DNA from: Parafilimonas terrae
GTDB taxonomy: Bacteria > Bacteroidota > Bacteroidia > Chitinophagales > Chitinophagaceae
Length of the DNA stretch: 64,000 bases
Assembly (NCBI RefSeq): GCF_900115755.1
Contig: NZ_FOXQ01000007.1
Location: forward strand, 124,001 to 188,000
Direction of reading: 5' to 3'
The notes beneath the pieces are model-generated. The model saw nothing but the letters and a program-made list of their open reading frames with translations, searched no databases and was not told where the DNA came from. Position numbers and translations under genes: made by a program. Shown here in pieces: positions 1 to 64,000 of this stretch (its first letter is position 1; each line of letters opens with the position of its first letter).

Positions 1-89
1 TGCTTTTCATCAATCACTGCATCTTTATGTTGCATAGCAACAATCTTTGCTGTTGATGACTTTTTATTTTGTTGTTTACGGGGCGCCAT
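1..89 (-). CDS. N-terminus of an unidentified protein (cut by window edge)
   Basis: An open frame starts with ATG at 89-87 on the minus strand and runs off the window after 29 codons. The visible N-terminus begins MAPRKQQNKKSSTAK and is rich in lysine, glutamine and serine with no signal peptide or membrane segment, so a cytoplasmic, possibly nucleic-acid-binding tail is conceivable. No family can be named from this fragment. It is co-directional with the oxidoreductase gene upstream (250-1323), separated by 160 bases. Confidence 0.45.
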   Translation of the reverse strand, partial: MAPRKQQNKKSSTAKIVAMQHKDAVIDEK

Positions 90-249
90 TTTGTAAATAA
101 CAGCTTACGCTGTTTATTAATTTTTATTTTGATAACTATCAAATGAACGGATGGCACTCCGCCGCGGCGGATCACTCCTTGTACTCCGGGCTTTTCATGG
201 CAGCTTTATCTTTACCTGCGGCATCGTGCATTTTATTCAAACATATATA

Positions 250-1323
250 TCAAACAAATGCTCCCTTACAATCAACTGTTCTTCTTTCTTCACTGCTTTG
301 TATAGACAGCTCAATTACACGAATAATATTTCTTGCATGTGCAGCCGTTACATCTAACGGTTTATTATTCACGATAGCGTGATACACATTGCGGTAAAAA
401 TCCCTGTAGTCGCCTTTTTCGCTTTGCACCTTTCCTGAAAAGTTCACACCATTTATTTCAGTAACCAAATTCCCCCAAACACTTTCGGGCTCTATGCCCC
501 AGTCGCTTTTTGTATGCGCTGTTAAGCCTGCTTTTAAAGCCGCTTCCTGCACATCCAAACCATATTTTACAAAGCTGCCCTTTTCACCTAAAATAATATA
601 CCGCGGCAAAGGCTGGCTCACCAGCATGCCTGCTTTCAGGGTTACTTTCAGGCCGGGATAATGTAATATCACCTCAAAATTATCTGTGGCTTTTGTGCCT
701 TCACGCTGCACACGCACATCAGCCGTAATGGCTTCGGGCATGCCAAACAACAATAAGGGTTGGTCAATTAAATGCGCGCCGAGATCGTATAAAATACCTG
801 CGCCGGGCTCATCTTTTTCACGCCATGCACCCGGCTTTAAATAATTCCTGAAACGGTCGTAATGGCTTTCAAATTCCACGAGCCTGCCCAGCAACTGGCC
901 GTCCAGTATTTTTTTCACCGTTCTGAAATCGCTGTCATAACGGCGGTTATGATATACTGATAATATGCGGTTTTGTTCTTTGGCAATTTTAATAAGATCA
1001 TCTGCATCGGCCGATGAAATAGTGATCGGCTTATCAAGCACCACGTGTTTGCCTGCCTGTAATGCCTGTTTGGCCAGCGGGTGATGATAGGCATTGGGCG
1101 TGGTTATTACAACCAGTTCAATAGCTGGATCGTTGATAATATCATCCGTGTTATCTTTTATTGCAGCATTGAGATAGCGTTCCTTTGCAATGGCAACTTC
1201 ATTGTCTTTCCTCGCCCTTATGCTGCTGATATTATAGCCTTCCGTTGTTGAAATAATGGGTGCGTGAAATGTATTGCCGCCAACACCAAAACCTATGATG
1301 CCTGTATTAATAATCTTTTCCAA
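250..1323 (-). CDS. Gfo/Idh/MocA family NAD(P)-dependent oxidoreductase
   Basis: 357 residues, the usual length for this family of sugar and inositol dehydrogenases. A Rossmann glycine motif GFGVGG lies at residues 11-16, the cofactor-site LDKPI motif (the family's EKP box with L-D in place of E) near residue 97, and the GAHLIDQ segment carries the catalytic histidine of the C-terminal domain. No signal peptide, so it is cytoplasmic, unlike the Tat-exported relative at 48497. The only in-frame start that preserves the Rossmann strand is a TTG at 1323; no ATG is available between it and the upstream stop. The substrate cannot be inferred from the neighbours. Confidence 0.88.
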   Translation of the reverse strand: MEKIINTGIIGFGVGGNTFHAPIISTTEGYNISSIRARKDNEVAIAKERYLNAAIKDNTDDIINDPAIELVVITTPNAYHHPLAKQALQAGKHVVLDKPITISSADADDLIKIAKEQNRILSVYHNRRYDSDFRTVKKILDGQLLGRLVEFESHYDRFRNYLKPGAWREKDEPGAGILYDLGAHLIDQPLLLFGMPEAITADVRVQREGTKATDNFEVILHYPGLKVTLKAGMLVSQPLPRYIILGEKGSFVKYGLDVQEAALKAGLTAHTKSDWGIEPESVWGNLVTEINGVNFSGKVQSEKGDYRDFYRNVYHAIVNNKPLDVTAAHARNIIRVIELSIQSSEERRTVDCKGAFV

Positions 1324-1414
1324 TGATAAATTGTTTTACGATGAATAAGTGTGCTTCAAACTTCAGGCACGAAGTTGCAAAAAATAAATTCAAAATGTTA
1401 ACCGATAATCACTG

Positions 1415-2323
1415 CTACTTTTTTAAATTAAGCCTGTAAGCAAACAGGCTTATAAATAAAACAGAAGAAAGCAGCAGGTGAACAGGCTGTATAAAAGCAG
1501 GGATGTTTAATGACGCCATCAAAAAACCGGCTGCTGCTGTAAGCAAAACAATAAGCAGCAGGAACAGCGCCTTCTTTTGCAGTGCCGCATGCGATAAAGA
1601 GCGCCAGAATATAAATATCACCAGCAGCGATGTTACCACGGCAACAATCCTGTGCACATCAAATATGGTATTTATCTGGCCCAGCCAGGTATCACGTTGT
1701 TCGTAATTCAAGGCCTTGGATATTTCATCAACCTGCTCCCGCACATCGGTGCCGATAATTATCTGCAGCAAAAGCACTATTAAGGCTATTGTGGTTAATA
1801 TAGCCAGCCTCTTATCGTGAATTGGTTTGTTGCTATCCAGCTTATGCAGTATGAGCACCGGTATCAGGGCAAGAAATAATGCACCGAGCATGTGAAGCGT
1901 AATTTTTACAACGGCCAGGTTAGTATCCACTACCAGTTTACCAAGCCATGCTTCAAAAACGGTACCCACTAAAAAAAGGCATGACAGCCAGCATATAGAC
2001 TGTCTTGAGCTGAAAAACTTTTTAAAGGTCCAGCCCACATGAACCACCAGCAAAATACCCAGTGCGCCGGTAATGAGCCTGTTAATATATTCAACCCAGG
2101 CATGCACCGGGTTATATTCCATATCTATATCCTGCTTGTCAAGGTACTTCCGGTAATCCGGAGGAAGGTCATTAACGCTGGAAGGCGGAATAAGGCGCCC
2201 GTAACAATGCGGCCAGTCGGGACAGCCCATGCCGCTTTGCGTGGTACGCACTACGCTGCCCGCAATAATGACGAGGAAAACAAAAAGCAGAACGAATTTT
2301 GTATATTTTATATAAGCATTCAT
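1415..2323 (-). CDS. ctaA: Heme A synthase, COX15/CtaA family
   Basis: 302 residues from the ATG at 2323; a longer frame back to a TTG at 2365 adds 14 residues of no obvious value. CtaA oxidises the C8 methyl of heme O to a formyl group to give heme A for aa3-type cytochrome oxidases, in the cytoplasmic membrane. The sequence shows about eight hydrophobic segments, the N-terminal GSVVRTTQSGMGCPDWPHC signature, and conserved histidines in HAWVEYINR, HMLGALF, VHRIVAV and PVHLLLS that would ligate hemes. No oxidase or cyoE-like gene is nearby in the window. Expression as a single gene is likely. Confidence 0.9.
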   Translation of the reverse strand: MNAYIKYTKFVLLFVFLVIIAGSVVRTTQSGMGCPDWPHCYGRLIPPSSVNDLPPDYRKYLDKQDIDMEYNPVHAWVEYINRLITGALGILLVVHVGWTFKKFFSSRQSICWLSCLFLVGTVFEAWLGKLVVDTNLAVVKITLHMLGALFLALIPVLILHKLDSNKPIHDKRLAILTTIALIVLLLQIIIGTDVREQVDEISKALNYEQRDTWLGQINTIFDVHRIVAVVTSLLVIFIFWRSLSHAALQKKALFLLLIVLLTAAAGFLMASLNIPAFIQPVHLLLSSVLFISLFAYRLNLKK

Positions 2324-2439
2324 CAGTTTAAAGCACCGCAAAAATAAATGCTTAAAGCTTTGCAAACAGGTTAAATAAAAAATCGCATTAAATTCTTCTC
2401 TCCGGGCAAATAAAAATATAGAAGATGCGAGTAACCCCG

Positions 2440-3270
2440 TTAATACGGGTAATAGAACTTTGGTTCTTTATGAAGCTGGAAAGAAATTTTGAGCACAAAA
2501 GTATAAAACCCGTCTTTTTTATTGGGGTTGCCGCGGTAACCGTAAAACTTGTAATCGTTATTTGGAATTTCATCGGCCCTGTACGAAAGCGATGCTGCCT
2601 CCTGCCCATGGGTTATGAGCAACTGCGCCGTATCGGGATATTGATGAATGCTTACATCATCCATATAATCAGTTAATGTTTTCCTGAAATTAAATTCCCC
2701 GCTGAGCATGATCTTATTGGAGAGCGCATATTTAATGCCCACACCCATTGGAAAAGATACTGACCATAAGGCATAAGGCGAGGTCTGCGCTTCCGTTCCC
2801 AAAGGCTGCAGGTAAACCTTCTTGCCTGACTGGTCATAAGTCCAGGGATTGTAATGCACCATGCCGATGCCTGCGAAAATATAAGGCGTAATTTTTTGCG
2901 GGTTTATTTCTGCAATATTATGCTCATCCGATTGTTCAATATTGAACAGGTCATATTGAAGAATGCCTGCAGTTTCCAGGATGGATGAGTGAAAGCTAAG
3001 GTTTCTGTTCACCCATTTCCAGCCATTCTTTGCATCATCGGCCTTAACGGCGCCATAACTGAAGGCAAGGCTGGCAGCAAAATGTGGTGTCAGTTGGTAG
3101 GTTACCCCTATAGTTCCGCCGAAACTTGCCTGGCTAAGTGTAATCTGCTTATCCTGCAGGTCGCCAAAATAATTCATCGGCCCGAGGCCACCGGTAATAT
3201 ACCAGGTTCTTTGCGCCTGCACAGTAAGCGCAGCCGCTATAATAACTATAGAAAATAATAAGCGTTTCAA
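2440..3270 (-). CDS. DUF6089-type outer-membrane beta-barrel protein
   Basis: 276 residues beginning at a TTG codon, directly followed by a standard signal peptide (MKRLLFSIVIIAAALTVQAQ) cleaved after residue 19 or 20. The mature part has alternating hydrophobic strands, a GPMNYFGDLQD motif near the N-terminus that is characteristic of DUF6089 proteins of Bacteroidota, and ends in an aromatic residue-rich strand. It should sit in the outer membrane. It follows the 99-residue gene by 34 bases and the giant T9SS gene before that, so the three may be one transcript; a role in surface display or anchoring is only an inference. Confidence 0.75.
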   Translation of the reverse strand: MKRLLFSIVIIAAALTVQAQRTWYITGGLGPMNYFGDLQDKQITLSQASFGGTIGVTYQLTPHFAASLAFSYGAVKADDAKNGWKWVNRNLSFHSSILETAGILQYDLFNIEQSDEHNIAEINPQKITPYIFAGIGMVHYNPWTYDQSGKKVYLQPLGTEAQTSPYALWSVSFPMGVGIKYALSNKIMLSGEFNFRKTLTDYMDDVSIHQYPDTAQLLITHGQEAASLSYRADEIPNNDYKFYGYRGNPNKKDGFYTFVLKISFQLHKEPKFYYPY

Positions 3271-3304
3271 GCAATTGGTTTTGGTACGGAGTACGGGTTA
3301 AAGA

Positions 3305-3604
3305 TTATTTTTTATTGGTATCATCATCTGAAAAAAATGCAATGGCTGTGGCATCGTCTTTACCGCCTTTTCTTTTTGCATCCCGCCATTTCTTCACGCC
3401 ATAGCCCACACCGGCAGCCGCCAGTATCCAGGAACCGGGGTCGAGGGGAATGTCCGGATCGTCACCGGGGTCTCCGCCGCCGCCAGGGCCATTGGTAAAT
3501 GCACCATCATCATCATTGTCATCATAACCGGGACCGGCTTTGACCGTTGAAAAGATTACAATAGACATAAATGCCAGTAATGCTATTCGTTTAATTTTTT
3601 TCAT
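3305..3604 (-). CDS. Small exported acidic protein with PID-CTERM-like tail
   Basis: 99 residues with an N-terminal signal peptide (residues 1-23), then a low-complexity stretch rich in Asp, Gly and Pro, then PLDPGSWILAAAGVGYGVKK followed by a basic patch. The pattern Pro-x-Asp, a short hydrophobic alanine/glycine helix and Lys-Lys resembles the PID-CTERM sorting tail found in short Bacteroidota proteins; the assignment is from memory of that pattern and is tentative because an acidic tail of about 30 residues follows. The gene starts only 15 bases after the giant T9SS gene, implying co-transcription. Confidence 0.6.
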   Translation of the reverse strand: MKKIKRIALLAFMSIVIFSTVKAGPGYDDNDDDGAFTNGPGGGGDPGDDPDIPLDPGSWILAAAGVGYGVKKWRDAKRKGGKDDATAIAFFSDDDTNKK

Positions 3605-3619
3605 GCTTAAAATTTATAA

Positions 3620-6600
3620 TTACCTGCCAATGATTATTTGCACCTTGAATGTTTTCTTAGTATCCTCATTGTAAACTGTTAATGAATAATTACCACTGGT
3701 TAATGAGGCTCCTAACATAAACTCATAAGTAATATTACCTCCGGCGTGCTGCACTTTATAATTTCTTATTTGCCGGCCTTTCATATCAGATACCACAATC
3801 GCATAATTGCCTTTTATGAGGTTATTAAACTTAACCATCACTTTTTTATTAATTACAGGATTGGGATATACATATATACTTTCATTATTTTTTAAAGTAT
3901 CAATGCCTGCTGCCACAGGCGCTTTACTGTCTGTACGCTTAAATACTAACATGAACCTGTTGCGATAACTGTTAGTATCACTGTTTGGTGTAAAGCTATA
4001 CATCAATGTATCGCTCAGGTTTACGTCTATTTGTTTATTAAGATATTTATCAATCAGCCAGGCCTTTGCAGGCAAGCTGCCAACAGGGTTCTTGGTAAAT
4101 ATCTTGAGGGTATATGGCTGTTGCCTTAAATATAAATTATAGAATAGTGTATCGCTTTCTGTTGGCACAGGCCTGAATTCAATTGACATTGATTTTCCAT
4201 TTCTTGCCAGGGCAATATTCTCTCCAAAGTTCCAAAGCTTGTTAGCATTATGAGGATCATTGAAAGCAATATAGTCTTTACCAAATCCCGAGGCCACACC
4301 ATCCACCATTTCAAGCGCTCCTGTTGCACCTTGTGCAGTCATAAGATTGGTATAGATAACAGGAATTATTTTTCTTGCCTTTATTCCAAACACATCCAAC
4401 TGCGTTGATGTAACCTTGTTTGCCTGCTTAAATTCAAGCTGGGGATTACTGCCTGTGGCTTCAACCATAAATGCCTGGCCGCTTTGTACCAAAGGCAGAT
4501 CGTCTGAGCTATAACTTCCATTCGTATTATCACCATCGTCGGGCGCCCAAATTCCACCGCTATAAGTCACATAAGCACCGGCATTACTGCTGCCTGCCAG
4601 TTTAGGGTCCCATACTGAGAATTGTGTTTTATCAATACCCGTAGAATTACTATTGTTTAAAACACTCATTACGTCTATAGTAGCTGCAAAAGGATTACCA
4701 AATAATACCCATTTACCATTTACAGCAGCAGCATCCGTAATCTTAGATGTAATAGTATTCAAATCAATACCTCTTTCAAATAACTGTCCTTTGCTGCGCA
4801 ATACAGTATTATCTGTTGGCGCATTGTTGGCCAGGGCAAGGTTAACAATCCTGCTGCCGCGAACGAAAACACAATAACCTGTGTGATCTGTAACATTTGT
4901 TGTAAGTGTTGATGGTGTTGCAGTACTCCATGACTGGCTTGCAATATCCCAGGTTTTAAGTGAAGAATTGGAGGTAGTGTTATAATCATATCCTTTACTC
5001 ATGTTATTATCACCGGTTATATGGGTACCGAACCCGGGAGTATTATTTTGATTATGGTTATAATCAAGATCGGTATTCTGCTGGTTTTCCTGCCATGAAG
5101 AATGTAGTGTTTGCCCGCTGCTGGCAAATGGCAGGTTTAAAAACCGCCATGCCCTGCGGCCGGGGATAAACCGTTCTACCGTTACCGTGCCATCTATCTT
5201 GCCATATGACTCGCCCACCATGGCCGTTCCGGCAGCATCAGATTTTAGAGTCAGGTTATCATCAGCGGTTAAGTTTCCATTTGCTGTTAAAATTCCATAG
5301 CCGCCTGAATTGCCACCTGCAATATTTAAAGCGTTTGCAAGCGTTGCACTGCTTCCTGAATTAAGCGTAAATGTTTTAAGGTAATTACCAAAATCAGTTT
5401 GCGTAAAACTTAATGCTGGTGCCGCACCTCCAAGCGTTAAGCCAGACAATTGAGAACCTGTTAAACTGCCTGCACCAGATATAGCAGTATTAACTGTAAG
5501 CATTTGATCGTTTAAGGAAAGCGTATTCACAGAACCAATATTTAATGTACCCGGCACGGTTCTGTCACCGTCCATTACTATATTATTTGTATTTTGAATG
5601 GTAACGTTAAATGGCTGTCCTAACCCCAGTGTTGCACTATTTGCATTCCATTCAAGACCTGTTGTAAACGATGGTGTGACTGTGTTGTAAATTAATGTGG
5701 CAGCAGGGCCATACTTGGGTGAATTAACAGCAAGAGAACCCCCGGTATTTATTTGCAAATAATTATTAAAAGTTGAAATGTCACTACCAGGGTTTAGAGA
5801 TACATTAGTAATTGCATCATGGAAGTAGGCATTACCTGGGCCAAATACTGTTGCTGCAACATTTGAAAATGTAACGGTATTCCCTGTATTGTTTAATGTG
5901 CTACTATGGCTTAATGATATGCTTCCACCTTGTATGGTATAATTATTAGTTGCAGCAAGTGTAATCCCCGTACTGAGAGGATGATTATCGCCAACCACTA
6001 AGGCTCCAAAGGTTGTTGAACTGCCTGCTACCCCGGAGAAAGATTGCAGAACACCACTACTTCCGCTAAAAGTTGTTTGTTTAGAAGATCCTGAATAAGT
6101 GTAAGTACCATTATTTACAAAATTGTGATCGATAGTAACAGCACCATCCACGATTGTCATGTGTGAAGTATTATCAATCTGTAAATCATAAAATGCTTTA
6201 TTATTACCACCATCCAAATTTCCATTTCCTGTAAATTCTATAGTAGTATTTACATCTGGCTTCATAGTTCCGGAAGTAACAGTGAGGTTACGATCAATCT
6301 TGGTAATTGGCGCGGCAATAATTAAGTCAGCACCACCTGTTTGTTTTAAAGTTAAATCATAAAAAGTAGTATTCCCTTTAAGAGTCTGATTTGCAAAGCC
6401 ATCAAAAGTCACTTCACGATTACTGTGAATAAATAACCCATTGTTTGTCCAGCTGCCTAAAATATATATCTTACTTGTGTTCGGATTCAAGGAAGCTGTA
6501 GAATTTATTTGTAGATTTCCAGCAATGCATCTATTTGTTGCGCCAGTTGTATTGATTGTAACATTACCATTCTGTATAATTACATTTTGCGGAACGCCAT

Positions 6601-9600
6601 CTCCTGCACTGGTAGTTGTTGAACCGCCACTAAACCATTCCCTGCTTGTGGTATACGAGCCACTAACATTATATACAAGCGTTGAAGTATTTGTATAAAT
6701 TGGGTTATATGTTATTACTGCGCCGCTGTTAACCTGGAATATTCCGGTAATAGTTGGAGCAGTTGTTAACGTCAACTGTCCATTCATTGTAATATTATTG
6801 AATGTTGTTGCTGTACCATTTATTTTTCCTGTACCTATGAAAGTTACAACTCCTGTTCCCGATTGTACAAACGTGCCGGCATTATTTGTAAATGTACCAC
6901 CTGTATTTATATTAAGATTTCCGGTACCATTCATTGTAAGCGAAGCTCCATTTATAGTTAATGATTTAACCTGAGCTGTAGTACCTGGATAAATTACAGG
7001 ATCGTGTGGAGTGCCTGATGGAATAACTACATCTGTTGCAGAAGTAGGCACACCATTACACCAGTTCTGCTGCTCATTCCAGTTGTCTGTAATGCCTATC
7101 CAGGTACCTTTGGCAATAACATTCACAAGTAAAGTACTGACAGGACTAATTCCGCATGTATAAGCAGCAGTCGTAGCAGTTACCGAAACACTACCACCTG
7201 TTGTAATAGCTGAGGTGATTGTAATTTCATTTGTACCCTGTCCGGTAAATGTCCATCCTGAAGGAACTGACCAATTATAAGTTAGGCCAGGTTCATTTAC
7301 AACGGAATAAGTAAACCCTGATGTTTCAAAACAAATTTGTGAAGTGCCTGTGATAACACTTGGCTTCGCCGGAGTAGCACCTACTGTTAATAATACTTCT
7401 GTATAATCTGAAGAACAATCATTGGTAACAGAATACCTCAGAAATGCAGTGCCTGCCTGATGTGCCGTCACTTTACCTGTAGCATCTACAGTAAATACGC
7501 TATTATCACTACTGCTCCAGGAGCCTGTAGTATTATTCCCTTGAATAATATAATTGTAAGTTGGTCCACCAACACACAAATTAGTAGTCGGTGCAAAAAT
7601 ATTACCAGCTACCGCATCCGGTTTAATTGTTACAGTAATTCCGTCACTTGTTGCAGGTGTTCCGGTTGCACATGGTGTTATATCGGAAGAGAGGACACAA
7701 GTCACTACATCATTGTTCGTCCACGTGTTGCTGCTGTAAATATTACTGTTGGTTCCTACAGTAACGCCATTAACTTTCCATTGATAAATTGGCACAGTAC
7801 CGCCATTGGTTGGCGTAGCCGTAAAGGTTATTGTTTCTCCTGCACAAATTGCCGTCTTATTAGATGTAACAGAAACAGATACCGGTTTTAATTCATTTAC
7901 CGTAACCTGTATTCCATTACTTGTTGCAGGATTATCTGTAACACAAGGCCCTGCAGAATTAGAATTTACCTTCACAGTTACAATATCATTGTTTGCTAAG
8001 TTTGCAGGGCTAAAGGTTGAACTATTAGCGCCTGAAACAGGATTTCCATTTCTATACCATTGATAAGCCGGATTGGCACCTCCATTAACAGCAGTAGCAG
8101 TAAAGTTTATTGTTCCTCCTGCACAAATCGTTGTTTCATCAGATGTAATTGCAACAGATACCGGCAGATTTGGGTTTACAGTTACAGTAATTTCATTGCT
8201 TGTAGCAGGTGTGCCTGTTGCGCATTGTACCCCATTTGAAGTTAATATCACCCTTACCTTATCCCCGTTTGCTAATGTGCTGCTACTAAAAGATGAACCG
8301 GTTGCTCCCGCAACGTTAACCTCGTTTACCTGCCATTGATAAGTTGGAGATATGCCGCCATTGTTTGGCGTTGCTGAGAAGCTGATTGCATCTCCGGCGC
8401 ATACAATAGTAGATGATGTATTTGTGATGCTGACTGATACGGGTATTTGAGGATTTATCACTACATGTACTGGTTCGATATCATAACAACCTGATGAAGA
8501 TGTTCCCTTGATATAATATGTTCCTGAGGTATTTACTGCATCCGGATGTGGCAAAGCTGCCGTAGCCCCTGCATTAATCCAGTAAGTATATGTCAATCCT
8601 GATGTTGAACCGGTAGTTATTGCATTTGCAGTAAGATCAACTGTAGCTGGTGAGCATACAGATGAAGGATTTTGTATTGAAACCGTTGGTGCTGGATTAA
8701 CAGTTACAATTATTGTAACGGCTTTAGTTGGATCGCTACAACCATTTGCTGATGGTGTAATAGTATATTGTACTGTGGCTGGCGACCCACCCGTGTTGGT
8801 AAGTATAGCCGGTGCAGTATTAAGCGTATAAGCCGTTCCTTGGGCAACAGGTCCAGAACTCCCTGATCCTATGCTACCGTTAACTCCAACAGTATTAATA
8901 ACGCCTGATAAAACTTTCGTTGTCCACGTAAAAGTAGTTGGTGCATCTGTAATATTCCCTTTTAAAACTATATTGGCTGCACTACCGCTACATATTGGAG
9001 TTGTCGTCGGCTGTTGCATTGTTGGAAGAGGATATACTGTTAAATTTACCACGGTGGGAGTAAATACACAATTACCATTAGAAGCAGCAATGTTTACAAT
9101 TGGATATATGGTCGCATTAGAGTTATTAGTAACAGTAAAATTAGCATCTCCATATAAGGTGGATTGTGGGAACCAGCCGCCAGATGTTATTATATAACCA
9201 TACGATTGATTTTGAGGAAGTGGTATATTATCATGTGTATCAATTGCGGTTACATCTCCTCCGGTTGCGTTCCAACTGAAATTTAAATTATTAATCCCAA
9301 AAATACCAAGCAAAGATTTTGTTTTAACATTCATTTGAAAACTGCTTCCTGAACATAAAGGACCAGGCGGATCACTTAAAGGACTTGCATCCAATTCTAC
9401 TCCAAACCCGGGCACAACACTGGTGATTGGACTAGTCGCTGATGATCCACATGTATTATCAGTAACAATTAGACGATATAAATATGTCGGTGTGAAAAGG
9501 CCAATTGGGCCTGGTGAATAGGATGGTAAATTACCGACAGATGTCCAAGGCCCAGATGTAGAGGTATTATACCTTTCCCATTGATAGGAATAAGACCCAC

Positions 9601-12600
9601 TACCTCCCGTTACAGGAACTAGAACTGTTAACGGCGCGGGTGTTGCTCCTAAACAAATAGTTTGCCCATGAGTGATATCAAAGCCATCACTTTTAAATTC
9701 AGCATATAATATCACGTCTTTTGTTATTTCACTATAACACCCATTTGGAGAGGTTACTCTCAATGTGTAAGTAACCGTAATATTTGAAGTTGTAGTATTA
9801 ACCAAAGTCTGGTTGATATTATTTGTTCCACTCGTTGCAGGGCCGGCCTGAATTCCTGATGGATCGGTCCTTGACCAGGTCAGTACAGTTCCGCTTACAT
9901 TATTAGGATTAGTATAATTAATGGCAATTGGTGTATTATAACAAACTGCAGTTGGCGCACTTGTAACAGATACTGTCGGCTTTGGATTTACAAATACTGT
10001 AACCGAAAGCGGGTTTCCCGTACAACCGTATGCATCCGGAGTTACTGTATAATGTATAGTTTGCTGAATGTTCGTAATATTAGTTACAGTGCCGCTGATC
10101 ATATTACCGGTTATCGAATTGATGCCGGTAACATTGTTATTATCCCAAAACAGGGTAAACGTGGTACCGGTTGTATTATTTGGATTGCTGATCACAATAT
10201 CAGCAATAGGTGATCCTGAACAAACTGTTTGTGGATCGCCCGGAGTAAGTGAAACATCAGGTTTAGATTTGTAAGTTGCTGTTACCGGGGTTCTTACAGT
10301 AGAAATACAACCTGTTGTGATATCTCTGGCTTCGGCATAAAAAGTAGTAGTAGCCGAAATGGTTGGTGAATAAGAAGTTGTTCCTGTTGCAACCGGAATA
10401 CCACCCGTTGGGGTTGTGTACCAATCTATCGTAGCGCCGGCGCTTGCTGTGGCTGAAATGGTTACATCGCCACCGCAACTGGTACCTGGTGAAACTGAAA
10501 CTACTGTTGGCAATGGATTTACTGTGATGGTAATCACATTGGAATAGGCCTCGCTGCATATCCCGCTTGTTACTTTTGCCCTGAAATAAGTAGTTTGTGT
10601 AAGCGTACCAATTTGAGAAGCTGTTAAAGTATTTCCCACTGCCCCTACAATATCCTCAGCACTGGCGAAAGAGAGAGTTGTTGATTTTTGCCATTGAATA
10701 GTACCAACATTATCTGAAGAAAGTGTAATGTCATTTGCAGGTACTGAACCATAACAAACTTCAGGATTGGTCATTGTTGCGGTGCCGCTTACTGAAACCG
10801 GATTTACTGTAATGGTTATGCTTGCATCCGGTGAGTTATAGTTACAAGGGCTTCCATCTTCATATCTTCCATAATAAGTGGTGGTACTGCCCGGATTTAC
10901 CGTTATACCATTTCCAGCAGTTACGGCGGTTCCTGAACCATTAGGGCCAGTGTACCAATGTATCGTTTCACCCGTGCCACCACCACCACCAATTAGCGTT
11001 AAGACGGTACTCTCCCCAGCGCATATAACCTGTTTGGAAGCTGTCACCGAGATAGGTTTGGCTGATTTTTTATTCACAGTTAAAATGGCGTCCGGCGATG
11101 AAACAGCCTGTGCACAAACATTATCATCTCCATTTACAATAAGGTGATAGGTTCCTGCATCACCAACAGATGTAGGGCTTATGGTAAGGGTGCTGGAAGC
11201 AGCATCGCTAACAATTGAAATATCACCGCCATCTGACAGAGTGGTTCCATCGTGCTGCCAGAAGAATGATAATCCCGTGCCTGTGGCAGTAACACTAAAT
11301 ACAGCCGGGTCCCCTTTGCAGATAGTTTGTGCAAGTGGCGATATCTGGCTGATAGTTATTGGCTGGTTAACGATTAATTCTGCGTAATCTGATGTAGCAG
11401 TTCCACAGGGCGATAAACCACTCACAACCACAAAGTAATTACCTGCATCAGCCGCAACAGGATTAGGGATAGTGTAGGTAGCTGATGTGGCCCCGGTAAC
11501 AGGGTGCGCTATATCATTTTTATACCATTGATAAGTAAGGCCGCTTCCTGTGGCGACTACAGAAAAACTGATGGATGAATTGGTGGATCCGCAAACTTTT
11601 TGTGAAGGATCGGGCTGTGTTGTTATTACAACGGGTTCATTAACGGTTACGGTTGTTGAACCGGTTAAATCTGTGCTTGTTGAAGTACAGTTGGCATCCG
11701 ATAATAATATAAGTGTATAAGTTGTAGTTGCAGAAGGGCTTACAGTAAAATCAAAAGTTCCATTTTCGGTACCTGTTGCAGTTTGATTATCGCTTAATGT
11801 TAATGTCCATTCGCCTGCGGCGGTTACGGTTCCTGTAATATGGACAGTACCCGGATTACAGATGGCAGTATTATCACTGGTAATTTGCGCCGTTGGCCGG
11901 GCATTAACCGTTAATGTACTGCCTATGCTATATGTAATATTATAATTTCCCAAACCTGTGCCCACAGCCGCGCTTGCAACTATCGGGTAAACGCCGGGCG
12001 CAGCGCCTGCAACCGATCCGGTACTTGTAAGTGTTACGCTTGTTACAGCATCACTGTTCACCAAACCGGATGTAGTAAACTCTGTTCCCGCAAATGTGAA
12101 CACAGAACCGGCGCATTTTGTTTGGTTATTGGGTGTTATCGTTAAATTCGCTTTAGTTACGGTAAAAGCAGTTGCATTCCCCGCAGCTTGGGCAAAAGTG
12201 TAATTCCCATTATTAGCTGTTAGTCCGGAACCTGTAATTGGATAAGTACCTACAGGGCTTGTGATATCGGCAGTAGTGGCAAACATAAGGGTACCAGTAG
12301 TTGCATTACTTATATTTTCTCCGCTTATAAATCCGGTAACGGTTCCGCTTAACGGAGGATTAGGATCACCATAAACCCTGCTTACAGGAGTGGCTACATA
12401 AGTTAGTACTAATGAGTTGATAACGCCTGTATTATCATTAACATAAGTATAAGTATAGTTGTTTCCGCCGTTACCATCATTCACTGTACCCGACGGAGTT
12501 AATGTTTTACCTGTACCGGCATTTTGGTTAACATACGTTTCAATAAAATTGGCAACATCACCAGGCTGTAAAGCTCCGGCGGGGGTAAGCGTAGGTATGC

Positions 12601-14689
12601 CCGCAGCGCTGGTATTGCCATCATAAGGTTTGGTATTTGTTACCGCAGTTACCGTGATGGGCCTTTGATTGATAACACCTGTATTGGCCGAAACAAAAGT
12701 TATATCATAATTGCCTCCGGAATTTCCGTCATTGATACTTCCTCCAGGTGTAAGCGTTTTTCCGGAACCTGCATTTTTATTATCATAGGTTTCAGTAAAC
12801 GAAGCTATATCTCCTGAAAATATTGTACCTGATACTACCGGTGCGGCAGCGGCAGTTACATCTCCATCATACGTTTTTGTATTGGCGGTTGCTGTAACTG
12901 TTATAGCATGTTTTGTAATTACGCCTGTGGTATTATTTTGAAGGGTGACCGTATAATTATTGCCTCCATTACCGTCATTTACTGTTCCTGAAGGAATTAA
13001 TGTTTTTCCTGTTCCCGCATTTTTATTGTCATAAGTTTCCGTAAAGTTGAGTGCATCAGTGCCTATTAAAGTGCCTGCTGTTAAAGCAGGTATGGCGGCG
13101 GCGGCAGTAGTGCCATCATATCCTTTTGTGTTAGCAGATGCTGTTACAGTTATTGGGCGTGCAGTAACTGTACCTGTTACAGATTTATTAGTCATGGTAT
13201 AGTTAGCGGCTAATCCGCCATTGGTTCCATCAGCCAAAGAGTAAGAAATGGTCGTTGCTTTTCCAGTACCTACATTAGCATTGGCATAATTGGCAGCAGA
13301 AGGTGTAATTATTAAAGTTTCACTTCCTACTAACCCTGTAACAGTTCCCAACGTTACCGTACCTGGTGCGGCATTGCCGTCATACACTTTAGAAGCAACT
13401 GTGGAATTTGCTGTTAATGTCTTAGGGGTAATATTTGCTGTAACGGTTGCAGGATAAGATGAAACTGAATAGTTGCCTGCACCAGTTCCTCCCAGCGTAA
13501 CCCCGGAAAGGGTAACCGTTTTACCATTGCCCACATTCTTATCCGAAAATGTTCCCGCAACTGTATAAGTTACTATATCACTATTAATAATATCAGCAGA
13601 AGTAGCGCCTGTAAAGGTTGCTGTGGTATTGCCATTATAAGGCTTACTATTTGCCAAAATGCCTGTAATTGTTATAGGCTTCTTCGTAACAGTAAGTGTT
13701 ATACCGGAGGATGTGCTGGAGGCGTAGGGACCATTACCATTAAACACAGCAGTAACTGTATGTGTACCTGCTGCTAATGTACCAGGGTTATAAGTTAAAG
13801 ATGCATTGCCTCCGGAAACTGTAACCGGGCTTCCTGCATTATTACCATCAATTTTAAATTGAACAGTACCACCACTAGGGTTGGGGCTAACATTTGCATT
13901 AAACGTAATGGAAGATGTACCGTAAACGATAGATGAAGATGGAGTAATAGCAACTGTAGTTGATGTGGGAGTGTATAAAACTGTAACCACAACCCTGCCA
14001 TCTGCACCAGATGCAGATCCTGATCCGTTACTCGCTCTACCTCCTCCACCGCCACCGGGTTGGCTACCAACCGTTGCAGCTATAGTTGGTGATCTACTGG
14101 CACCATTACCTCCATTTCCGGTTCCTGAGCCACCTATTCCTCCTATTGCATTAGATGGTGCATCTGCACCATTATTACCATTCGCATTATTAAAAGCTGA
14201 ACCTCCCCCGCCTCCGCCAGAATAATTGCTAGATCCTGTTGCACCCCCTCCATTTCCCCCTTTATAGCCTATACCTGTCACAACCGCCCCTCCGGCACCA
14301 GGAGTTGTCTTCGCTTGAGCTCCTTTGCCACCTCCTGCCTCAACAAGAGTAGTTGTATTTAATCTAAATCTTGAATTCCCTCCATCTTCGGCTGCATCGC
14401 CACCGCTACCTACAGTCAGATTATATATTGTGTTTGGTACAACATTTAAAGTAACAGATGAATATGCACCGCCACCTCCACCTGCAGAAGCACCCCCACC
14501 ACCGCCACCCCAAGCCTCAATTTTTATTGAAGTAACACCTGCCGGCACAATATAATTGTATGCGCCCGGCGTGCTAAACGTAGTTGTTTGCCCCCACCCC
14601 ACTTCACTCTTCATCATAAAACAACACAATGCCAACAGGGAAAACAATACTGGTTTCCTTAAATGTTTAGATAGGGTAAAGATTTTCAT
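3620..14689 (-). CDS. Giant T9SS-secreted surface protein (YDG, MBG, Ig-like repeats)
   Basis: 3,689 residues. A signal peptide (1-34) is followed by a very glycine-rich domain (about 35-245), an Ig-like Big_3-type module (about 248-340), five YDG repeats of about 83 residues (about 345-765), MBG-type modules starting at SRVYGDPNPPLSG (about 770-935), a long array of PKD/Ig-like modules up to about 2500, and a section starting with GTWIGITDNWNEQQNW (about 2525) rich in Asn/Thr/Gly beta-helix-like strands. The last 85 residues (YVYPNP at about 3606, ending in KVQIIIGR) match the T9SS type A sorting domain, so the protein should cross the outer membrane by T9SS and be anchored to or released from the surface. 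Probable role: adhesion or matrix; no catalytic domain is recognised. Frame is intact throughout. Confidence 0.92.
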   Translation of the reverse strand: MKIFTLSKHLRKPVLFSLLALCCFMMKSEVGWGQTTTFSTPGAYNYIVPAGVTSIKIEAWGGGGGGASAGGGGGAYSSVTLNVVPNTIYNLTVGSGGDAAEDGGNSRFRLNTTTLVEAGGGKGAQAKTTPGAGGAVVTGIGYKGGNGGGATGSSNYSGGGGGGSAFNNANGNNGADAPSNAIGGIGGSGTGNGGNGASRSPTIAATVGSQPGGGGGGRASNGSGSASGADGRVVVTVLYTPTSTTVAITPSSSIVYGTSSITFNANVSPNPSGGTVQFKIDGNNAGSPVTVSGGNASLTYNPGTLAAGTHTVTAVFNGNGPYASSTSSGITLTVTKKPITITGILANSKPYNGNTTATFTGATSADIINSDIVTYTVAGTFSDKNVGNGKTVTLSGVTLGGTGAGNYSVSSYPATVTANITPKTLTANSTVASKVYDGNAAPGTVTLGTVTGLVGSETLIITPSAANYANANVGTGKATTISYSLADGTNGGLAANYTMTNKSVTGTVTARPITVTASANTKGYDGTTAAAAIPALTAGTLIGTDALNFTETYDNKNAGTGKTLIPSGTVNDGNGGNNYTVTLQNNTTGVITKHAITVTATANTKTYDGDVTAAAAPVVSGTIFSGDIASFTETYDNKNAGSGKTLTPGGSINDGNSGGNYDITFVSANTGVINQRPITVTAVTNTKPYDGNTSAAGIPTLTPAGALQPGDVANFIETYVNQNAGTGKTLTPSGTVNDGNGGNNYTYTYVNDNTGVINSLVLTYVATPVSRVYGDPNPPLSGTVTGFISGENISNATTGTLMFATTADITSPVGTYPITGSGLTANNGNYTFAQAAGNATAFTVTKANLTITPNNQTKCAGSVFTFAGTEFTTSGLVNSDAVTSVTLTSTGSVAGAAPGVYPIVASAAVGTGLGNYNITYSIGSTLTVNARPTAQITSDNTAICNPGTVHITGTVTAAGEWTLTLSDNQTATGTENGTFDFTVSPSATTTYTLILLSDANCTSTSTDLTGSTTVTVNEPVVITTQPDPSQKVCGSTNSSISFSVVATGSGLTYQWYKNDIAHPVTGATSATYTIPNPVAADAGNYFVVVSGLSPCGTATSDYAELIVNQPITISQISPLAQTICKGDPAVFSVTATGTGLSFFWQHDGTTLSDGGDISIVSDAASSTLTISPTSVGDAGTYHLIVNGDDNVCAQAVSSPDAILTVNKKSAKPISVTASKQVICAGESTVLTLIGGGGGTGETIHWYTGPNGSGTAVTAGNGITVNPGSTTTYYGRYEDGSPCNYNSPDASITITVNPVSVSGTATMTNPEVCYGSVPANDITLSSDNVGTIQWQKSTTLSFASAEDIVGAVGNTLTASQIGTLTQTTYFRAKVTSGICSEAYSNVITITVNPLPTVVSVSPGTSCGGDVTISATASAGATIDWYTTPTGGIPVATGTTSYSPTISATTTFYAEARDITTGCISTVRTPVTATYKSKPDVSLTPGDPQTVCSGSPIADIVISNPNNTTGTTFTLFWDNNNVTGINSITGNMISGTVTNITNIQQTIHYTVTPDAYGCTGNPLSVTVFVNPKPTVSVTSAPTAVCYNTPIAINYTNPNNVSGTVLTWSRTDPSGIQAGPATSGTNNINQTLVNTTTSNITVTYTLRVTSPNGCYSEITKDVILYAEFKSDGFDITHGQTICLGATPAPLTVLVPVTGGSGSYSYQWERYNTSTSGPWTSVGNLPSYSPGPIGLFTPTYLYRLIVTDNTCGSSATSPITSVVPGFGVELDASPLSDPPGPLCSGSSFQMNVKTKSLLGIFGINNLNFSWNATGGDVTAIDTHDNIPLPQNQSYGYIITSGGWFPQSTLYGDANFTVTNNSNATIYPIVNIAASNGNCVFTPTVVNLTVYPLPTMQQPTTTPICSGSAANIVLKGNITDAPTTFTWTTKVLSGVINTVGVNGSIGSGSSGPVAQGTAYTLNTAPAILTNTGGSPATVQYTITPSANGCSDPTKAVTIIVTVNPAPTVSIQNPSSVCSPATVDLTANAITTGSTSGLTYTYWINAGATAALPHPDAVNTSGTYYIKGTSSSGCYDIEPVHVVINPQIPVSVSITNTSSTIVCAGDAISFSATPNNGGISPTYQWQVNEVNVAGATGSSFSSSTLANGDKVRVILTSNGVQCATGTPATSNEITVTVNPNLPVSVAITSDETTICAGGTINFTATAVNGGANPAYQWYRNGNPVSGANSSTFSPANLANNDIVTVKVNSNSAGPCVTDNPATSNGIQVTVNELKPVSVSVTSNKTAICAGETITFTATPTNGGTVPIYQWKVNGVTVGTNSNIYSSNTWTNNDVVTCVLSSDITPCATGTPATSDGITVTIKPDAVAGNIFAPTTNLCVGGPTYNYIIQGNNTTGSWSSSDNSVFTVDATGKVTAHQAGTAFLRYSVTNDCSSDYTEVLLTVGATPAKPSVITGTSQICFETSGFTYSVVNEPGLTYNWSVPSGWTFTGQGTNEITITSAITTGGSVSVTATTAAYTCGISPVSTLLVNVIAKGTWIGITDNWNEQQNWCNGVPTSATDVVIPSGTPHDPVIYPGTTAQVKSLTINGASLTMNGTGNLNINTGGTFTNNAGTFVQSGTGVVTFIGTGKINGTATTFNNITMNGQLTLTTAPTITGIFQVNSGAVITYNPIYTNTSTLVYNVSGSYTTSREWFSGGSTTTSAGDGVPQNVIIQNGNVTINTTGATNRCIAGNLQINSTASLNPNTSKIYILGSWTNNGLFIHSNREVTFDGFANQTLKGNTTFYDLTLKQTGGADLIIAAPITKIDRNLTVTSGTMKPDVNTTIEFTGNGNLDGGNNKAFYDLQIDNTSHMTIVDGAVTIDHNFVNNGTYTYSGSSKQTTFSGSSGVLQSFSGVAGSSTTFGALVVGDNHPLSTGITLAATNNYTIQGGSISLSHSSTLNNTGNTVTFSNVAATVFGPGNAYFHDAITNVSLNPGSDISTFNNYLQINTGGSLAVNSPKYGPAATLIYNTVTPSFTTGLEWNANSATLGLGQPFNVTIQNTNNIVMDGDRTVPGTLNIGSVNTLSLNDQMLTVNTAISGAGSLTGSQLSGLTLGGAAPALSFTQTDFGNYLKTFTLNSGSSATLANALNIAGGNSGGYGILTANGNLTADDNLTLKSDAAGTAMVGESYGKIDGTVTVERFIPGRRAWRFLNLPFASSGQTLHSSWQENQQNTDLDYNHNQNNTPGFGTHITGDNNMSKGYDYNTTSNSSLKTWDIASQSWSTATPSTLTTNVTDHTGYCVFVRGSRIVNLALANNAPTDNTVLRSKGQLFERGIDLNTITSKITDAAAVNGKWVLFGNPFAATIDVMSVLNNSNSTGIDKTQFSVWDPKLAGSSNAGAYVTYSGGIWAPDDGDNTNGSYSSDDLPLVQSGQAFMVEATGSNPQLEFKQANKVTSTQLDVFGIKARKIIPVIYTNLMTAQGATGALEMVDGVASGFGKDYIAFNDPHNANKLWNFGENIALARNGKSMSIEFRPVPTESDTLFYNLYLRQQPYTLKIFTKNPVGSLPAKAWLIDKYLNKQIDVNLSDTLMYSFTPNSDTNSYRNRFMLVFKRTDSKAPVAAGIDTLKNNESIYVYPNPVINKKVMVKFNNLIKGNYAIVVSDMKGRQIRNYKVQHAGGNITYEFMLGASLTSGNYSLTVYNEDTKKTFKVQIIIGR
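12430..13680 (-). repeat. Five tandem YDG-domain repeats inside the giant gene
   Basis: The YDG cores occur at about 13640 (KPYNGN), 13385 (KVYDGN), 13120 (KGYDGT), 12870 (KTYDGD) and 12622 (KPYDGN), a period of about 250 bases. The last three units also share the phrase NAGTGKTL or a close variant followed by NDGN and GNNYT or GNYD, so they look like relatively recent internal duplications, while the first two have diverged more. Confidence 0.8.
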
Positions 14690-15030
14690 ATACAGGGAGT
14701 TGGAATGTTTTAAGTAACCGGTTAAGTGTTGTTACAGCATCTTTTATATTTTTCGTTCACATCCTACAGAGATGAAAGCAGCTTACTGGTCAATGGCAGT
14801 TTTTGGTTCTTATTATCTTATAAGCAATCAGTCCTTACATAAAAAACACAATCTTAATATTTAACCTTTCAAACAGGCTGTGCGCAATTCACCCGATAGT
14901 ATAAATTATGTTTATCAGTTTAGTTAGTTCTGTCAGTCATGCCGCCAAAAGCGCTTATCCAAGCTATTATTTGAAATACACAGGAAATGGATCTTGCAGT
15001 TTTAGAGGTATTGGTATTACGGATCAAATA

Positions 15031-15061
15031 CAAACATAAAGATTTTTATGAATCGTGCAAG
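15031..15061 (-). promoter_or_regulatory. Possible promoter of the giant T9SS gene
   Basis: On the minus strand TATGTTTG (15038-15031) fits the Bacteroidota -7 element TAnnTTTG, with CTTG (15061-15058), one base from the -33 consensus TTTG, 19 bases upstream. This would give a leader of about 330 bases. The imperfect -33 and long leader make the call weak. Confidence 0.3.
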
Positions 15062-15442
15062 AATATCTGGTATTTGATTTTAATTCTTTTTATGATCGCA
15101 GGAGCTAAAGCTGTGAAAGCATAAATTCAGGTAACGATTGTTGGAATATACCGTTATATGCAATACAGGGCGGCCTTTGGGATCAAGGCTTATTTTGAGT
15201 TTCTCGAAATGGATGGTTCACAACCGTCCCACTTTTCGTGAATGCTTATTTATTAGGCCGATTGAAATGCCTGATACATGCACCCTCAAATTTTTTAAGC
15301 CGTTTTCAAACTATAACCAACCTTGAACAATGAACCTGAAACTGATGGAAAACGGATACTTCCCTCCATACCTCCTCGTACCCTCCTCCGTACCTGGAGC
15401 ATACTTACTGCTATTTAAGGACGGATACTTACCCGCAGCCTG

Positions 15443-15482
15443 TTTAAAATAAAATGAGGCTGCCCGATTTTGGTGCAGCCTC
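15443..15482 (-). terminator. Intrinsic terminator after the YceI gene
   Basis: GAGGCTGC (15456-15463) pairs with GCAGCCTC (15475-15482) around an 11-base loop; on the minus strand it is followed by a T-rich run (ATTTTATTTTAAA). It lies 40 bases beyond the stop of the YceI gene. Confidence 0.7.
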
Positions 15483-15521
15483 TCTGGTGTTAGCAGGTAA
15501 GCAAAAAATTTATGCCGTCGT

Positions 15522-16130
15522 TTATTTACGGATCGCTGTAATGTCAAGCGTAATATCCACATCCGGTAAAATATACAGATCGCCTTCGGGATCGCTGTAG
15601 CTATCCATGCCCCAATCGAGCCTGTTTATTTTAAATTCGGCCTGCGTAATCACCCTGTTGTTTTCAACCAAAACCTTTGCAGGAAAACGAATGCGGTTGG
15701 TTTCTCCGAGCATGGTAAAATCGCCGGTGATCAATTTATTGGCGCCTTCAATGGCATTGCCCTCTTCTCCTTTATAATCCGTGATCTCGAGTATTTTAAA
15801 CCCGGCATTGGGATAAAGCGCCACGTTAAAAAAATCTTCACTTTTTAAATGATTTAATAGCTGCGGCTTTGTTGTATCCGGCAAATCATCGTTGGTAATG
15901 CTGGTAATGGGAATGATGAAATTGCCGCCGTTTATATTGCCTTGTCCATCTGTTTTTACAGTGCCGGATACATCGAATGTTCCGGTATGAAAATGGTCGG
16001 GTGCAGCGCCTTTCCATTTCACCACAGAAGCCTTTTCATTAACAGAAAAACTGTTTACATTTTTATCATCTTTTGAGCAGGCTGCGGCTAATGCCATCGC
16101 AGCAATAATTATGTATTTCCTGGTTTTCAT
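15522..16130 (-). CDS. YceI-family lipoprotein
   Basis: 202 residues. The N-terminus MKTRKYIIIAAMALAAACSK is a lipoprotein signal with the lipobox cysteine at residue 19. The rest is a YceI lipocalin-like barrel: KWKGAAPDHFHTGTFDVSG, the LKSEDFFNVALYPNAGFKI core and the C-terminal VDITLDITA strand. YceI proteins bind isoprenoid or amphiphilic ligands in the periplasm and are often linked to stress or respiratory quinone chemistry. The gene begins 18 bases after the cupin gene, so the two are one operon; a shared 15-base motif upstream suggests control by the neighbouring LytTR-type system. Confidence 0.9.
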   Translation of the reverse strand: MKTRKYIIIAAMALAAACSKDDKNVNSFSVNEKASVVKWKGAAPDHFHTGTFDVSGTVKTDGQGNINGGNFIIPITSITNDDLPDTTKPQLLNHLKSEDFFNVALYPNAGFKILEITDYKGEEGNAIEGANKLITGDFTMLGETNRIRFPAKVLVENNRVITQAEFKINRLDWGMDSYSDPEGDLYILPDVDITLDITAIRK

Positions 16131-16148
16131 ATATTGATTGATTTGGTG

Positions 16149-16622
16149 TTAGAGAAATTTTATTTCATAGGTATTGGTAAGCACCTGCAGCATGTATTGC
16201 ATCTGGTGCTGTGAAGGAACTTGCTGGCTGGTGCTTATTAAAGGTTCACCCTTGCATGGCTTACTGAATTCAATAAAATAATGCCACAGCCTACCAGGCG
16301 TAATGAGGTTAATGAACCTCGCCGTATCTGAAATTATTTTAAAATGATGTGGTGTATTCCTCGGCGCAAACAGGGCTTCTCCTGCATTAATCCAGGTGGT
16401 TATATTTCCAACAGTAATTTTTAACAGGCCTTCCAGCACATAAAATGTTTCATCTTCCTGCGTATGCAGGTGCGGCGGCGGCTCAGCGCCTTTTGGCAAT
16501 ACAAAATCCAGCAGGGCAAGTTCACCATTGCTTTGTTCAGGCGAAATAAGTGTTTTGAAATAGCCGCCCTGGTAACTGCGAAAGCCATTGATGTTTACAT
16601 CGGTCAATTCAATTTGTTCCAT
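16149..16622 (-). CDS. Cupin-domain protein
   Basis: 157 residues forming one cupin beta-barrel. The metal-binding first motif is seen as PPPHLHTQEDETFYVLEG (two His, Glu) and the second as NTPHHFKI, so a metal site is plausible. The family ranges from quercetin dioxygenase-like enzymes to sugar isomerases and sensors; nothing decides the substrate here. Gene order with the YceI lipoprotein (18 bases apart) points to a common stress or small-molecule function. About 85-100 bases upstream lies the motif also present before the LytS/LytTR operon. Confidence 0.85.
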   Translation of the reverse strand: MEQIELTDVNINGFRSYQGGYFKTLISPEQSNGELALLDFVLPKGAEPPPHLHTQEDETFYVLEGLLKITVGNITTWINAGEALFAPRNTPHHFKIISDTARFINLITPGRLWHYFIEFSKPCKGEPLISTSQQVPSQHQMQYMLQVLTNTYEIKFL

Positions 16623-16707
16623 TGTTTAATTGCGTTTTAAATTTTTTTGTGGCGCAATATTGAAACGATTTGAAAGGATGTTCAAAAGAAACAGACGGAG
16701 GTTGCCT

Positions 16708-16722
16708 TTTATCGACAAATGA
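16708..16722 (-). promoter_or_regulatory. Putative response-regulator site upstream of cupin/YceI operon
   Basis: The 15 bases TTTATCGACAAATGA here (plus strand) are identical to 18703-18717 upstream of the LytS-LytTR operon. The site lies 86-100 bases before the cupin start codon. The fuller copy at the other locus forms a near-palindrome around TCGA. Confidence 0.5.
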
Positions 16723-16816
16723 TATTTTATGAAGCTGAATGAAATAAAAACAGCCTGATGATTGCGGCAAAGAATTGTTCGGGAAAGAATAAAATAAATA
16801 AAGCCTGTTGACTTCA

Positions 16817-17554
16817 CTATATAATATTGGCTGCGCCCGGATTAAACTTTTGAAGGCTTGCCGTTTTATAATTACGCCCTATCGGGATTTTATTGCCGGC
16901 TATAACAACATAGTTGGCATGATAACTTTCAATCTTGTTCAACGGCACAATATAAGAACGGTGAATGCGCATGAACTCGCCGATAGGCAAAAGGTTTTCT
17001 GCAACGCTTATCTTTTGCTTGGTAGTAAAAGTTCTTGTTTTGGTTACAACTTTTATATAGTCTTTTATACTTTCAATCCACCATATTTCAGCAGTATCCA
17101 CTTTTACCAGTTGCCTTTCAATACGCAGGTATAAATATTGATTGTTTTTATTGGCTTCCGCTATTTCTTTTACCGGTTGCACCTGCGCTGATTCTTTTTT
17201 TATTAGCGGCATTACTTTATCCACAGCACGCAAAAAACGGTCAAAGGCAATAGGCTTTAACAGGTAGTCAACCGCATTCAGGTCAAAGCCCTCCACTGCA
17301 TAATCCTGGTAAGCCGTAGTAAAAACAATCATGGGTGGATTTTTAAGGCTGCGTGCCAGGTCTGTGCCGGAAAGCCCCGGCATTTTCACATCAAGAAACA
17401 GTAAATCTATTTTGTTATGCTGTATAATTTGAAAAGCCTTTATTGCATTGTGGCAGGTATCCACAATTTCAATTTCGGGAATATTAGCCGAATACCTTTT
17501 AATGATGTCGATGGCATGCGGTTCATCATCCACAATAAGCGTTCTTATCGTCAT
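16817..17554 (-). CDS. LytTR-family response regulator
   Basis: 245 residues: an N-terminal receiver domain with acidic pocket D9-D10 and phospho-acceptor Asp55 (LLFLDVKMPG), then a LytTR DNA-binding domain from about residue 140 to the end (IWWIESIKDYIKV, FMRIHRSYIVPLNKI). It is a transcription factor acting as the output of the kinase encoded immediately upstream; the two genes overlap by four bases (ATGA), implying translational coupling. LytTR regulators bind short direct or inverted repeats, and a motif duplicated upstream of this operon and of the cupin gene is the obvious candidate target. Confidence 0.95.
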   Translation of the reverse strand: MTIRTLIVDDEPHAIDIIKRYSANIPEIEIVDTCHNAIKAFQIIQHNKIDLLFLDVKMPGLSGTDLARSLKNPPMIVFTTAYQDYAVEGFDLNAVDYLLKPIAFDRFLRAVDKVMPLIKKESAQVQPVKEIAEANKNNQYLYLRIERQLVKVDTAEIWWIESIKDYIKVVTKTRTFTTKQKISVAENLLPIGEFMRIHRSYIVPLNKIESYHANYVVIAGNKIPIGRNYKTASLQKFNPGAANII

Positions 17555-18645
17555 ACAACTGGTTTTGAGCCTTCGTATAATTCAAGCTTTAATTCTGTAA
17601 TAAACAATTCTTCTTCATTATATACATTAAATGTATGCCTTGCCGGGTATAACAACGCAAGCCTCTTCTCCACATTTGACAAACCTATTTTACTAAAGTG
17701 CCTGCGGCTGTCAGCCACATCGCAATCGGGTTTGCTGTTGCTTACTTTAAAAATAAGTTGCCCGCCGTTAACCAAAACATCAATATTTATCCATGGCACA
17801 CCAATGGTTTCGCCGGCGCCATGTTTAAAAGCATTTTCCACCAGCGGCAGCATCAGCAGCGGCGCAATCTGCTGGCCGTTTATATCACCTTTTATATTGA
17901 AGTTTAATTCCAGCCTTTCTTCATAACGCAATTGTTCCAGCTTAATATAATCGTGCAATATATCAAGGTCTTTTTTTAGCGGTACTTTTTCAGCATTACA
18001 TTCATACAACATATAACGAAGGATATTGGAGAGCTCCAGAATAATCTCCGGTGTCCGCGGCGAATTATCCAATGCAAAAGCATAGAGATTATTAAGTGAA
18101 TTGAAAAGAAAATGCGGGTGAAGCTGGCTTTTTAAAAAATTCAATTCCGCCTGTGTGGCGGCTTGTCTTCTTTCATACCATAATGAAATAAATTTAAGTG
18201 TAACGCCTATCCAAACAACTACATTGCTTCTTTCAAGGGCATTGGCAAAATCCAAAGGTTCCAGCAATTGCCGCCACCAGCTTTCATCCATTTGCGGCCA
18301 GTTGAGCTTTACATTTCTTTTTGTGTACCAGTGCAGGATATAAGGGTTGGATATAAAAATTTCAAATAGCCTGTACAGGCAGGCCATGCATACCATAACC
18401 ACCAGCACGGCTATTACCGCCTGCACATATTTTCCGCGGGAGAAAAAGCGGGGAATTATCCAGCCGGATATAATATAAAAGTAAGTTATATGCACCGGCA
18501 GGAGCATGAGGATAATAGTTATGCCAAGGCTATAACTGTTATAAGCAGTTCCATATATCAGCGTTAACAGCAGGAAGGCAAAAACCCAAAACAATCCATG
18601 CCTGAATGCGGGATATGCCAATGCCGGTTGCCTGTTTGCAGCCAT
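17551..18645 (-). CDS. LytS-like sensor histidine kinase (His_kinase family)
   Basis: About 364 residues from the ATG at 18645 (a GTG lies two codons earlier at 18651). Four hydrophobic segments occupy roughly residues 17-100, with a further one near 145-158, and no extracytoplasmic sensor domain is evident. The catalytic part starts with LNFLKSQLHPHFLFNSLNNL, the typical His_kinase box of the LytS/YehU family, followed by the ATPase segment PLVENAFKHGAG. It phosphorylates the LytTR regulator encoded next, with which it overlaps by four bases. The stimulus is unknown. Confidence 0.93.
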   Translation of the reverse strand: MAANRQPALAYPAFRHGLFWVFAFLLLTLIYGTAYNSYSLGITIILMLLPVHITYFYIISGWIIPRFFSRGKYVQAVIAVLVVMVCMACLYRLFEIFISNPYILHWYTKRNVKLNWPQMDESWWRQLLEPLDFANALERSNVVVWIGVTLKFISLWYERRQAATQAELNFLKSQLHPHFLFNSLNNLYAFALDNSPRTPEIILELSNILRYMLYECNAEKVPLKKDLDILHDYIKLEQLRYEERLELNFNIKGDINGQQIAPLLMLPLVENAFKHGAGETIGVPWINIDVLVNGGQLIFKVSNSKPDCDVADSRRHFSKIGLSNVEKRLALLYPARHTFNVYNEEELFITELKLELYEGSKPVV

Positions 18646-18702
18646 ATTCACAAATCTAATTTAAAGCGTTACTATTTTAAGATTGATAGATGAACAACGG
18701 CA

Positions 18703-18717
18703 TTTATCGACAAATGA
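18703..18717 (-). promoter_or_regulatory. Putative operator upstream of LytS/LytTR operon
   Basis: On the minus strand CATTTGTCGATAAATG (18718-18703 region) is a 16-base near-palindrome centred on TCGA with 14 symmetrical positions. It sits about 55-70 bases before the kinase start, and 15 of its bases recur identically at 16708-16722 before the cupin gene. This fits autoregulation plus control of one neighbouring operon. Confidence 0.5.
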
Positions 18718-18759
18718 AAGGATGCGTGAATATGGCATTTACTTAATTGTTTGTTGAAA

Positions 18760-20025
18760 TCAGGAAGAAACCGGCTTCCTTTTTATATCGAAATATACAA
18801 AGCCATTTGCTGCACGATAATTAATAAGCAGGCTATGTGTATCTGCAATTTTCTTCACAATTGCAAGGCCGAGCCCGTTGGAATTTGCATCTGTCTTGTC
18901 CTGCGTCATAAAACGCCTGAACAGTTTCTCCTGTGGTATGGCTTCATGCAAACTTGTATTGCTGATGCAGTAACTGTTTGCCGTTATGGCTATTTCAATA
19001 CGGCCGCCGGTATAATTATATTTTACGGCATTGCCCAGCAGGTTAGATACAAGCGAGTCAGCAAGCAGCGGGTGCAGTTGCATTACAAACTCGCCTTCAA
19101 AATTTGTGGTTACGGTTAACTGTTTGTCATTTATTAATTCTGCAAGCAGGCCGAGGTATTTTTTGGTTACTTCATTTAAGCTTAATGCGGCTGTTGTTTT
19201 ATATTGATAGTTTTCAATCCTGGCCAGCAGCAACAGCCCCTGGTTTAATTTCGATAATCTTGTTAAAGATGTAGTGGCTTCAAGAATTAACCGGATATCC
19301 TCCTGCGATAAATTTTCATTTTGCAACAATAATTCGAGTTTGCTTTGCGCAACGCTCAACGGTGTCTGCATTTCGTGCGCTGCATTTTCCGTAAACTCTT
19401 TCATGTTGATGAAATCATTATAAATCTTTTCCGTCATGGCATTCAATGCCGCATTCAGTTCATTGAATTCCTTGGTGTAGGTTTTTTCAAAATGTGTTTC
19501 CTGGATGCGCTGCAAATCTGTGCGCCTTATTGTATGGAGTGAACGGTAAAAAGGCTTCCATAATTTTTTACTGATGATCCAGTTGAAGAATATTGTTGCA
19601 ATAAAAAGCCCGGCAAAAACCAGCAATATAATTTTTGTTGTATTAGCTATTAAAGCCGCTTTTTGTTCCTGTGATTTTTTAATGATAACCTGGTAAGAAA
19701 TGCCATATATGGAAACCACCTGCGACAACTGCCGGTAAGGCACTGCGGCAAGGTTACTTTTTACATCGGTGATGGCGGCATAATTATTTGGCGGTGTGTC
19801 AACAGGGTAGATGGATATATCCGGTGTTCTTAAAATAAAAGTAACGCCGGCGGCAACTTCGGTTTGCAAATATTGAATCCATGCAGCTTCTTCCTGTAAT
19901 AATTCCTTATCGCTTTTATTACTTAATTCCTTGCTGAACTGGTTAAACAGGTAAAAGCCTGCCAGCAGGAGCAGCATGGTCATTGCGCTTAGAAAATATA
20001 ATGTTGTTTTTGTAAGAAGCCTCAT
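18760..20025 (-). CDS. Sensor histidine kinase (HisKA/HATPase, OmpR-partner type)
   Basis: 421 residues. Two membrane segments (about 7-28 and 131-152) bracket a periplasmic region of about 100 residues. The cytoplasmic part has the H-box ENAAHEMQTPLS with phospho-acceptor His217, an N-box NLLGNAVKYN and a G-box NGLGLAIVKKIAD, so it is a complete kinase. It starts 6 bases after the response regulator gene, which is the first gene of the operon. The architecture resembles two-component systems for envelope or metal stress, but the periplasmic domain has no feature that identifies the signal. Confidence 0.93.
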   Translation of the reverse strand: MRLLTKTTLYFLSAMTMLLLLAGFYLFNQFSKELSNKSDKELLQEEAAWIQYLQTEVAAGVTFILRTPDISIYPVDTPPNNYAAITDVKSNLAAVPYRQLSQVVSIYGISYQVIIKKSQEQKAALIANTTKIILLVFAGLFIATIFFNWIISKKLWKPFYRSLHTIRRTDLQRIQETHFEKTYTKEFNELNAALNAMTEKIYNDFINMKEFTENAAHEMQTPLSVAQSKLELLLQNENLSQEDIRLILEATTSLTRLSKLNQGLLLLARIENYQYKTTAALSLNEVTKKYLGLLAELINDKQLTVTTNFEGEFVMQLHPLLADSLVSNLLGNAVKYNYTGGRIEIAITANSYCISNTSLHEAIPQEKLFRRFMTQDKTDANSNGLGLAIVKKIADTHSLLINYRAANGFVYFDIKRKPVSS

Positions 20026-20031
20026 GCTGTT

Positions 20032-20709
20032 TTAATTATCTGTAAACCTGTATCCGGATCCATACACTGTTTTTATATAATCCCCGCTGCCTGCATCGAC
20101 CAGTTTCTTGCGCAGGTTCTTGATATGCGTGTATATAAAATCATAGTTGTTTAAATATTCATATTCATCGCCCCATACATGCGATGCTATCGCATGCTTG
20201 GTGAGCACCCGCCGCTGGTTCACGATAAAATATTCCAGCAAATGATATTCCTTTTCTGTAAGCTCTACGGTTTTATCATTCACCGTAATTCTTTGCGCGT
20301 CGGGATCCAGTTTAATTTCATTAAAAACAATGGTTTTATTGCCGTCAAACGACCTGCGCCGTAATACTGCGTTAATACGCGCATTTAATTCTGATAAATG
20401 AAATGGCTTGGTGATGTAATCATCCGATCCTGATTCGAGCCCTGTTAATTTGTCTTCCAGCGAATTTTTTGCAGAGATAATAATGATGCCAGCTTTCGAT
20501 TCCATATGCTTTAATTCCTTTATGATATCGAGGCCGCTGCCGTAAGGCAGGCCAATATCCACAACAATGCAATCATAATTAAACTGCTGAATTTTTTCTT
20601 TTGCATTTAAAAAATTATCTGCGGTTTCACATATATAACCCTGGTATTCCAGGTATTGCTGAATGGATTGCTGTAAAGCCTTTTCATCTTCTATTATCAG
20701 GATTTTCAT
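20032..20709 (-). CDS. OmpR/PhoB-family response regulator
   Basis: 225 residues: receiver domain with acidic residues at 7-8 and phospho-acceptor Asp51 (IVVDIGLPYGSG), conserved Lys in YITKPF, then a winged-helix DNA-binding domain (about 125-225) ending in VYGSGYRFTDN. It is the first gene of a two-gene operon with the membrane kinase. It is distinct from, and oriented the same way as, the LytTR system next to it, so two two-component systems lie back to back. No binding-site repeat was recognised upstream. Confidence 0.95.
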   Translation of the reverse strand: MKILIIEDEKALQQSIQQYLEYQGYICETADNFLNAKEKIQQFNYDCIVVDIGLPYGSGLDIIKELKHMESKAGIIIISAKNSLEDKLTGLESGSDDYITKPFHLSELNARINAVLRRRSFDGNKTIVFNEIKLDPDAQRITVNDKTVELTEKEYHLLEYFIVNQRRVLTKHAIASHVWGDEYEYLNNYDFIYTHIKNLRKKLVDAGSGDYIKTVYGSGYRFTDN

Positions 20710-20933
20710 GCAGGTATTTTCACTTTACAAAGCTGCGGTAATATAGTTTATTTAAAAAGTGAAAGGGCACGTTAGCCTTCTTTCATAGAATTATTATGCA
20801 TAATTATGTTTTTAATCAGCATTAATATAAAGATGATTATTGTTGATGAAATTCTAAAAGATTTAATGGCCTATGCGTTTATATAAAGTACTTATTTTAA
20901 AATCGTTTATTTTTATTTAAAAAAATCATACAC

Positions 20934-21251
20934 ATGTTACTCACTACAACAAACAACATTGAAGGCAAACCAATACAGGAATACTTAGGCATTGTAACTG
21001 CAGAAACAATTATCGGCGCTAATATTTTCAAAGATATTTTCGCGGGCATAAGGGACATTGTTGGCGGCAGAAGCGGAACGTATGAAAGGGTTATTGAAGA
21101 AGCAAGAACCAATGCGCTTCGTGAACTGGAAATGAGAGCGCAGCAAATGGGCGCCAATGCCGTTGTGGGCATTGACCTTGATTTTGAAACAGTCGGTTCA
21201 GGCGGAAGCATGTTAATGGTTGTGGCTACAGGCACAGCGGTAAGGATATAA
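20934..21251 (+). CDS. YbjQ-family (DUF74) protein
   Basis: 105 residues, the standard length of the YbjQ/UPF0145 heavy-metal-binding-like family. Typical segments are seen: [57 protein letters not shown] and a glycine-rich C-terminus [11 protein letters not shown]. These proteins form pentameric or decameric rings; their biological role is not settled. The gene is transcribed divergently from the OmpR-type regulator (224 bases between starts) and is 39 bases ahead of the SGNH hydrolase gene. Confidence 0.9.
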
Positions 21252-21290
21252 TTTATACTGCAATTACAGCATTGCACAAATTCAATTTTT

Positions 21291-22115
21291 ATGAAGCGGT
21301 TATTTTCTATCATTGTTATTGCAGCCATCGCTATTTCTTTCACAAAAAAAGATATTACATGGACCGCCATTGGCGATTCCATTACTTATTTAAATGAACA
21401 TCCGGACGAAACGGCCAATCGCATAACCAAAGGTTATATGACATTGGTTACAGAAAAGCTGCCTGGTATTCATTATATAAACCAGGGGCACAATGGCTGG
21501 ACTTCCGGCGGCATTGCCGATAAAATAGAATCACTGGGACTTACCAAAACGGATGTTTATTCGGTATTCCTTGGAACGAATGACTGGTGGGCGGGGCGCA
21601 CTTTGGGTACCATTGATGATTATAAAAACAATACCGGCAATAATACGGTGTATGGTTCATTCCGCATCATCATTAACAAGTTGCGCAGCCTGAATAAAGA
21701 GGCTAAGATCATTCTCATTACGCCCATGCAGCGTTTGGATTTTGTGTACATCAACGATATGAAAAATAATGCCTGGGGTTCTTATAAAGCAAAGAACGGG
21801 CAAATGCTTTCACAGTTTGCAGACGCAGTTATTGCTATAGCAAAATATGAGCATTTTGATCTCGTTGACCTTTATTATAAAAGCGGTATGAATTATAAAA
21901 ATCTTGTAAATTATAAGCGTGTGAGAGACCCGGAAACAGGCGCTTATAAAAATTATACCTGGCCTGATTTTATTGATATTCCCTTTAACCCTGCCACAGA
22001 TGAATATCCTTATCCGGCTGATGCCGTCAACATGACTTATGATGGATTGCATCCTTCAGATAAAGGCTTCATGGTTATTGCTGATATGCTCACAAAGATC
22101 ATGAAGAAATATTAA
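21291..22115 (+). CDS. SGNH/GDSL-family hydrolase, exported
   Basis: 274 residues. A hydrophobic N-terminus (residues 4-17) is probably a signal peptide. SGNH blocks are visible: block I AIGDSITYL with the nucleophile Ser, block II Gly in GHNGWTSGGI, block III FLGTNDWW with the Asn, and block V DGLHPSDKG with the Asp-His pair. Such enzymes are esterases or lipases, including polysaccharide acetyl esterases; the substrate is not evident. It lies 39 bases downstream of the YbjQ gene. The MITE-like element begins 18 bases after its stop codon. Confidence 0.88.
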   Translation: MKRLFSIIVIAAIAISFTKKDITWTAIGDSITYLNEHPDETANRITKGYMTLVTEKLPGIHYINQGHNGWTSGGIADKIESLGLTKTDVYSVFLGTNDWWAGRTLGTIDDYKNNTGNNTVYGSFRIIINKLRSLNKEAKIILITPMQRLDFVYINDMKNNAWGSYKAKNGQMLSQFADAVIAIAKYEHFDLVDLYYKSGMNYKNLVNYKRVRDPETGAYKNYTWPDFIDIPFNPATDEYPYPADAVNMTYDGLHPSDKGFMVIADMLTKIMKKY

Positions 22116-22126
22116 GCAGGTTTATT

Positions 22127-22364
22127 ACAATTAATGTGTTGTGCTATTAAAATTTTAAGGAGTATAAATTAAATAATGTTCTTAGCACGTCATGCCGAGG
22201 TAACGAGACATCTCGGCACAGTTATAAATTTCAAAATAAAGCAGGGGTTTACAAATAGAATATTTTATATCACTATGGCATTTGTGATGCTTCGCATTCT
22301 CCTGTCGTCGAAATGACGATTCAATCTTTTTCTATATAGTTTAATAGCACAACACGTTACAATT
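22127..22364. mobile_element. MITE-like element with terminal inverted repeats
   Basis: The element itself is 22133-22358 (226 bases). Its ends are 19-base inverted repeats, AATGTGTTGTGCTATTAAA on the left and the complement of AACGTGTTGTGCTATTAAA on the right (18 of 19 matching). It is flanked directly by a 6-base duplication ACAATT at 22127-22132 and 22359-22364. Inside are two sequences ending in CGTCAT/ATGACG (22189 and 22318) of the kind scattered through Bacteroidota genomes, plus a TGCCGAG/CTCGGCA hairpin. There is no coding capacity, so it would be mobilised in trans. Confidence 0.75.
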
Positions 22365-22437
22365 ATTATCTTTCTTATCCGTATTGCTCTTTAACTTATC
22401 AACCGGCCAACAATTCAACCAATCAACTTACAGTTCA

Positions 22438-25050
22438 TCATAAAAACTCTACATACCCGTCTGTTCCATTCACGCGTATTTTCTGCCCGTCTTTTATGAG
22501 CGTGACAGCATTTTCTACACCTACCACCGCAGGTAAACCATATTCACGTGCAATAACAGCTCCATGCGTCATCAATCCGCCTACCTCAGTTACAAGGCCT
22601 TTTATGGATACAAACAACGGCGTCCAGCCTGGATCGGTAAATGAAGTAACCAATATATCACCTTCTTCCATCGCAGCATCTTTCATGTTCAGGATTACAC
22701 GTGCCCTGCCTTCTATAATACCGGATGAAACTGCCAGCCCTGCAACAGCGCCGGGAGGAAGGTTTTCCTTGTTATACTTCCCGGTAATAATTTCACCTTC
22801 TGATGTTATAACACGCGGCGGCGTTAGCTTTTTAAAATGTTTGTACTCGTCTTTTCGCAGGTTGATAATTTGTTGATCAAGCCTGCCTGTGCTCACCACC
22901 TCATGCAACTCTTCAAAACTGAGATAATAAATGTCTTCTTTTTCATTTATAATATTGGCCTGTAAAAGCTGTTCTGCTTCCTTTAATAAAGCCTGTTTAT
23001 AAACAAAGTAGCGGCTGACAATATCATATTTAGGATATTCCCGGTAACCGGTGAAGCTCCGCAGTAAGCCAATTAGCTTTTTTGTTTCTTCTGCTTTTTG
23101 TTCGCCATCCGGTAATTGTTTTAACCGGGTTAATAAATCCTGTTGTTTATTTAAAGCATCCTGCCGCCCCTGTTCAAATTTTCTTCTGCTTTCACCGGGT
23201 TCAAAGTTTTTAATGTTATTAAGAATAGCGGGAATAAGTATGGCAGGATTTTCTGCCCAGCGTATTCTCGTTATATCTATCTCACCGGCGCAGCGCATTC
23301 CATATTTGTTAAGATAAACAACGATAGCATCATGCGCCTCCTGGCCGCCTTTAAATTGAATCAGCTCATTCAAAAAACGATCATTCTTTGCCTGTTGCAG
23401 GTATTTTATTATTTCGGGATAAGGACGGATTACATCCGCCACATCAAGTAACTCCATACCCATTTCAGAAGTGATATTGTTTTGTACGGACAAGGAAAGT
23501 GTATCTGCCACATTTTTTTCATATAGCCAGTCATTCATTTTTTCGTTGAGCCAAGCCGAAGCATGAATGCCGGCCATTATCACGTTCAGGTTTTTCAGGT
23601 CTGTTGCACGCTGCTTTCGTTGCTGCGTATCTTCCAGAATACAATCAAACACGTCCGACCCAGATTTAGTTTGGATGTTTTGTTTTAACGCTGATAACGA
23701 TGTTTCACTGCTCTTAATTAAATCAGCAACAATTGCCGGGTTGCTTCCTGCTTCCGCCAGGATATCTGCAGCCGACATGCCCTTATGGCTTTTAACAGGC
23801 CCCGGTTCGCTTTTGTCGCTGGCATCCGGTTTTATAAAATCCCGTTCTATAATAGTAATAAGTGCATCTTTTATAAGCGGATCAGAATGCCCTAAAACAT
23901 CTAATAAATTTTGTTTGCCGGCAGTTGAAGCCAGGCTCTTCGTAATATCCACAAACAATCTTCCGCCACCGGTTTTAAAAATGGGCCGGGCGCCTGTTAA
24001 CATCCAAACCGATATGCCTAACGGCTTCATCGCATCCGTCATCATTTGCTGATGGCCTACAGAAACATAAACATGATCTTCTGCATCATCTGCTTCCGGT
24101 ACAGGATATAAGGTTGTGATGGGCCGGCTTTGAACAATATAAAATTGATCACCTTCCAAACACCATTCAACATCCTGCGGAACACCGAAATAAGCTTCAA
24201 TTTTTCTGCCGATATATTCAAGTTGTAAAATTTGCCCGTTCGTTAATACCTGCTTATGCTGCTGCTCAACTTCAATCTTTCGTTCTTTTGTGCCGCCATT
24301 TTTTACAGCATAAACAGCCAGGTGTTTGCCAGCTATTTTTCTTTCTGTAATCTTACCATTACGTACTTTATAATTATCGGCATTTACAATTCCGGAAACC
24401 AATGCTTCTCCTAAACCGTAGCCTGCGTCAATGGACAATATTTTCCTGTTTGATGTAACAGGATCGGCAGTAAACAAGACGCCTGCGGCCTGGGGAAAAA
24501 TCATCTTCTGAACGATTACGGCCAGGTAAATTTTACGGTGATCAAAACCGTTTTGAATGCGGTAAGTTATTGCGCGTTCGGTGAATAGCGAAGCCCAGCA
24601 TTTGCTGATATTTTTGAAGATGAAATCCTTTCCAATAACATTCAGGTATGTATCCTGCTGGCCTGCGAAAGAAGCTGTTGGTAAATCTTCTGCGGTTGCA
24701 CTGGACCGTATTGCATAAGCATTTTGTTCTCCAAGCCTGGAAAGATGAAGGACGATTTCATCGCGGATATTTTGAGGGATGATTGCATTTTCAATGATGC
24801 CGCGGATATCATTGCCAAGCTTAATAATTTTACTGCGGTCTTCTTTTTTCAGCAATGATAATTGATGCAGCAGTTTATCAGCTTTTGATATTTCAATGAT
24901 TTTTTTAAAAGCTTCAGTCGAAATACAGAAGCCATCGGGAACGAGAATCGTTTCAATTTTAAAAAGCTCCCCGAGATTGGCAGCCTTGCCCCCGGCAATA
25001 TGAAGTTTTGTTTTGTCAATGTCTTTCAGTTTTAATACAAATGAATTCAT
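22438..25050 (-). CDS. Rifampin phosphotransferase / PEP-synthase-like enzyme
   Basis: 870 residues from the ATG at 25050; a GTG at 25071 would add seven. The order of domains is that of rifampin phosphotransferases and PEP synthases: an ATP-grasp domain (about 1-320; IAGGKAANLGEL, AIRSSATAEDLP, GQQDTYLNV), a middle domain (about 320-750), and a C-terminal swivelling His domain with GGLMTHGAVIAREYGLPAVV where His829 would carry the phosphate. Length and the TDPGWTPLFVSIKGLVTEVG segment are closer to Rph enzymes (about 865 residues, His825) than to PpsA. Rph moves the beta-phosphate of ATP to rifamycins. Whether this copy does so, or acts on another substrate, cannot be told from sequence alone. 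Confidence 0.82.
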   Translation of the reverse strand: MNSFVLKLKDIDKTKLHIAGGKAANLGELFKIETILVPDGFCISTEAFKKIIEISKADKLLHQLSLLKKEDRSKIIKLGNDIRGIIENAIIPQNIRDEIVLHLSRLGEQNAYAIRSSATAEDLPTASFAGQQDTYLNVIGKDFIFKNISKCWASLFTERAITYRIQNGFDHRKIYLAVIVQKMIFPQAAGVLFTADPVTSNRKILSIDAGYGLGEALVSGIVNADNYKVRNGKITERKIAGKHLAVYAVKNGGTKERKIEVEQQHKQVLTNGQILQLEYIGRKIEAYFGVPQDVEWCLEGDQFYIVQSRPITTLYPVPEADDAEDHVYVSVGHQQMMTDAMKPLGISVWMLTGARPIFKTGGGRLFVDITKSLASTAGKQNLLDVLGHSDPLIKDALITIIERDFIKPDASDKSEPGPVKSHKGMSAADILAEAGSNPAIVADLIKSSETSLSALKQNIQTKSGSDVFDCILEDTQQRKQRATDLKNLNVIMAGIHASAWLNEKMNDWLYEKNVADTLSLSVQNNITSEMGMELLDVADVIRPYPEIIKYLQQAKNDRFLNELIQFKGGQEAHDAIVVYLNKYGMRCAGEIDITRIRWAENPAILIPAILNNIKNFEPGESRRKFEQGRQDALNKQQDLLTRLKQLPDGEQKAEETKKLIGLLRSFTGYREYPKYDIVSRYFVYKQALLKEAEQLLQANIINEKEDIYYLSFEELHEVVSTGRLDQQIINLRKDEYKHFKKLTPPRVITSEGEIITGKYNKENLPPGAVAGLAVSSGIIEGRARVILNMKDAAMEEGDILVTSFTDPGWTPLFVSIKGLVTEVGGLMTHGAVIAREYGLPAVVGVENAVTLIKDGQKIRVNGTDGYVEFL

Positions 25051-25310
25051 ACTGATGTTTTTACTTGGCACGCGGTTTCTTTACACAGCTACCGGCCTGG
25101 CTTTTTCAAGTGGTAAAAAATTAATGAGGTGTTTACCGAAGCTTCTGGCCGTTATTCATAATCAGCCTTAACCAAATAGCTCAAACAGGCGTCTAAATTA
25201 TCTGTTACGAATAACTCAAAACAGGTTTTGCAACTATATTTTTTAAGCACAACAATAGCAATAACAATTGCGTTATCTAACAAAATTATTATTGATTATA
25301 CCAAACAAAA

Positions 25311-25335
25311 AACCCGCCTTAAAAAAGACGGGTTC
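25311..25335 (-). terminator. Intrinsic terminator after htrA-like gene
   Basis: AACCCG and CTT (25311-25320) pair with the GACGGGTT side (25327-25334) around an A-rich loop; on the minus strand the hairpin is followed by TTTTTTG. It lies about 30 bases past the protease stop codon. Confidence 0.75.
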
Positions 25336-25363
25336 AGCTTAAAGACCAGAACACTAACTATGT

Positions 25364-26854
25364 TTAGCCGTTCAAATCATTCAATGCATATTTATATTCT
25401 TCCTGCGGATTGTTTGGATAAATACCGCTTATAATTGCGCTGTTGCCGGCATTCTTCAAAGCATCTTTTAATTCATCTACAGTGCTTACTTTATTGCCGT
25501 TTACTTTAGTAATAATAAACCCTTCTTTAATCCTTGTCTGATCGGTTAATACGCCCTGCCCTAATTGTTTTACCACAACGCCTGAACTGATATTTAATTT
25601 GGAAGCTTTGTCTTTATCAAGGTTTTCAAATGAAGCGCCTAACTGGTCAATCACCTGTTCTTTCACGCTGGCGTAAGTGCCAGATGAACCTTTTAAAGTT
25701 ATTGTAGCTGCTTTTTCAGAACCGTTATGCGTATAGGTTATATCTATTTTATCGCCGGGATGAAGCGAACCGATCCTGCCCATTAATTCTGTACCGCTGT
25801 TTAGTGTTACGCCATTCAGTTTGGTAACAAAATCGCCTTTTTGTATGCCGGCCTCTTCTGCAGCGCTGCCTTTGGCCACATCCATCACAAAAACACCATT
25901 GCCATCTTTAATATTATTTTTAGCACGTTCTTCTGCGCTTAACTGATCATTGGGAAACATTATGCCGAGATAAGCTCTTTTTGCGCTGCCATATTTTATA
26001 ATATCATTAGCCACCCGCTGCACCAGGTTTGATGGAATAGCATAAGCATAACCTGCATAAGAACCGGTGGGAGAGGCAATAGCGCTGTTAATGCCAATAA
26101 GATCGCCATCTGTATTTACCAAAGCACCGCCGCTGTTGCCGGGGTTAACGGCAGCATCTGTTTGAATGAAAGATTCAATGGCAGAACTGCTGTTGCGGCT
26201 GTTAATACCAATATTTCTTGCCTTTGCACTTACAATGCCTGAAGTAACGGTTGTTTCAAGATTAAGCGGGTAACCAATTGCCAAAACCCACTGACCAAGA
26301 TGCACATCGTCTGAATTGGCGAAGGTGATATAAGGAAGATCTTTTGCGTCAATCTTAACAACAGCAAGATCAGTGCTGGGATCAGTGCCAACAACTTTGG
26401 CTTTGTAATCGTTTTTATCGTTAAGCGTAACGGTTACTTCTTTGGCGCCATCCACCACGTGATTATTCGTTACGATATAACCGTCTGAAGTAATGATAAC
26501 ACCAGAACCCGAAGCTTTCTGATCGGGCATTGAATTTTGATCGCCGTCGCCAAAGCCAGGCCCGAAGAATTGCCTGAACGGGTCAGGTATCTGCGACATA
26601 TCTGCCGTTTGCGTAGCCTTTAATACGGTTTTAATGTGTACAACAGCAGGAGTTGCTTTCGTGGCTGCTTTTTCAAAATCAACCATTGGTGCAGGCGGGT
26701 TGCCCTCTGAATACTTTGCATTCTTAAAAAGCGAATTTGCTTTTTGCGTATAAGTTAAAGGATTTTTTTCCTGGAATTTAGAATAAGCCCAAACGCTTCC
26801 TGTAGCAACAATCGCCGTTAAAAGCATTGCCGTTAGAATCTTCTTTAATGTCAT
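25364..26854 (-). CDS. HtrA/DegP-family serine protease with PDZ domains
   Basis: 496 residues. An N-terminal hydrophobic segment (about 5-23) acts as signal or anchor. The trypsin-like domain has the complete triad His132 (NNHVVDG), Asp162 (STDLAVV) and Ser241 (GNSGGAL). Two PDZ domains follow (about 290-385 and 400-490; GVFVMDVAKGSAAEEAGIQKGD marks the first). The protein degrades or refolds damaged periplasmic proteins. It is followed by a terminator and preceded by its own 140-base intergenic region, so it appears monocistronic. Family length is normal. Confidence 0.95.
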   Translation of the reverse strand: MTLKKILTAMLLTAIVATGSVWAYSKFQEKNPLTYTQKANSLFKNAKYSEGNPPAPMVDFEKAATKATPAVVHIKTVLKATQTADMSQIPDPFRQFFGPGFGDGDQNSMPDQKASGSGVIITSDGYIVTNNHVVDGAKEVTVTLNDKNDYKAKVVGTDPSTDLAVVKIDAKDLPYITFANSDDVHLGQWVLAIGYPLNLETTVTSGIVSAKARNIGINSRNSSSAIESFIQTDAAVNPGNSGGALVNTDGDLIGINSAIASPTGSYAGYAYAIPSNLVQRVANDIIKYGSAKRAYLGIMFPNDQLSAEERAKNNIKDGNGVFVMDVAKGSAAEEAGIQKGDFVTKLNGVTLNSGTELMGRIGSLHPGDKIDITYTHNGSEKAATITLKGSSGTYASVKEQVIDQLGASFENLDKDKASKLNISSGVVVKQLGQGVLTDQTRIKEGFIITKVNGNKVSTVDELKDALKNAGNSAIISGIYPNNPQEEYKYALNDLNG

Positions 26855-26997
26855 GTCTTTAAAATTTAATTATTTAAAGACCAAATTTCAAATGCAGTTC
26901 TAAAGCAATTCTGAAGAAAACTGTAAACAGCCTGTTAAACGCTTTGTTTTAACGTTAAAAAAAACACTGGCTCATTAAAGAGAATTTACATAAACAA

Positions 26998-27231
26998 TTA
27001 TTGTTTTAAAGCTGTAGAATCTCTTGCCTTAATAGAATCTTTGCGGTATTGGCTGGTATCAATATCAGCATTAGGCGGCGCATAGCCGTCAGGGTTTGGG
27101 CCAACTGCCGTATCCATTATGCCGTTACTTTCATCAATTGCATTCATCGAATCCATTTCAGAGGCGTCTTTTGGCGCTGTAGAGCAGCTTAATGCCATTA
27201 TGCATATAACTGCCATCAAAATATTTTTCAT
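26998..27231 (-). CDS. Small putative lipoprotein
   Basis: About 77 residues from the ATG at 27231 (an earlier in-frame start at 27255 puts eight unneeded residues before the signal). MKNILMAVICIMALSCS is a lipoprotein signal with Cys at residue 16. The mature peptide is polar and acidic with repeated Asp/Ser/Ala-rich segments ending RKDSIKARDSTALKQ. No family is recognised; similar tiny lipoproteins are common in Bacteroidota. It lies between the HtrA gene and the DUF4834 gene, all on the minus strand. Confidence 0.65.
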   Translation of the reverse strand: MKNILMAVICIMALSCSTAPKDASEMDSMNAIDESNGIMDTAVGPNPDGYAPPNADIDTSQYRKDSIKARDSTALKQ

Positions 27232-27376
27232 AGAATCTTTTCTAAATTCTATCAACTATTTTGCCGTTATGGAATATTGAACAATTGAGGGCGTATTTTA
27301 TGTGCGCATCCTTGATAATAACCAATTCAATGAATGAATTGTACAGAAATATCCCTAAGTTTTTAAATCGGGGAAA

Positions 27377-27640
27377 TTATTTTATTTCTTCAAAATCTAT
27401 ATAATCTTCAGCGGGAGGTTTAGATTTTACGGAAGAACTTTTTGAAGTATTAGCAGCATTACTGTTATTCGAATAGGTATTGCCCGCAGCCTGTTGCTGG
27501 TAAGCTTGTTGCTGGCGGTTCATTTCATTCATTTTATTGCGCACCTGCGACGTAGCCTTTGAAACAGGCAGCACAAAATTGAAGATGAATTTGTATAAAA
27601 GATAGAAAACTAAAAACGTAAAAAGCCATTTGAGTATCAT
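27377..27640 (-). CDS. DUF4834-family small membrane protein
   Basis: 87 residues: one N-terminal membrane helix (about 3-24, WLFTFLVFYLLYKFIFNFVLP), then a Gln/Asn-rich linker and an acidic C-terminus PPAEDYIDFEEIK, the typical layout of DUF4834 proteins. Function is unknown. Its start codon faces the rimP operon; the divergent intergenic region holds the rimP promoter and leader hairpin. The family is commonly found next to rimP-nusA in Bacteroidota, according to memory of such neighbourhoods, which the location here agrees with. Confidence 0.75.
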   Translation of the reverse strand: MILKWLFTFLVFYLLYKFIFNFVLPVSKATSQVRNKMNEMNRQQQAYQQQAAGNTYSNNSNAANTSKSSSVKSKPPAEDYIDFEEIK

Positions 27641-27716
27641 GTGGTAAAATTACAATATTCCAATTATTGGCTTTTACCGCTCTTAATAATTTCACAACTG
27701 GTTAACCAGCTCAATA

Positions 27717-27748
27717 TTTGGATGATAATAAATAACATTATACATTTG
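27717..27748 (+). promoter_or_regulatory. Promoter of rimP-nusA-infB operon
   Basis: TTTG (27717-27720), a spacer of exactly 20 bases and TACATTTG (27741-27748) fit the Bacteroidota promoter TTTG-N20-TAnnTTTG. The start site would fall near 27755, about 13 bases before the leader hairpin. Confidence 0.75.
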
Positions 27749-27767
27749 CAACCGGAAATCATTTTTG

Positions 27768-27798
27768 GAAGGGAACGCAGTCGTTCCCTTCTCTTTTT
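27768..27798 (+). promoter_or_regulatory. Leader hairpin with U-tract, possible attenuator
   Basis: GAAGGGAACG (27768-27777) and CGTTCCCTTC (27782-27791) form a perfect 10-base-pair stem with the tetraloop CAGT, followed by TCTTTTT. That is a complete intrinsic terminator placed between the promoter and the rimP start at 27806, with no gene ending here. It could attenuate the operon. Confidence 0.6.
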
Positions 27799-27805
27799 AC
27801 CATAT

Positions 27806-28276
27806 ATGAATTCGGATTCTGTTTTAAATAGCATTGAGCAAATAGTAAGCACTTTTCTTGAAAGCGAGCCCGGTTATTTCTTGGTTGAAATAAAAATTAA
27901 ACCAACCAATAATATAAAGGTTTTTATTGATGGCGACAACGGCATTTCCATTGAAAAATGCGTTCAGTTTAACAGGCAGTTATATAAACTAATCGAGAGC
28001 AAAGATTTTTTTCCACCCGGCGATTTTTCACTTGAAGTTTCATCTCCCGGCATTGATAAACCTTTAAAACTGCAAAGGCAGTATTTAAAGAATGTGGGCC
28101 GAAACGTGGAGGTAAGCTTTAACGATGGCGCTGCCGTAAATGGCCGCCTGCTGCAGGTTTCAAACGATGATATTATTGTAGAGCAAACAACAGGCAAAGG
28201 AAAAAAAACCGAAACAAAACAATTGGTTATTCCATTTTCAAACATAAAAACAACAACAGTTCAAATTGAATTTTAA
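27806..28276 (+). CDS. rimP: Ribosome maturation factor RimP
   Basis: 156 residues from the ATG at 27806; the longer frame upstream runs through the promoter and hairpin and is not used. RimP helps assemble the 30S subunit. Family features: an N-terminal alpha/beta domain with VFIDGDNGISIEKCVQFNRQL and LEVSSPGIDKPLK, the diagnostic motif, followed by a small SH3-like barrel (GRNVEVSF, INGRLL-type strand). It is the first gene of the conserved rimP-nusA-infB operon, 41 bases ahead of nusA. Confidence 0.94.
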   Translation: MNSDSVLNSIEQIVSTFLESEPGYFLVEIKIKPTNNIKVFIDGDNGISIEKCVQFNRQLYKLIESKDFFPPGDFSLEVSSPGIDKPLKLQRQYLKNVGRNVEVSFNDGAAVNGRLLQVSNDDIIVEQTTGKGKKTETKQLVIPFSNIKTTTVQIEF

Positions 28277-28317
28277 TCGTGCGGTTTGTAAATCGTACTT
28301 CATAAATCGTAAATCGT

Positions 28318-29565
28318 ATGGCAAGTATAAACCTAATTGAAGCCTTCCAGGAATTTAAGGAAGCTGAAAATATCGACAGGCCTACTATGATGAAAGTAGT
28401 GGAAGATGTGTTTAAAACACTGCTTAGAAAAAAATATGGCAGTGATGAAAACTTTGATGTGATAGTAAATGCCGAAAAAGGTGACCTGGAAATTTTTCGT
28501 CGCCGCATGATCGTGGAAGATGGCGAGGTACAGGACCCGCTGGCTGAAGTTGCTTACAGCGATGCGATAAAAATTGAACCCGATTTTGAAGTGGGTGAAG
28601 AATTGTACCAGGAAGTAGATATGCTCGATTTTGGACGGCGCGCTATTCTTGCGGCAAAACAAACTTTAGCAAGCCGCATCAGCGATTTAAAAAAGAATGT
28701 GCTGGTAAAAAAATATGGCGACAGGATTGGCGAAATAATTACCGCGGAAGTTTACCAGGTTTGGAAAAAAGAAGTTTTACTGATGGATGAAGAAGGCAAC
28801 GAATTAATTCTGCCTAAAAGTGAACAAATACCGCAGGATTATTTCAAGAAGGGCGAAAACATCCGCGCCGTTGTTGCCCGCGTGGATATGAAAAATAATA
28901 CGCCGGTCATCATATTAAGCCGCACCAGTCCCGATTTCCTGGCTAAGTTGCTTGAAATTGAAGTACCTGAAATTTTTGACGGCCTCATCACCATAAGAAA
29001 AATAGTAAGGGAACCAGGTGAACGCGCTAAAGTGGCAGTGGAAAGTTTTGATGACAGGATTGACCCGGTGGGCGCCTGCGTTGGTATGAAAGGCAGCCGC
29101 ATTCATGGCATAGTTCGTGAGCTGAAAAACGAAAACATTGATGTAATTAACTGGACAAATAACATTCAGTTATTGATTCAGCGTTCACTTACGCCCGCCA
29201 AAATAAGTTATATGGACCTCGACAATGAAAATAAACATGCTGATGTTTATTTGAAAGCCGACCAGATTTCTTTGGCAATCGGCAGAAGAGGAGTGAATAT
29301 TAAACTTGCCTGCGAACTTACTGATTACGACATTGATGTATTCCGCGAAAATGAAGGCGAACAGGAAGAATTTGATATCGACCTGGATGAGTTTAGCGAC
29401 GAAATCGATACATGGGTTATCGACGAATTAAAACGCGTTGGATGCGATACAGCCCGCAGCGTAATGGATTTAAGCATTGACGAACTGGAACGCAGAACAG
29501 ACCTGGAAAGAGAAACGATAGAGGATGTAAAAAGAGTATTAAAAGCAGAATTCGAAAAAGAATAA
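28318..29565 (+). CDS. nusA: Transcription termination/antitermination factor NusA
   Basis: 415 residues. NusA binds RNA polymerase and nascent RNA and modulates pausing, termination and antitermination. The N-terminal polymerase-binding domain (about 1-125), an S1 domain (about 130-200), and two KH domains (about 205-350; RVGACVGMKGSRI-like VGACVGMKGSRIHGI and ISLAIGRRGVNIKLA) are present, followed by an acidic stretch and a short helix-hairpin-helix-like C-terminus. The E. coli acidic repeats are absent, as in most Bacteroidota. Being encoded right after a terminator-like leader, NusA may control its own operon. Confidence 0.96.
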   Translation: MASINLIEAFQEFKEAENIDRPTMMKVVEDVFKTLLRKKYGSDENFDVIVNAEKGDLEIFRRRMIVEDGEVQDPLAEVAYSDAIKIEPDFEVGEELYQEVDMLDFGRRAILAAKQTLASRISDLKKNVLVKKYGDRIGEIITAEVYQVWKKEVLLMDEEGNELILPKSEQIPQDYFKKGENIRAVVARVDMKNNTPVIILSRTSPDFLAKLLEIEVPEIFDGLITIRKIVREPGERAKVAVESFDDRIDPVGACVGMKGSRIHGIVRELKNENIDVINWTNNIQLLIQRSLTPAKISYMDLDNENKHADVYLKADQISLAIGRRGVNIKLACELTDYDIDVFRENEGEQEEFDIDLDEFSDEIDTWVIDELKRVGCDTARSVMDLSIDELERRTDLERETIEDVKRVLKAEFEKE

Positions 29566-29672
29566 TATTGCAGGTATAAAAATTGATTGAAATTAGTGCA
29601 CTTAAAAAAACAAAGTGCGACAATTAAAAAAACTTCAAAAAACTGAAGCCTGCACAAAACAAAAAAAATTGA

Positions 29673-32588
29673 ATGGCTGAAATTAAGTTACCAAGATTAT
29701 TAGGCGCTGCCAAAGAATTCAATATTGGTCAGGACACACTTATTGAATTTTTGGTAGGCAAGGGTTTTGATCGGGACGAATTAAAGCCTACGGCTAAGCT
29801 TACCCTTGAAATGTATGAGGCTTTACAGCACAATTTTCAGGGAGATAAAAACGCAAAGTCGAAGGCCGACCAGATTGAAATTCCCAAAAGTGTACAGGCT
29901 GAAAGGAAAAGAAAAGAGGAAGAAGAAATTACATTCAGAAAAGAAGAACCTAAGCAGGCCGCACCGGAAGCTGTTGCCCCCAAACCTGCGGAAACAGTTG
30001 TGGAGCCTGAAGCAAGTCCTGAGCTTCCAAAACCCGCTGAGCAGGTAATTAACGAAGAAAAAGTTGAAGAGCCGGCTGCAGAGGTTGCTGCCAGTGAGCC
30101 AGAAGTTATAAAAATCGAAGCCCCTGAAATTGAAGGGCCGAAAATCATTGATAAAATAGATTTATCTGCAGTGGGTAAGCCCAAAAAAGCTGAGCAGCCG
30201 CAACCTCAGCCGCCTGCAGAAGAGGTTCCAGAGCCTGCTGAAGAAGTGCCGGTGAAAGTGCCTGCAGAAGAAGCGCCTGAAGCCGCCCCCCCGCAGGAAG
30301 AAGAGGCTGCTCCCGCACCTGATGAGCCTGTGGTTATACAAAATATCAGGGCAGAAAGAATTGAGGGCCCTAAGGTTTTAGGCAAAATAAGTTTACCGGT
30401 GGAAAACGATACAAGGCCCAAACCTGGACCGGCGGCCCCCCAGCGCGAAGAAAAACGCAAGCGTAAACGTATTCCTATCGATAAAAAAGGAGTTGGCAGT
30501 AATAATCCGCCTGAAAGAAGAACGGAAGGCCAACAACAATCATCACGGCCACCACATGGCGGTGGCGGCGATAACCGTTTCCGCAGGGACGGTGGAGGTG
30601 GTGGCAACCGCGGCCATCATCCGCAACGTGGCGGTGGAGGCAGGGATAACCGCAGGCCACCTATACAGCACGACAGGGAAATTGATCCAAATGAAATAAA
30701 GAGGAAAATACAGGAAACTCAGGCCATTCTTTCCGGTTCTGCAGGCAAGGGCAAATCAAAAGCCAAGCATCGCAGGGAAAAAAGAAATGAGGCTGCGGAA
30801 AACCCGGTTGAAGGAGAAACAAACAAGCTGCAGGTTACAGAGTTTGTAACCGTGAGCGACCTGGCAAACCTTATGGACGTAAGTTTTGCCGATATCATCA
30901 GCAAGTGTATGAGCCTGGGTATAATGGTGTCTATTAACCAGCGTCTTGATGCGGAGGTTATTGAGCTGGTTGCCGGCGAATTCAATTACGAGGTTGAATT
31001 TATCGGCCTTGATGATGCTGAGGAAGAAGATGAAGAAATTGAAGATGATGAAGAAGATTTATTGCCGCGGGCACCCATTGTTACTATAATGGGGCACGTA
31101 GATCATGGTAAAACTTCTTTGCTTGATTATATCCGGAGTGCTAATGTGGTTGCCGGCGAAGCCGGTGGTATTACCCAGCATATCGGCGCCTACCAGGTAA
31201 CAATTAATGGCGACAAAAAGATAACTTTTCTTGACACGCCGGGTCACGAAGCGTTTACAGCCATGCGTGCCCGCGGCGCCAAAGCTGCGGACGTTGCAGT
31301 TATTGTAATTGCCGCTGATGATGCTGTAATGCCGCAAACAAAAGAAGCTATCAGCCACGCACAGGCTGCCAGCCTGCCCATGATATTTGCCATTAACAAA
31401 ATAGATAAAGATGGTGCAAACCCGGCTAAGATATATGAGCAGTTATCGCAAATGAATATTCTGGTTGAAGAATGGGGCGGCAAATATCAAAGCCAGGAAA
31501 TATCTGCCAAAAAAGGATTGAATGTCGATCTCCTGCTGGAGAAAATATTACTGGAGGCCGACCTGCTCAACTTAAGGGCAAACCCGGACAGGGAAGCATC
31601 CGGAACTATTATTGAAGCCTCACTGGATAAAGGCCGCGGCTATGTTGCCACAGTGCTGGTACAAAACGGAACGCTCAGGCAAAGCGACCTCATGGTTTCC
31701 GGCCAGTATTTTGGAAGATTGAAAGCGTTGACCAACGAACGTAACCAGCGTGTAACTGAAGTACCGCCATCAGCGCCGGTTCAGATATTAGGTTTGAACG
31801 GAGCGCCGCAGGCCGGTGAAAAATTCAAAATATATACAGACGAATCAGAAGCGAAGGATGTTGCCACAAAGCGTTCACAGATTATTCGCGAACAGGGATT
31901 AAGGACCCGCAAACATATCACCCTTGATGAAATAGGCCGCCGTCTTGCATTGGGCAATTTCAAAGAATTGCAGATTATTATTAAAGGTGACGTGGACGGT
32001 TCTGTGGAAGCGTTAAGCGATTCGCTGCAAAAGCTTTCAACCGAAGAAATTGTGGTGAATGTAGTGCATAAAGCTGTTGGCCAGATTTCTGAAAGCGATG
32101 TATTGCTGGCAACTGCATCAGATGCCATTATCATCGGCTTTAATGTGCGCCCGTCAAGCCAGGCAAGCAGGCTTGCACAGAATGAAGGCGTGGAAATAAA
32201 AACTTACTCTATCATCTACAATGCAATTGAAGAGGTGAAGAGTGCCATGGAAGGCATGCTTGAACCAAAGGTTGAAGAGAAAGAAGTGGCCACAGTTGAA
32301 ATTCGTGAAGTATATAAGTTTGATAAGGCCACTGTTGCCGGTTGTTACGTACAGGAAGGAAAAATTAAACGCGACAGCAAAATTCGCCTTTTCAGGGATG
32401 GTATTCTTATCTACCCGAGACAGGAAGGCGCATTTGCTGAACTGGGCAGCTTAAAACGCTTTAAAGATGATGTGAAAGAAGTAGCCACAGGTTATGAATG
32501 CGGTTTAACAATTAAAAATTTCTCAGATATAAATCCTTCTGACACCATTGTAGCATACGAAAAAGAAGAAGTAAAGCGCACATTATAA
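29673..32588 (+). CDS. infB: Translation initiation factor IF-2
   Basis: 971 residues. IF-2 is the GTPase that places initiator tRNA on the ribosome. An N-terminal IF2_N helix (about 5-55) is followed by a long disordered region rich in Pro, Glu and Ala (60-240), a basic segment and a glycine/arginine-rich RGG-like patch (about 285-330), a second IF2_N-like helix (about 385-430) and an acidic run. The GTPase domain starts near residue 473 with GHVDHGKTS, then DTPGHEAF and NKIDK; domains II-IV complete the protein. It is third in the rimP operon and is followed by a strong terminator. Confidence 0.97.
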
Positions 32589-32612
32589 ATCGCACAAATT
32601 CTTTGTTAAAAC

Positions 32613-32639
32613 AAAAGCAGGCACCATGCCTGCTTTTTT
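32613..32639 (+). terminator. Terminator of rimP-nusA-infB operon
   Basis: AAAAGCAGGCA (32613-32623) pairs with TGCCTGCTTTT (32627-32637) around the loop CCA, ending in a run of six T. It lies 25 bases after the infB stop. Confidence 0.88.
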
Positions 32640-32673
32640 AATCATTTACTTTTGGGTTGATTAACATATTAGT

Positions 32674-34050
32674 ATGAAAAAAATCTTTTTGTACCTCTTT
32701 CTTTTCACATTGGTTACAGCAGCAGCTTCTGCTCAAACACAGCGGATTGTTGCAGACCAGATTATAGCAAAAGTGGGGGATAAAATTATTCTTAAATCTG
32801 ATATTGAGAATGCTATATCAGACTATAAAAGACAGGCGCAAAATGTTCAACTGCCACCAAACCCCGAATGCGCTTTCCTTGAAGGTCAACTGGTGCAAAA
32901 AGTATTGGTGTTACAAGCCAATAAGGATTCAATAATTATTGGGGATGATGAAATTGATGCATTGCTCGATAACCAGATACGTTATTTTATAAGTCAATAT
33001 GGCTCTAAAGATGTACTGGAGCAAATTGCCGGTAAAACGGTTTACCAGTTAAAGGAAGACCTGCGCCAGCCATTCATTGAGCGCCAGTTAGCTGATAAAA
33101 TGCGTGCAAAAATTTTGGAGAATGTAAAAATAACGCCTTCTGAAGTACAGGCTTTTTATGATAAAATACCTAAAGACAGCCTGCCTTTTTACGAAAGCGA
33201 ACTTGAAGTGGCGCAGATTGTAATTTATCCTAAAGCCAATAAAGACATTGAAGATTATATAACCAACCAGTTGAATGATCTTAAAAAGCAGGTGGAAAGC
33301 GGCCAGAAAAAATTTACAGACCTGGCTAAAGTTTATTCACAGGACCCGAGTGCAAAAGAAAATGGTGGCCAGTTTAGTATAAACCGCACGGATAAAGGCA
33401 TTGACCCAACTTTTTTGTCTGCGGCATTTAAATTGAAGGAAGGGCAGATATCCCCTGTTATAAAAAGCAAATTCGGTTTGCATATTATTCAAATGGTTAG
33501 CCGCGCCGGCGATGATGCCGTGGTAAGGCACATCCTCATTATTCCGGCGGTAACGGAAACAGAAATAAATGCTGCCAAACAAAAGCTGGACAGTGTTCGT
33601 TCAAAAATTGTGGCCGGCACGCTGAATTTTAATGAAGCAGTAAATAAGTATAGTGAAGATGATGCTACCCGTTACAATGCAGGCCGTATATCTTCTCCTT
33701 ATGATGGTTCTACAAGGTTAACCATCGATCAATTAGATAAAGGCATAGTGGCCAATTTGAAAAGTATGAAAGCCGGTGATATATCCCAACCGCTTGTTTA
33801 TACAGACGACCGGGGCAAACAGGCTGTGCGGTTAGTTTACCTGGCGCATCAAACTCAGCCACACCGTATGAATTTAAAAGATGATTACGACCGTGTGTCA
33901 CAACAGGCATTGGGAGAAAAGAAACAAAAAGCGCTGGATGGATGGTTTAAGCAACATATCTCAGACTTTTATATAGATATTGATCCTGAATATCATACAT
34001 GCAAAAGCCTTGATTTTTGGTTTGCTTCCGAAACAACAGCTTCTAACTAA
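32674..34050 (+). CDS. SurA-like periplasmic peptidyl-prolyl isomerase/chaperone
   Basis: 458 residues with a signal peptide (1-20). An N-terminal chaperone region starting IVADQIIAKVGDKIILKSDIE (SurA_N-type) is followed by two parvulin/PpiC domains (about 175-275, ELEVAQIVIYPKA and GGQFSINRTDKGIDP; and about 285-390, VVRHILIIPAV), then a C-terminal helix. SurA escorts outer-membrane proteins through the periplasm. Length agrees with family members. The gene has its own TACTTTTG -7-like box at 32647-32654 just after the infB terminator and ends with a terminator. Confidence 0.92.
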   Translation: MKKIFLYLFLFTLVTAAASAQTQRIVADQIIAKVGDKIILKSDIENAISDYKRQAQNVQLPPNPECAFLEGQLVQKVLVLQANKDSIIIGDDEIDALLDNQIRYFISQYGSKDVLEQIAGKTVYQLKEDLRQPFIERQLADKMRAKILENVKITPSEVQAFYDKIPKDSLPFYESELEVAQIVIYPKANKDIEDYITNQLNDLKKQVESGQKKFTDLAKVYSQDPSAKENGGQFSINRTDKGIDPTFLSAAFKLKEGQISPVIKSKFGLHIIQMVSRAGDDAVVRHILIIPAVTETEINAAKQKLDSVRSKIVAGTLNFNEAVNKYSEDDATRYNAGRISSPYDGSTRLTIDQLDKGIVANLKSMKAGDISQPLVYTDDRGKQAVRLVYLAHQTQPHRMNLKDDYDRVSQQALGEKKQKALDGWFKQHISDFYIDIDPEYHTCKSLDFWFASETTASN

Positions 34051-34054
34051 AAAT

Positions 34055-34082
34055 AAAAACCTCAGTACAAGCTGAGGTTTTT
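34055..34082 (+). terminator. Terminator after surA-like gene
   Basis: AAAAACCTCAG (34055-34065) pairs with CTGAGGTTTTT (34072-34082) around a 6-base loop. The stem is symmetric with A and T tails, so it may also work on the opposite strand. Confidence 0.85.
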
Positions 34083-34083
34083 A

Positions 34084-34115
34084 TTTGGCAAATTAGATGT
34101 ATGTACATATATTTG
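34084..34115 (+). promoter_or_regulatory. marR promoter with overlapping operator-like site
   Basis: TTTG (34084-34087), 20 bases, TATATTTG (34108-34115) give a consensus promoter. ATGTATGTACAT (34097-34108) lies in the spacer and touches the -7 box; the same 12 bases recur inverted at 34597-34608. A regulator bound here would block polymerase. The transcription start would fall at or next to the GTG start codon, so the mRNA may be leaderless. Confidence 0.7.
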
Positions 34116-34119
34116 CACT

Positions 34120-34578
34120 GTGAAACTGGAAGAAGCAATTAAAAGTAATAAATTTAAGAATGAAGTGCACAAAGCTGCTTTAAACATTCTTTACACTTCA
34201 TGGTGGCTTAAAACCAGCATGAGCAAAGAACTGAAGGAATACGGGTTAACGCATGAGCAATATAATGTGCTGCGTATACTAAAAGGAAAACATCCCGAGC
34301 ATATTTGTGTAAAGGAAATTGCATGCAGGATGATTGAGAAAAGCTCAAATGTCCCAAGAATAATAGACAGGCTTGAAACAAAAAAACTGGTTAAGCGCAC
34401 CTCATCTGAATCGGACAGGCGTGAAACGGTGATAGTATTAACGCCTGCCGGAATTAACATCCTTGAGCATAGTACGGAACGAATAAATAAGCTGATGGAT
34501 AAAATAATGATGATGGATGAAGATAAGGCAAGGGAATTAAACGGCATCCTGGAAGAAATAAGAGAAACTGAAAAATAA
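34120..34578 (+). CDS. MarR-family transcriptional regulator
   Basis: 152 residues starting with GTG at 34120. The central winged helix-turn-helix is clear: LTHEQYNVLRILKGKHPEHICVKEIACRM, the recognition helix KSSNVPRIIDRLETKKLVKR, and the wing SESDRRETVIVLTPAG. Flanking helices would form the dimer. MarR proteins usually repress their own gene and neighbouring detoxification genes until a small molecule binds. Twelve-base sites ATGTATGTACAT lie at its own promoter and, inverted, between it and the YceI gene, which agrees with this. Downstream genes encode YceI and an FMN reductase. Confidence 0.93.
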   Translation: MKLEEAIKSNKFKNEVHKAALNILYTSWWLKTSMSKELKEYGLTHEQYNVLRILKGKHPEHICVKEIACRMIEKSSNVPRIIDRLETKKLVKRTSSESDRRETVIVLTPAGINILEHSTERINKLMDKIMMMDEDKARELNGILEEIRETEK

Positions 34579-34596
34579 AAGCTTTTACCCAGATAC

Positions 34597-34608
34597 ATGT
34601 ACATACAT
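34597..34608 (-). promoter_or_regulatory. Second MarR operator-like site, upstream of YceI gene
   Basis: ATGTACATACAT is the exact inverted copy of the 12 bases at 34097-34108; reading outward, 17 of 19 positions agree. It lies 39 bases before the YceI start, in the 68-base gap after marR. A YceI promoter here is not clear by consensus. Confidence 0.55.
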
Positions 34609-34646
34609 AAATACTAATAAATAGATAATCACAAAAACAAACAGTT

Positions 34647-35174
34647 ATGGCAACTTACAAAATTGATGCTTCACACAGCGAAATAGGCTTTAAAGTTAAG
34701 CACCTTGTTATTAGCACCGTTAGCGGTAATTTTTCAAAATTTGATGCAACTATGGAGGCTGAAAAAAGTGATTTCACCGATGCCTCTATATCTTTTGAAG
34801 CAGATGTTGACAGCATTTCTACCAAGAGTGAGCAGAGAGACGGGCATTTAAAAAGCGATGATTTTTTCAACGCAGAAAAACATCCGAAAATCACTTTTAA
34901 ATCAACATCAATTGAAAAGAAAGACGATAATGAATATATATTGCATGGAGATTTAACCATTCGCGATGTAACGAAAAATATTGCTTTAAAAGTTGAACAC
35001 GGCGGCAGTGTGCTTGACCCATGGGGACAAACAAGGGAAGGTTTTGAGCTTACAGGCAAAATAAGCCGTAAAGAATTTGGTTTAAAATGGCATGCTCTTA
35101 CCGAAGCCGGCGGCGCCGTAGTTGGTGATGAGGTACGCCTGTTAATAAATGTTGAAATGGTTAAGCAGGCTTAA
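34647..35174 (+). CDS. YceI-family protein (cytoplasmic form)
   Basis: 175 residues, no signal peptide, unlike the lipoprotein at 15522. The YceI barrel is complete: YKIDASHSEIGFKVKHLVIS, the LKSDDFFNAEKHPKITF core, GDLTIRDVTKNIAL and KISRKEFGLKW. These bind polyisoprenoid or related lipophilic molecules. It stands between the MarR regulator and an NADPH-dependent FMN reductase (14 bases downstream), a set often linked to oxidative or quinone stress, so a role in handling a lipophilic stressor is inferred. Confidence 0.92.
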   Translation: MATYKIDASHSEIGFKVKHLVISTVSGNFSKFDATMEAEKSDFTDASISFEADVDSISTKSEQRDGHLKSDDFFNAEKHPKITFKSTSIEKKDDNEYILHGDLTIRDVTKNIALKVEHGGSVLDPWGQTREGFELTGKISRKEFGLKWHALTEAGGAVVGDEVRLLINVEMVKQA

Positions 35175-35188
35175 GAAGAAAAAATAAC

Positions 35189-35749
35189 ATGAATATAGAG
35201 ATAGTATCGGGCAGCCCGCGCATAAACAGTGTAACACACCGGTTGGTTTTGCATCTTCAAAAACATTTGTCGGCAACAACAGCCCATAATGTGAATATAA
35301 TTGATGTGAGGGACTGGGAACTGAATGTATTGCAGCAGGAGGTTTTCAGAAGTGTAGAAACCACACCGGTTGAATTTAAGGCGCTTGCACAGCGTATGTT
35401 TAGCGCGGATGCCTTTATAATTGTAACACCTGAATATAACGGAAGTTATACCCCGGCCATTAAAAATCTCTTTGACCATTTCCCGAAACAATCAAAAAAA
35501 CCGTTTGGTATTGTTACTGCATCGCCAGGCACTTTAGGCGGCATACGGGGCGGGCTGCAGGTGCAATTGCTTATCTACGCCTTGTTTGGCATTGGTTCAC
35601 CTCACATGCTTATAACACCCTTTGTTGATAAAAAATTTGACGAACAGGGCAACCTGCTTGATGCTTCTTTTCAAAAGAACATCGATGTGTTTACAAAAGA
35701 ATTTTTATGGCTGGCTGAACGTGTGGTTGCAGAAACAAAAACTTTTTAA
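35189..35749 (+). CDS. NADPH-dependent FMN reductase family protein
   Basis: 186 residues with a flavodoxin-like fold. The FMN phosphate loop GSPRINSVTHR is at the N-terminus, and TPEYNGSYTPAIKNLFDHFP is the family signature. Such enzymes reduce FMN, quinones or azo dyes with NAD(P)H. The gene is 14 bases after the YceI gene and probably part of the MarR-controlled unit. A second member with the same signature lies at 51884. Confidence 0.92.
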   Translation: MNIEIVSGSPRINSVTHRLVLHLQKHLSATTAHNVNIIDVRDWELNVLQQEVFRSVETTPVEFKALAQRMFSADAFIIVTPEYNGSYTPAIKNLFDHFPKQSKKPFGIVTASPGTLGGIRGGLQVQLLIYALFGIGSPHMLITPFVDKKFDEQGNLLDASFQKNIDVFTKEFLWLAERVVAETKTF

Positions 35750-35821
35750 CAAGGCTGTTTATATTTTATATTAACATAAGCATTTAATGAATAATTGTAA
35801 ATTTGCGCCTTCAATTCCCCA

Positions 35822-37669
35822 ATGAGTGATGCAATAAAACATGAATGCGGCCTCGCCCTCATTCGTTTAAGAAAAGATTTTTCTTATTATCTCCAACAGC
35901 ATGGAACGGTAATGTACGGGCTTAACAAGCTCTACCTTTTAATGGAAAAGCAGCATAACCGCGGTCAAGATGGCGCAGGTATTGCTGCAGTTAAATTAAA
36001 TACCACTAACGGCTCACCTTTCCTTCATCGTGTACGCAGTAATGCACAGCAACCTATTGCTGATTTGTTTTTTAAGCTTGGTGTAGAAATAAATGAGCTG
36101 GAAAAATATCAGCCTGATATTAAAAAGCACCCGGAATTAATGAAAGGCCATGTGCCGCTGGTTGGAGAATTGCTGCTTGGCCATTTACGGTATGGCACCC
36201 AGGGCAAAAATGATGTTGAATTTTGCCATCCCTTTATAAAGAGAGATTTCACGCCCGGCAAAAACCTTGCACTGGCAGGTAATTTCAACCTGGTAAACAA
36301 AGACGAATTATTTGATCTCATCAATATAAACCCCGGCCCGTTTCAAAAGCAAAGCGACCTGGCCGCCATGATGGAAGTAATACATCATTTCCTGGCGCTT
36401 GAAGAAGACAAAAACCCCGCTAAAGCCTGCATTGCCAACGCCCTGAGAAAGGCTGCTGTTTTGTTTGATGGCGGCTTTACGGTTGGCGGTCTCACCGGTA
36501 ATGGCGCTTCATTTGTTTTAAGGGATGCGCATGGCATTCGTCCTGCTTATTATTATATAGACGACGAAGTGGTTGTTGCAGCGAGTGAACGTGCAGCCAT
36601 CCGCACCTCGTTTAATGTGGGTGAAAATGAAGTGCATGAATTAATGCCGGGCAAGGCATTAATAATTGATGCGGATGGGAATTATGTAATGGAGCAGGTG
36701 CTTGAACCAAAAGAAAGAAAAGCCTGCAGCTTTGAACGTATTTATTTCAGCCGTGGCAGCGATGAAAAAATTTACCGTGAGCGTATTGCACTTGGCTATC
36801 ATTTAAGCAAGGGCGTTTTAGATGCCGTTAATTACGATTTAAAAAACACCATCTTCTCCTATATTCCTAACACTGCGGAAGTTGCTTATTTTGGTTTATG
36901 CAAAGGCATGGAAGATTACCTTAATCAAACCAAAGTTGAAAGAATCTTAAGCTGGGGAAATGATGTTACGGAAGAAAAGCTGCAATCCATCATTAACCGT
37001 AAAATCCGGCAGGAGAAAATTGCGATTAAAGATGTAAAACTGCGCACCTTTATTACGGAAGACAGCAGCAGGGATGAAATGGTGCAGCACGTTTATGACA
37101 TAACCTACGGCACCGTTCGCAAAAATGAAGATACGCTGGTTGTTATAGATGACTCCATTGTTCGCGGCACAACGCTTAAGGAAAGCATTGTGCGCATGCT
37201 GGCAAGGCTTCAGCCAAAAAAAATAATCGTTGTTTCTTCTGCACCGCAAATACGCTATCCTGATTGTTATGGTATTGACATGAGCAAGCTTGGCGATTTT
37301 ATTGCTTTCCGTGCAGCAATTGAACTGTTGAAAGAAAGTGGCAATGAATGTATTATTGAAGACGTTCATCAAAAAATACTGGAACTGGAACGCTGCAATA
37401 AACTCACCGAAGAAAATATGGTGCGCCATATATATAAACCATTCACAACGCAGGAAATATCAGATAAAATAGCCCGGCTCATCACACCAAAAGACATAAC
37501 TGTACCTGTACAGGTTATTTACCAAACTATTGAAGATTTACACGAAAGCTGTCCCACCAATACCGGCGACTGGTATTTTACCGGCAATTATCCAACGCCG
37601 GGCGGCAACCGGGTGGTAAACAAAGCTTTTTTGAATTATATAGCTAAAAAAAACGTAAGAGGTTATTAG
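35822..37669 (+). CDS. Amidophosphoribosyltransferase-like enzyme (PurF family), long form
   Basis: 615 residues, longer than the usual 470-510 of PurF. PurF transfers glutamine amide nitrogen to PRPP, the first step of purine synthesis. An N-terminal glutamine amidohydrolase domain has the nucleophile Cys9 (KHECGLALIRL), preceded by a short propeptide, and EKQHNRGQDGAGIAAV. The C-terminal phosphoribosyltransferase domain has the PRPP loop TLVVIDDSIVRGTTLKESI. Extra length lies in the glutaminase domain and at the C-terminus. A TAAATTTG -7-like box sits at 35798-35805. No other purine gene is near, so gene name assignment is left open. Confidence 0.9.
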   Translation: MSDAIKHECGLALIRLRKDFSYYLQQHGTVMYGLNKLYLLMEKQHNRGQDGAGIAAVKLNTTNGSPFLHRVRSNAQQPIADLFFKLGVEINELEKYQPDIKKHPELMKGHVPLVGELLLGHLRYGTQGKNDVEFCHPFIKRDFTPGKNLALAGNFNLVNKDELFDLININPGPFQKQSDLAAMMEVIHHFLALEEDKNPAKACIANALRKAAVLFDGGFTVGGLTGNGASFVLRDAHGIRPAYYYIDDEVVVAASERAAIRTSFNVGENEVHELMPGKALIIDADGNYVMEQVLEPKERKACSFERIYFSRGSDEKIYRERIALGYHLSKGVLDAVNYDLKNTIFSYIPNTAEVAYFGLCKGMEDYLNQTKVERILSWGNDVTEEKLQSIINRKIRQEKIAIKDVKLRTFITEDSSRDEMVQHVYDITYGTVRKNEDTLVVIDDSIVRGTTLKESIVRMLARLQPKKIIVVSSAPQIRYPDCYGIDMSKLGDFIAFRAAIELLKESGNECIIEDVHQKILELERCNKLTEENMVRHIYKPFTTQEISDKIARLITPKDITVPVQVIYQTIEDLHESCPTNTGDWYFTGNYPTPGGNRVVNKAFLNYIAKKNVRGY

Positions 37670-37797
37670 AATTTTCATTCATGCAATGACTGCTAATCTT
37701 AATTTCCCTTAAATTCCTATTACATTTATAGGATTATTGGAATTTAATCCTTTATTTTGAAATCGAAAACCAGCAACTTACCACCAAAAATGTCTTT

Positions 37798-39120
37798 ATG
37801 GTTTCAAAACTTAGCTCTGAAGAAGTGCTTAGCTTTCTCATTATTGTAAGTATTATACTCATTACAGCCCGCGTTTTAGGAGAAGTATTCCGTAAGTTTA
37901 AACAGCCTGCAGTAATAGGCGAAATACTTGCCGGTATCCTCTTAGGGCCATCCTTGCTTGGCACCGTGGCGCCTGATGTTTTCAATGATCTGTTTACCAG
38001 CAGCAATGGAATTCCTTACAAAGCTTTTGACGGCCTTGCCCAGATAGGTATTATTCTTCTCATGTTTATTGCAGGTTTTGAGGTTGACCTGAAGCAGATA
38101 CGTTTGCAGGGAAAAAAGGCCGCTTCCATAAGCCTTATGGGTTTGATATTCCCTTTTGCGCTTGGATTTCTGGCGGTGTGGTTTTTTTACGAAAGGATTT
38201 TTTCGGATGCGGCCCACACCAATCTTGTTATACCCGCCATGTTTTTTGGCACCGCATTATCTATAACCGCCTTATCTGTAATTGCCAAAATATTGCTTGA
38301 CCTCAATATTCTTCGTTCCAAAATAGGCAACCTTGTACTTACCGCCGCAATGATAGATGACTTTCTCGGATGGATATTATTTTCCATTATTATCCAGATG
38401 ATGGGTAAAACAGGAGAGGGATCATTTGCGTCGGTGGCAATGGTTCTTGGTTTTACCGTTTTTATTTTAACTATCGGCAGATGGCTTGTTGATAAAGTAT
38501 TAATGATTGCAGATAAATTTTTATCTACCGGCGGCGTAATGACCTTGTCCGTAAGCCTTTGTCTTTTAAGCGCCGTTTTAACGGAATATCTTGGTGTTCG
38601 TGGCATATTTGGCGCCTTCCTGATGGGCGTGGCTATTGGCGATTCCAAATATTTTCCTGAAAGGTTACAAAACATTCTTCACCAGTTTGTAGTAAATATT
38701 ATTGCACCTTTATTCTTTGCATCAATAGGGCTGCGGGTAAATTTTGTTACCAATTTCAATTTTGAAGTTGTTGCCATCATCCTGTTCATTGCATGCTTCG
38801 CAAAAATTATCGGCGCAGGCATTGGCAGCCGCATGAGCGGCATGACGAAAAACGAATCTTATGCGGTTGCATTTGGAATGAATGCCCGCGGTTCGCAGGA
38901 AATTGTACTCGGCGCTCTGGCGCTGCAGGCGAAAATAATTGATGAGCCCATTTTTGTAGGCCTGGTGGTTATGACCGTAGTTACCATTTTGATAGCAGGC
39001 CCGCTAATGAAATATTATATAGGTAAGGAGCATAAATTAACCCATAATAAAGTAGCAGGCGGGCAGCCACCAGGTATTGAAATTATGAGCCAGCCGGAAA
39101 AGACTATTGCCGGCATTTAA
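37798..39120 (+). CDS. Kef/CPA2-type cation:proton antiporter, copy 1
   Basis: 440 residues with about 12 membrane helices of the Na_H_Exchanger (CPA2) family. Landmarks are KQPAVIGEILAGILLGPSLLG, GIILLMFIAGFEVDLKQIR, the ion-site segment TAAMIDDFLGW with paired Asp, and FFASIGLRVNF. No C-terminal TrkA-N or USP domain is present, only a short soluble tail. It exchanges a monovalent cation for protons in the inner membrane. It is followed after 40 bases by a close paralogue. Confidence 0.92.
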   Translation: MVSKLSSEEVLSFLIIVSIILITARVLGEVFRKFKQPAVIGEILAGILLGPSLLGTVAPDVFNDLFTSSNGIPYKAFDGLAQIGIILLMFIAGFEVDLKQIRLQGKKAASISLMGLIFPFALGFLAVWFFYERIFSDAAHTNLVIPAMFFGTALSITALSVIAKILLDLNILRSKIGNLVLTAAMIDDFLGWILFSIIIQMMGKTGEGSFASVAMVLGFTVFILTIGRWLVDKVLMIADKFLSTGGVMTLSVSLCLLSAVLTEYLGVRGIFGAFLMGVAIGDSKYFPERLQNILHQFVVNIIAPLFFASIGLRVNFVTNFNFEVVAIILFIACFAKIIGAGIGSRMSGMTKNESYAVAFGMNARGSQEIVLGALALQAKIIDEPIFVGLVVMTVVTILIAGPLMKYYIGKEHKLTHNKVAGGQPPGIEIMSQPEKTIAGI

Positions 39121-39160
39121 TAAATATTAAGCGTTTTATCACCATCAAACTCCGGCAACT

Positions 39161-40462
39161 ATGGTTTCCAAACTTAGTTCTGAGGAAGTATTGAATTTTT
39201 TAATTATTGTAAGTGTTATCCTGGCTGCAGCCCGAATCCTGGGAGAAATATGCAAAAAATTAAAGCAGCCGGCGGTTATAGGGGAAATATTTGCGGGTAT
39301 TTTATTGGGCCCTTCCTTATTTGGAGCTTTCTTTCCCAACACTTTCCAGCATGTTTTTATATCGCAGCCACGGTCTTATGCGGCTTTTGACGGCCTCGCC
39401 AATGTAGGCATTATATTACTGATGTTTATCGCCGGTTTTGAAGTTGATCTGAAGCAGATACGCAAGCAGGGTAAGCAGGCCGCCTCCATCAGCATACTTG
39501 GATTGATTTTCCCTTTTATGCTTGGCTTCGCCACGGTTTATTTTTTTTATGACAACCTTTTTTCTTCTGCAGAAAGCAACAGGGGCATTGCAGCCATGTT
39601 CTTTGGCACCGCATTATCCATCACAGCTTTGTCGGTAATTGCAAAAATTTTGCTGGACATGGATATGCTGCGCTCCAAAATAGGCAACCTTATACTTACG
39701 GCTGCCATGATCAATGATTTTTTGGGATGGATACTATTCTCGATTATTATTCAGCTAATGAATACCGGGAAGCAGGAAGGCTCCTTTACCTCGGTGAGCA
39801 TGGTATTGCTATATACTGGTGTGCTGCTTACAATAGGAAGATGGCTGGTTGATAAAATCCTCATGATCGCCAGCAAGTTTTTTTCAATAGGCGTAATGAT
39901 AACTTTGGCCGTTTGCCTTTGCTTGTTAAGCGCCGTTCTCACTGAATTTCTCGGCGTGCGGGGCATATTCGGGGCTTTTATAATGGGCGTTGCTGTTGGC
40001 GACTCTAAATTTTTTCCTGAAAAACTACAGCAGATATTGCACCAGTTCGTCATTAATATTATTGCACCGTTATTTTTTGCTTCAATAGGCCTAAGAGTGA
40101 ATTTCATTGCCAATTTTAATATTGAAATAATTTTAATAACGGTACTTATTGCAAGCGTAGCTAAAATTATCGGTTCCGGAATTGGCGGCAGAATAAGTGG
40201 CCTTTCTAAAAATGAATCAAATATTATTGCTTTTGGCATGAATGCACGTGGTTCGCAGGAAATTGTATTGGGCGCTCTTGCCTTGCAGGCCAAAATCATT
40301 GATGAACAGGTTTTTGTGGCTTTGATTGTAATGACCATAGTAAGCATTTTAATCGCCGGCCCTGCCATGAAATATTATCTTAACAAAGAAATTGCAGAAA
40401 AAAAGCTTGCAGAGCCGCAGATTGCAGTTGTAACTGCAACAGAAAGTAAAGTAGCCGGTTGA
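39161..40462 (+). CDS. Kef/CPA2-type cation:proton antiporter, copy 2
   Basis: 433 residues, closely similar end to end to the preceding gene; both begin MVSKLSSEEVL, so this is a tandem duplication. A key difference is in the putative ion-binding segment: TAAMINDFLGW here against TAAMIDDFLGW in copy 1, replacing the first of two Asp by Asn. In CPA antiporters an Asp-Asp versus Asn-Asp pair is tied to electrogenic versus electroneutral exchange, so the copies may have different stoichiometry or could form a heterodimer. That inference rests on family knowledge. Confidence 0.92.
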   Translation: MVSKLSSEEVLNFLIIVSVILAAARILGEICKKLKQPAVIGEIFAGILLGPSLFGAFFPNTFQHVFISQPRSYAAFDGLANVGIILLMFIAGFEVDLKQIRKQGKQAASISILGLIFPFMLGFATVYFFYDNLFSSAESNRGIAAMFFGTALSITALSVIAKILLDMDMLRSKIGNLILTAAMINDFLGWILFSIIIQLMNTGKQEGSFTSVSMVLLYTGVLLTIGRWLVDKILMIASKFFSIGVMITLAVCLCLLSAVLTEFLGVRGIFGAFIMGVAVGDSKFFPEKLQQILHQFVINIIAPLFFASIGLRVNFIANFNIEIILITVLIASVAKIIGSGIGGRISGLSKNESNIIAFGMNARGSQEIVLGALALQAKIIDEQVFVALIVMTIVSILIAGPAMKYYLNKEIAEKKLAEPQIAVVTATESKVAG

Positions 40463-40481
40463 AAAATGGAAGCAAATATCA

Positions 40482-40513
40482 TTTGGTAGTGAACCCCGCC
40501 CGGCTTATCTTTG
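40482..40513 (+). promoter_or_regulatory. Promoter of L31 gene
   Basis: TTTG (40482-40485), exactly 20 bases, TATCTTTG (40506-40513): a full match to the Bacteroidota consensus. It is 49 bases before the ATG at 40562, and the short leader has no evident structure. Confidence 0.8.
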
Positions 40514-40561
40514 CGCTCCTTTAAATTTAAAATACGGCAAAATCCGTAGAAAATTATAGTT

Positions 40562-40813
40562 ATGAAAAAAGATATTCATCCAAAAGCATACAAGCAGGTA
40601 GTGTTTAAAGATATGAGTAACGGTTATAGTTTTTTAAGCCGTTCAACAGCTTCTTCCAAAGAAACTGTTAAGTGGGAAGATGGAAACGAATATCCGCTTA
40701 TAAAGCTTGAAATTTCGAATACGTCGCATCCATTCTATACAGGTAAAAATGTATTGGTTGATACAGCCGGGCGTATCGACAAATTCCGCAAACGTTACGA
40801 AAAGAAAAAATAA
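40562..40813 (+). CDS. rpmE2: 50S ribosomal protein L31 type B
   Basis: 83 residues, matching L31B, the form without the CxxC zinc ribbon (no Cys in the protein). [24 protein letters not shown] and the C-terminal [14 protein letters not shown] are diagnostic. L31 bridges the two ribosomal subunits. Zinc-free copies are often made under zinc shortage in bacteria that also have the zinc-binding form, while many Bacteroidota have only this type, so no zinc regulation should be assumed. It has its own promoter and terminator. Confidence 0.95.
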
Positions 40814-40821
40814 AAAAGTTC

Positions 40822-40850
40822 AAATCCCTCCGGCAAACGGGGGGATTTTT
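40822..40850 (+). terminator. Terminator after rpmE2
   Basis: AAATCCCTCCG (40822-40832) pairs with CGGGGGGATTT (40838-40848) with one G-U pair, loop GCAAA, followed by a T run. Confidence 0.85.
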
Positions 40851-40915
40851 GTTTACACCAATCCTTCCCTTAAAAATATTTCACAGGATTTATTTTTGCA
40901 GGAGAGCAAACAATT

Positions 40916-42148
40916 ATGAGTAAGACTACTTCTTATCCCAAAGAAAAAATTAATATTCTTTTTCTTGAAAACATTAGTGATAAAGCTGTTGACCTTTTTA
41001 AAAGAAACGGTTATGTAAATGTAAAAAAGCTTGGCGGCGCTTTATCGGAAGATGAACTGATAAAGCAAATTGCCAATGTGCACCTTTTAGGTATCCGTTC
41101 AAAAACGCATATAAGCGGGAAGGTTTTAAATGCGGCTAAAAAGCTGCAGGCAATTGGTTGCTTTTGCATTGGCGTAAACCAGGTGGATTTAGAAGCCGCT
41201 ACAAAACATGGCGTTGCAGTTTTTAATGCGCCGTACAGCAATACCCGCAGCGTGGCCGAACTGGTAATTGGCTTAAGTATCATGCTTATTCGCCGCATAC
41301 CTGATAAAAATAAGGCAGCACATGAAGGCGTTTGGATGAAAGATGCGAAGGGCAGCTATGAATTGCGCGGTAAAACGCTCGGTATTATAGGGTACGGCAA
41401 TATTGGTTCACAGGTGAGCGTGTTAGCTGAAGCGCTTGGAATGAAAGTGATATTTTATGATGTGGAAACAAAGCTTCCGCTTGGCAATGCCCATGCCGCT
41501 AAAAGCATGAAAGATTTACTGGGCCAGGCCGATATAGTTTCATTGCACGTACCGGAAGTGGAACAAACAAAGAACATCATCAATAAAAACACACTCAAGC
41601 ATTTTAAAAAAGGAGCAATACTTATAAATTATGCAAGGGGAACCGTTGTTGAAATCCCGGCGCTGGCAAAAGCTTTGCAGGAAGGTTTATTAAGCGGCGC
41701 AGCTATTGATGTATTTCCTGTGGAGCCGAAAAAAAATGGTGATAAATTATCCAGCCCATTGCAGAACCTTCCTAATGTAATTCTTACCCCACATATTGGC
41801 GGCTCAACTGAAGAAGCGCAACAGAATATTGGCGAGGACGTAAGCATCAAGCTTTTTAATTATCTTGAAAATGGCGTTACCAATGGTTCTCATACGGTGC
41901 CTGCCATAGGCCTGCCACCGGTTGAAGGCGCTCACCGCATCTTGCATATTCATAATAATGTGCCCGGTGTTTTAAGCGCTATTAATACGCAGCTTTCCGA
42001 TCATAACATTAACATCGTGGGACAATATTTAAAAACAAATGATGAAATTGGCTACGTTGTGCTTGATGTGGATAAACGCCTTTCCAAACAGGCAATGGAG
42101 TTGCTGAAAGATGTAAAGGAAACCATTAAAGTAAGGGTGCTGTATTAA
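40916..42148 (+). CDS. serA: D-3-phosphoglycerate dehydrogenase
   Basis: 410 residues, the length of the E. coli-type SerA with a C-terminal ACT domain. It oxidises 3-phosphoglycerate to start serine synthesis. An NAD-binding Rossmann motif TLGIIGYGNIGSQVSVLAEALG, the catalytic Arg in NYARGTVVEI and catalytic His in LTPHIGGSTEEAQ are seen, and the last 80 residues form the ACT domain (HRILHIHNNVPGVLSAINTQL) for feedback by serine. A TATTTTTG -7-like box at 40891-40898 lies before it. It ends convergently with the CpsB-type gene. Confidence 0.95.
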   Translation: MSKTTSYPKEKINILFLENISDKAVDLFKRNGYVNVKKLGGALSEDELIKQIANVHLLGIRSKTHISGKVLNAAKKLQAIGCFCIGVNQVDLEAATKHGVAVFNAPYSNTRSVAELVIGLSIMLIRRIPDKNKAAHEGVWMKDAKGSYELRGKTLGIIGYGNIGSQVSVLAEALGMKVIFYDVETKLPLGNAHAAKSMKDLLGQADIVSLHVPEVEQTKNIINKNTLKHFKKGAILINYARGTVVEIPALAKALQEGLLSGAAIDVFPVEPKKNGDKLSSPLQNLPNVILTPHIGGSTEEAQQNIGEDVSIKLFNYLENGVTNGSHTVPAIGLPPVEGAHRILHIHNNVPGVLSAINTQLSDHNINIVGQYLKTNDEIGYVVLDVDKRLSKQAMELLKDVKETIKVRVLY

Positions 42149-42169
42149 TTGGTTTCAACTAAAATAAAG

Positions 42170-42910
42170 CTATAACAGCAATTCTTTATTCCTGATATTA
42201 ATGCCTTCAAAAAGTTTGTAAAAGCTCTTCCTGGATGCAAGGTCTTTCAGGCCGTTCAGGTGGTTTTCGTGGTGCATATCTGTTCCCACCAAAGTAACCA
42301 TATTTTTCTTCAAAAGATTTTGAGCGGTTTTCTTTGGCCCTTCGCCATAATAGCCCATCAGTGATAAAATGTTTATCTGCAAATAACAGCCAAGATCAAT
42401 AAAACGCTGAAATGTTTCAATATTGCCTGCGTAATAATTATAACGTTCAGGATGAGCGAGCACAGGTTGCAAACCTTTAAGCTTAAGCTGGAAAATGGCG
42501 CTCTCAATATTGTTCGAAGCTGCCACATACGACATCTCGATAAGAATGAGGCTCTTTCCAAACGTAAGTAAAGGCTTGCCTTCCATAACATGGTTTTCAA
42601 AGTCAAGGTCAACCATATATTCGGCTGCAGCCTCCACCTGTATACCAATGTTATTTTCCAGTAAAGCGGTGCGAACCAGTTCAAGTTTTGGCAAAATGGT
42701 TGCGGGCGAGTTAGGATAAACTTCAGCCAGGATATGCGGCGTACAAATAAGCTTCTGATAACCCATTTGCTGCAACTGCCGTATATAACTTACCGTTTGA
42801 TCAATTGTTTGCAGGCCATCGTCAAGGCCCGGCAATAAATGCGAGTGCATATCTGCACCAATAAAGGAAAGATCGGGCGTTGCTTTTTTAGTACCAAACA
42901 ATGAAAACAT
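42170..42910 (-). CDS. PHP-type tyrosine-protein phosphatase (CpsB/YwqE family)
   Basis: 246 residues. The PHP metal-site motifs are DMHSHLLPGLDDG near the N-terminus, HPERYNYY in the middle and GTDMHHENH at the end, as in CpsB/YwqE phosphatases that dephosphorylate BY-kinases controlling capsule or exopolysaccharide export. The gene follows the UpxY gene by 13 bases. No BY-kinase, Wzx/Wzy or glycosyltransferase gene is in the window, so the target is encoded elsewhere or lost. Confidence 0.88.
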   Translation of the reverse strand: MFSLFGTKKATPDLSFIGADMHSHLLPGLDDGLQTIDQTVSYIRQLQQMGYQKLICTPHILAEVYPNSPATILPKLELVRTALLENNIGIQVEAAAEYMVDLDFENHVMEGKPLLTFGKSLILIEMSYVAASNNIESAIFQLKLKGLQPVLAHPERYNYYAGNIETFQRFIDLGCYLQINILSLMGYYGEGPKKTAQNLLKKNMVTLVGTDMHHENHLNGLKDLASRKSFYKLFEGINIRNKELLL

Positions 42911-42923
42911 GCGCGAATTTAAG

Positions 42924-43469
42924 TTATGAGAGGGTCATATTATCATCATTATAATGCGTGTTTTTAAGATGAAGGTGTTCCACCGGGAATTCAACAACCA
43001 AAACCTGTTCAAGGCTTTCGAGCCGTACATACACCTTTTTATTTCCACCTTTTAATACGGTGCCTTCAGCATCCATAAAAACACCTTTTCTTATCACCAC
43101 TTTATTATTTGTTTTAAACTGCCGCAGGTTTTCTACCGTTATATGCGCATCTTTTTCGAGCAGGTATAACTTTATCAGTTCAATTTCCTCATCGCGTATA
43201 ACCGCAGGCTTTTTTAAATGATGAACAAATTGCACAGCGCCATCGGTTGACAGCACTTTTATTCTTTCATCATCGGTTATGTGCACAAATACATACGATT
43301 TAAACAGCGGGTCTTCTATAATTTTTTTCCGGTCGCTCCACTGGCTCTCTTTTTTTTGTACGGGGCACCAGCTTTCAACGCCTTTTTCCAGCAACTTGCT
43401 GTTTACTTTTTTTTCCCAGCGGGGCCTGGTGTAGATGGCAAACCATTTTTTACCGCTTTTGTTTTCCAT
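42924..43469 (-). CDS. UpxY-type transcription antiterminator (NusG paralogue)
   Basis: 181 residues. NusG N-terminal domain KKWFAIYTRPRWEKKVNSKLLEKGVESWCPVQ, with DPLFKSYVFVHI, then a C-terminal KOW domain (FKTNNKVVIRKGVFMDAEGTVL). UpxY proteins, specialised NusG relatives of Bacteroidota, prevent premature termination in long polysaccharide operons. Here it heads a two-gene unit with the CpsB-type phosphatase and ends in convergence with serA. A housekeeping NusG gene is not in the window, but the divergence and context favour the specialised form. Confidence 0.85.
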   Translation of the reverse strand: MENKSGKKWFAIYTRPRWEKKVNSKLLEKGVESWCPVQKKESQWSDRKKIIEDPLFKSYVFVHITDDERIKVLSTDGAVQFVHHLKKPAVIRDEEIELIKLYLLEKDAHITVENLRQFKTNNKVVIRKGVFMDAEGTVLKGGNKKVYVRLESLEQVLVVEFPVEHLHLKNTHYNDDNMTLS

Positions 43470-43503
43470 GGTAAAATTTCATAGTGAGATATTTCCCAAA
43501 AAT

Positions 43504-43538
43504 AATAAGGGCATCTTAAATAAAAGAATGCCCTTATT
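43504..43538 (-). terminator. Terminator after the Prc-type protease gene
   Basis: AATAAGGGCAT (43504-43514) pairs perfectly with ATGCCCTTATT (43528-43538); on the minus strand it runs into ATTTTTGGG. It separates the protease from the UpxY gene. Confidence 0.8.
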
Positions 43539-43550
43539 AAACTAATAAAA

Positions 43551-45677
43551 TCAGTGCGCTTTATTAATATCGTTAATTACGTTTACCGTTTCGTTTATAT
43601 AAATATCTTTCTGAACATTCTTCAGCCACTGCAGGTACCTTCCGCCTTTTGCACTGTCGGCATTGCTGTAATATTTGGCACTGTCTTCCGGAACAGGCTG
43701 AATATTCATTGGAACTTTTAAACTGAATAAGCTGTCATCCTGTTTAACTGTATTTCTAAGAAGGCTTTGCTGTTTCCGGTATTCGGTAAGATTAAGGCTG
43801 TAATTTCTATTTGCATTTTCTTTCAGCCATAATGCATTTTTTGCCAATGCATTAAATGCGGGGTTTGCCTGTATACGGTTTTTGGCTTCAGTTTCAACTG
43901 CAGCCCAGTTTATGCCGGTGTTAAATTCTGTATAATCAGCTTTTGGCAACTGGTCCCAGGCGAGCGCTGTTGGCTGATCCCTTTCGCGGATCTTTAAATA
44001 ATCGTAAGGATCAGGCATTGCAATATCGGGCGATACGCCTTTCAACTGGGTAGAGCCACCGTTTATGCGATAGAATTTTTCAAACGTAAGTTTAAGCGTA
44101 CCGTATTCTGTTTGCCCGCTAAACAAATCAAGCGGTTTACCCAGTGGCAGTGTGCGCTGTACCGTTCCTTTACCATAAGTATCAGAGCCTACGATTATGC
44201 CGCGTTTATAATCCTGTATGGCAGCGGCAAAAATTTCAGATGCCGATGCGCTGAACTCATTTACCATTACCGCCAGTGGGCCTGTGTATAAAGCGGAGGT
44301 ATCATTGTCTGGCAAAATAGCCGGTTTACCGTTGCGGTCTTTTACCTGCACAACCGGTCCGCTTTTAATGAATAAACCAACCATATTTACAACCTCAGGA
44401 AGTGAACCGCCGCCATTGTTGCGCAGGTCGAGAATAATGCCCTGCACATTTTCTTTTTCAAGTTTTATGATCTCGTTGGCCACATCCTGCGAGCAGCGGT
44501 TGCCATTCGGCCTTTCAAAATCTGCATAAAATTCCGGCAGGAATATGTATCCTATTTTTCCATTGGGCTGATTGATAACAGCGCTCCTGGCAAACTGTTC
44601 ATCCTGCACAATTTCATCTCGTATAAGTGAAACAACTTCTGTGGTGCCATCCGCTTTTTTGAAAGTGAGCCTCACTTCAGAACCTTTTGAGCCGCGAATG
44701 ATTTTAACGGCATCGGTAACGGCATAACCTCTTACATCAACCGGCTCCTGGTTACCCTGTGCCACTTTTATTATCTCATCATTTACCTGCACTTTACCAC
44801 TTTTCCAGGCCGGGCTGCCTGTGATTAAGCTGGCAATTTTTATAGCGCCGTCATCATCTTTTAACTGTGCGCCTATACCATAGAAACGCCCGCTTAAATC
44901 TTCTTCAAACGAACGACTCTCTACAGGTGGAAAATATTCGGTATGCGGGTCCATGAGATCGGTAACAACATTCACATACGCATTGAATTGCTCCTGGCCG
45001 TTAAAGATTAATTTCTGACGGTTAAAACTGCGGTCTAAAACAGTTTGCACTTTTGAACGTGCCATTTGTTCGAGCTGTGCATCTGTTTTTTTCCATGCGG
45101 TATCATCCAGATTGCGGCTGCGCTGCTGAAGAAGATCTGTATATTGCTCCAGTGTAAGATACTTTAAACGTTTGCGCCATAATTCTTTTCTTGAAGCTTC
45201 ATCAACCGCATATTGGGCTTTATCATTATCCAAACTTATTTCTTCCTTAATGGTAAAATCAAAAGGCCTGGCGAGTATTTCTTTATACAAAGCCATTATT
45301 TCATCCACCCTTTTTAAATAAATGGAAGCCGCATTGCTGTAAAATTGCAAAGGGACGCCCTTATTAATTTCATCGTCAAGAATAAGCTCATATTTTTTCA
45401 AATAATCAACATCTGACTGCAGAAAAATATTTTTGTCAGGGTTAAGCGCCTGGAGATATTTTGTAAAAACCTGCTTTGAAAAATTATCATCAATGGGTTT
45501 GGGCGCATAATGTTTTTGCTCCAGTATAGTGCCTATAGCGGTTAACAGCATTTGCTCCTTCGTTTCCGGGGATTTATCGTTTCTCTTAAAAGCCCACAAA
45601 GTAATGCCCAGCAAAACGATCAGTGCCGCCGGTAATACGGTTCTTTTCAACATAATTTTAGAAATTTTTAATTGCAT
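43551..45677 (-). CDS. Carboxy-terminal processing protease (Prc/Tsp, S41 family)
   Basis: About 708 residues from the ATG at 45677; an ATG at 45653 places a clean signal peptide (MLKRTVLPAALIVLLG) at the very N-terminus and is an equally good start. A long N-terminal region, a PDZ domain (about 230-330, FYGIGAQLKDDDGAIKI), and the S41 protease domain follow: VNEFSASASEIFAAAIQDYKR with the nucleophile Ser and GSDTYGKGTVQ with the general-base Lys. A C-terminal Tsp-specific region completes the family length. It trims periplasmic proteins from their C-termini. The tRNA-His gene is upstream on the other strand. Confidence 0.94.
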   Translation of the reverse strand: MQLKISKIMLKRTVLPAALIVLLGITLWAFKRNDKSPETKEQMLLTAIGTILEQKHYAPKPIDDNFSKQVFTKYLQALNPDKNIFLQSDVDYLKKYELILDDEINKGVPLQFYSNAASIYLKRVDEIMALYKEILARPFDFTIKEEISLDNDKAQYAVDEASRKELWRKRLKYLTLEQYTDLLQQRSRNLDDTAWKKTDAQLEQMARSKVQTVLDRSFNRQKLIFNGQEQFNAYVNVVTDLMDPHTEYFPPVESRSFEEDLSGRFYGIGAQLKDDDGAIKIASLITGSPAWKSGKVQVNDEIIKVAQGNQEPVDVRGYAVTDAVKIIRGSKGSEVRLTFKKADGTTEVVSLIRDEIVQDEQFARSAVINQPNGKIGYIFLPEFYADFERPNGNRCSQDVANEIIKLEKENVQGIILDLRNNGGGSLPEVVNMVGLFIKSGPVVQVKDRNGKPAILPDNDTSALYTGPLAVMVNEFSASASEIFAAAIQDYKRGIIVGSDTYGKGTVQRTLPLGKPLDLFSGQTEYGTLKLTFEKFYRINGGSTQLKGVSPDIAMPDPYDYLKIRERDQPTALAWDQLPKADYTEFNTGINWAAVETEAKNRIQANPAFNALAKNALWLKENANRNYSLNLTEYRKQQSLLRNTVKQDDSLFSLKVPMNIQPVPEDSAKYYSNADSAKGGRYLQWLKNVQKDIYINETVNVINDINKAH

Positions 45678-45777
45678 ACGCACATTCAAAAATAAATTAA
45701 AAAAAAGATGCCATTTTTTTTATTATTTGAATTAACAAGACCTGAACAAATAAACGTTAAAAATGTATTGGCAAGTG

Positions 45778-45809
45778 TTTGCTTGCAACGCTTAATTCAG
45801 TTATTTTTG
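45778..45809 (+). promoter_or_regulatory. Promoter of tRNA-His
   Basis: TTTG (45778-45781), exactly 20 bases, TATTTTTG (45802-45809) match the Bacteroidota consensus; the tRNA begins 17 bases later. Confidence 0.8.
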
Positions 45810-45825
45810 CACCCCTGTAAAACAC

Positions 45826-45900
45826 GGAGATTGTAGCTCAGTTGGTTAGAGCGTCAGATTGTGGCTCTGAAGGCCGTGGGTTCGAATCCCATCATTCTCC
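45826..45900 (+). tRNA. tRNA-His (anticodon GTG)
   Basis: A complete cloverleaf: D stem GCTC/GAGC, anticodon stem TCAGA/TCTGA with GTG at 45861-45863, T stem GTGGG/CCCAT with TTCGAAT loop. The acceptor includes an encoded extra G (G-1) opposite C73, the mark of tRNA-His. The acceptor stem has one T-T mismatch at positions 5 and 68. CCA is not encoded. Confidence 0.95.
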
Positions 45901-45903
45901 CGG

Positions 45904-45933
45904 AAAGTCCCGCAAAAAAGCGGGGCTTTTTTT
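45904..45933 (+). terminator. Terminator after tRNA-His
   Basis: AAAGTCCCGC (45904-45913) pairs with GCGGGGCTTT (45920-45929), one G-U pair, A6 loop, then a T run. Confidence 0.85.
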
Positions 45934-46281
45934 GTGCCAGAATCCGGCGAAATAGAAAGGAATTAATACTGCTGCTTACATTGTATGGCAGCGCAGCGAA
46001 TATATTCTCAACCATTTGATTCAGTTATCAACCTTAAGATGTGTGCCTGCTGATGTTTCGGCAAGCATATAATTTTCCATTGCATTTGCCTATTGTGAAC
46101 GCGACAATATAGAAGGCAAAACCAGGACAGATGATACAATGGTGCTTTATTACAATACAGCAGCCGGTTATCAATAATTCAAAAAACTTTTAAGTTTTCT
46201 AATCTCATCAGGATTATTATTTTGTATTATAATTGCATCTTCACAATTGCAAAAGCCTTTCATACCATTTAAAACACTTTT
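45934..46281. other. Gap between tRNA-His terminator and sugar dehydrogenase gene
   Basis: No gene, RNA or repeat is recognised in these 350 bases. A plus-strand frame reads for about 35 codons up to a stop near 46175 after an in-frame TAA near 46072, which might be the tail of a decayed gene, but it matches nothing known to me. Confidence 0.4.
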
Positions 46282-47526
46282 ATGCATTTAAAAAATACTA
46301 TTCTTTTATCAGCGGTATTGCTTTTTGTTTATTCAACAGGCTGTGCCAATGATGAAACATCTATTGCAAATAATACATCAAACAGCAGTGATACAACAGG
46401 GCTTGCTCCCGTTGAAACCAAATCTCCCAACAGTAATTATAAACCTGCTTTTGCAGGCCAGACAAGAATAAGCGGCGCCAAAACAACAACGCCTTATAAA
46501 GTGGAAAAGATTGCTGAAAAAATGGGTGCGCCTTTTGCCGTTGTGGCCATGCCTGATGGAAGATTGATGGTTACCTTGAAGAAAGGTTATATGGAAATTC
46601 ATGATGCCAATGGTAAGCTGGTTAAGAAGATTGAGGGATTACCAGAAGTGCTGTTTGCAGGCCAGGGCGGCTTACTCGATGTTGCTTTCGATCCGGATTT
46701 TAAGAACAATAAAATGATGTATTGGTCTTACTCTGAAAAGAATGGTTCCAAAAACTTAACGGCTGTTGCAAAAGGCAAACTGAATGAAGCTGCCGGCAGA
46801 GTAGATAATCCAACAGTAATATTTCGTGCTACGCCTGCATTAAACAGCAACCTGCATTTTGGTTCAAGATTAATATTTGATAAGGATGGAAATCTTTTTG
46901 TAAGCGCCGGTGAAAGGTCTATTCTTGAAGGAAGGGCGCAGGCGCAGTTGCTTGAATCACATCTTGGTAAAGTATTTAAGATAACAAAAGATGGCAAGCC
47001 TGCACCGGGCAATCCATTCATTAATAAAGCGGGAGCCGCACCTGAAATTTACAGTTATGGCCATCGTAATCCGCAAGGTTTAGATATTAATCCCGCAACA
47101 GGTGAATTATGGGAAGTGGAATTTGGCCCTCGTGGCGGCGATGAGATAAATATTATTCGTGCCGGCAAAGATTATGGCTGGCCTGTTATTACGTATGGCA
47201 TTGAATACAGCGGTGAAAAAGTGGGCGATGGCATTCAGCAAAAAGCAGGATTAGAACAACCGGTTTATTACTGGGACCCGGTTGTATCCCCAAGCGGCAT
47301 CAGTTTTTATAAAGGCAATTCAATTCCGGAATGGAAGAACAATTTATTTATTGCCTGTTTAAGCGGCCAGCATATTGACAGGCTCATCATTAAAAATAAT
47401 AAAGTGGTTGGTGAAGAAAGATTACTTGCAGATAAGAATGAGCGCTTTCGCGATATAGCTTACATGAATAATGCTTTATATGTGCTTACTGATAGCGGCG
47501 ATTTGTATAAGATAAGCAGAAAGTAA
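46282..47526 (+). CDS. PQQ-dependent sugar dehydrogenase family lipoprotein
   Basis: 414 residues. The N-terminus has a lipoprotein signal with Cys at residue 21 (LFVYSTGCAN). The rest is the six-bladed propeller of the glucose/sorbosone dehydrogenase family (YliI/Asd type): MPDGRLMVTLKKGYMEI, GQGGLLDVAFDPDF, LHFGSRLIFDKDGNLFVSAGER, SYGHRNPQGLDINPATGELWEVEFGPRGGDEINII, DYGWPVITYG. The conserved His and Arg for PQQ and catalysis are present. It oxidises aldoses on the periplasmic face with PQQ. No pqq biosynthesis genes are in the window. Confidence 0.92.
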   Translation: MHLKNTILLSAVLLFVYSTGCANDETSIANNTSNSSDTTGLAPVETKSPNSNYKPAFAGQTRISGAKTTTPYKVEKIAEKMGAPFAVVAMPDGRLMVTLKKGYMEIHDANGKLVKKIEGLPEVLFAGQGGLLDVAFDPDFKNNKMMYWSYSEKNGSKNLTAVAKGKLNEAAGRVDNPTVIFRATPALNSNLHFGSRLIFDKDGNLFVSAGERSILEGRAQAQLLESHLGKVFKITKDGKPAPGNPFINKAGAAPEIYSYGHRNPQGLDINPATGELWEVEFGPRGGDEINIIRAGKDYGWPVITYGIEYSGEKVGDGIQQKAGLEQPVYYWDPVVSPSGISFYKGNSIPEWKNNLFIACLSGQHIDRLIIKNNKVVGEERLLADKNERFRDIAYMNNALYVLTDSGDLYKISRK

Positions 47527-47573
47527 TAAACTAAACTTTTGGAAAGCTTTGAGCTTTCCAAAAGTTGTAACTA

Positions 47574-48437
47574 TTATATTGAATGTATGTAAGGAACACT
47601 GTCTTTAAAATTTTCAAAACCCATCTCCACAAAATAATTTTTTACGCCGCCTGTTTTGGCAGCAGCAAAAAATTCTTTCCAGTTAATAACGCCTTTACCA
47701 ATCGGCACTTCTTTTTTATCAGCCGTCCAGTCTGATAAATGTGATGATATAAACCTGCCTGGATATTTTTTAAAATAATCGGCTGCCTTATATCCCAGGT
47801 TAATCACTTCAGTTTGAAACTGCATCTTCACCAGATCAGGATTCAACTGCTTCATTAATGCATCATAAATTAGCTGGCCATCCAATGTTGCAAATTCAAA
47901 TTCATGGTTATGAAAACCAGTTTGCATGCCTGCGGCTTTTATTTTTTCGGCAGCTTTATTTAACTTATCAGCAGCAGCGAGATAATCATTTAACGTTGCT
48001 GTTTTCGGCAGCCAGAAAGTAGAGCAAATCATTTGTGTCAAACCCATATCATGCGCAAACTGAATAGTGTCATCAATTTTATCAGCAGCAAATTCAGCAG
48101 CTCCAAAATGACAGCTCGGGCAGGTTAAGCCAGCATCTTCAATTGTCTTTTTCACATCGGCTGTTGGCATTGAAGCAAGAAAGCCAAAACCAATTTGCGC
48201 ATAGCCTTTTGGCGAGCACAGTTCAATAAGTTTATAACCCATATCGGCCATAGTTTTCAAGGTGCCGGCAAAGTCTTTACCAAGTTTATCTTTTACACTC
48301 CATGATTGAAAGCCGATAGGCATATCATTGGACGCAGCAGCAGCCAATAACTCTTTTGGCAACTGTGATAATGCAAATGCAGCGCTTAATCCCAACGATG
48401 CTTTTTTAATAAATGAACGACGATGAATTGTATGCAT
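47574..48437 (-). CDS. Sugar phosphate isomerase/epimerase-type TIM barrel, Tat-exported
   Basis: 287 residues from the ATG at 48437 (MHTIHRRSFIKKASLGLSAAF); an in-frame extension to 48512 overlaps the upstream gene and is not needed. The N-terminus is a Tat signal with RRSFIKK. The AP_endonuc_2 TIM-barrel follows, with metal-ligand-type segments MQTGFHNHEFEF, FISSHLSDW and KNYFVEMGFEN. Proteins of this kind act on inositol or keto-sugars. It lies next to and co-directional with a Tat-exported Gfo/Idh/MocA gene (start codon 59 bases beyond its stop), a frequent pair in Bacteroidota carbohydrate loci. Confidence 0.9.
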   Translation of the reverse strand: MHTIHRRSFIKKASLGLSAAFALSQLPKELLAAAASNDMPIGFQSWSVKDKLGKDFAGTLKTMADMGYKLIELCSPKGYAQIGFGFLASMPTADVKKTIEDAGLTCPSCHFGAAEFAADKIDDTIQFAHDMGLTQMICSTFWLPKTATLNDYLAAADKLNKAAEKIKAAGMQTGFHNHEFEFATLDGQLIYDALMKQLNPDLVKMQFQTEVINLGYKAADYFKKYPGRFISSHLSDWTADKKEVPIGKGVINWKEFFAAAKTGGVKNYFVEMGFENFKDSVPYIHSI

Positions 48438-48496
48438 AAAAAATGTTTTGTACGTTATTAAATTGTTTTGTTGATACTTCCCTTCGGGGATTGGGT

Positions 48497-50053
48497 TCAG
48501 ATATTTTCCCATCCGCTCCTGTAAGTCCTGCTTAGATATTTGTTGGCATCTGATGAATTGGTGATCTTAACATTGGCAGCATCGTACTGCAACAGTTTAT
48601 TCGATCTTAATGCTACAGCATATAAGTTCACTGCTTCAGTAATAGGCTCCGCTTCCCTGAAACTGCCAGGATATTGCTTGCCCGATTTACAGGCTTCAAC
48701 AAATAATGGCAAAGCTTCTGACGTTTGCGTTACCTGGTCACGCGCATCAGCATTAGCTTTGGGCGCATCCATTTTCTTCCCTGAAATAATCTCGGGATTG
48801 TCCACATTAAAGCCTGCCAATATTTTTCCTTCTGTGCCAACAAACATCATCCCTTCCTGCGGCAGTTCTTTATTCTGGCTGAATAATTCTTCGGGAATGG
48901 GTGGCCTCATGCCGCCATCATACCAGCAAAGATCAACAGGCGGCCTGTTGCCGTTGGCAGGATATTTAAAACGAACCATGCTGGCCATGGGGAAAGAAAA
49001 ATCGTTATTGATACGATACGGCACAGCGCCATTGAATGCACATACATGGCTGCGGCATGGAATAACGGTTGTGGGCGATGTTAACTTCAATGCATTAAAC
49101 ACCGTCCATAAACTATAATGCCCCATATCAGCCATGGAGCCACCCCCGAAATCGTACCAGCCGCGAAATACCATGTGCGTATAATCATGGCTGTAATCAC
49201 GCATGGCTTCAGGACCAAGCCAGAGGTCCCAGTTAAAGCCATCGGGTATAGGTTGTTTATCTTTTGGGAGATCAGGATACTGCGGCCACACAGGGCGGTT
49301 GGTCCAGTTATGCACTTCAGTAAGCGTGCCAATAGCGCCGGCATTTATCCATGCCATCACAGTCTCCATCGAGCCATTGGAATCCCAGGGTATGAAATGT
49401 GTAATTACATTGCTGTTGCGTGCCATTTCAATCACCTTCTTTCCTTCCACCAGCCTGTTTGAAATAGGCTTATGCATCAGCACATGCTTACCACGTTTTA
49501 TGGCTGCCATTGCCAGTACGCCATGCAAATGATCGGGCGTCATTATCTTAACAGCATCAATATCTTTTTCTTTGTCAAGCAGTTCACGTGCATCTTCATA
49601 AGCAGTACAGGCATTGTATTTCCATTCACTGTGCACGTTAGCATAATAACTATCAACAATTGATTTCCCGTTTTCCCTTCCACCCGGAATAATGTTATCG
49701 CCGCCCGGCTCCCAATTGTTATTCTTTAATGTTCCCCTGATAGCATCCCGCAGGTAAGTAGTACCCCAGTCGCGGTAACCAACAGCATAACGGTTGGGGT
49801 CGCAAACGGCCGTTACCTGAATCTGCGGCACTTCAAGTAAAGGCAATAATTCCCTTATGCCCTGCGTGCCGATGCCGATGTAAGCAAGCGTTATTTTATC
49901 ACTTGGGGCGATATATCCTTTGCCTAATACATGCCTTGGCACAATGGTGAAAGCAGTGGCGGCAGTGGCTGTGATTGAAACAAAATCGCGACGGCTAAGG
50001 GTTCTTTTTTTTGCAGCATTGTTCGTCGGATTTTCATGAATGTTCTTTTTCAT
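48497..50053 (-). CDS. Gfo/Idh/MocA oxidoreductase, Tat-exported
   Basis: 518 residues. A Tat signal (KKRTLSRRDFVSITATAATAF) precedes a Rossmann domain (ITLAYIGIGTQGIREL), the HVLMHKPISNRLVEGK segment (family EKP box) and a C-terminal domain with GSMADMGHYSLWTV carrying the catalytic-type Asp-His pair. Periplasmic members of this family act on glycans and glycosides together with TIM-barrel isomerases, such as the one downstream. Probable role: oxidation or epimerisation of a sugar by NAD(P) bound to the exported protein; substrate unknown. Confidence 0.9.
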   Translation of the reverse strand: MKKNIHENPTNNAAKKRTLSRRDFVSITATAATAFTIVPRHVLGKGYIAPSDKITLAYIGIGTQGIRELLPLLEVPQIQVTAVCDPNRYAVGYRDWGTTYLRDAIRGTLKNNNWEPGGDNIIPGGRENGKSIVDSYYANVHSEWKYNACTAYEDARELLDKEKDIDAVKIMTPDHLHGVLAMAAIKRGKHVLMHKPISNRLVEGKKVIEMARNSNVITHFIPWDSNGSMETVMAWINAGAIGTLTEVHNWTNRPVWPQYPDLPKDKQPIPDGFNWDLWLGPEAMRDYSHDYTHMVFRGWYDFGGGSMADMGHYSLWTVFNALKLTSPTTVIPCRSHVCAFNGAVPYRINNDFSFPMASMVRFKYPANGNRPPVDLCWYDGGMRPPIPEELFSQNKELPQEGMMFVGTEGKILAGFNVDNPEIISGKKMDAPKANADARDQVTQTSEALPLFVEACKSGKQYPGSFREAEPITEAVNLYAVALRSNKLLQYDAANVKITNSSDANKYLSRTYRSGWENI

Positions 50054-50161
50054 ATAGCTTGATTGACGTTAGAAGAGGCAATAAAATTAAAAGATAAGCT
50101 GAAGTAATTGCAGGAATAATTTCGGTTAAAGTATGTATCAGAATGCCACAACTATTTCGTT

Positions 50162-51163
50162 TCAGCCTCTCTCCTTTACCGTTTGCACAATCTCTTTTAT
50201 TATTTTATCAACATGGAATATAATGCTGTTATGGGCGCATTTCAGTTCAATCTTATCGGGGTTGCCGTAAATATCATTTAATAAATACTGGCATTTTGTA
50301 TCAACCGCTTCATCGTATAAACTAATAAACTGCTTTATATATTTTGCCTTGCAGTTATGGCCAAGATAATATTGATCTGTTATAGCCCATGCTTTATTCA
50401 ATTGATCTTCATCAATGCCTTTTTCAATAAATGACCGCTTTATATATTTTGTAAAAATGCTTTGCCAGGTAAGCGTTCCAAGCTTTGCCGCCGTTATAAT
50501 GGGGAAATAAAAATCAACGGCCTCAACATTTGTTGCAAGTCCTGCCTGGAAACCGCCACTGCTCATGCCTATTATACCAATATTGCGATATTGATTCCTG
50601 AAATGATGAATAAGAAACCTTATTTCGGCAACAAACTGCCGGAAATTCATAATGGTTAAAAAAATATGCGGGCTTATAAATAATTCACCTGAATAAAGAT
50701 TGGCAGGCGTTCTTTGCTGGTGAAAAGGTTTTATTAAAAGGCAACTGTCAATGCCATTGCTTAAAAACTGCCGGCAGATTTTTGACTCAAAATCAAGGTT
50801 CTTTCTTGCCCATCCCGGTGCAAATAACAATAAAGTATCATTGCTTTTGCAGTTTGAGAACAGCTTAAAAAATGCAGTATTATTTTCGGGCCAGTTTGTT
50901 GCTGCAGGCGAAGGATAAGAAAAGAACGCTTCATTATTTGCTGCATGCAGCTTAGTAATGTTATCATCAGAAGGTGCATTGAGCGTTGTATAAAAAAGTT
51001 CAGGTTGATTGAAAAAAGGCTGAACGGAGTTATAAAATTCATCAATGCTGAATTGCCTGTTATCAAAAACATCCTGCGGCAGTGTAACAGAGCACTTTCT
51101 TTTTATTGTGAAATAATCATAAACCCGATCTGCCAGGGGATATAGTTTTGAAGCAATGCCCAT
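50162..51163 (-). CDS. Alpha/beta hydrolase-fold protein
   Basis: 333 residues from the ATG at 51163; the frame extends to 51331 but that part overlaps the divergent cyclophilin gene start. A hydrolase nucleophile elbow GIIGMSSGGFQAGLA (G-x-S-x-G) is seen at about residue 210 of the full frame, preceded by LLLFAPGWARKN (oxyanion-type strand), and a C-terminal SIIFHVDKI strand could carry the His. No signal peptide. It resembles the distant ABHD18/DUF2048-like hydrolases, a tentative assignment. Substrate unknown. Confidence 0.7.
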   Translation of the reverse strand: MGIASKLYPLADRVYDYFTIKRKCSVTLPQDVFDNRQFSIDEFYNSVQPFFNQPELFYTTLNAPSDDNITKLHAANNEAFFSYPSPAATNWPENNTAFFKLFSNCKSNDTLLLFAPGWARKNLDFESKICRQFLSNGIDSCLLIKPFHQQRTPANLYSGELFISPHIFLTIMNFRQFVAEIRFLIHHFRNQYRNIGIIGMSSGGFQAGLATNVEAVDFYFPIITAAKLGTLTWQSIFTKYIKRSFIEKGIDEDQLNKAWAITDQYYLGHNCKAKYIKQFISLYDEAVDTKCQYLLNDIYGNPDKIELKCAHNSIIFHVDKIIKEIVQTVKERG

Positions 51164-51250
51164 TATTCGTTTGACAATTTTTTTGTTTGTTTTGATGCAT
51201 ATTATTTTAAGAACTTCGTCTTTATTGATTAAGCGAATAAATATGCAAGC

Positions 51251-51841
51251 ATGTTGAATTGCAGGAACCTCCTGATTATTTTTATTGTTTTTATAGCAGC
51301 CTGCAAGAGCGCTGAAAATAAAAACCCTCATATTGAAATCTCAACAAAGTTCGGAGATATAGAAGTAGAGCTTTATCCTGAACAGGCGCCTGAAACGGTA
51401 AAAGCTTTTTTGCGCTATGTGGATTCAGGTTATTATACAAATTCAGCTTTTTATCGTGTATTAAGAGATGATGAGCAGCCAAGCAATGCGCCAAAATCTG
51501 AATTGATACAAGGCGGCTTATGGAAAACAAATTATAAGCTTTCAGCAGGCCTGCCAGGCATTAAGCATGAAACAACCACACAAACAAAAATTCTGCATAA
51601 GAATGGCGTTATATCAATGGCAAGGCTTGAGCCCGGAACAGCGAATACAGAATTTTTTATTTGCGTTGGCGATCAGCCGGGTTTCGATTATGGTGGCGCC
51701 AACAATGCAGACGGGCAGGGCTATGCCGCTTTTGGCAAAGTGGTGAAAGGCATGAATGTAGTATATAACATTTATGATGCACCGGAAAGCGATGGCGAGT
51801 TTGATCCGTTGATCTATATTTTTAAAATAAAAAGATTATAA
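51251..51841 (+). CDS. Cyclophilin-type peptidyl-prolyl isomerase, lipoprotein
   Basis: 196 residues. MLNCRNLLIIFIVFIAACKS is a lipoprotein signal with Cys at residue 18. The cyclophilin fold is clear: ISTKFGDIEVELYPEQAPETVKAFLRYVDSGYYTNSAFYRV, the GVISMARLEPGTANTEFFICVGDQP core (with the Ser/Gln-type active-site neighbourhood) and YAAFGKVVKGMNVVYNI. It catalyses proline cis-trans isomerisation in the periplasm. The divergent hydrolase gene is 87 bases away. Confidence 0.93.
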   Translation: MLNCRNLLIIFIVFIAACKSAENKNPHIEISTKFGDIEVELYPEQAPETVKAFLRYVDSGYYTNSAFYRVLRDDEQPSNAPKSELIQGGLWKTNYKLSAGLPGIKHETTTQTKILHKNGVISMARLEPGTANTEFFICVGDQPGFDYGGANNADGQGYAAFGKVVKGMNVVYNIYDAPESDGEFDPLIYIFKIKRL

Positions 51842-51883
51842 AGATGCAACGCCTAATAACCATTGCATCTTTTCATTCATAAA

Positions 51884-52423
51884 ATGTATATAAAGAAAAA
51901 CATCTTTGCTATTATTGGCAGCGCCAGTAAAAATTCTTCCAATTTAAAACTCGTACAAAAAATTGCGGCGCTTACCGCTGATGAGTTTACTATAAATATT
52001 TTTGAAAACTTAGCAGCGTTACCGCATTTCAATCCCGAATTATCCATTGAAAACACACCTCAGGTAATTATTGATTTTCGCAATGCTGTTCAGCAGGCTA
52101 ATGGCATTATCATCTGCACGCCTGAATATATTTTCAGCATCCCGTCAGGCTTAAAGAATGCTATTGAATGGTGCGTTTCTACAACTGTTTTCTCAAAAAA
52201 ACCGGCAGGGTTAATTACGGCTTCCGCATCCGGGATAAAAGGGCACGAAGAGCTTAAATTAATTATGCGCACACTTGAAACAATTTTCCATAACGATACC
52301 ACTTTGCTTATAAATGGTATAAAAGCAAAAGTTGATAACAATGGAAATATAAAAGATGAACAAACCAATACAGCTCTGCAAACTTTTACTAATGCCTTTA
52401 TAAAGCTTGTTAACAATAATTAA
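51884..52423 (+). CDS. NADPH-dependent FMN reductase family protein (second copy)
   Basis: 179 residues from the ATG at 51884 (seven residues upstream are possible from 51863). Flavodoxin-like fold with the FMN loop IIGSASKNSSNLKLV and the signature TPEYIFSIPSGLKNAIEWCV. It is distantly related to the enzyme at 35189, with the same catalytic framework: reduction of flavin or quinone by NAD(P)H. It sits 42 bases after the cyclophilin gene. Confidence 0.9.
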   Translation: MYIKKNIFAIIGSASKNSSNLKLVQKIAALTADEFTINIFENLAALPHFNPELSIENTPQVIIDFRNAVQQANGIIICTPEYIFSIPSGLKNAIEWCVSTTVFSKKPAGLITASASGIKGHEELKLIMRTLETIFHNDTTLLINGIKAKVDNNGNIKDEQTNTALQTFTNAFIKLVNNN

Positions 52424-52487
52424 GGGTAAAAATGCTTTGCCACATGGCTGAGCTATTATATTTTTATCGTTCAATAAAACAGCTATT

Positions 52488-53315
52488 ATGAAAATCTTGT
52501 ACACCGTAATCTTCTTTTGTTTTTGTTTGCTGAATACAACATTTGCGCAGCACAAGCTCACAAAGCTTTGGGAAACCGATTCTTCATTAAAAGTGCCGGA
52601 GAGCGTTTTGCTTGACAGGGATAATAAGGTTTTATACGTATCAAATATCGATGGCACTGATCCCTGGGGCGCAGATGGCAAAGGGTCTGTTGGAAAGGTT
52701 GGGCTTGATGGGAAAATAATTGCAGCAGACTGGGTAACCGGCTTAAACTCTCCCAAAGGCCTCGGTCTGCATAAAGGCAAATTATATGTTGCCGATCTGT
52801 CAAACATAGTTGTAATTGACACTAAAAAAGAGGCCATTGAAACCATCATAAAAGTTGACGGCGCAGGTGGCCTGAACGACATCTCCGTTGGAGACGATGG
52901 TGTGATTTGGGTATCGGATTCTAAAAATAAAAAAATATTCAGGGTTGAAAATGAGAAAGCAAGTGTTTATCTCGAAGACCTTAAGGGCCCCAATGGCGTG
53001 TTAATGCATAATAAAACGCTTTACATTTTAGATAACGGCGGTGCCTACAAAGTAAATGATGATAAAACACTAACCCTGCTTGCCGAGGGAATGGAAGGTG
53101 GAACTGATGGTATTGAAAATACTGGCGGCAGCGACTTTATTGTTTCTTGCTGGGCAGGCGCAATATGGTATGTTAGCCCCGGCAATAAACAGTTATTGCT
53201 TGATACCAGGGAAGAAAAAAAGAATACGGCAGATCTTACTTATGATGCAGACAGCAAGATTGTATATGTGCCAACTTTTTGGCGAAACAGCATAGCAGCT
53301 TACCAGCTCGACTAA
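52488..53315 (+). CDS. SMP-30/NHL-type exported beta-propeller protein
   Basis: 275 residues with a signal peptide (MKILYTVIFFCFCLLNTTFAQ). Beta-propeller repeats resemble SMP-30/gluconolactonase: VLYVSNIDGTDPWGADGKGSVGKV, PKGLGLHKGKLYVADLSNIVVID, GVIWVSDSKNKKIFRV, GPNGVLMHNKTLYILDNG. Such proteins may be lactonases or only ligand-binding propellers. Its three NxxG/DxS-type calcium ligands cannot be confirmed by eye. It ends in a long hairpin. Confidence 0.82.
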   Translation: MKILYTVIFFCFCLLNTTFAQHKLTKLWETDSSLKVPESVLLDRDNKVLYVSNIDGTDPWGADGKGSVGKVGLDGKIIAADWVTGLNSPKGLGLHKGKLYVADLSNIVVIDTKKEAIETIIKVDGAGGLNDISVGDDGVIWVSDSKNKKIFRVENEKASVYLEDLKGPNGVLMHNKTLYILDNGGAYKVNDDKTLTLLAEGMEGGTDGIENTGGSDFIVSCWAGAIWYVSPGNKQLLLDTREEKKNTADLTYDADSKIVYVPTFWRNSIAAYQLD

Positions 53316-53319
53316 ATAA

Positions 53320-53376
53320 AACAGCCACGAATACACAGTTGAATTATTATCTATCCAATTGGTATTCGTGGCTGTT
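53320..53376 (+). terminator. Long palindrome after SMP-30-like gene
   Basis: AACAGCCACGAATAC (53320-53334) pairs perfectly over 15 bases with GTATTCGTGGCTGTT (53362-53376) around a 27-base loop, followed by CACTTTTA. It lies between convergent genes and may terminate both. The sequence resembles the CACGAAT-type dispersed palindromes of Bacteroidota. Confidence 0.6.
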
Positions 53377-53399
53377 CACTTTTAATAACTCAGAAGTCC

Positions 53400-53825
53400 T
53401 TAGCTTATCAGCTTATCATGGCTAAAAAGATAGGGTATAAAAAAGGCTGCAAGGCATCCAATTATTACCTGCGTGCCCACTACCATAAATTTAAAATCTC
53501 CGGGAGCGCTGCCCATTATTGATTGCCGCGCCATAATTCCTAAAAAGAAAATGATCACCGTAACCAGCACTACCACCATCCTGTAAAAAGCAATTCCCTT
53601 CTTAAGATTGTGTACAAAAAGGTAAAACATCCAGCCGCATGCTATTAGCTGGCAGATGGAACCAAAGACAATCACGGTCACATCCAGGCCATTGAATTCA
53701 TAAAATTGTGTAATGCTTCTGTAAGCAAGTACAAATAAAGTATTGGCAACACACGCAGTAAGGCCCGCAAACAAACCGCTCAGGATGCCGCGGGAAAAAT
53801 CGGTTTGGGAATACTCGTAATTCAT
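53400..53825 (-). CDS. Four-helix inner-membrane protein of unknown function
   Basis: 141 residues with four hydrophobic segments at about 14-35, 47-68, 80-100 and 113-132. The loops are short and no motif or catalytic residue is recognised. It is not a small multidrug transporter by pattern. It converges with the SMP-30-like gene and its own upstream region is 500 bases long without another gene. Confidence 0.7.
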   Translation of the reverse strand: MNYEYSQTDFSRGILSGLFAGLTACVANTLFVLAYRSITQFYEFNGLDVTVIVFGSICQLIACGWMFYLFVHNLKKGIAFYRMVVVLVTVIIFFLGIMARQSIMGSAPGDFKFMVVGTQVIIGCLAAFFIPYLFSHDKLIS

Positions 53826-54336
53826 ATAGCAAGTTTTAGATTAACAGTACAAGGTAGTAAACTTGCCGGGCAATTTCAAAAGGTTTTTTGCAGGTTAAAG
53901 AATGGCTTGATTATCAAAAAATAGCAAAGATTGATGGATGGTTTTTTAGCAGAAAACTGTTCGTTTTGCAGTAAACTACATTAGGTTATGAATCCGAAAA
54001 ACATTTAAGGGCTTAAATTCGTTTATTTATATTCAGCAAAAAAAGGGTGACCGCATCCCGCTGGCCACCCTGATTTAACCCTGCTGCAAATCTTAAATAT
54101 TGTGAGTTAATTACTGCGTGTTTTATAAATAGACCTTGTATTTTCCGCAAGGTTTAATCAGTTTAAAAAAAATTTTTTACCGGCCTGCTTCCTTCAAACC
54201 CATTTTGTTTTCTCTTATTTAGAATGCAATTTTGCCAAGAGCAAGAAAGCCTGTAATGATTTTGCCGGTAAAACATTTTTACCATACAGAGAAGTTTTTT
54301 ATTGGACATCTATCTCGCTTATAAGAAAAATAACAG
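53826..54336. other. 511-base gap upstream of phzF-like gene
   Basis: No protein gene is seen. It contains a minus-strand terminator at 54041-54071, an ACCTTG/CAAGGT hairpin at about 54133-54153 and an A8T6 run near 54170, but no known RNA family was recognised. Confidence 0.5.
54041..54071 (-). terminator. Orphan minus-strand terminator
   Basis: On the minus strand AGGGTGGCC and GGTCACCCT form a 9-base-pair stem (one G-U) around a 10-base loop, followed by seven T (54047-54038 area). No minus-strand gene ends here: the next one on that strand starts downstream at 53825. An unannotated transcript starting between about 54080 and 54336 is implied. Confidence 0.55.
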
Positions 54337-55125
54337 ATGAAACTACCTATATATATTGTTGATGCTTTTACCGGCAAGCTGTTTGGCGGCAACCCGGCGG
54401 CTGTTTGCCCGTTGCAGGAATGGCTGCCTGAAACAGTAATGCAAAACCTTGCCGCTGAGAATAATCTTTCAGAAACCGCATTCATTGTTCAGGAAGGTGA
54501 TCATTTTCGCATTCGTTGGTTTACACCTTCAACAGAAGTAAAACTTTGCGGCCACGCCACGCTGGCAAGCGCTCATATATTTTATACTGAACTCGGTTAT
54601 TCAAAACCTGAAATACATTTTGAAAGTTTAAGTGGCTTATTAAAAGTAATGCACCAAGCTGAAAAAGTTTACACGCTTGATTTTCCTGCTAATCCCCCCG
54701 AACCAATTACTAAAATTCCGGAAGGCTTGTTTGAAGGGCTTAAAATTGAAAATGCAACAGTTTTTAAAACCTCATTTGATTATATGGTTTTAATGCCGGA
54801 CCAGCGCAGCATAGAAAACCTGCAACCTGATTTCGCCAGCCTTGCCAAAGTAAAAGCCAGGGGCGTTGTTACAACGGCCAAAGGAGACGATGTAGATTTT
54901 GTATCGCGGTGTTTTTACCCGCAAAGCGGTATTAATGAAGATCCTGTTACCGGTTCTGCACATACAATCATGGTTCCTTATTGGTCAAAAGAATTGGGCA
55001 AAACAACATTATCTGCCGTCCAGCTTTCAAAACGAAAAGGTTTCCTTGAATGTGAATTGAAAGAAAACCGCGTGTTAATGAGCGGCCAGGCCGTTACGTA
55101 TCTTAAAGGAGAATACACCATTTAG
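54337..55125 (+). CDS. PhzF-family isomerase-like protein
   Basis: 262 residues, the standard size of PhzF/YddE proteins. The N-terminal half has VDAFTGKLFGGNPAAVCPL, the conserved active-site Glu in NNLSETAFIV, and RWFTPSTEVKLCGHATLASAHI; the C-terminal half has NEDPVTGSAH. The two halves form similar hot-dog-like lobes. The family includes phenazine and diaminopimelate-epimerase-like isomerases; no phenazine genes are near. It is 4 bases before rnhA, suggesting co-transcription. Confidence 0.92.
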   Translation: MKLPIYIVDAFTGKLFGGNPAAVCPLQEWLPETVMQNLAAENNLSETAFIVQEGDHFRIRWFTPSTEVKLCGHATLASAHIFYTELGYSKPEIHFESLSGLLKVMHQAEKVYTLDFPANPPEPITKIPEGLFEGLKIENATVFKTSFDYMVLMPDQRSIENLQPDFASLAKVKARGVVTTAKGDDVDFVSRCFYPQSGINEDPVTGSAHTIMVPYWSKELGKTTLSAVQLSKRKGFLECELKENRVLMSGQAVTYLKGEYTI

Positions 55126-55129
55126 TATT

Positions 55130-55609
55130 ATGCCCGAAAAACAATTAATTATTTATACTGATGGGGCCGCCAGGGGCAATCCTGGGCGAGGTGGCTACGG
55201 CGCTATTTTAATGTGGGGCAATAAACAAAAAGAGTTGTCTGCCGGTTACCGGCTTACCACTAATAACCGCATGGAATTGATGGCTGTTATCGTTGCCTTA
55301 AAGGCACTAACAAAGGAGGGGCTGAATATTCTTATTTATACCGACAGCCAGTATGTTTTAAATTCAGTTGAGAAAAAATGGCTTGATGGCTGGGTCAGGA
55401 CCAATTTTAAAGGCGGCAAAAAAAATAAAGACCTCTGGATGGAATATTATCATCTCGCCAAAAAACATTCTATAAAATTTGTTTGGGTAAAAGGCCATGC
55501 CGATAATATCCACAATAACCGTTGCGATGAATTAGCTACTGCCGCTGCCGATGGCAACAACTTGCTTATTGATGAAGGCTATGAACAACTGCAAAACAAA
55601 CTTCTGTAA
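55130..55609 (+). CDS. rnhA: Ribonuclease HI
   Basis: 159 residues, family length. The four catalytic acids are placed as Asp11 (IIYTDGAARGNPGRGGYGAI), Glu in NNRMELMAVIV, Asp in IYTDSQYVLNSV and Asp in NNRCDELAT. The basic-handle segment KKWLDGWVRTNFKGGKKNKDLW is present, so this is the E. coli-type enzyme that degrades RNA in RNA-DNA hybrids. It follows the phzF-like gene by four bases. Confidence 0.96.
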   Translation: MPEKQLIIYTDGAARGNPGRGGYGAILMWGNKQKELSAGYRLTTNNRMELMAVIVALKALTKEGLNILIYTDSQYVLNSVEKKWLDGWVRTNFKGGKKNKDLWMEYYHLAKKHSIKFVWVKGHADNIHNNRCDELATAAADGNNLLIDEGYEQLQNKLL

Positions 55610-55688
55610 CAGTTTACCCATTAATTTTGCGCACTTTTAAAACCAGTTTATAAAAAAATGAACCTTACTATCAGGTTCAGGAGATGTT

Positions 55689-57008
55689 ATGAAAATTATG
55701 AAATTCGGCGGTACCAGCGTAGGTACGCCACAGCGTATGAACCAGGTGCTTCAGCTAATTACGGCTGATGATAAACCTAAAATAGTTGTGCTGAGCGCTT
55801 TAAGCGGAACAACGAATGCCTTGGTTAATATTAGTAACGCTATTGCAGAAGGCTATCGCGGCGAAGCAGCTAAAAAAATTGAAGAACTGGAGGCGCATTA
55901 CCGAAAGTTTGTTGATACGCTGGTTTCTACGGAAGAAGGAAAGAAGAAAGCGAACGCTATCGTTTCCGAGCATTTCGAGTTTTTAAATATTATTCTTAAA
56001 ATATCGTTCAGCGAAGCTTTAAACAAAGATATTCTTGCACAGGGCGAATTGCTCAGTACTAAATTATTCAGCGTTTACCTTGAAGAGATAAATGAAGATC
56101 ACATACTGCTGCCTGCACTTGAATTTATGAGTATAGATGCGCAGGGCGAGCCTCAAATTGGCAGCATTAAAGTGAAACTTAGCCAGTTATTACAGCATTA
56201 TCCTGATACAAAGTTGTTTGTAACCCAGGGTTACATCTGCCGCAATTCAAGGGGTGAAGTTGATAATTTGAAACGAGGCGGCAGCGATTATACCGCATCA
56301 CTCATTGCCGCAGCTTTAAATGCAGAAGTTTGCGAAATATGGACAGACATCAGCGGCTTGCATAATAATGACCCGCGCATTGTGGACAAAACCGTTGCAG
56401 TAGAATACCTGAGTTTTGACGAAGCGGCTGAACTGGCTTATTTCGGGGCGAAAATCCTGCATCCAGCCTGTATTTGGCCTGCACGTTCGTATAATATCCC
56501 GGTTAAATTATTAAATACAATGGAGCCGCAAGCTCCGGGAACAACCATTAACCAGGATGCAATGAGCGTGGGTGTGAAAGCTGTCGCAGCCAAAGATGGT
56601 ATTATTGCCATTAAAATCAAGAGCAGCCGTATGTTGCTGGCTTATGGCTTTTTAAGAAGGATATTTGAGGTATTTGAAAAATACAAAACGTCTATTGATA
56701 TGATTACCACTTCAGAAGTGGCAGTTTCTGTTACCATTGACGATTCCACCCATCTTCAGCAAATTATAAAAGAACTGGAGCCGTTGGGAACAGTCGAAAC
56801 TGATACAGATCAAACCATTATATCAATTGTTGGTAATGAAATAGCCCAATCTGAAGACATATTAAAAAAATTATTTAATTCGCTTGATTCAATACCGGTA
56901 AGAATGGTAAGTTATGGGGGAAGCCATCATAATATTTCGTTACTTATTGCTTCAGATTATAAGAAACAAGCCCTGCAATCAATAAACGCAGGGGTTTTCG
57001 GGTTATAA
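55689..57008 (+). CDS. lysC: Aspartate kinase
   Basis: 439 residues, monofunctional. The kinase domain starts with MKFGGTSVGTPQRM and includes the substrate motif GGSDYTASLIAAAL and the TDISGLHNNDPRIV segment; the C-terminal third holds two ACT domains (IAIKIKSSRMLLAYGFLRRIFE and ISIVGNEIAQSEDILKK) for feedback control by lysine or threonine. It phosphorylates aspartate to open the lysine/threonine/methionine pathway. A good ribosome site AGGAG lies eight bases before the start. A TAATTTTG box at 55622-55629 may be its -7 element. Confidence 0.95.
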   Translation: MKIMKFGGTSVGTPQRMNQVLQLITADDKPKIVVLSALSGTTNALVNISNAIAEGYRGEAAKKIEELEAHYRKFVDTLVSTEEGKKKANAIVSEHFEFLNIILKISFSEALNKDILAQGELLSTKLFSVYLEEINEDHILLPALEFMSIDAQGEPQIGSIKVKLSQLLQHYPDTKLFVTQGYICRNSRGEVDNLKRGGSDYTASLIAAALNAEVCEIWTDISGLHNNDPRIVDKTVAVEYLSFDEAAELAYFGAKILHPACIWPARSYNIPVKLLNTMEPQAPGTTINQDAMSVGVKAVAAKDGIIAIKIKSSRMLLAYGFLRRIFEVFEKYKTSIDMITTSEVAVSVTIDDSTHLQQIIKELEPLGTVETDTDQTIISIVGNEIAQSEDILKKLFNSLDSIPVRMVSYGGSHHNISLLIASDYKKQALQSINAGVFGL

Positions 57009-57143
57009 ATCTGAAAAACTAACGATTGCTGTTAACATATAAATAAAAATTAAATGTTTTATTTTTTAATGATTTTTCATAAAATTTAAAGAAATAAATA
57101 TTTTTTTATTTTATTTCTTTTCTTTTGCAAAAATTTACTACTT

Positions 57144-58163
57144 ATGGCAGCAACAAAACTCGAGTACATCTGGCTTGATGGTTACAAGCCCACCCAAAGC
57201 CTGCGCAGCAAAACAAAAATTGAAAAAGATTTTAGCGGTAACCTTGAAGACTTACCGTTATGGAGCTTCGATGGTTCTTCCACGGAGCAGGCTCCGGGCG
57301 GCGCTTCTGACTGTTTATTGAAACCAGTTTTTATGGTGAAAGACCCGCAGCGTAAAGATGCTTATCTTGTTATGTGCGAGGTACTTAATGCAGATGGCAC
57401 TCCTCATGAATCTAACGGGCGCGCTACCATAGAAGATGATGATAATGATTTCTGGTTTGGTTTTGAGCAGGAATATTTCCTCTGGAACCCCGAAACCAGC
57501 AAACCGCTTGGTTTTCCGGCAAGCGGTTATCCCCGACCGCAAGGCCCTTATTACTGTTCTGTTGGGGCAGCCAATGCATTTGGCCGCGATATTGTTGAAG
57601 AACATTTGGATGCCTGTCTTGAAGCGGGTTTAAATGTTGAAGGCATTAATGCGGAAGTTGCTGCCGGCCAGTGGGAATTCCAGATTTTTGCCAAAGGTGC
57701 TAAAGAAGCCGGCGATCAAATTTGGATTGGCAGATATTTAATGGAACGGATTGGTGAAAAATACGGCGTTTCAGTAAACTGGCATTGTAAACCGCTTGGC
57801 GCATTAGACTGGAATGGTTCGGGCATGCATGCTAACTTCTCTAACAGCACGTTGAGAGATGCAGGAAGCAAAGAAATATTTGATAAGATTTGTGAAGGTT
57901 TCCGTCCCGTGGTTAAAGAACACATTGCAGTTTATGGCGCTGATAACCATTTGCGTTTAACAGGCAAACATGAAACAGCCAGCATCCACGATTTTAGCTA
58001 CGGCGTTTCCGACCGCGGTGCATCTATCCGCATTCCTGTAATGGTGCCTGCAAAAGGATGGAGAGGTTACTTAGAAGACCGTCGTCCGAATTCTGCCGCC
58101 GATCCATATAAAGTGGCAGCACGCATCATTAAAACGGTTAAAGCTGCAGAAGCCGGCATATAA
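57144..58163 (+). CDS. Glutamine synthetase, type II (eukaryote-like)
   Basis: 339 residues, the size of GSII and about 130 shorter than GlnA type I. The beta-grasp N-terminal domain has EYIWLDGYKPTQSLRSKT and PLWSFDGSSTEQAPGGASDCLLKP; the catalytic domain has WFGFEQEYFLW, INAEVAAGQWEFQI, NWHCKPLGALDWNGSGMHANF and the ATP-binding RGASIRIPV. It makes glutamine from glutamate and ammonia. It stands 147 bases before a type III enzyme gene, with a terminator between, so the two are regulated separately. Confidence 0.95.
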   Translation: MAATKLEYIWLDGYKPTQSLRSKTKIEKDFSGNLEDLPLWSFDGSSTEQAPGGASDCLLKPVFMVKDPQRKDAYLVMCEVLNADGTPHESNGRATIEDDDNDFWFGFEQEYFLWNPETSKPLGFPASGYPRPQGPYYCSVGAANAFGRDIVEEHLDACLEAGLNVEGINAEVAAGQWEFQIFAKGAKEAGDQIWIGRYLMERIGEKYGVSVNWHCKPLGALDWNGSGMHANFSNSTLRDAGSKEIFDKICEGFRPVVKEHIAVYGADNHLRLTGKHETASIHDFSYGVSDRGASIRIPVMVPAKGWRGYLEDRRPNSAADPYKVAARIIKTVKAAEAGI

Positions 58164-58182
58164 TAACTATTATATACAATAA

Positions 58183-58212
58183 TTAAAAACCCGGTATAAG
58201 CCGGGTTTTTAA
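58183..58212 (+). terminator. Terminator after type II glutamine synthetase
   Basis: TTAAAAACCCGG (58183-58194) pairs with CCGGGTTTTTAA (58201-58212), 12 base pairs, loop TATAAG. Confidence 0.88.
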
Positions 58213-58310
58213 TTTGTAAAAAAATAGAACTTAAATATAATATGTATAATAAAGCCTCCTTCTTACAGAAAATTTCAGTTTTTTTGTTTAAAACTTAAAA
58301 AAATATCAAT

Positions 58311-60503
58311 ATGTCTTTACGATTCGATGCCGTTAATAAGCTTAGCGGGGATGCAGAGCATGTTTCAGTGAATAGCTCAGGTAAAATAAGCGCCATATTT
58401 GGCGAAAACGTTTTTACGCTTAAAACGGCCCGCGAATTTTTAAGCAATGAAGCATATAAAAGCCTTTCTTCCAGCATAAAAGATTCAAAAAGAATAGACC
58501 GTTCTGTTGCCAATCAAATTGCAACAGGCATGCGTGCCTGGGCCGAAAGCAAAGGCGTAACACATTTCACGCACTGGTTTCAACCTTTAAGCGGCACAAC
58601 AGCCGAAAAACATGATTCCTTTTTTACATTGAAAAGTGATGGGATGCCTATTGAAGAATTTGACAGCGCGGCGCTTATTCAGCAGGAACCAGATGCATCT
58701 TCGTTTCCAAGCGGCGGTTTAAGGGCCACTTTTGAAGCCCGCGGTTATACGGCCTGGGATCCCTCATCTCCTGCGTTTATCATGGAAATTGGCCATGGCA
58801 AAACGCTTTGTATTCCCACTATATTTGTTTCCTATACCGGCGAATCACTTGACTATAAAGCGCCTTTGCTAAAAGCGCTTGAGGCTTTAAATAAATCCGC
58901 CGTTGATGTTTGTAATTTCTTTGATAAAAATATTTCCCGCGTTACGGCTACGCTTGGCTGGGAACAGGAGTATTTTGTAATTGATGAAGGCCTCGCCAAT
59001 GCCCGTCCGGATATTATTTTAACCGGCAGAACGGTTTTTGGTGCTTCACCTGCAAAAGGCCAGCAACTGGAAGATCATTATTTTGGTTCTATACCGGAAA
59101 GGGTTTACGCTTTTATGCGCGACTATGAAATGGAAGCTTATAAACTAGGCATCCCGCTAAGGGCAAGGCATAACGAGGTAGCGCCTTCACAATACGAATG
59201 TGCCCCGATATTTGAAGACGTAAACCTTGCTGTTGATCATAACACGCTCTTAATGGATATTTTAGACCGTGTGGCCCGAAGGCATAACCTGCGTGTGCTG
59301 ATGCATGAAAAACCTTTTGCAGGCATAAACGGCAGTGGTAAACATAATAACTGGAGCATGGCAACAGATACCGGTGTTAATTTATTAGCGCCAGGCAAAA
59401 CGCCAAAAACCAATCTTATGTTCCTCACATTTTTCGTGAACACCATTAAGGCGGTGCATGATTATGCTGATGTTTTACGGGCTGCCATTGCTTCAGCATC
59501 TAATGATCACAGGCTTGGCGCCAACGAAGCGCCACCCGCAATCCTTTCGGTGTTTATCGGCGATTATCTTACCAATGTTTTGAATGATATTGAAACAAGG
59601 GTGGGTGAAAAATTTGATGAGCAGGATGAAGCTATCCTGAAATTAGACCTGCACCGCAGCATCCCTGAACTGATGCTGGACAATACCGACCGCAACCGCA
59701 CTTCGCCCTTTGCATTTACCGGCAATAAATTTGAGTTTCGTGCCGTAGGTTCTTCCGCAAACTGCGCTAACGCAATGATTGCCTTAAATACTATTATGGC
59801 TGAAACGTTGAAACAGTTTAAGAAAGATGTGGATGCGCTGATGGATAAAGGCGATAAAAAAGAAATTGCCATTATGCACATCATTCAAAAATATATTGCA
59901 GAAAGCAAGAATATTTTGTTTGAAGGCGATAACTACAGCCAGGAATGGCACCATGAGGCAGAGCGCCGCGGTTTATCAAACACACCTACAACGCCGCTGG
60001 CGCTTGATGCAATGGTGAGCGATAAAGCAAAAGAATTATTTGAAAGCAATAAAGTTTACACGCATTCTGAAATTGAGGCGCGCCATGAAATTGAACTGGA
60101 AAAGTATATAAAGAAAGTGCAGATTGAAGCAAGGGTTATGGGTGATCTGGCACTTAATCATATTATACCTTCAGTTGTAAAATACCAGAATGTATTAATT
60201 GAAAATATCCGTGGTTTGAAAGAAGCCGGTTTACCAGAATCTGCTTATGCCAGCCAGTTGGAAATATTGAAGCGCATATCCGGTCATTTGCAGGAAGTAT
60301 ATACAAAAGTGAAAGACCTGATTGAGCACAGAAAGATAGCAAACAACATGACCGATACACGAACAAAAGCTATTGCTTATTGCAGCGATGTAAAGGAGAA
60401 GTTTTTTGATGGCATCCGTTACCATGCAGATAAATTGGAAACATTGGTGAATGATGATAACTGGACATTGCCGAAGTACAGGGAATTATTATTTTTAAGA
60501 TAG
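58311..60503 (+). CDS. glnN: Glutamine synthetase, type III
   Basis: 730 residues, the length typical of GSIII found in Bacteroidota and cyanobacteria. The N-terminal GSIII region has GMRAWAESKGVTHFTHWFQPL; the catalytic core has GGLRATFEARGYTAWDPSS, TLGWEQEYFVIDE, NEVAPSQYECAPIFED, MHEKPFAGINGSGKHNNWS and the C-terminal NRTSPFAFTGNKFEFRAVGSS. It makes glutamine and forms dodecamers. Possession of both GSII and GSIII suggests different responses to nitrogen supply. Confidence 0.96.
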   Translation: MSLRFDAVNKLSGDAEHVSVNSSGKISAIFGENVFTLKTAREFLSNEAYKSLSSSIKDSKRIDRSVANQIATGMRAWAESKGVTHFTHWFQPLSGTTAEKHDSFFTLKSDGMPIEEFDSAALIQQEPDASSFPSGGLRATFEARGYTAWDPSSPAFIMEIGHGKTLCIPTIFVSYTGESLDYKAPLLKALEALNKSAVDVCNFFDKNISRVTATLGWEQEYFVIDEGLANARPDIILTGRTVFGASPAKGQQLEDHYFGSIPERVYAFMRDYEMEAYKLGIPLRARHNEVAPSQYECAPIFEDVNLAVDHNTLLMDILDRVARRHNLRVLMHEKPFAGINGSGKHNNWSMATDTGVNLLAPGKTPKTNLMFLTFFVNTIKAVHDYADVLRAAIASASNDHRLGANEAPPAILSVFIGDYLTNVLNDIETRVGEKFDEQDEAILKLDLHRSIPELMLDNTDRNRTSPFAFTGNKFEFRAVGSSANCANAMIALNTIMAETLKQFKKDVDALMDKGDKKEIAIMHIIQKYIAESKNILFEGDNYSQEWHHEAERRGLSNTPTTPLALDAMVSDKAKELFESNKVYTHSEIEARHEIELEKYIKKVQIEARVMGDLALNHIIPSVVKYQNVLIENIRGLKEAGLPESAYASQLEILKRISGHLQEVYTKVKDLIEHRKIANNMTDTRTKAIAYCSDVKEKFFDGIRYHADKLETLVNDDNWTLPKYRELLFLR

Positions 60504-60511
60504 CATTTAAA

Positions 60512-60548
60512 TAAAGGCCGCTCAAAAAACTGAAGCGGCTTTTATTTT
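60512..60548 (+). terminator. Terminator after glnN
   Basis: AAAGGCCGCT (60514-60523) pairs with AGCGGCTTTT (60534-60543) with a G-U pair, followed by ATTTT. Confidence 0.8.
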
Positions 60549-60662
60549 AGCCTTTCAGCTGAATAGTATTAATATTGCTGAAGTGGTGCGACGCAACCGT
60601 GATGCCACAAGGAACTCTTGCTGATGCCCCAAATTATATAAGTACTTACACAATTACAATTT

Positions 60663-61463
60663 ATGAAAGACAGGATTGCAATTATAGGCGGAGGCAACCT
60701 CGGTTCTGCCATTGCCGAAGGACTCATAAGCAGCAGGTTTGCAAAACCGCAGCATATTATTCTTACGAAAAGGAATATTGACACATTGCGTTCACTGGAA
60801 GAACGCGGTGTAATGGTAAGCAGCAATAATAAAGATGCAGCGCGTTATGCAAAATGGATCATTCTTGCTGTAAAGCCTTTCCAGGTAAAAGATATACTGG
60901 AACAGTTGAAGGATGACCTTGACCCGCTTAAGCACCAGATTGTAAGCGTAATGACCGGCGTGTGGATTAAAGACATCCAGGAAATATTAGGCACAGAGTT
61001 TACAGTTTTTCGTGCCATGCCTAATACAGCCATTGCCATCAGGCAGAGTATAACCTGTATATGCAGTCACGGCGCTAATGAAGATCAGTCGCAGTTTATT
61101 GCAGAATTGTTCAGCCAGTTGGGCAAGGTTGTTTTTATTGAAGAAAAGTTAATGGATGCCGCTACGGTGCTTGGCGCCTGCGGCACTGCATACGCTATGC
61201 GCTACATACGCGCTAACATACAAGGTGGTATTGAAATTGGGTTTGATGCCAAAACCGCATCATTGATTGCCGCACAAACGGTTAAAGGCGCCGCAGAATT
61301 ATTGCTTACGCAGCATACGCATCCTGAGCAAGAGATTGATAAAGTTACAACGCCCAAAGGCTGTACCATTGCGGGTTTGAATGAAATGGAACACCAGGGT
61401 TTCAGTTCATCTTTAATTAAAGGCGTGGTTACAAGCTATAAAAAGATTGTGAACGATATGTAG
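60663..61463 (+). CDS. proC: Pyrroline-5-carboxylate reductase
   Basis: 266 residues. An N-terminal Rossmann domain (IAIIGGGNLGSAIAEGLI) and the C-terminal dimer domain with FVFRAMPNTAIAIRQ and TTPKGCTIAGLNEMEHQGF are diagnostic (C-terminal motif TSPGGTTI in other members is here TTPKGCTI). It reduces P5C to proline with NAD(P)H. It abuts the next gene tail to tail: the two stop codons are adjacent at 61461-61466, so no separate terminator is possible between them. Confidence 0.95.
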   Translation: MKDRIAIIGGGNLGSAIAEGLISSRFAKPQHIILTKRNIDTLRSLEERGVMVSSNNKDAARYAKWIILAVKPFQVKDILEQLKDDLDPLKHQIVSVMTGVWIKDIQEILGTEFTVFRAMPNTAIAIRQSITCICSHGANEDQSQFIAELFSQLGKVVFIEEKLMDAATVLGACGTAYAMRYIRANIQGGIEIGFDAKTASLIAAQTVKGAAELLLTQHTHPEQEIDKVTTPKGCTIAGLNEMEHQGFSSSLIKGVVTSYKKIVNDM

Positions 61464-62393
61464 CTATTGACTTTTCATCCACTCAATAGTTCCTTGTATT
61501 CCTTTTTTGTAAGGAGTGGGTTTATAATTAAAAGCCTTCTCAAACTTAGATGAATCAAAAATGTAATCATATTCATTTTGATACAACATCTCTTTTAACT
61601 CCCGCATCAGAGAATTAAACAAAGCGGCAATTGCAATAACAAACTTTGGTATGGTTTGAATTTTATGCGGCATGCCTGTTTCGTCTGCAATCATGCTTAT
61701 AAAATCAATTGATGATAATGCAGGTCGTGCTGTTGGCAAATGCCATGTTTGCCCAAAAGCTTCTTCGTGCTGCGATAAAATATATAAAGCTTCGGCTGCA
61801 TCTTTTGTATAAGTATAAGAATGCAGCGGTTTTGCGGAAGCCATTACCTGCGGTGTTTTATTATGAAGCAGTTTATCAAACGCCAAAATACCTATAACAC
61901 TTTTTGCACCGGCGCCAGGGCCATAAAAATCTGCGGCCCGTGCAATGAGCGCCTTAATGCTGCCCGTTTTCATTTCATTCAACAGTGTGGTTGCGATGGC
62001 AGCGCGAACCTGGCCTTTTTTACTCACGGGTTTAAATGGCGTTTCTTCCGTCATGGGGCCGCTTACCTTTCCATACATATAAACATTATCAAAAAATATA
62101 AGCTTTGCATTAGTTGCTTTGCAGGCATTAATAACATGCTGCATAATCTTTGGCCATTGTTTACGCCACACTTCAATTTTATATTCAAGGCCGATTAACA
62201 GATAAACAATACCCGAGCCTTCAACTGCTTTTAAAACCTGTTCATAATTGGTTGCGTCAGCCGCTATTGTTTCAACGCCATCAACAGGTTTTGGGCTTCT
62301 TGATACTAACCTTACCCTTTCATTATATTGTAACAATATTGGTAGTAATTCGCTGGCAATGCTGCCGTTTGCACCGAGTATGGTGTGTAACAT
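61464..62393 (-). CDS. NAD-dependent epimerase/dehydratase (extended SDR) family
   Basis: 309 residues. An N-terminal glycine-rich motif TILGANGSIASELLP and a Rossmann fold are present, with NVYMYGKVSGP in the place of the SDR YxxxK active site (Tyr-x-x-x-x-x pattern; the Lys is not evident as YxxxK, so catalysis is uncertain). A late ARAADFYGPGAGAKSVIG segment is typical of atypical SDRs that act on nucleotide sugars or quinones. Gene starts are 29 bases apart from the patatin-TIR gene, which lies upstream on the same strand, so they could be co-transcribed. Confidence 0.85.
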   Translation of the reverse strand: MLHTILGANGSIASELLPILLQYNERVRLVSRSPKPVDGVETIAADATNYEQVLKAVEGSGIVYLLIGLEYKIEVWRKQWPKIMQHVINACKATNAKLIFFDNVYMYGKVSGPMTEETPFKPVSKKGQVRAAIATTLLNEMKTGSIKALIARAADFYGPGAGAKSVIGILAFDKLLHNKTPQVMASAKPLHSYTYTKDAAEALYILSQHEEAFGQTWHLPTARPALSSIDFISMIADETGMPHKIQTIPKFVIAIAALFNSLMRELKEMLYQNEYDYIFDSSKFEKAFNYKPTPYKKGIQGTIEWMKSQ

Positions 62394-62422
62394 ATAGCTC
62401 TATATTATCATTTTTACAATAT

Positions 62423-63808
62423 TCATTGCCGCATAACTTCTATAAGCTGATTGATCATGTTACTTAAAACACTGTGTTGCTCATCGCTGCTCATTTCATC
62501 CAATGGACTTTCCGGATCATTCACAAACTGAATGGCGCTAAAAGGGTTTTTTTCATTGTCAATGCGTGAAACTGATACCGGAAAAATACGCACATTTTGA
62601 TTTTCTGCTTCCTTCATAAAATAATTAAGCTCATTGGTTGTAATGAAATTTGAGCTAATAAAGTTTGGGCTTACGAGGCAAATGGCAAGCCTTGTTTGAG
62701 ACAGGGCATTCTTTATAGCATCGTGCCAGTAAGTACCGGGAATAATTTCCTTATCATCCCAAACCTTTATACCATGAAATGCTTCGACAGGTGCCAGCAT
62801 GAGCTGCAGTTTGTTGAACCATTCCTCATCTTTATGGCTATAACTTATAAAAACCTGGTGGCGGCCGGTTGTTTGCCGGTTAAATTTTTGTAACAGCGCA
62901 ATATTTCTTTCGCGGGCCATATCCAGTCCGTAAGCGTTCTTATTGGATGGCGCAATATTTTCTATTCTTATAAACCTGTTTAAATCGTTATGGCATAAAG
63001 CAAGCATTCTTTCCATATCTCTTTCGCCGGCGAGTATTAAGGACTTTATGCGTTCATTGGAAATATTGAAATCTTCTGCCTGTTGTTCACCGCAATTTAT
63101 TTCAACGATAATACTGGCAGGCATTTGCTGCAAGCTAAAGGCATCGGTGCCTGCGGCTGCCGATTGTATCATAGAAGTTATAAATTTTGGAAAGCTCTTA
63201 TGAATGTTGTCTGAAAGCCCTGCACTGTTTTTCAAAACAACTACCGGGGCGCCATTGCTTTCTGCCGCTGCCACCCATCCCGGGCTTTCTGATGCTATAC
63301 CACCATCCACCAGCAGCATATTTTCAACCGCTACAGGCGCAAATGCGGGTGGTATGGCTGTTGCAATAATTAGCAGCTCAGCAACTTTCCAGCGGGGATG
63401 TGTGTCTTTGTTAATGCTAAGCAGTTGTTGCCTGTTTAAGTCAAGCGCCAGTGTGCTATAAGGAATAGGCAGATTTGCGAGTTCAGGATTATCACCAACA
63501 AAATCTTTTAATAAACTTTCATAATCCGGGTGATGATAAATAGCATAGGGGTACCGAAAGAAAGCCAGGTATTTATTCCAAACCCGTTTACGCAGATACT
63601 TTTTAATGGGGTTGGCTAAAACTTTTTCTTCAACTTCTTCTGGAGATAAGCCCAGGCAAAAAAGCATACCGATAACAGAGCCCATGCTGCTTGCTGAAAT
63701 ACCGCTTATGACGTAGCCGGCTTTTAAAAGCGCCTTGTATGCGCCTATATAGCTATAGCATCGCACGCCACCACTACTACAAAGCAGATGTACCTGTTTG
63801 CCTGGCAT
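62423..63808 (-). CDS. Patatin-like phospholipase fused to a TIR domain
   Basis: 461 residues. Residues 1-290 are a patatin-like phospholipase: oxyanion segment SGGVRCYSYIGAY (12-24), nucleophile elbow SASSMGS with Ser41 (first Gly of the usual GxSxG is Ala39), and catalytic Asp168 in LLVDGGIASESP. Residues 318-461 form a TIR domain: QVFISYSHKDEEW, KVWDDKEIIPGTYWHDAI, LVSPNFISS, and Glu393 in TNELNYF, the position of the catalytic Glu of TIR NADases. Patatin (CapV) and TIR domains are separate anti-phage effectors elsewhere; a direct fusion is unusual to me. It has its own promoter and no cyclase or other defence gene beside it. Confidence 0.85.
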   Translation of the reverse strand: MPGKQVHLLCSSGGVRCYSYIGAYKALLKAGYVISGISASSMGSVIGMLFCLGLSPEEVEEKVLANPIKKYLRKRVWNKYLAFFRYPYAIYHHPDYESLLKDFVGDNPELANLPIPYSTLALDLNRQQLLSINKDTHPRWKVAELLIIATAIPPAFAPVAVENMLLVDGGIASESPGWVAAAESNGAPVVVLKNSAGLSDNIHKSFPKFITSMIQSAAAGTDAFSLQQMPASIIVEINCGEQQAEDFNISNERIKSLILAGERDMERMLALCHNDLNRFIRIENIAPSNKNAYGLDMARERNIALLQKFNRQTTGRHQVFISYSHKDEEWFNKLQLMLAPVEAFHGIKVWDDKEIIPGTYWHDAIKNALSQTRLAICLVSPNFISSNFITTNELNYFMKEAENQNVRIFPVSVSRIDNEKNPFSAIQFVNDPESPLDEMSSDEQHSVLSNMINQLIEVMRQ

Positions 63809-63830
63809 ATTGCTACATTTTTATTGTGCA

Positions 63831-63861
63831 TAAATGTAACAGATATGCTGCTTACATCAAA
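63831..63861 (-). promoter_or_regulatory. Promoter of patatin-TIR gene with dyad operator
   Basis: On the minus strand TTTG (63861-63858), 19 bases, TACATTTA (63838-63831), one base from the consensus TAnnTTTG. Start site would fall near 63824, 16 bases before the ATG. A dyad ATGTAA-N12-TTACAT (63834-63857) occupies the spacer between the two boxes, the right place for a repressor. Confidence 0.45.
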
Positions 63862-63925
63862 AAGCCAATTCGGTGCCTATGTATTTCACAAGGATGTGAA
63901 GTGTGTTGTATTTTATATTAATTTA

Positions 63926-64000
63926 TCAACCAATAGCCTGGCTCAAATCTTCAATCAAATCATCTGCATCTTCAATCCCAATGCTTAAACGGATGAGCGA
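63926..64000 (-). CDS. C-terminus of a Cys/Met-metabolism PLP enzyme (cut by window edge)
   Basis: The last 24 codons and the stop (TGA at 63928-63926) of a gene that continues beyond the window on the minus strand. The residues SLIRLSIGIEDADDLIEDL are the well-known C-terminal signature of cystathionine gamma-synthase, cystathionine gamma/beta-lyase and O-acylhomoserine sulfhydrylase. The exact enzyme cannot be told from this piece. It lies 117 bases upstream of the patatin-TIR start on the same strand. Confidence 0.85.
   Translation of the reverse strand, partial: SLIRLSIGIEDADDLIEDLSQAIG

Follow-up and report, generated by a model that had tools for sequence, protein, structure and literature searches.

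The identical 15-base motif found upstream of the LytS–LytTR and the cupin–YceI operons probably marks two operators of the LytTR regulator encoded between its two copies, which would control both its own operon and the cupin–YceI operon. This double control, already proposed in the original prediction, is well supported as a prediction by candidate sites in both kinds of promoters of relatives, by gene order and co-occurrence, and by the known layout of LytTR operators. Positions below refer to the window, that is, the whole 64-kb stretch of DNA that was analyzed.

The first gene of the regulator operon encodes a LytS-type sensor histidine kinase (17551..18645, minus strand; PF06580, Pfam His_kinase 3e-24, residues 166–245; 85.5 bits vs. 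a cut-off of 25.2), and it adjoins the gene of a response regulator with receiver and LytTR DNA-binding domains (16817..17554, minus strand; Pfam Response_reg 4.7e-20 and LytTR 4.6e-16, both above cut-off). Since the two genes share 4 bases, the pair is not the orphan sensor system that had been supposed. LytS has 15 orthologous matches in the same family with 54–61% identity, and the LytTR regulator is 59–70% identical in the nine relatives aligned, with D55 invariant. A PDB sequence search with the regulator returned, among the matches listed, ones that cover the receiver half alone. The second operon encodes a Cupin_2 protein (16149..16622, minus strand; Pfam 7.2e-16) and, starting 18 bases after the cupin gene, a YceI-family protein from the ORF list (15522..16130, minus strand; Pfam YceI 2.2e-22), whose N-terminus looks lipoprotein-like by eye; the two proteins may have a role at the cell envelope or surface, and their original designation as stress proteins is a guess. 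Directly upstream of LytS is another pair, consisting of an OmpR-type regulator (20709–20032, minus strand) and a PorY-family kinase (20025–18760, minus strand; NF052314, 378.5 bits, cut-off 350). Elsewhere in the window, at 3620–14689, there is a 3689-aa ORF that, as judged by eye, contains numerous Ig/MBG-like repeats and has a C-terminus resembling a sorting signal.

The 15-mer TTTATCGACAAATGA is present exactly at 16708–16722 and 18703–18717 on the plus strand. As the LytS and cupin genes are both on the minus strand, the motif has the identical orientation relative to the two genes, just as originally described. It precedes the LytS ATG (18645) by 57 bases and the cupin ATG (16622) by 85 bases; the former would be 51 bases if the in-frame GTG at 18651, which overlaps the predicted −7 element by one base, were the start. 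The genome-wide motif scan that had been asked for beforehand found TTTRTCGAYAAATG with zero mismatch at two places in the 4,985,410-base genome, namely the two window copies, and with one mismatch at 7 forward and 9 reverse places vs. 6 and 8 for the reversed control, which is no excess. An exact 15-mer repeat is by itself unremarkable in 64 kb, since 3.1 same-strand exact repeat pairs of this length are expected and 13 maximal repeats of at least 15 were seen, but one shared by the LytS and cupin promoters, of 195 and 115 bp, is rare (3.4e-5 expected). Other exact repeats of the window, 17–18 bp long and about 1.36 kb apart, lie at 38245–40250, as if from tandem paralogous genes.

A larger conserved element, a tandem repeat with a period of 20 bp, has the 15-mer as its upstream half. 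In both promoters a second half-site was found 20 bp downstream of the first on the gene strand, giving GTCGAT-N14-ATCTAT in the LytS promoter and GTCGAT-N14-GTCTGT in the cupin promoter. In detail, the candidate operator of the LytS–LytTR operon (18686..18715, minus strand) comprises the half-sites TTTGTCGAT (18714–18706) and TTCATCTAT (18694–18686), and that of the cupin–YceI operon (16691..16720, minus strand) comprises TTTGTCGAT (16719–16711) and TCCGTCTGT (16699–16691), the period being 20 in each. Each candidate operator would thus consist of two 9-bp direct half-sites whose starts are 20 bp apart, and would end just upstream of a Bacteroidota-type −33/−7 promoter, a type given as TTTG/TANNTTTG in the excerpts of PMC6847099 used here. 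The predicted LytS promoter has the −7 element TAGATTTG (18651..18658, minus strand), recognized by its sequence against this consensus, and the LytS operator ends 27 bases before it. With the −7 element at this place, transcription of LytS would begin only a few bases from the ATG. The predicted cupin promoter (16654..16719, minus strand; 26.9 bits with a 66-column profile) combines the operator, a −33 TTTG (16686–16683) only 4 bases beyond the operator end, and the −7 element CAATATTG (16662–16655). A scan for sigma-70 promoters and terminators found nothing above shuffles in this region, which is Bacteroidota-type. The −7 elements, the PorY-family kinase, and the named search hits indicate an origin in Bacteroidota, probably Chitinophagaceae.

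In the own genome, the pattern GTCGAYN14RTCKRY matched twice, at the two window sites, vs. five times for its reversed control. This form was picked after seeing the two sites and some relatives, and the unbiased tests are therefore the profile and EM tests made without the window. A looser pattern was also tried and rejected, as its 16 own-genome matches vs. 26 for the reversed control are background beyond the two window sites.

The computational evidence for conservation of the repeat comes from 17 LytS promoters of same-family relatives (16 genomes, G029 having two loci), obtained from searches of 147 and 394 family genomes. EM run without the window and with no motif supplied, starting from words spread over all promoters, produced aTTCaTCGACaAAA.C.g.ttTtTGTCTAC, mostly 70–110 bp ahead of the start. 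In leave-one-out scoring, 15 of the 17 promoters, spanning 7 genera, reached at least 21.5 bits; these 15 are not independent, as L154 is close to L156 and L147 to L148. The promoters L103 and L157, whose LytS proteins have 46–48% identity, scored −0.2 and −4.6 bits and were without the period-20 form, and a near match with period 21 was seen in them by eye. Column information was 1–2 bits in the half-sites and mostly below 0.5 bit in the flanks. Over the window and the same-family relatives, the half-sites read about TTyrTCGAy and TTtGTCTAy, each 9 bp, with an 11-bp spacer, and the identity between the two is only partial, ranging from 1 to 16 of 16 sites per column with 1 of 16 at the G/T centre. 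A simple pattern scan of six genomes found the pattern with one mismatch to be rarer than the reversed control, while its zero-mismatch matches were confined to the promoters of LytS in G003, G008, and G028.

Both window sites were then scored with profiles made without the window, against 2000 dinucleotide shuffles of each window promoter. The held-out LytS site scored 24.3 bits, ranked first of about 128,000 window positions and was equaled by 0 of 2000 shuffles, and the cupin site, scored with the LytS-promoter profile, reached 17.7 bits, rank 3 and 1 of 2000 shuffles. Rank 2, above the cupin site, was a match of 18.9 bits at 25819 on the plus strand, antisense within a protease gene. Further, a sequence-only profile of the sites of 15 relatives (L103 and L157 left out) was searched in 17 genomes. 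Among the 150 of 1877 first-look candidates that were scored in the own genome, the LytS promoter came first (E 0.12) and the cupin site third of 4 matches (E 0.83), the fourth having an E of 1.4; the second (C18, E 0.18) sits in coding sequence and was rejected.

In relatives, many cupin/YceI promoters carry the repeat as well. When EM was run on 11 of these, with the window excluded and the L147 cupin promoter (about 5 kb from LytTR) dropped beforehand, it aligned the period-20 repeat, TTTG, and AATCTTGC. Eight of the 11 were in register (44.5–59.6 bits), and L101 (28.7), L099 (21.7), and L152 (18.7) were not or weakly so. The 66-column profile was made from the eight in-register promoters, these three having been dropped after seeing the EM alignment; on the window, its next best place after the cupin promoter scored 7.0 bits. 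With the half-site columns alone the window cupin promoter ranked fourth (10.8 bits; best 12.8), so that the −33/−7 region accounts for a large share of the 26.9 bits, and columns 31–65, the −33/−7 part, alone ranked it first on the minus strand. What is seen here is thus conservation of the promoter more than of the half-sites. When 10 linked cupin/YceI promoters were scored with the LytS profile, six reached the 1% level of shuffles (L100, L150, L151, L152, L154, and L156, of which L152 was out of register), and L099, L102, L153, and L155 did not; the L101 cupin promoter was left out of this count, since what matched there was the divergent LytS site in reverse complement. Consistently, period 20 gave the best mean score of 25 spacings tried on the 10 linked promoters with the LytS profile, 8.8 bits vs. 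6.0 for the next. In L150, L154, and L156 the best match was one period upstream of the EM-aligned pair, so that the cupin gene is preceded by three half-sites in 20-bp phase (9231–9280, 8768–8817, and 5007–5056, respectively).

For unlinked, second-copy, or LytS-less cupin/YceI promoters, 2 of 15 (L188 and L204) were clearly above shuffles and the other 13 were not, so that signs of control in trans are limited to some genomes at best. These two are the promoter of the unlinked cupin operon of G177, at 13.5 bits (0 of 1000 shuffles), and the YceI promoter of G226 (L204), at 8.2 bits (3 of 1000 shuffles), which was judged by eye not to be canonical.

Gene linkage and co-occurrence point in the same direction. 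The order LytS–LytTR–cupin–YceI is found in eight loci of relatives (L099 and L150–L156); cupin–YceI is divergent in L102, cupin is divergent in L101, and YceI follows LytTR in L100. With homologue limits of E up to 1e-85 for LytS, 1e-30 for cupin, and 1e-35 for YceI, LytS was found in 17 and cupin in 19 of 394 genomes, with both in 16, and YceI was found in 24, of which 16 also have LytS. The exception in co-occurrence, G301, is an 88% complete genome. The hypergeometric p values, in which relatedness is ignored, were 1.4e-24 for LytS/cupin and 1.0e-21 for LytS/YceI. None of LytS, cupin, and YceI was found at these E limits in the seven other genomes of the window's genus. In more distant LytS promoters, from Sphingobacteriales and Cytophagales, period 21 with a 12-bp spacer was the best in only 5 of 11 (L047, L048, L051, L053, and L078) and not in the other 6. 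In two paralogous loci of Parapedobacter indicus (L048 and L050), LytS and a divergent YceI each carry GTCGAC-N15-GTCGAC, with 0 of 1000 shuffles at each of the four promoters; the eight promoters of this Parapedobacter and Sphingobacteriales shuffle test were picked after seeing the sites and the spacing results.

In the mechanism that we propose, the membrane kinase would sense a signal and phosphorylate the LytTR regulator, and the phosphorylated regulator would bind the half-site pair as a tandem dimer. Given the placement of the operators upstream of the promoter, activation rather than repression is most likely, and the regulator would most likely activate its own kinase–regulator operon in a positive feedback, as well as the cupin–YceI operon.

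Such a system is a familiar kind of genetic switch, of which this is a well-supported new example. According to the excerpts of PMC6193735 used here, LytTR sites are direct repeats just upstream of −35, usually separated by 12 bp and less often by 11 or 13 bp, positive autoregulation occurs, and some operon repeats diverge from the LytTR consensus. The candidate operators described here are likewise direct repeats, with an 11-bp spacer that falls in this range, and are immediately upstream of predicted promoters. In the same excerpts, HdrRM/BrsRM of Streptococcus mutans also have a direct-repeat pair just upstream of the promoter and the regulator operon itself as a target; unlike those systems, in which a LytTR protein is joined with a membrane inhibitor, a receiver-LytTR response regulator is joined here with a histidine kinase, and the half-site cores are TCGA/TCTA with a Bacteroidota-type −33/−7 promoter. 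The pair is thus a LytTR two-component system, with a receiver-LytTR regulator and an adjacent PF06580 histidine kinase, and not a LytTR Regulatory System (LRS), which has a membrane inhibitor in place of the kinase. The published broad LytTR consensus has a GTT core, whereas the core here is TCGA or TCTA. BtsS–BtsR similarly pairs a receiver-LytTR regulator with a PF06580 kinase, BtsS, and BtsR is the best NCBIfam model of the present regulator (NF008677), at 135.1 bits below its cut-off of 246; the targets of BtsS–BtsR and the BtsR operator differ from those here. LytS–LytR shares the LytTR DNA-binding domain and the PF06580 kinase, but the regulator here scores below the cut-off of the LytR model (NF010684; 114.1 vs. 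375 bits), and Pfam reports no sensor domain besides PF06580 in this kinase. Literature searches found nothing on LytTR together with YceI, on LytTR in Chitinophaga, or joining YceI, cupin, and response regulator, nor on LytTR direct repeats in connection with YpdB or with BtsR binding.

Other readings of the two sites were also weighed. That only the LytS site works, in autoregulation, and the cupin–YceI operon is no target in this strain would agree with the weaker scores that the cupin site received, both as a whole and for the half-sites by themselves (E 0.83 among the 150 of 1877 candidates scored; rank 4), and with the several cupin promoters of relatives that fail the shuffle tests. We consider it unlikely in view of the exact 15-mer common to both promoters (3.4e-5 expected), the match in register between the window cupin promoter and those of relatives, and the gene co-occurrence and gene order. 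The operator might instead be a palindrome around TCGA, bound by a dimeric regulator, with the downstream half-site being part of something else. The near-palindrome originally reported does exist at the LytS copy (18703–18717), but its outer arm is broken at the cupin copy (CATTTGTCGATAAAAG). Nor is it conserved over its full length: of its seven base pairs, the four inner ones are preserved in 13–16 of 16 LytS sites, no worse than the identity between half-sites, whereas the remaining three (the outer pair and two in the middle) are preserved in 1, 6, and 9 of 16, so that a full palindromic operator was rejected. A palindrome is retained as a rival because of its inner pairs, yet the downstream half-site is strongly conserved at a fixed distance (six columns of 1.4–2.0 bits), which favours the tandem reading and leaves the palindrome quite improbable.

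The sites could also belong to another regulator, for example the OmpR-type response regulator encoded together with the neighbouring PorY-like kinase (18760–20709), LytS–LytTR being then only a target. This pair lies directly upstream of LytS, and OmpR-family sites are direct repeats too. However, in those relatives of the same family that have retained the repeat, tblastn detected no OmpR homologue next to LytS, the receiver-level match in L157 being onto the LytTR protein only. The period of 20–21 and the position fit the LytTR layout in the excerpts of PMC6193735, and ownership by a regulator other than LytTR appears very improbable. Control by the LytTR protein itself remains the preferred reading.

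Concerning specificity, the own genome has 17 LytTR domains/genes. The 6.0–6.5 kb around each of the 16 other own-genome LytTR loci held no match above 9.4 bits, and the four matches above 8 bits were all in coding sequence. In other genomes, 4 of 24 LytS paralog promoters carry similar tandem repeats at 11.4–22.3 bits (L030 22.3, L031 18.8, L025 15.9, and L040 11.4), and other LytTR proteins may therefore read similar sites; judged from the sequences, the half-site code appears to reach beyond one orthologous group. Outside the training sites, the 17 loci gave 22 matches of at least 15 bits, 16 of which are intergenic and at most 260 bp before a same-strand start, a position that 6.2% of random positions have. 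If the four matches that are training sites read on the opposite strand are set aside, 15 of 18 are intergenic before a start.

In relatives, further candidate sites precede lipoprotein and cupin genes. Downstream of 12 selected sites an ATG reading frame starts at 69–121 bp, and the products comprise seven with a lipobox-like N-terminus (by eye), three cupins, one esterase, and one long exported-looking protein. Pfam, run on 10 of the 12, reported above cut-off a carboxypeptidase regulatory-like domain, an esterase, a cupin, and a DUF3108-like protein; one ZU5 match was below cut-off, and five products were without match. Tentatively, a Bacteroidota LytTR group with TCGA-core tandem operators might run a compact envelope regulon made up of itself, cupins, YceI, and mostly unannotated surface lipoproteins, a reading that we consider somewhat less likely than not; if true, the LytS kinase would be an entry point to an undescribed cell-surface response. 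Apart from this, a kinase–regulator pair of a very large family is tied to a concrete candidate operator and target operon, the YceI and cupin proteins gain a predicted regulatory context, and the operator profile could allow the target genes of related systems to be read off their sequences. As a minor observation, the unlinked or LytS-less cupin promoters L182, L185, L187, and L190 carry, by eye, a GTCGG..TACAA element by the −33 position, about 100 bp before the cupin start and without an upstream half-site, which is perhaps another form of LytTR operator.
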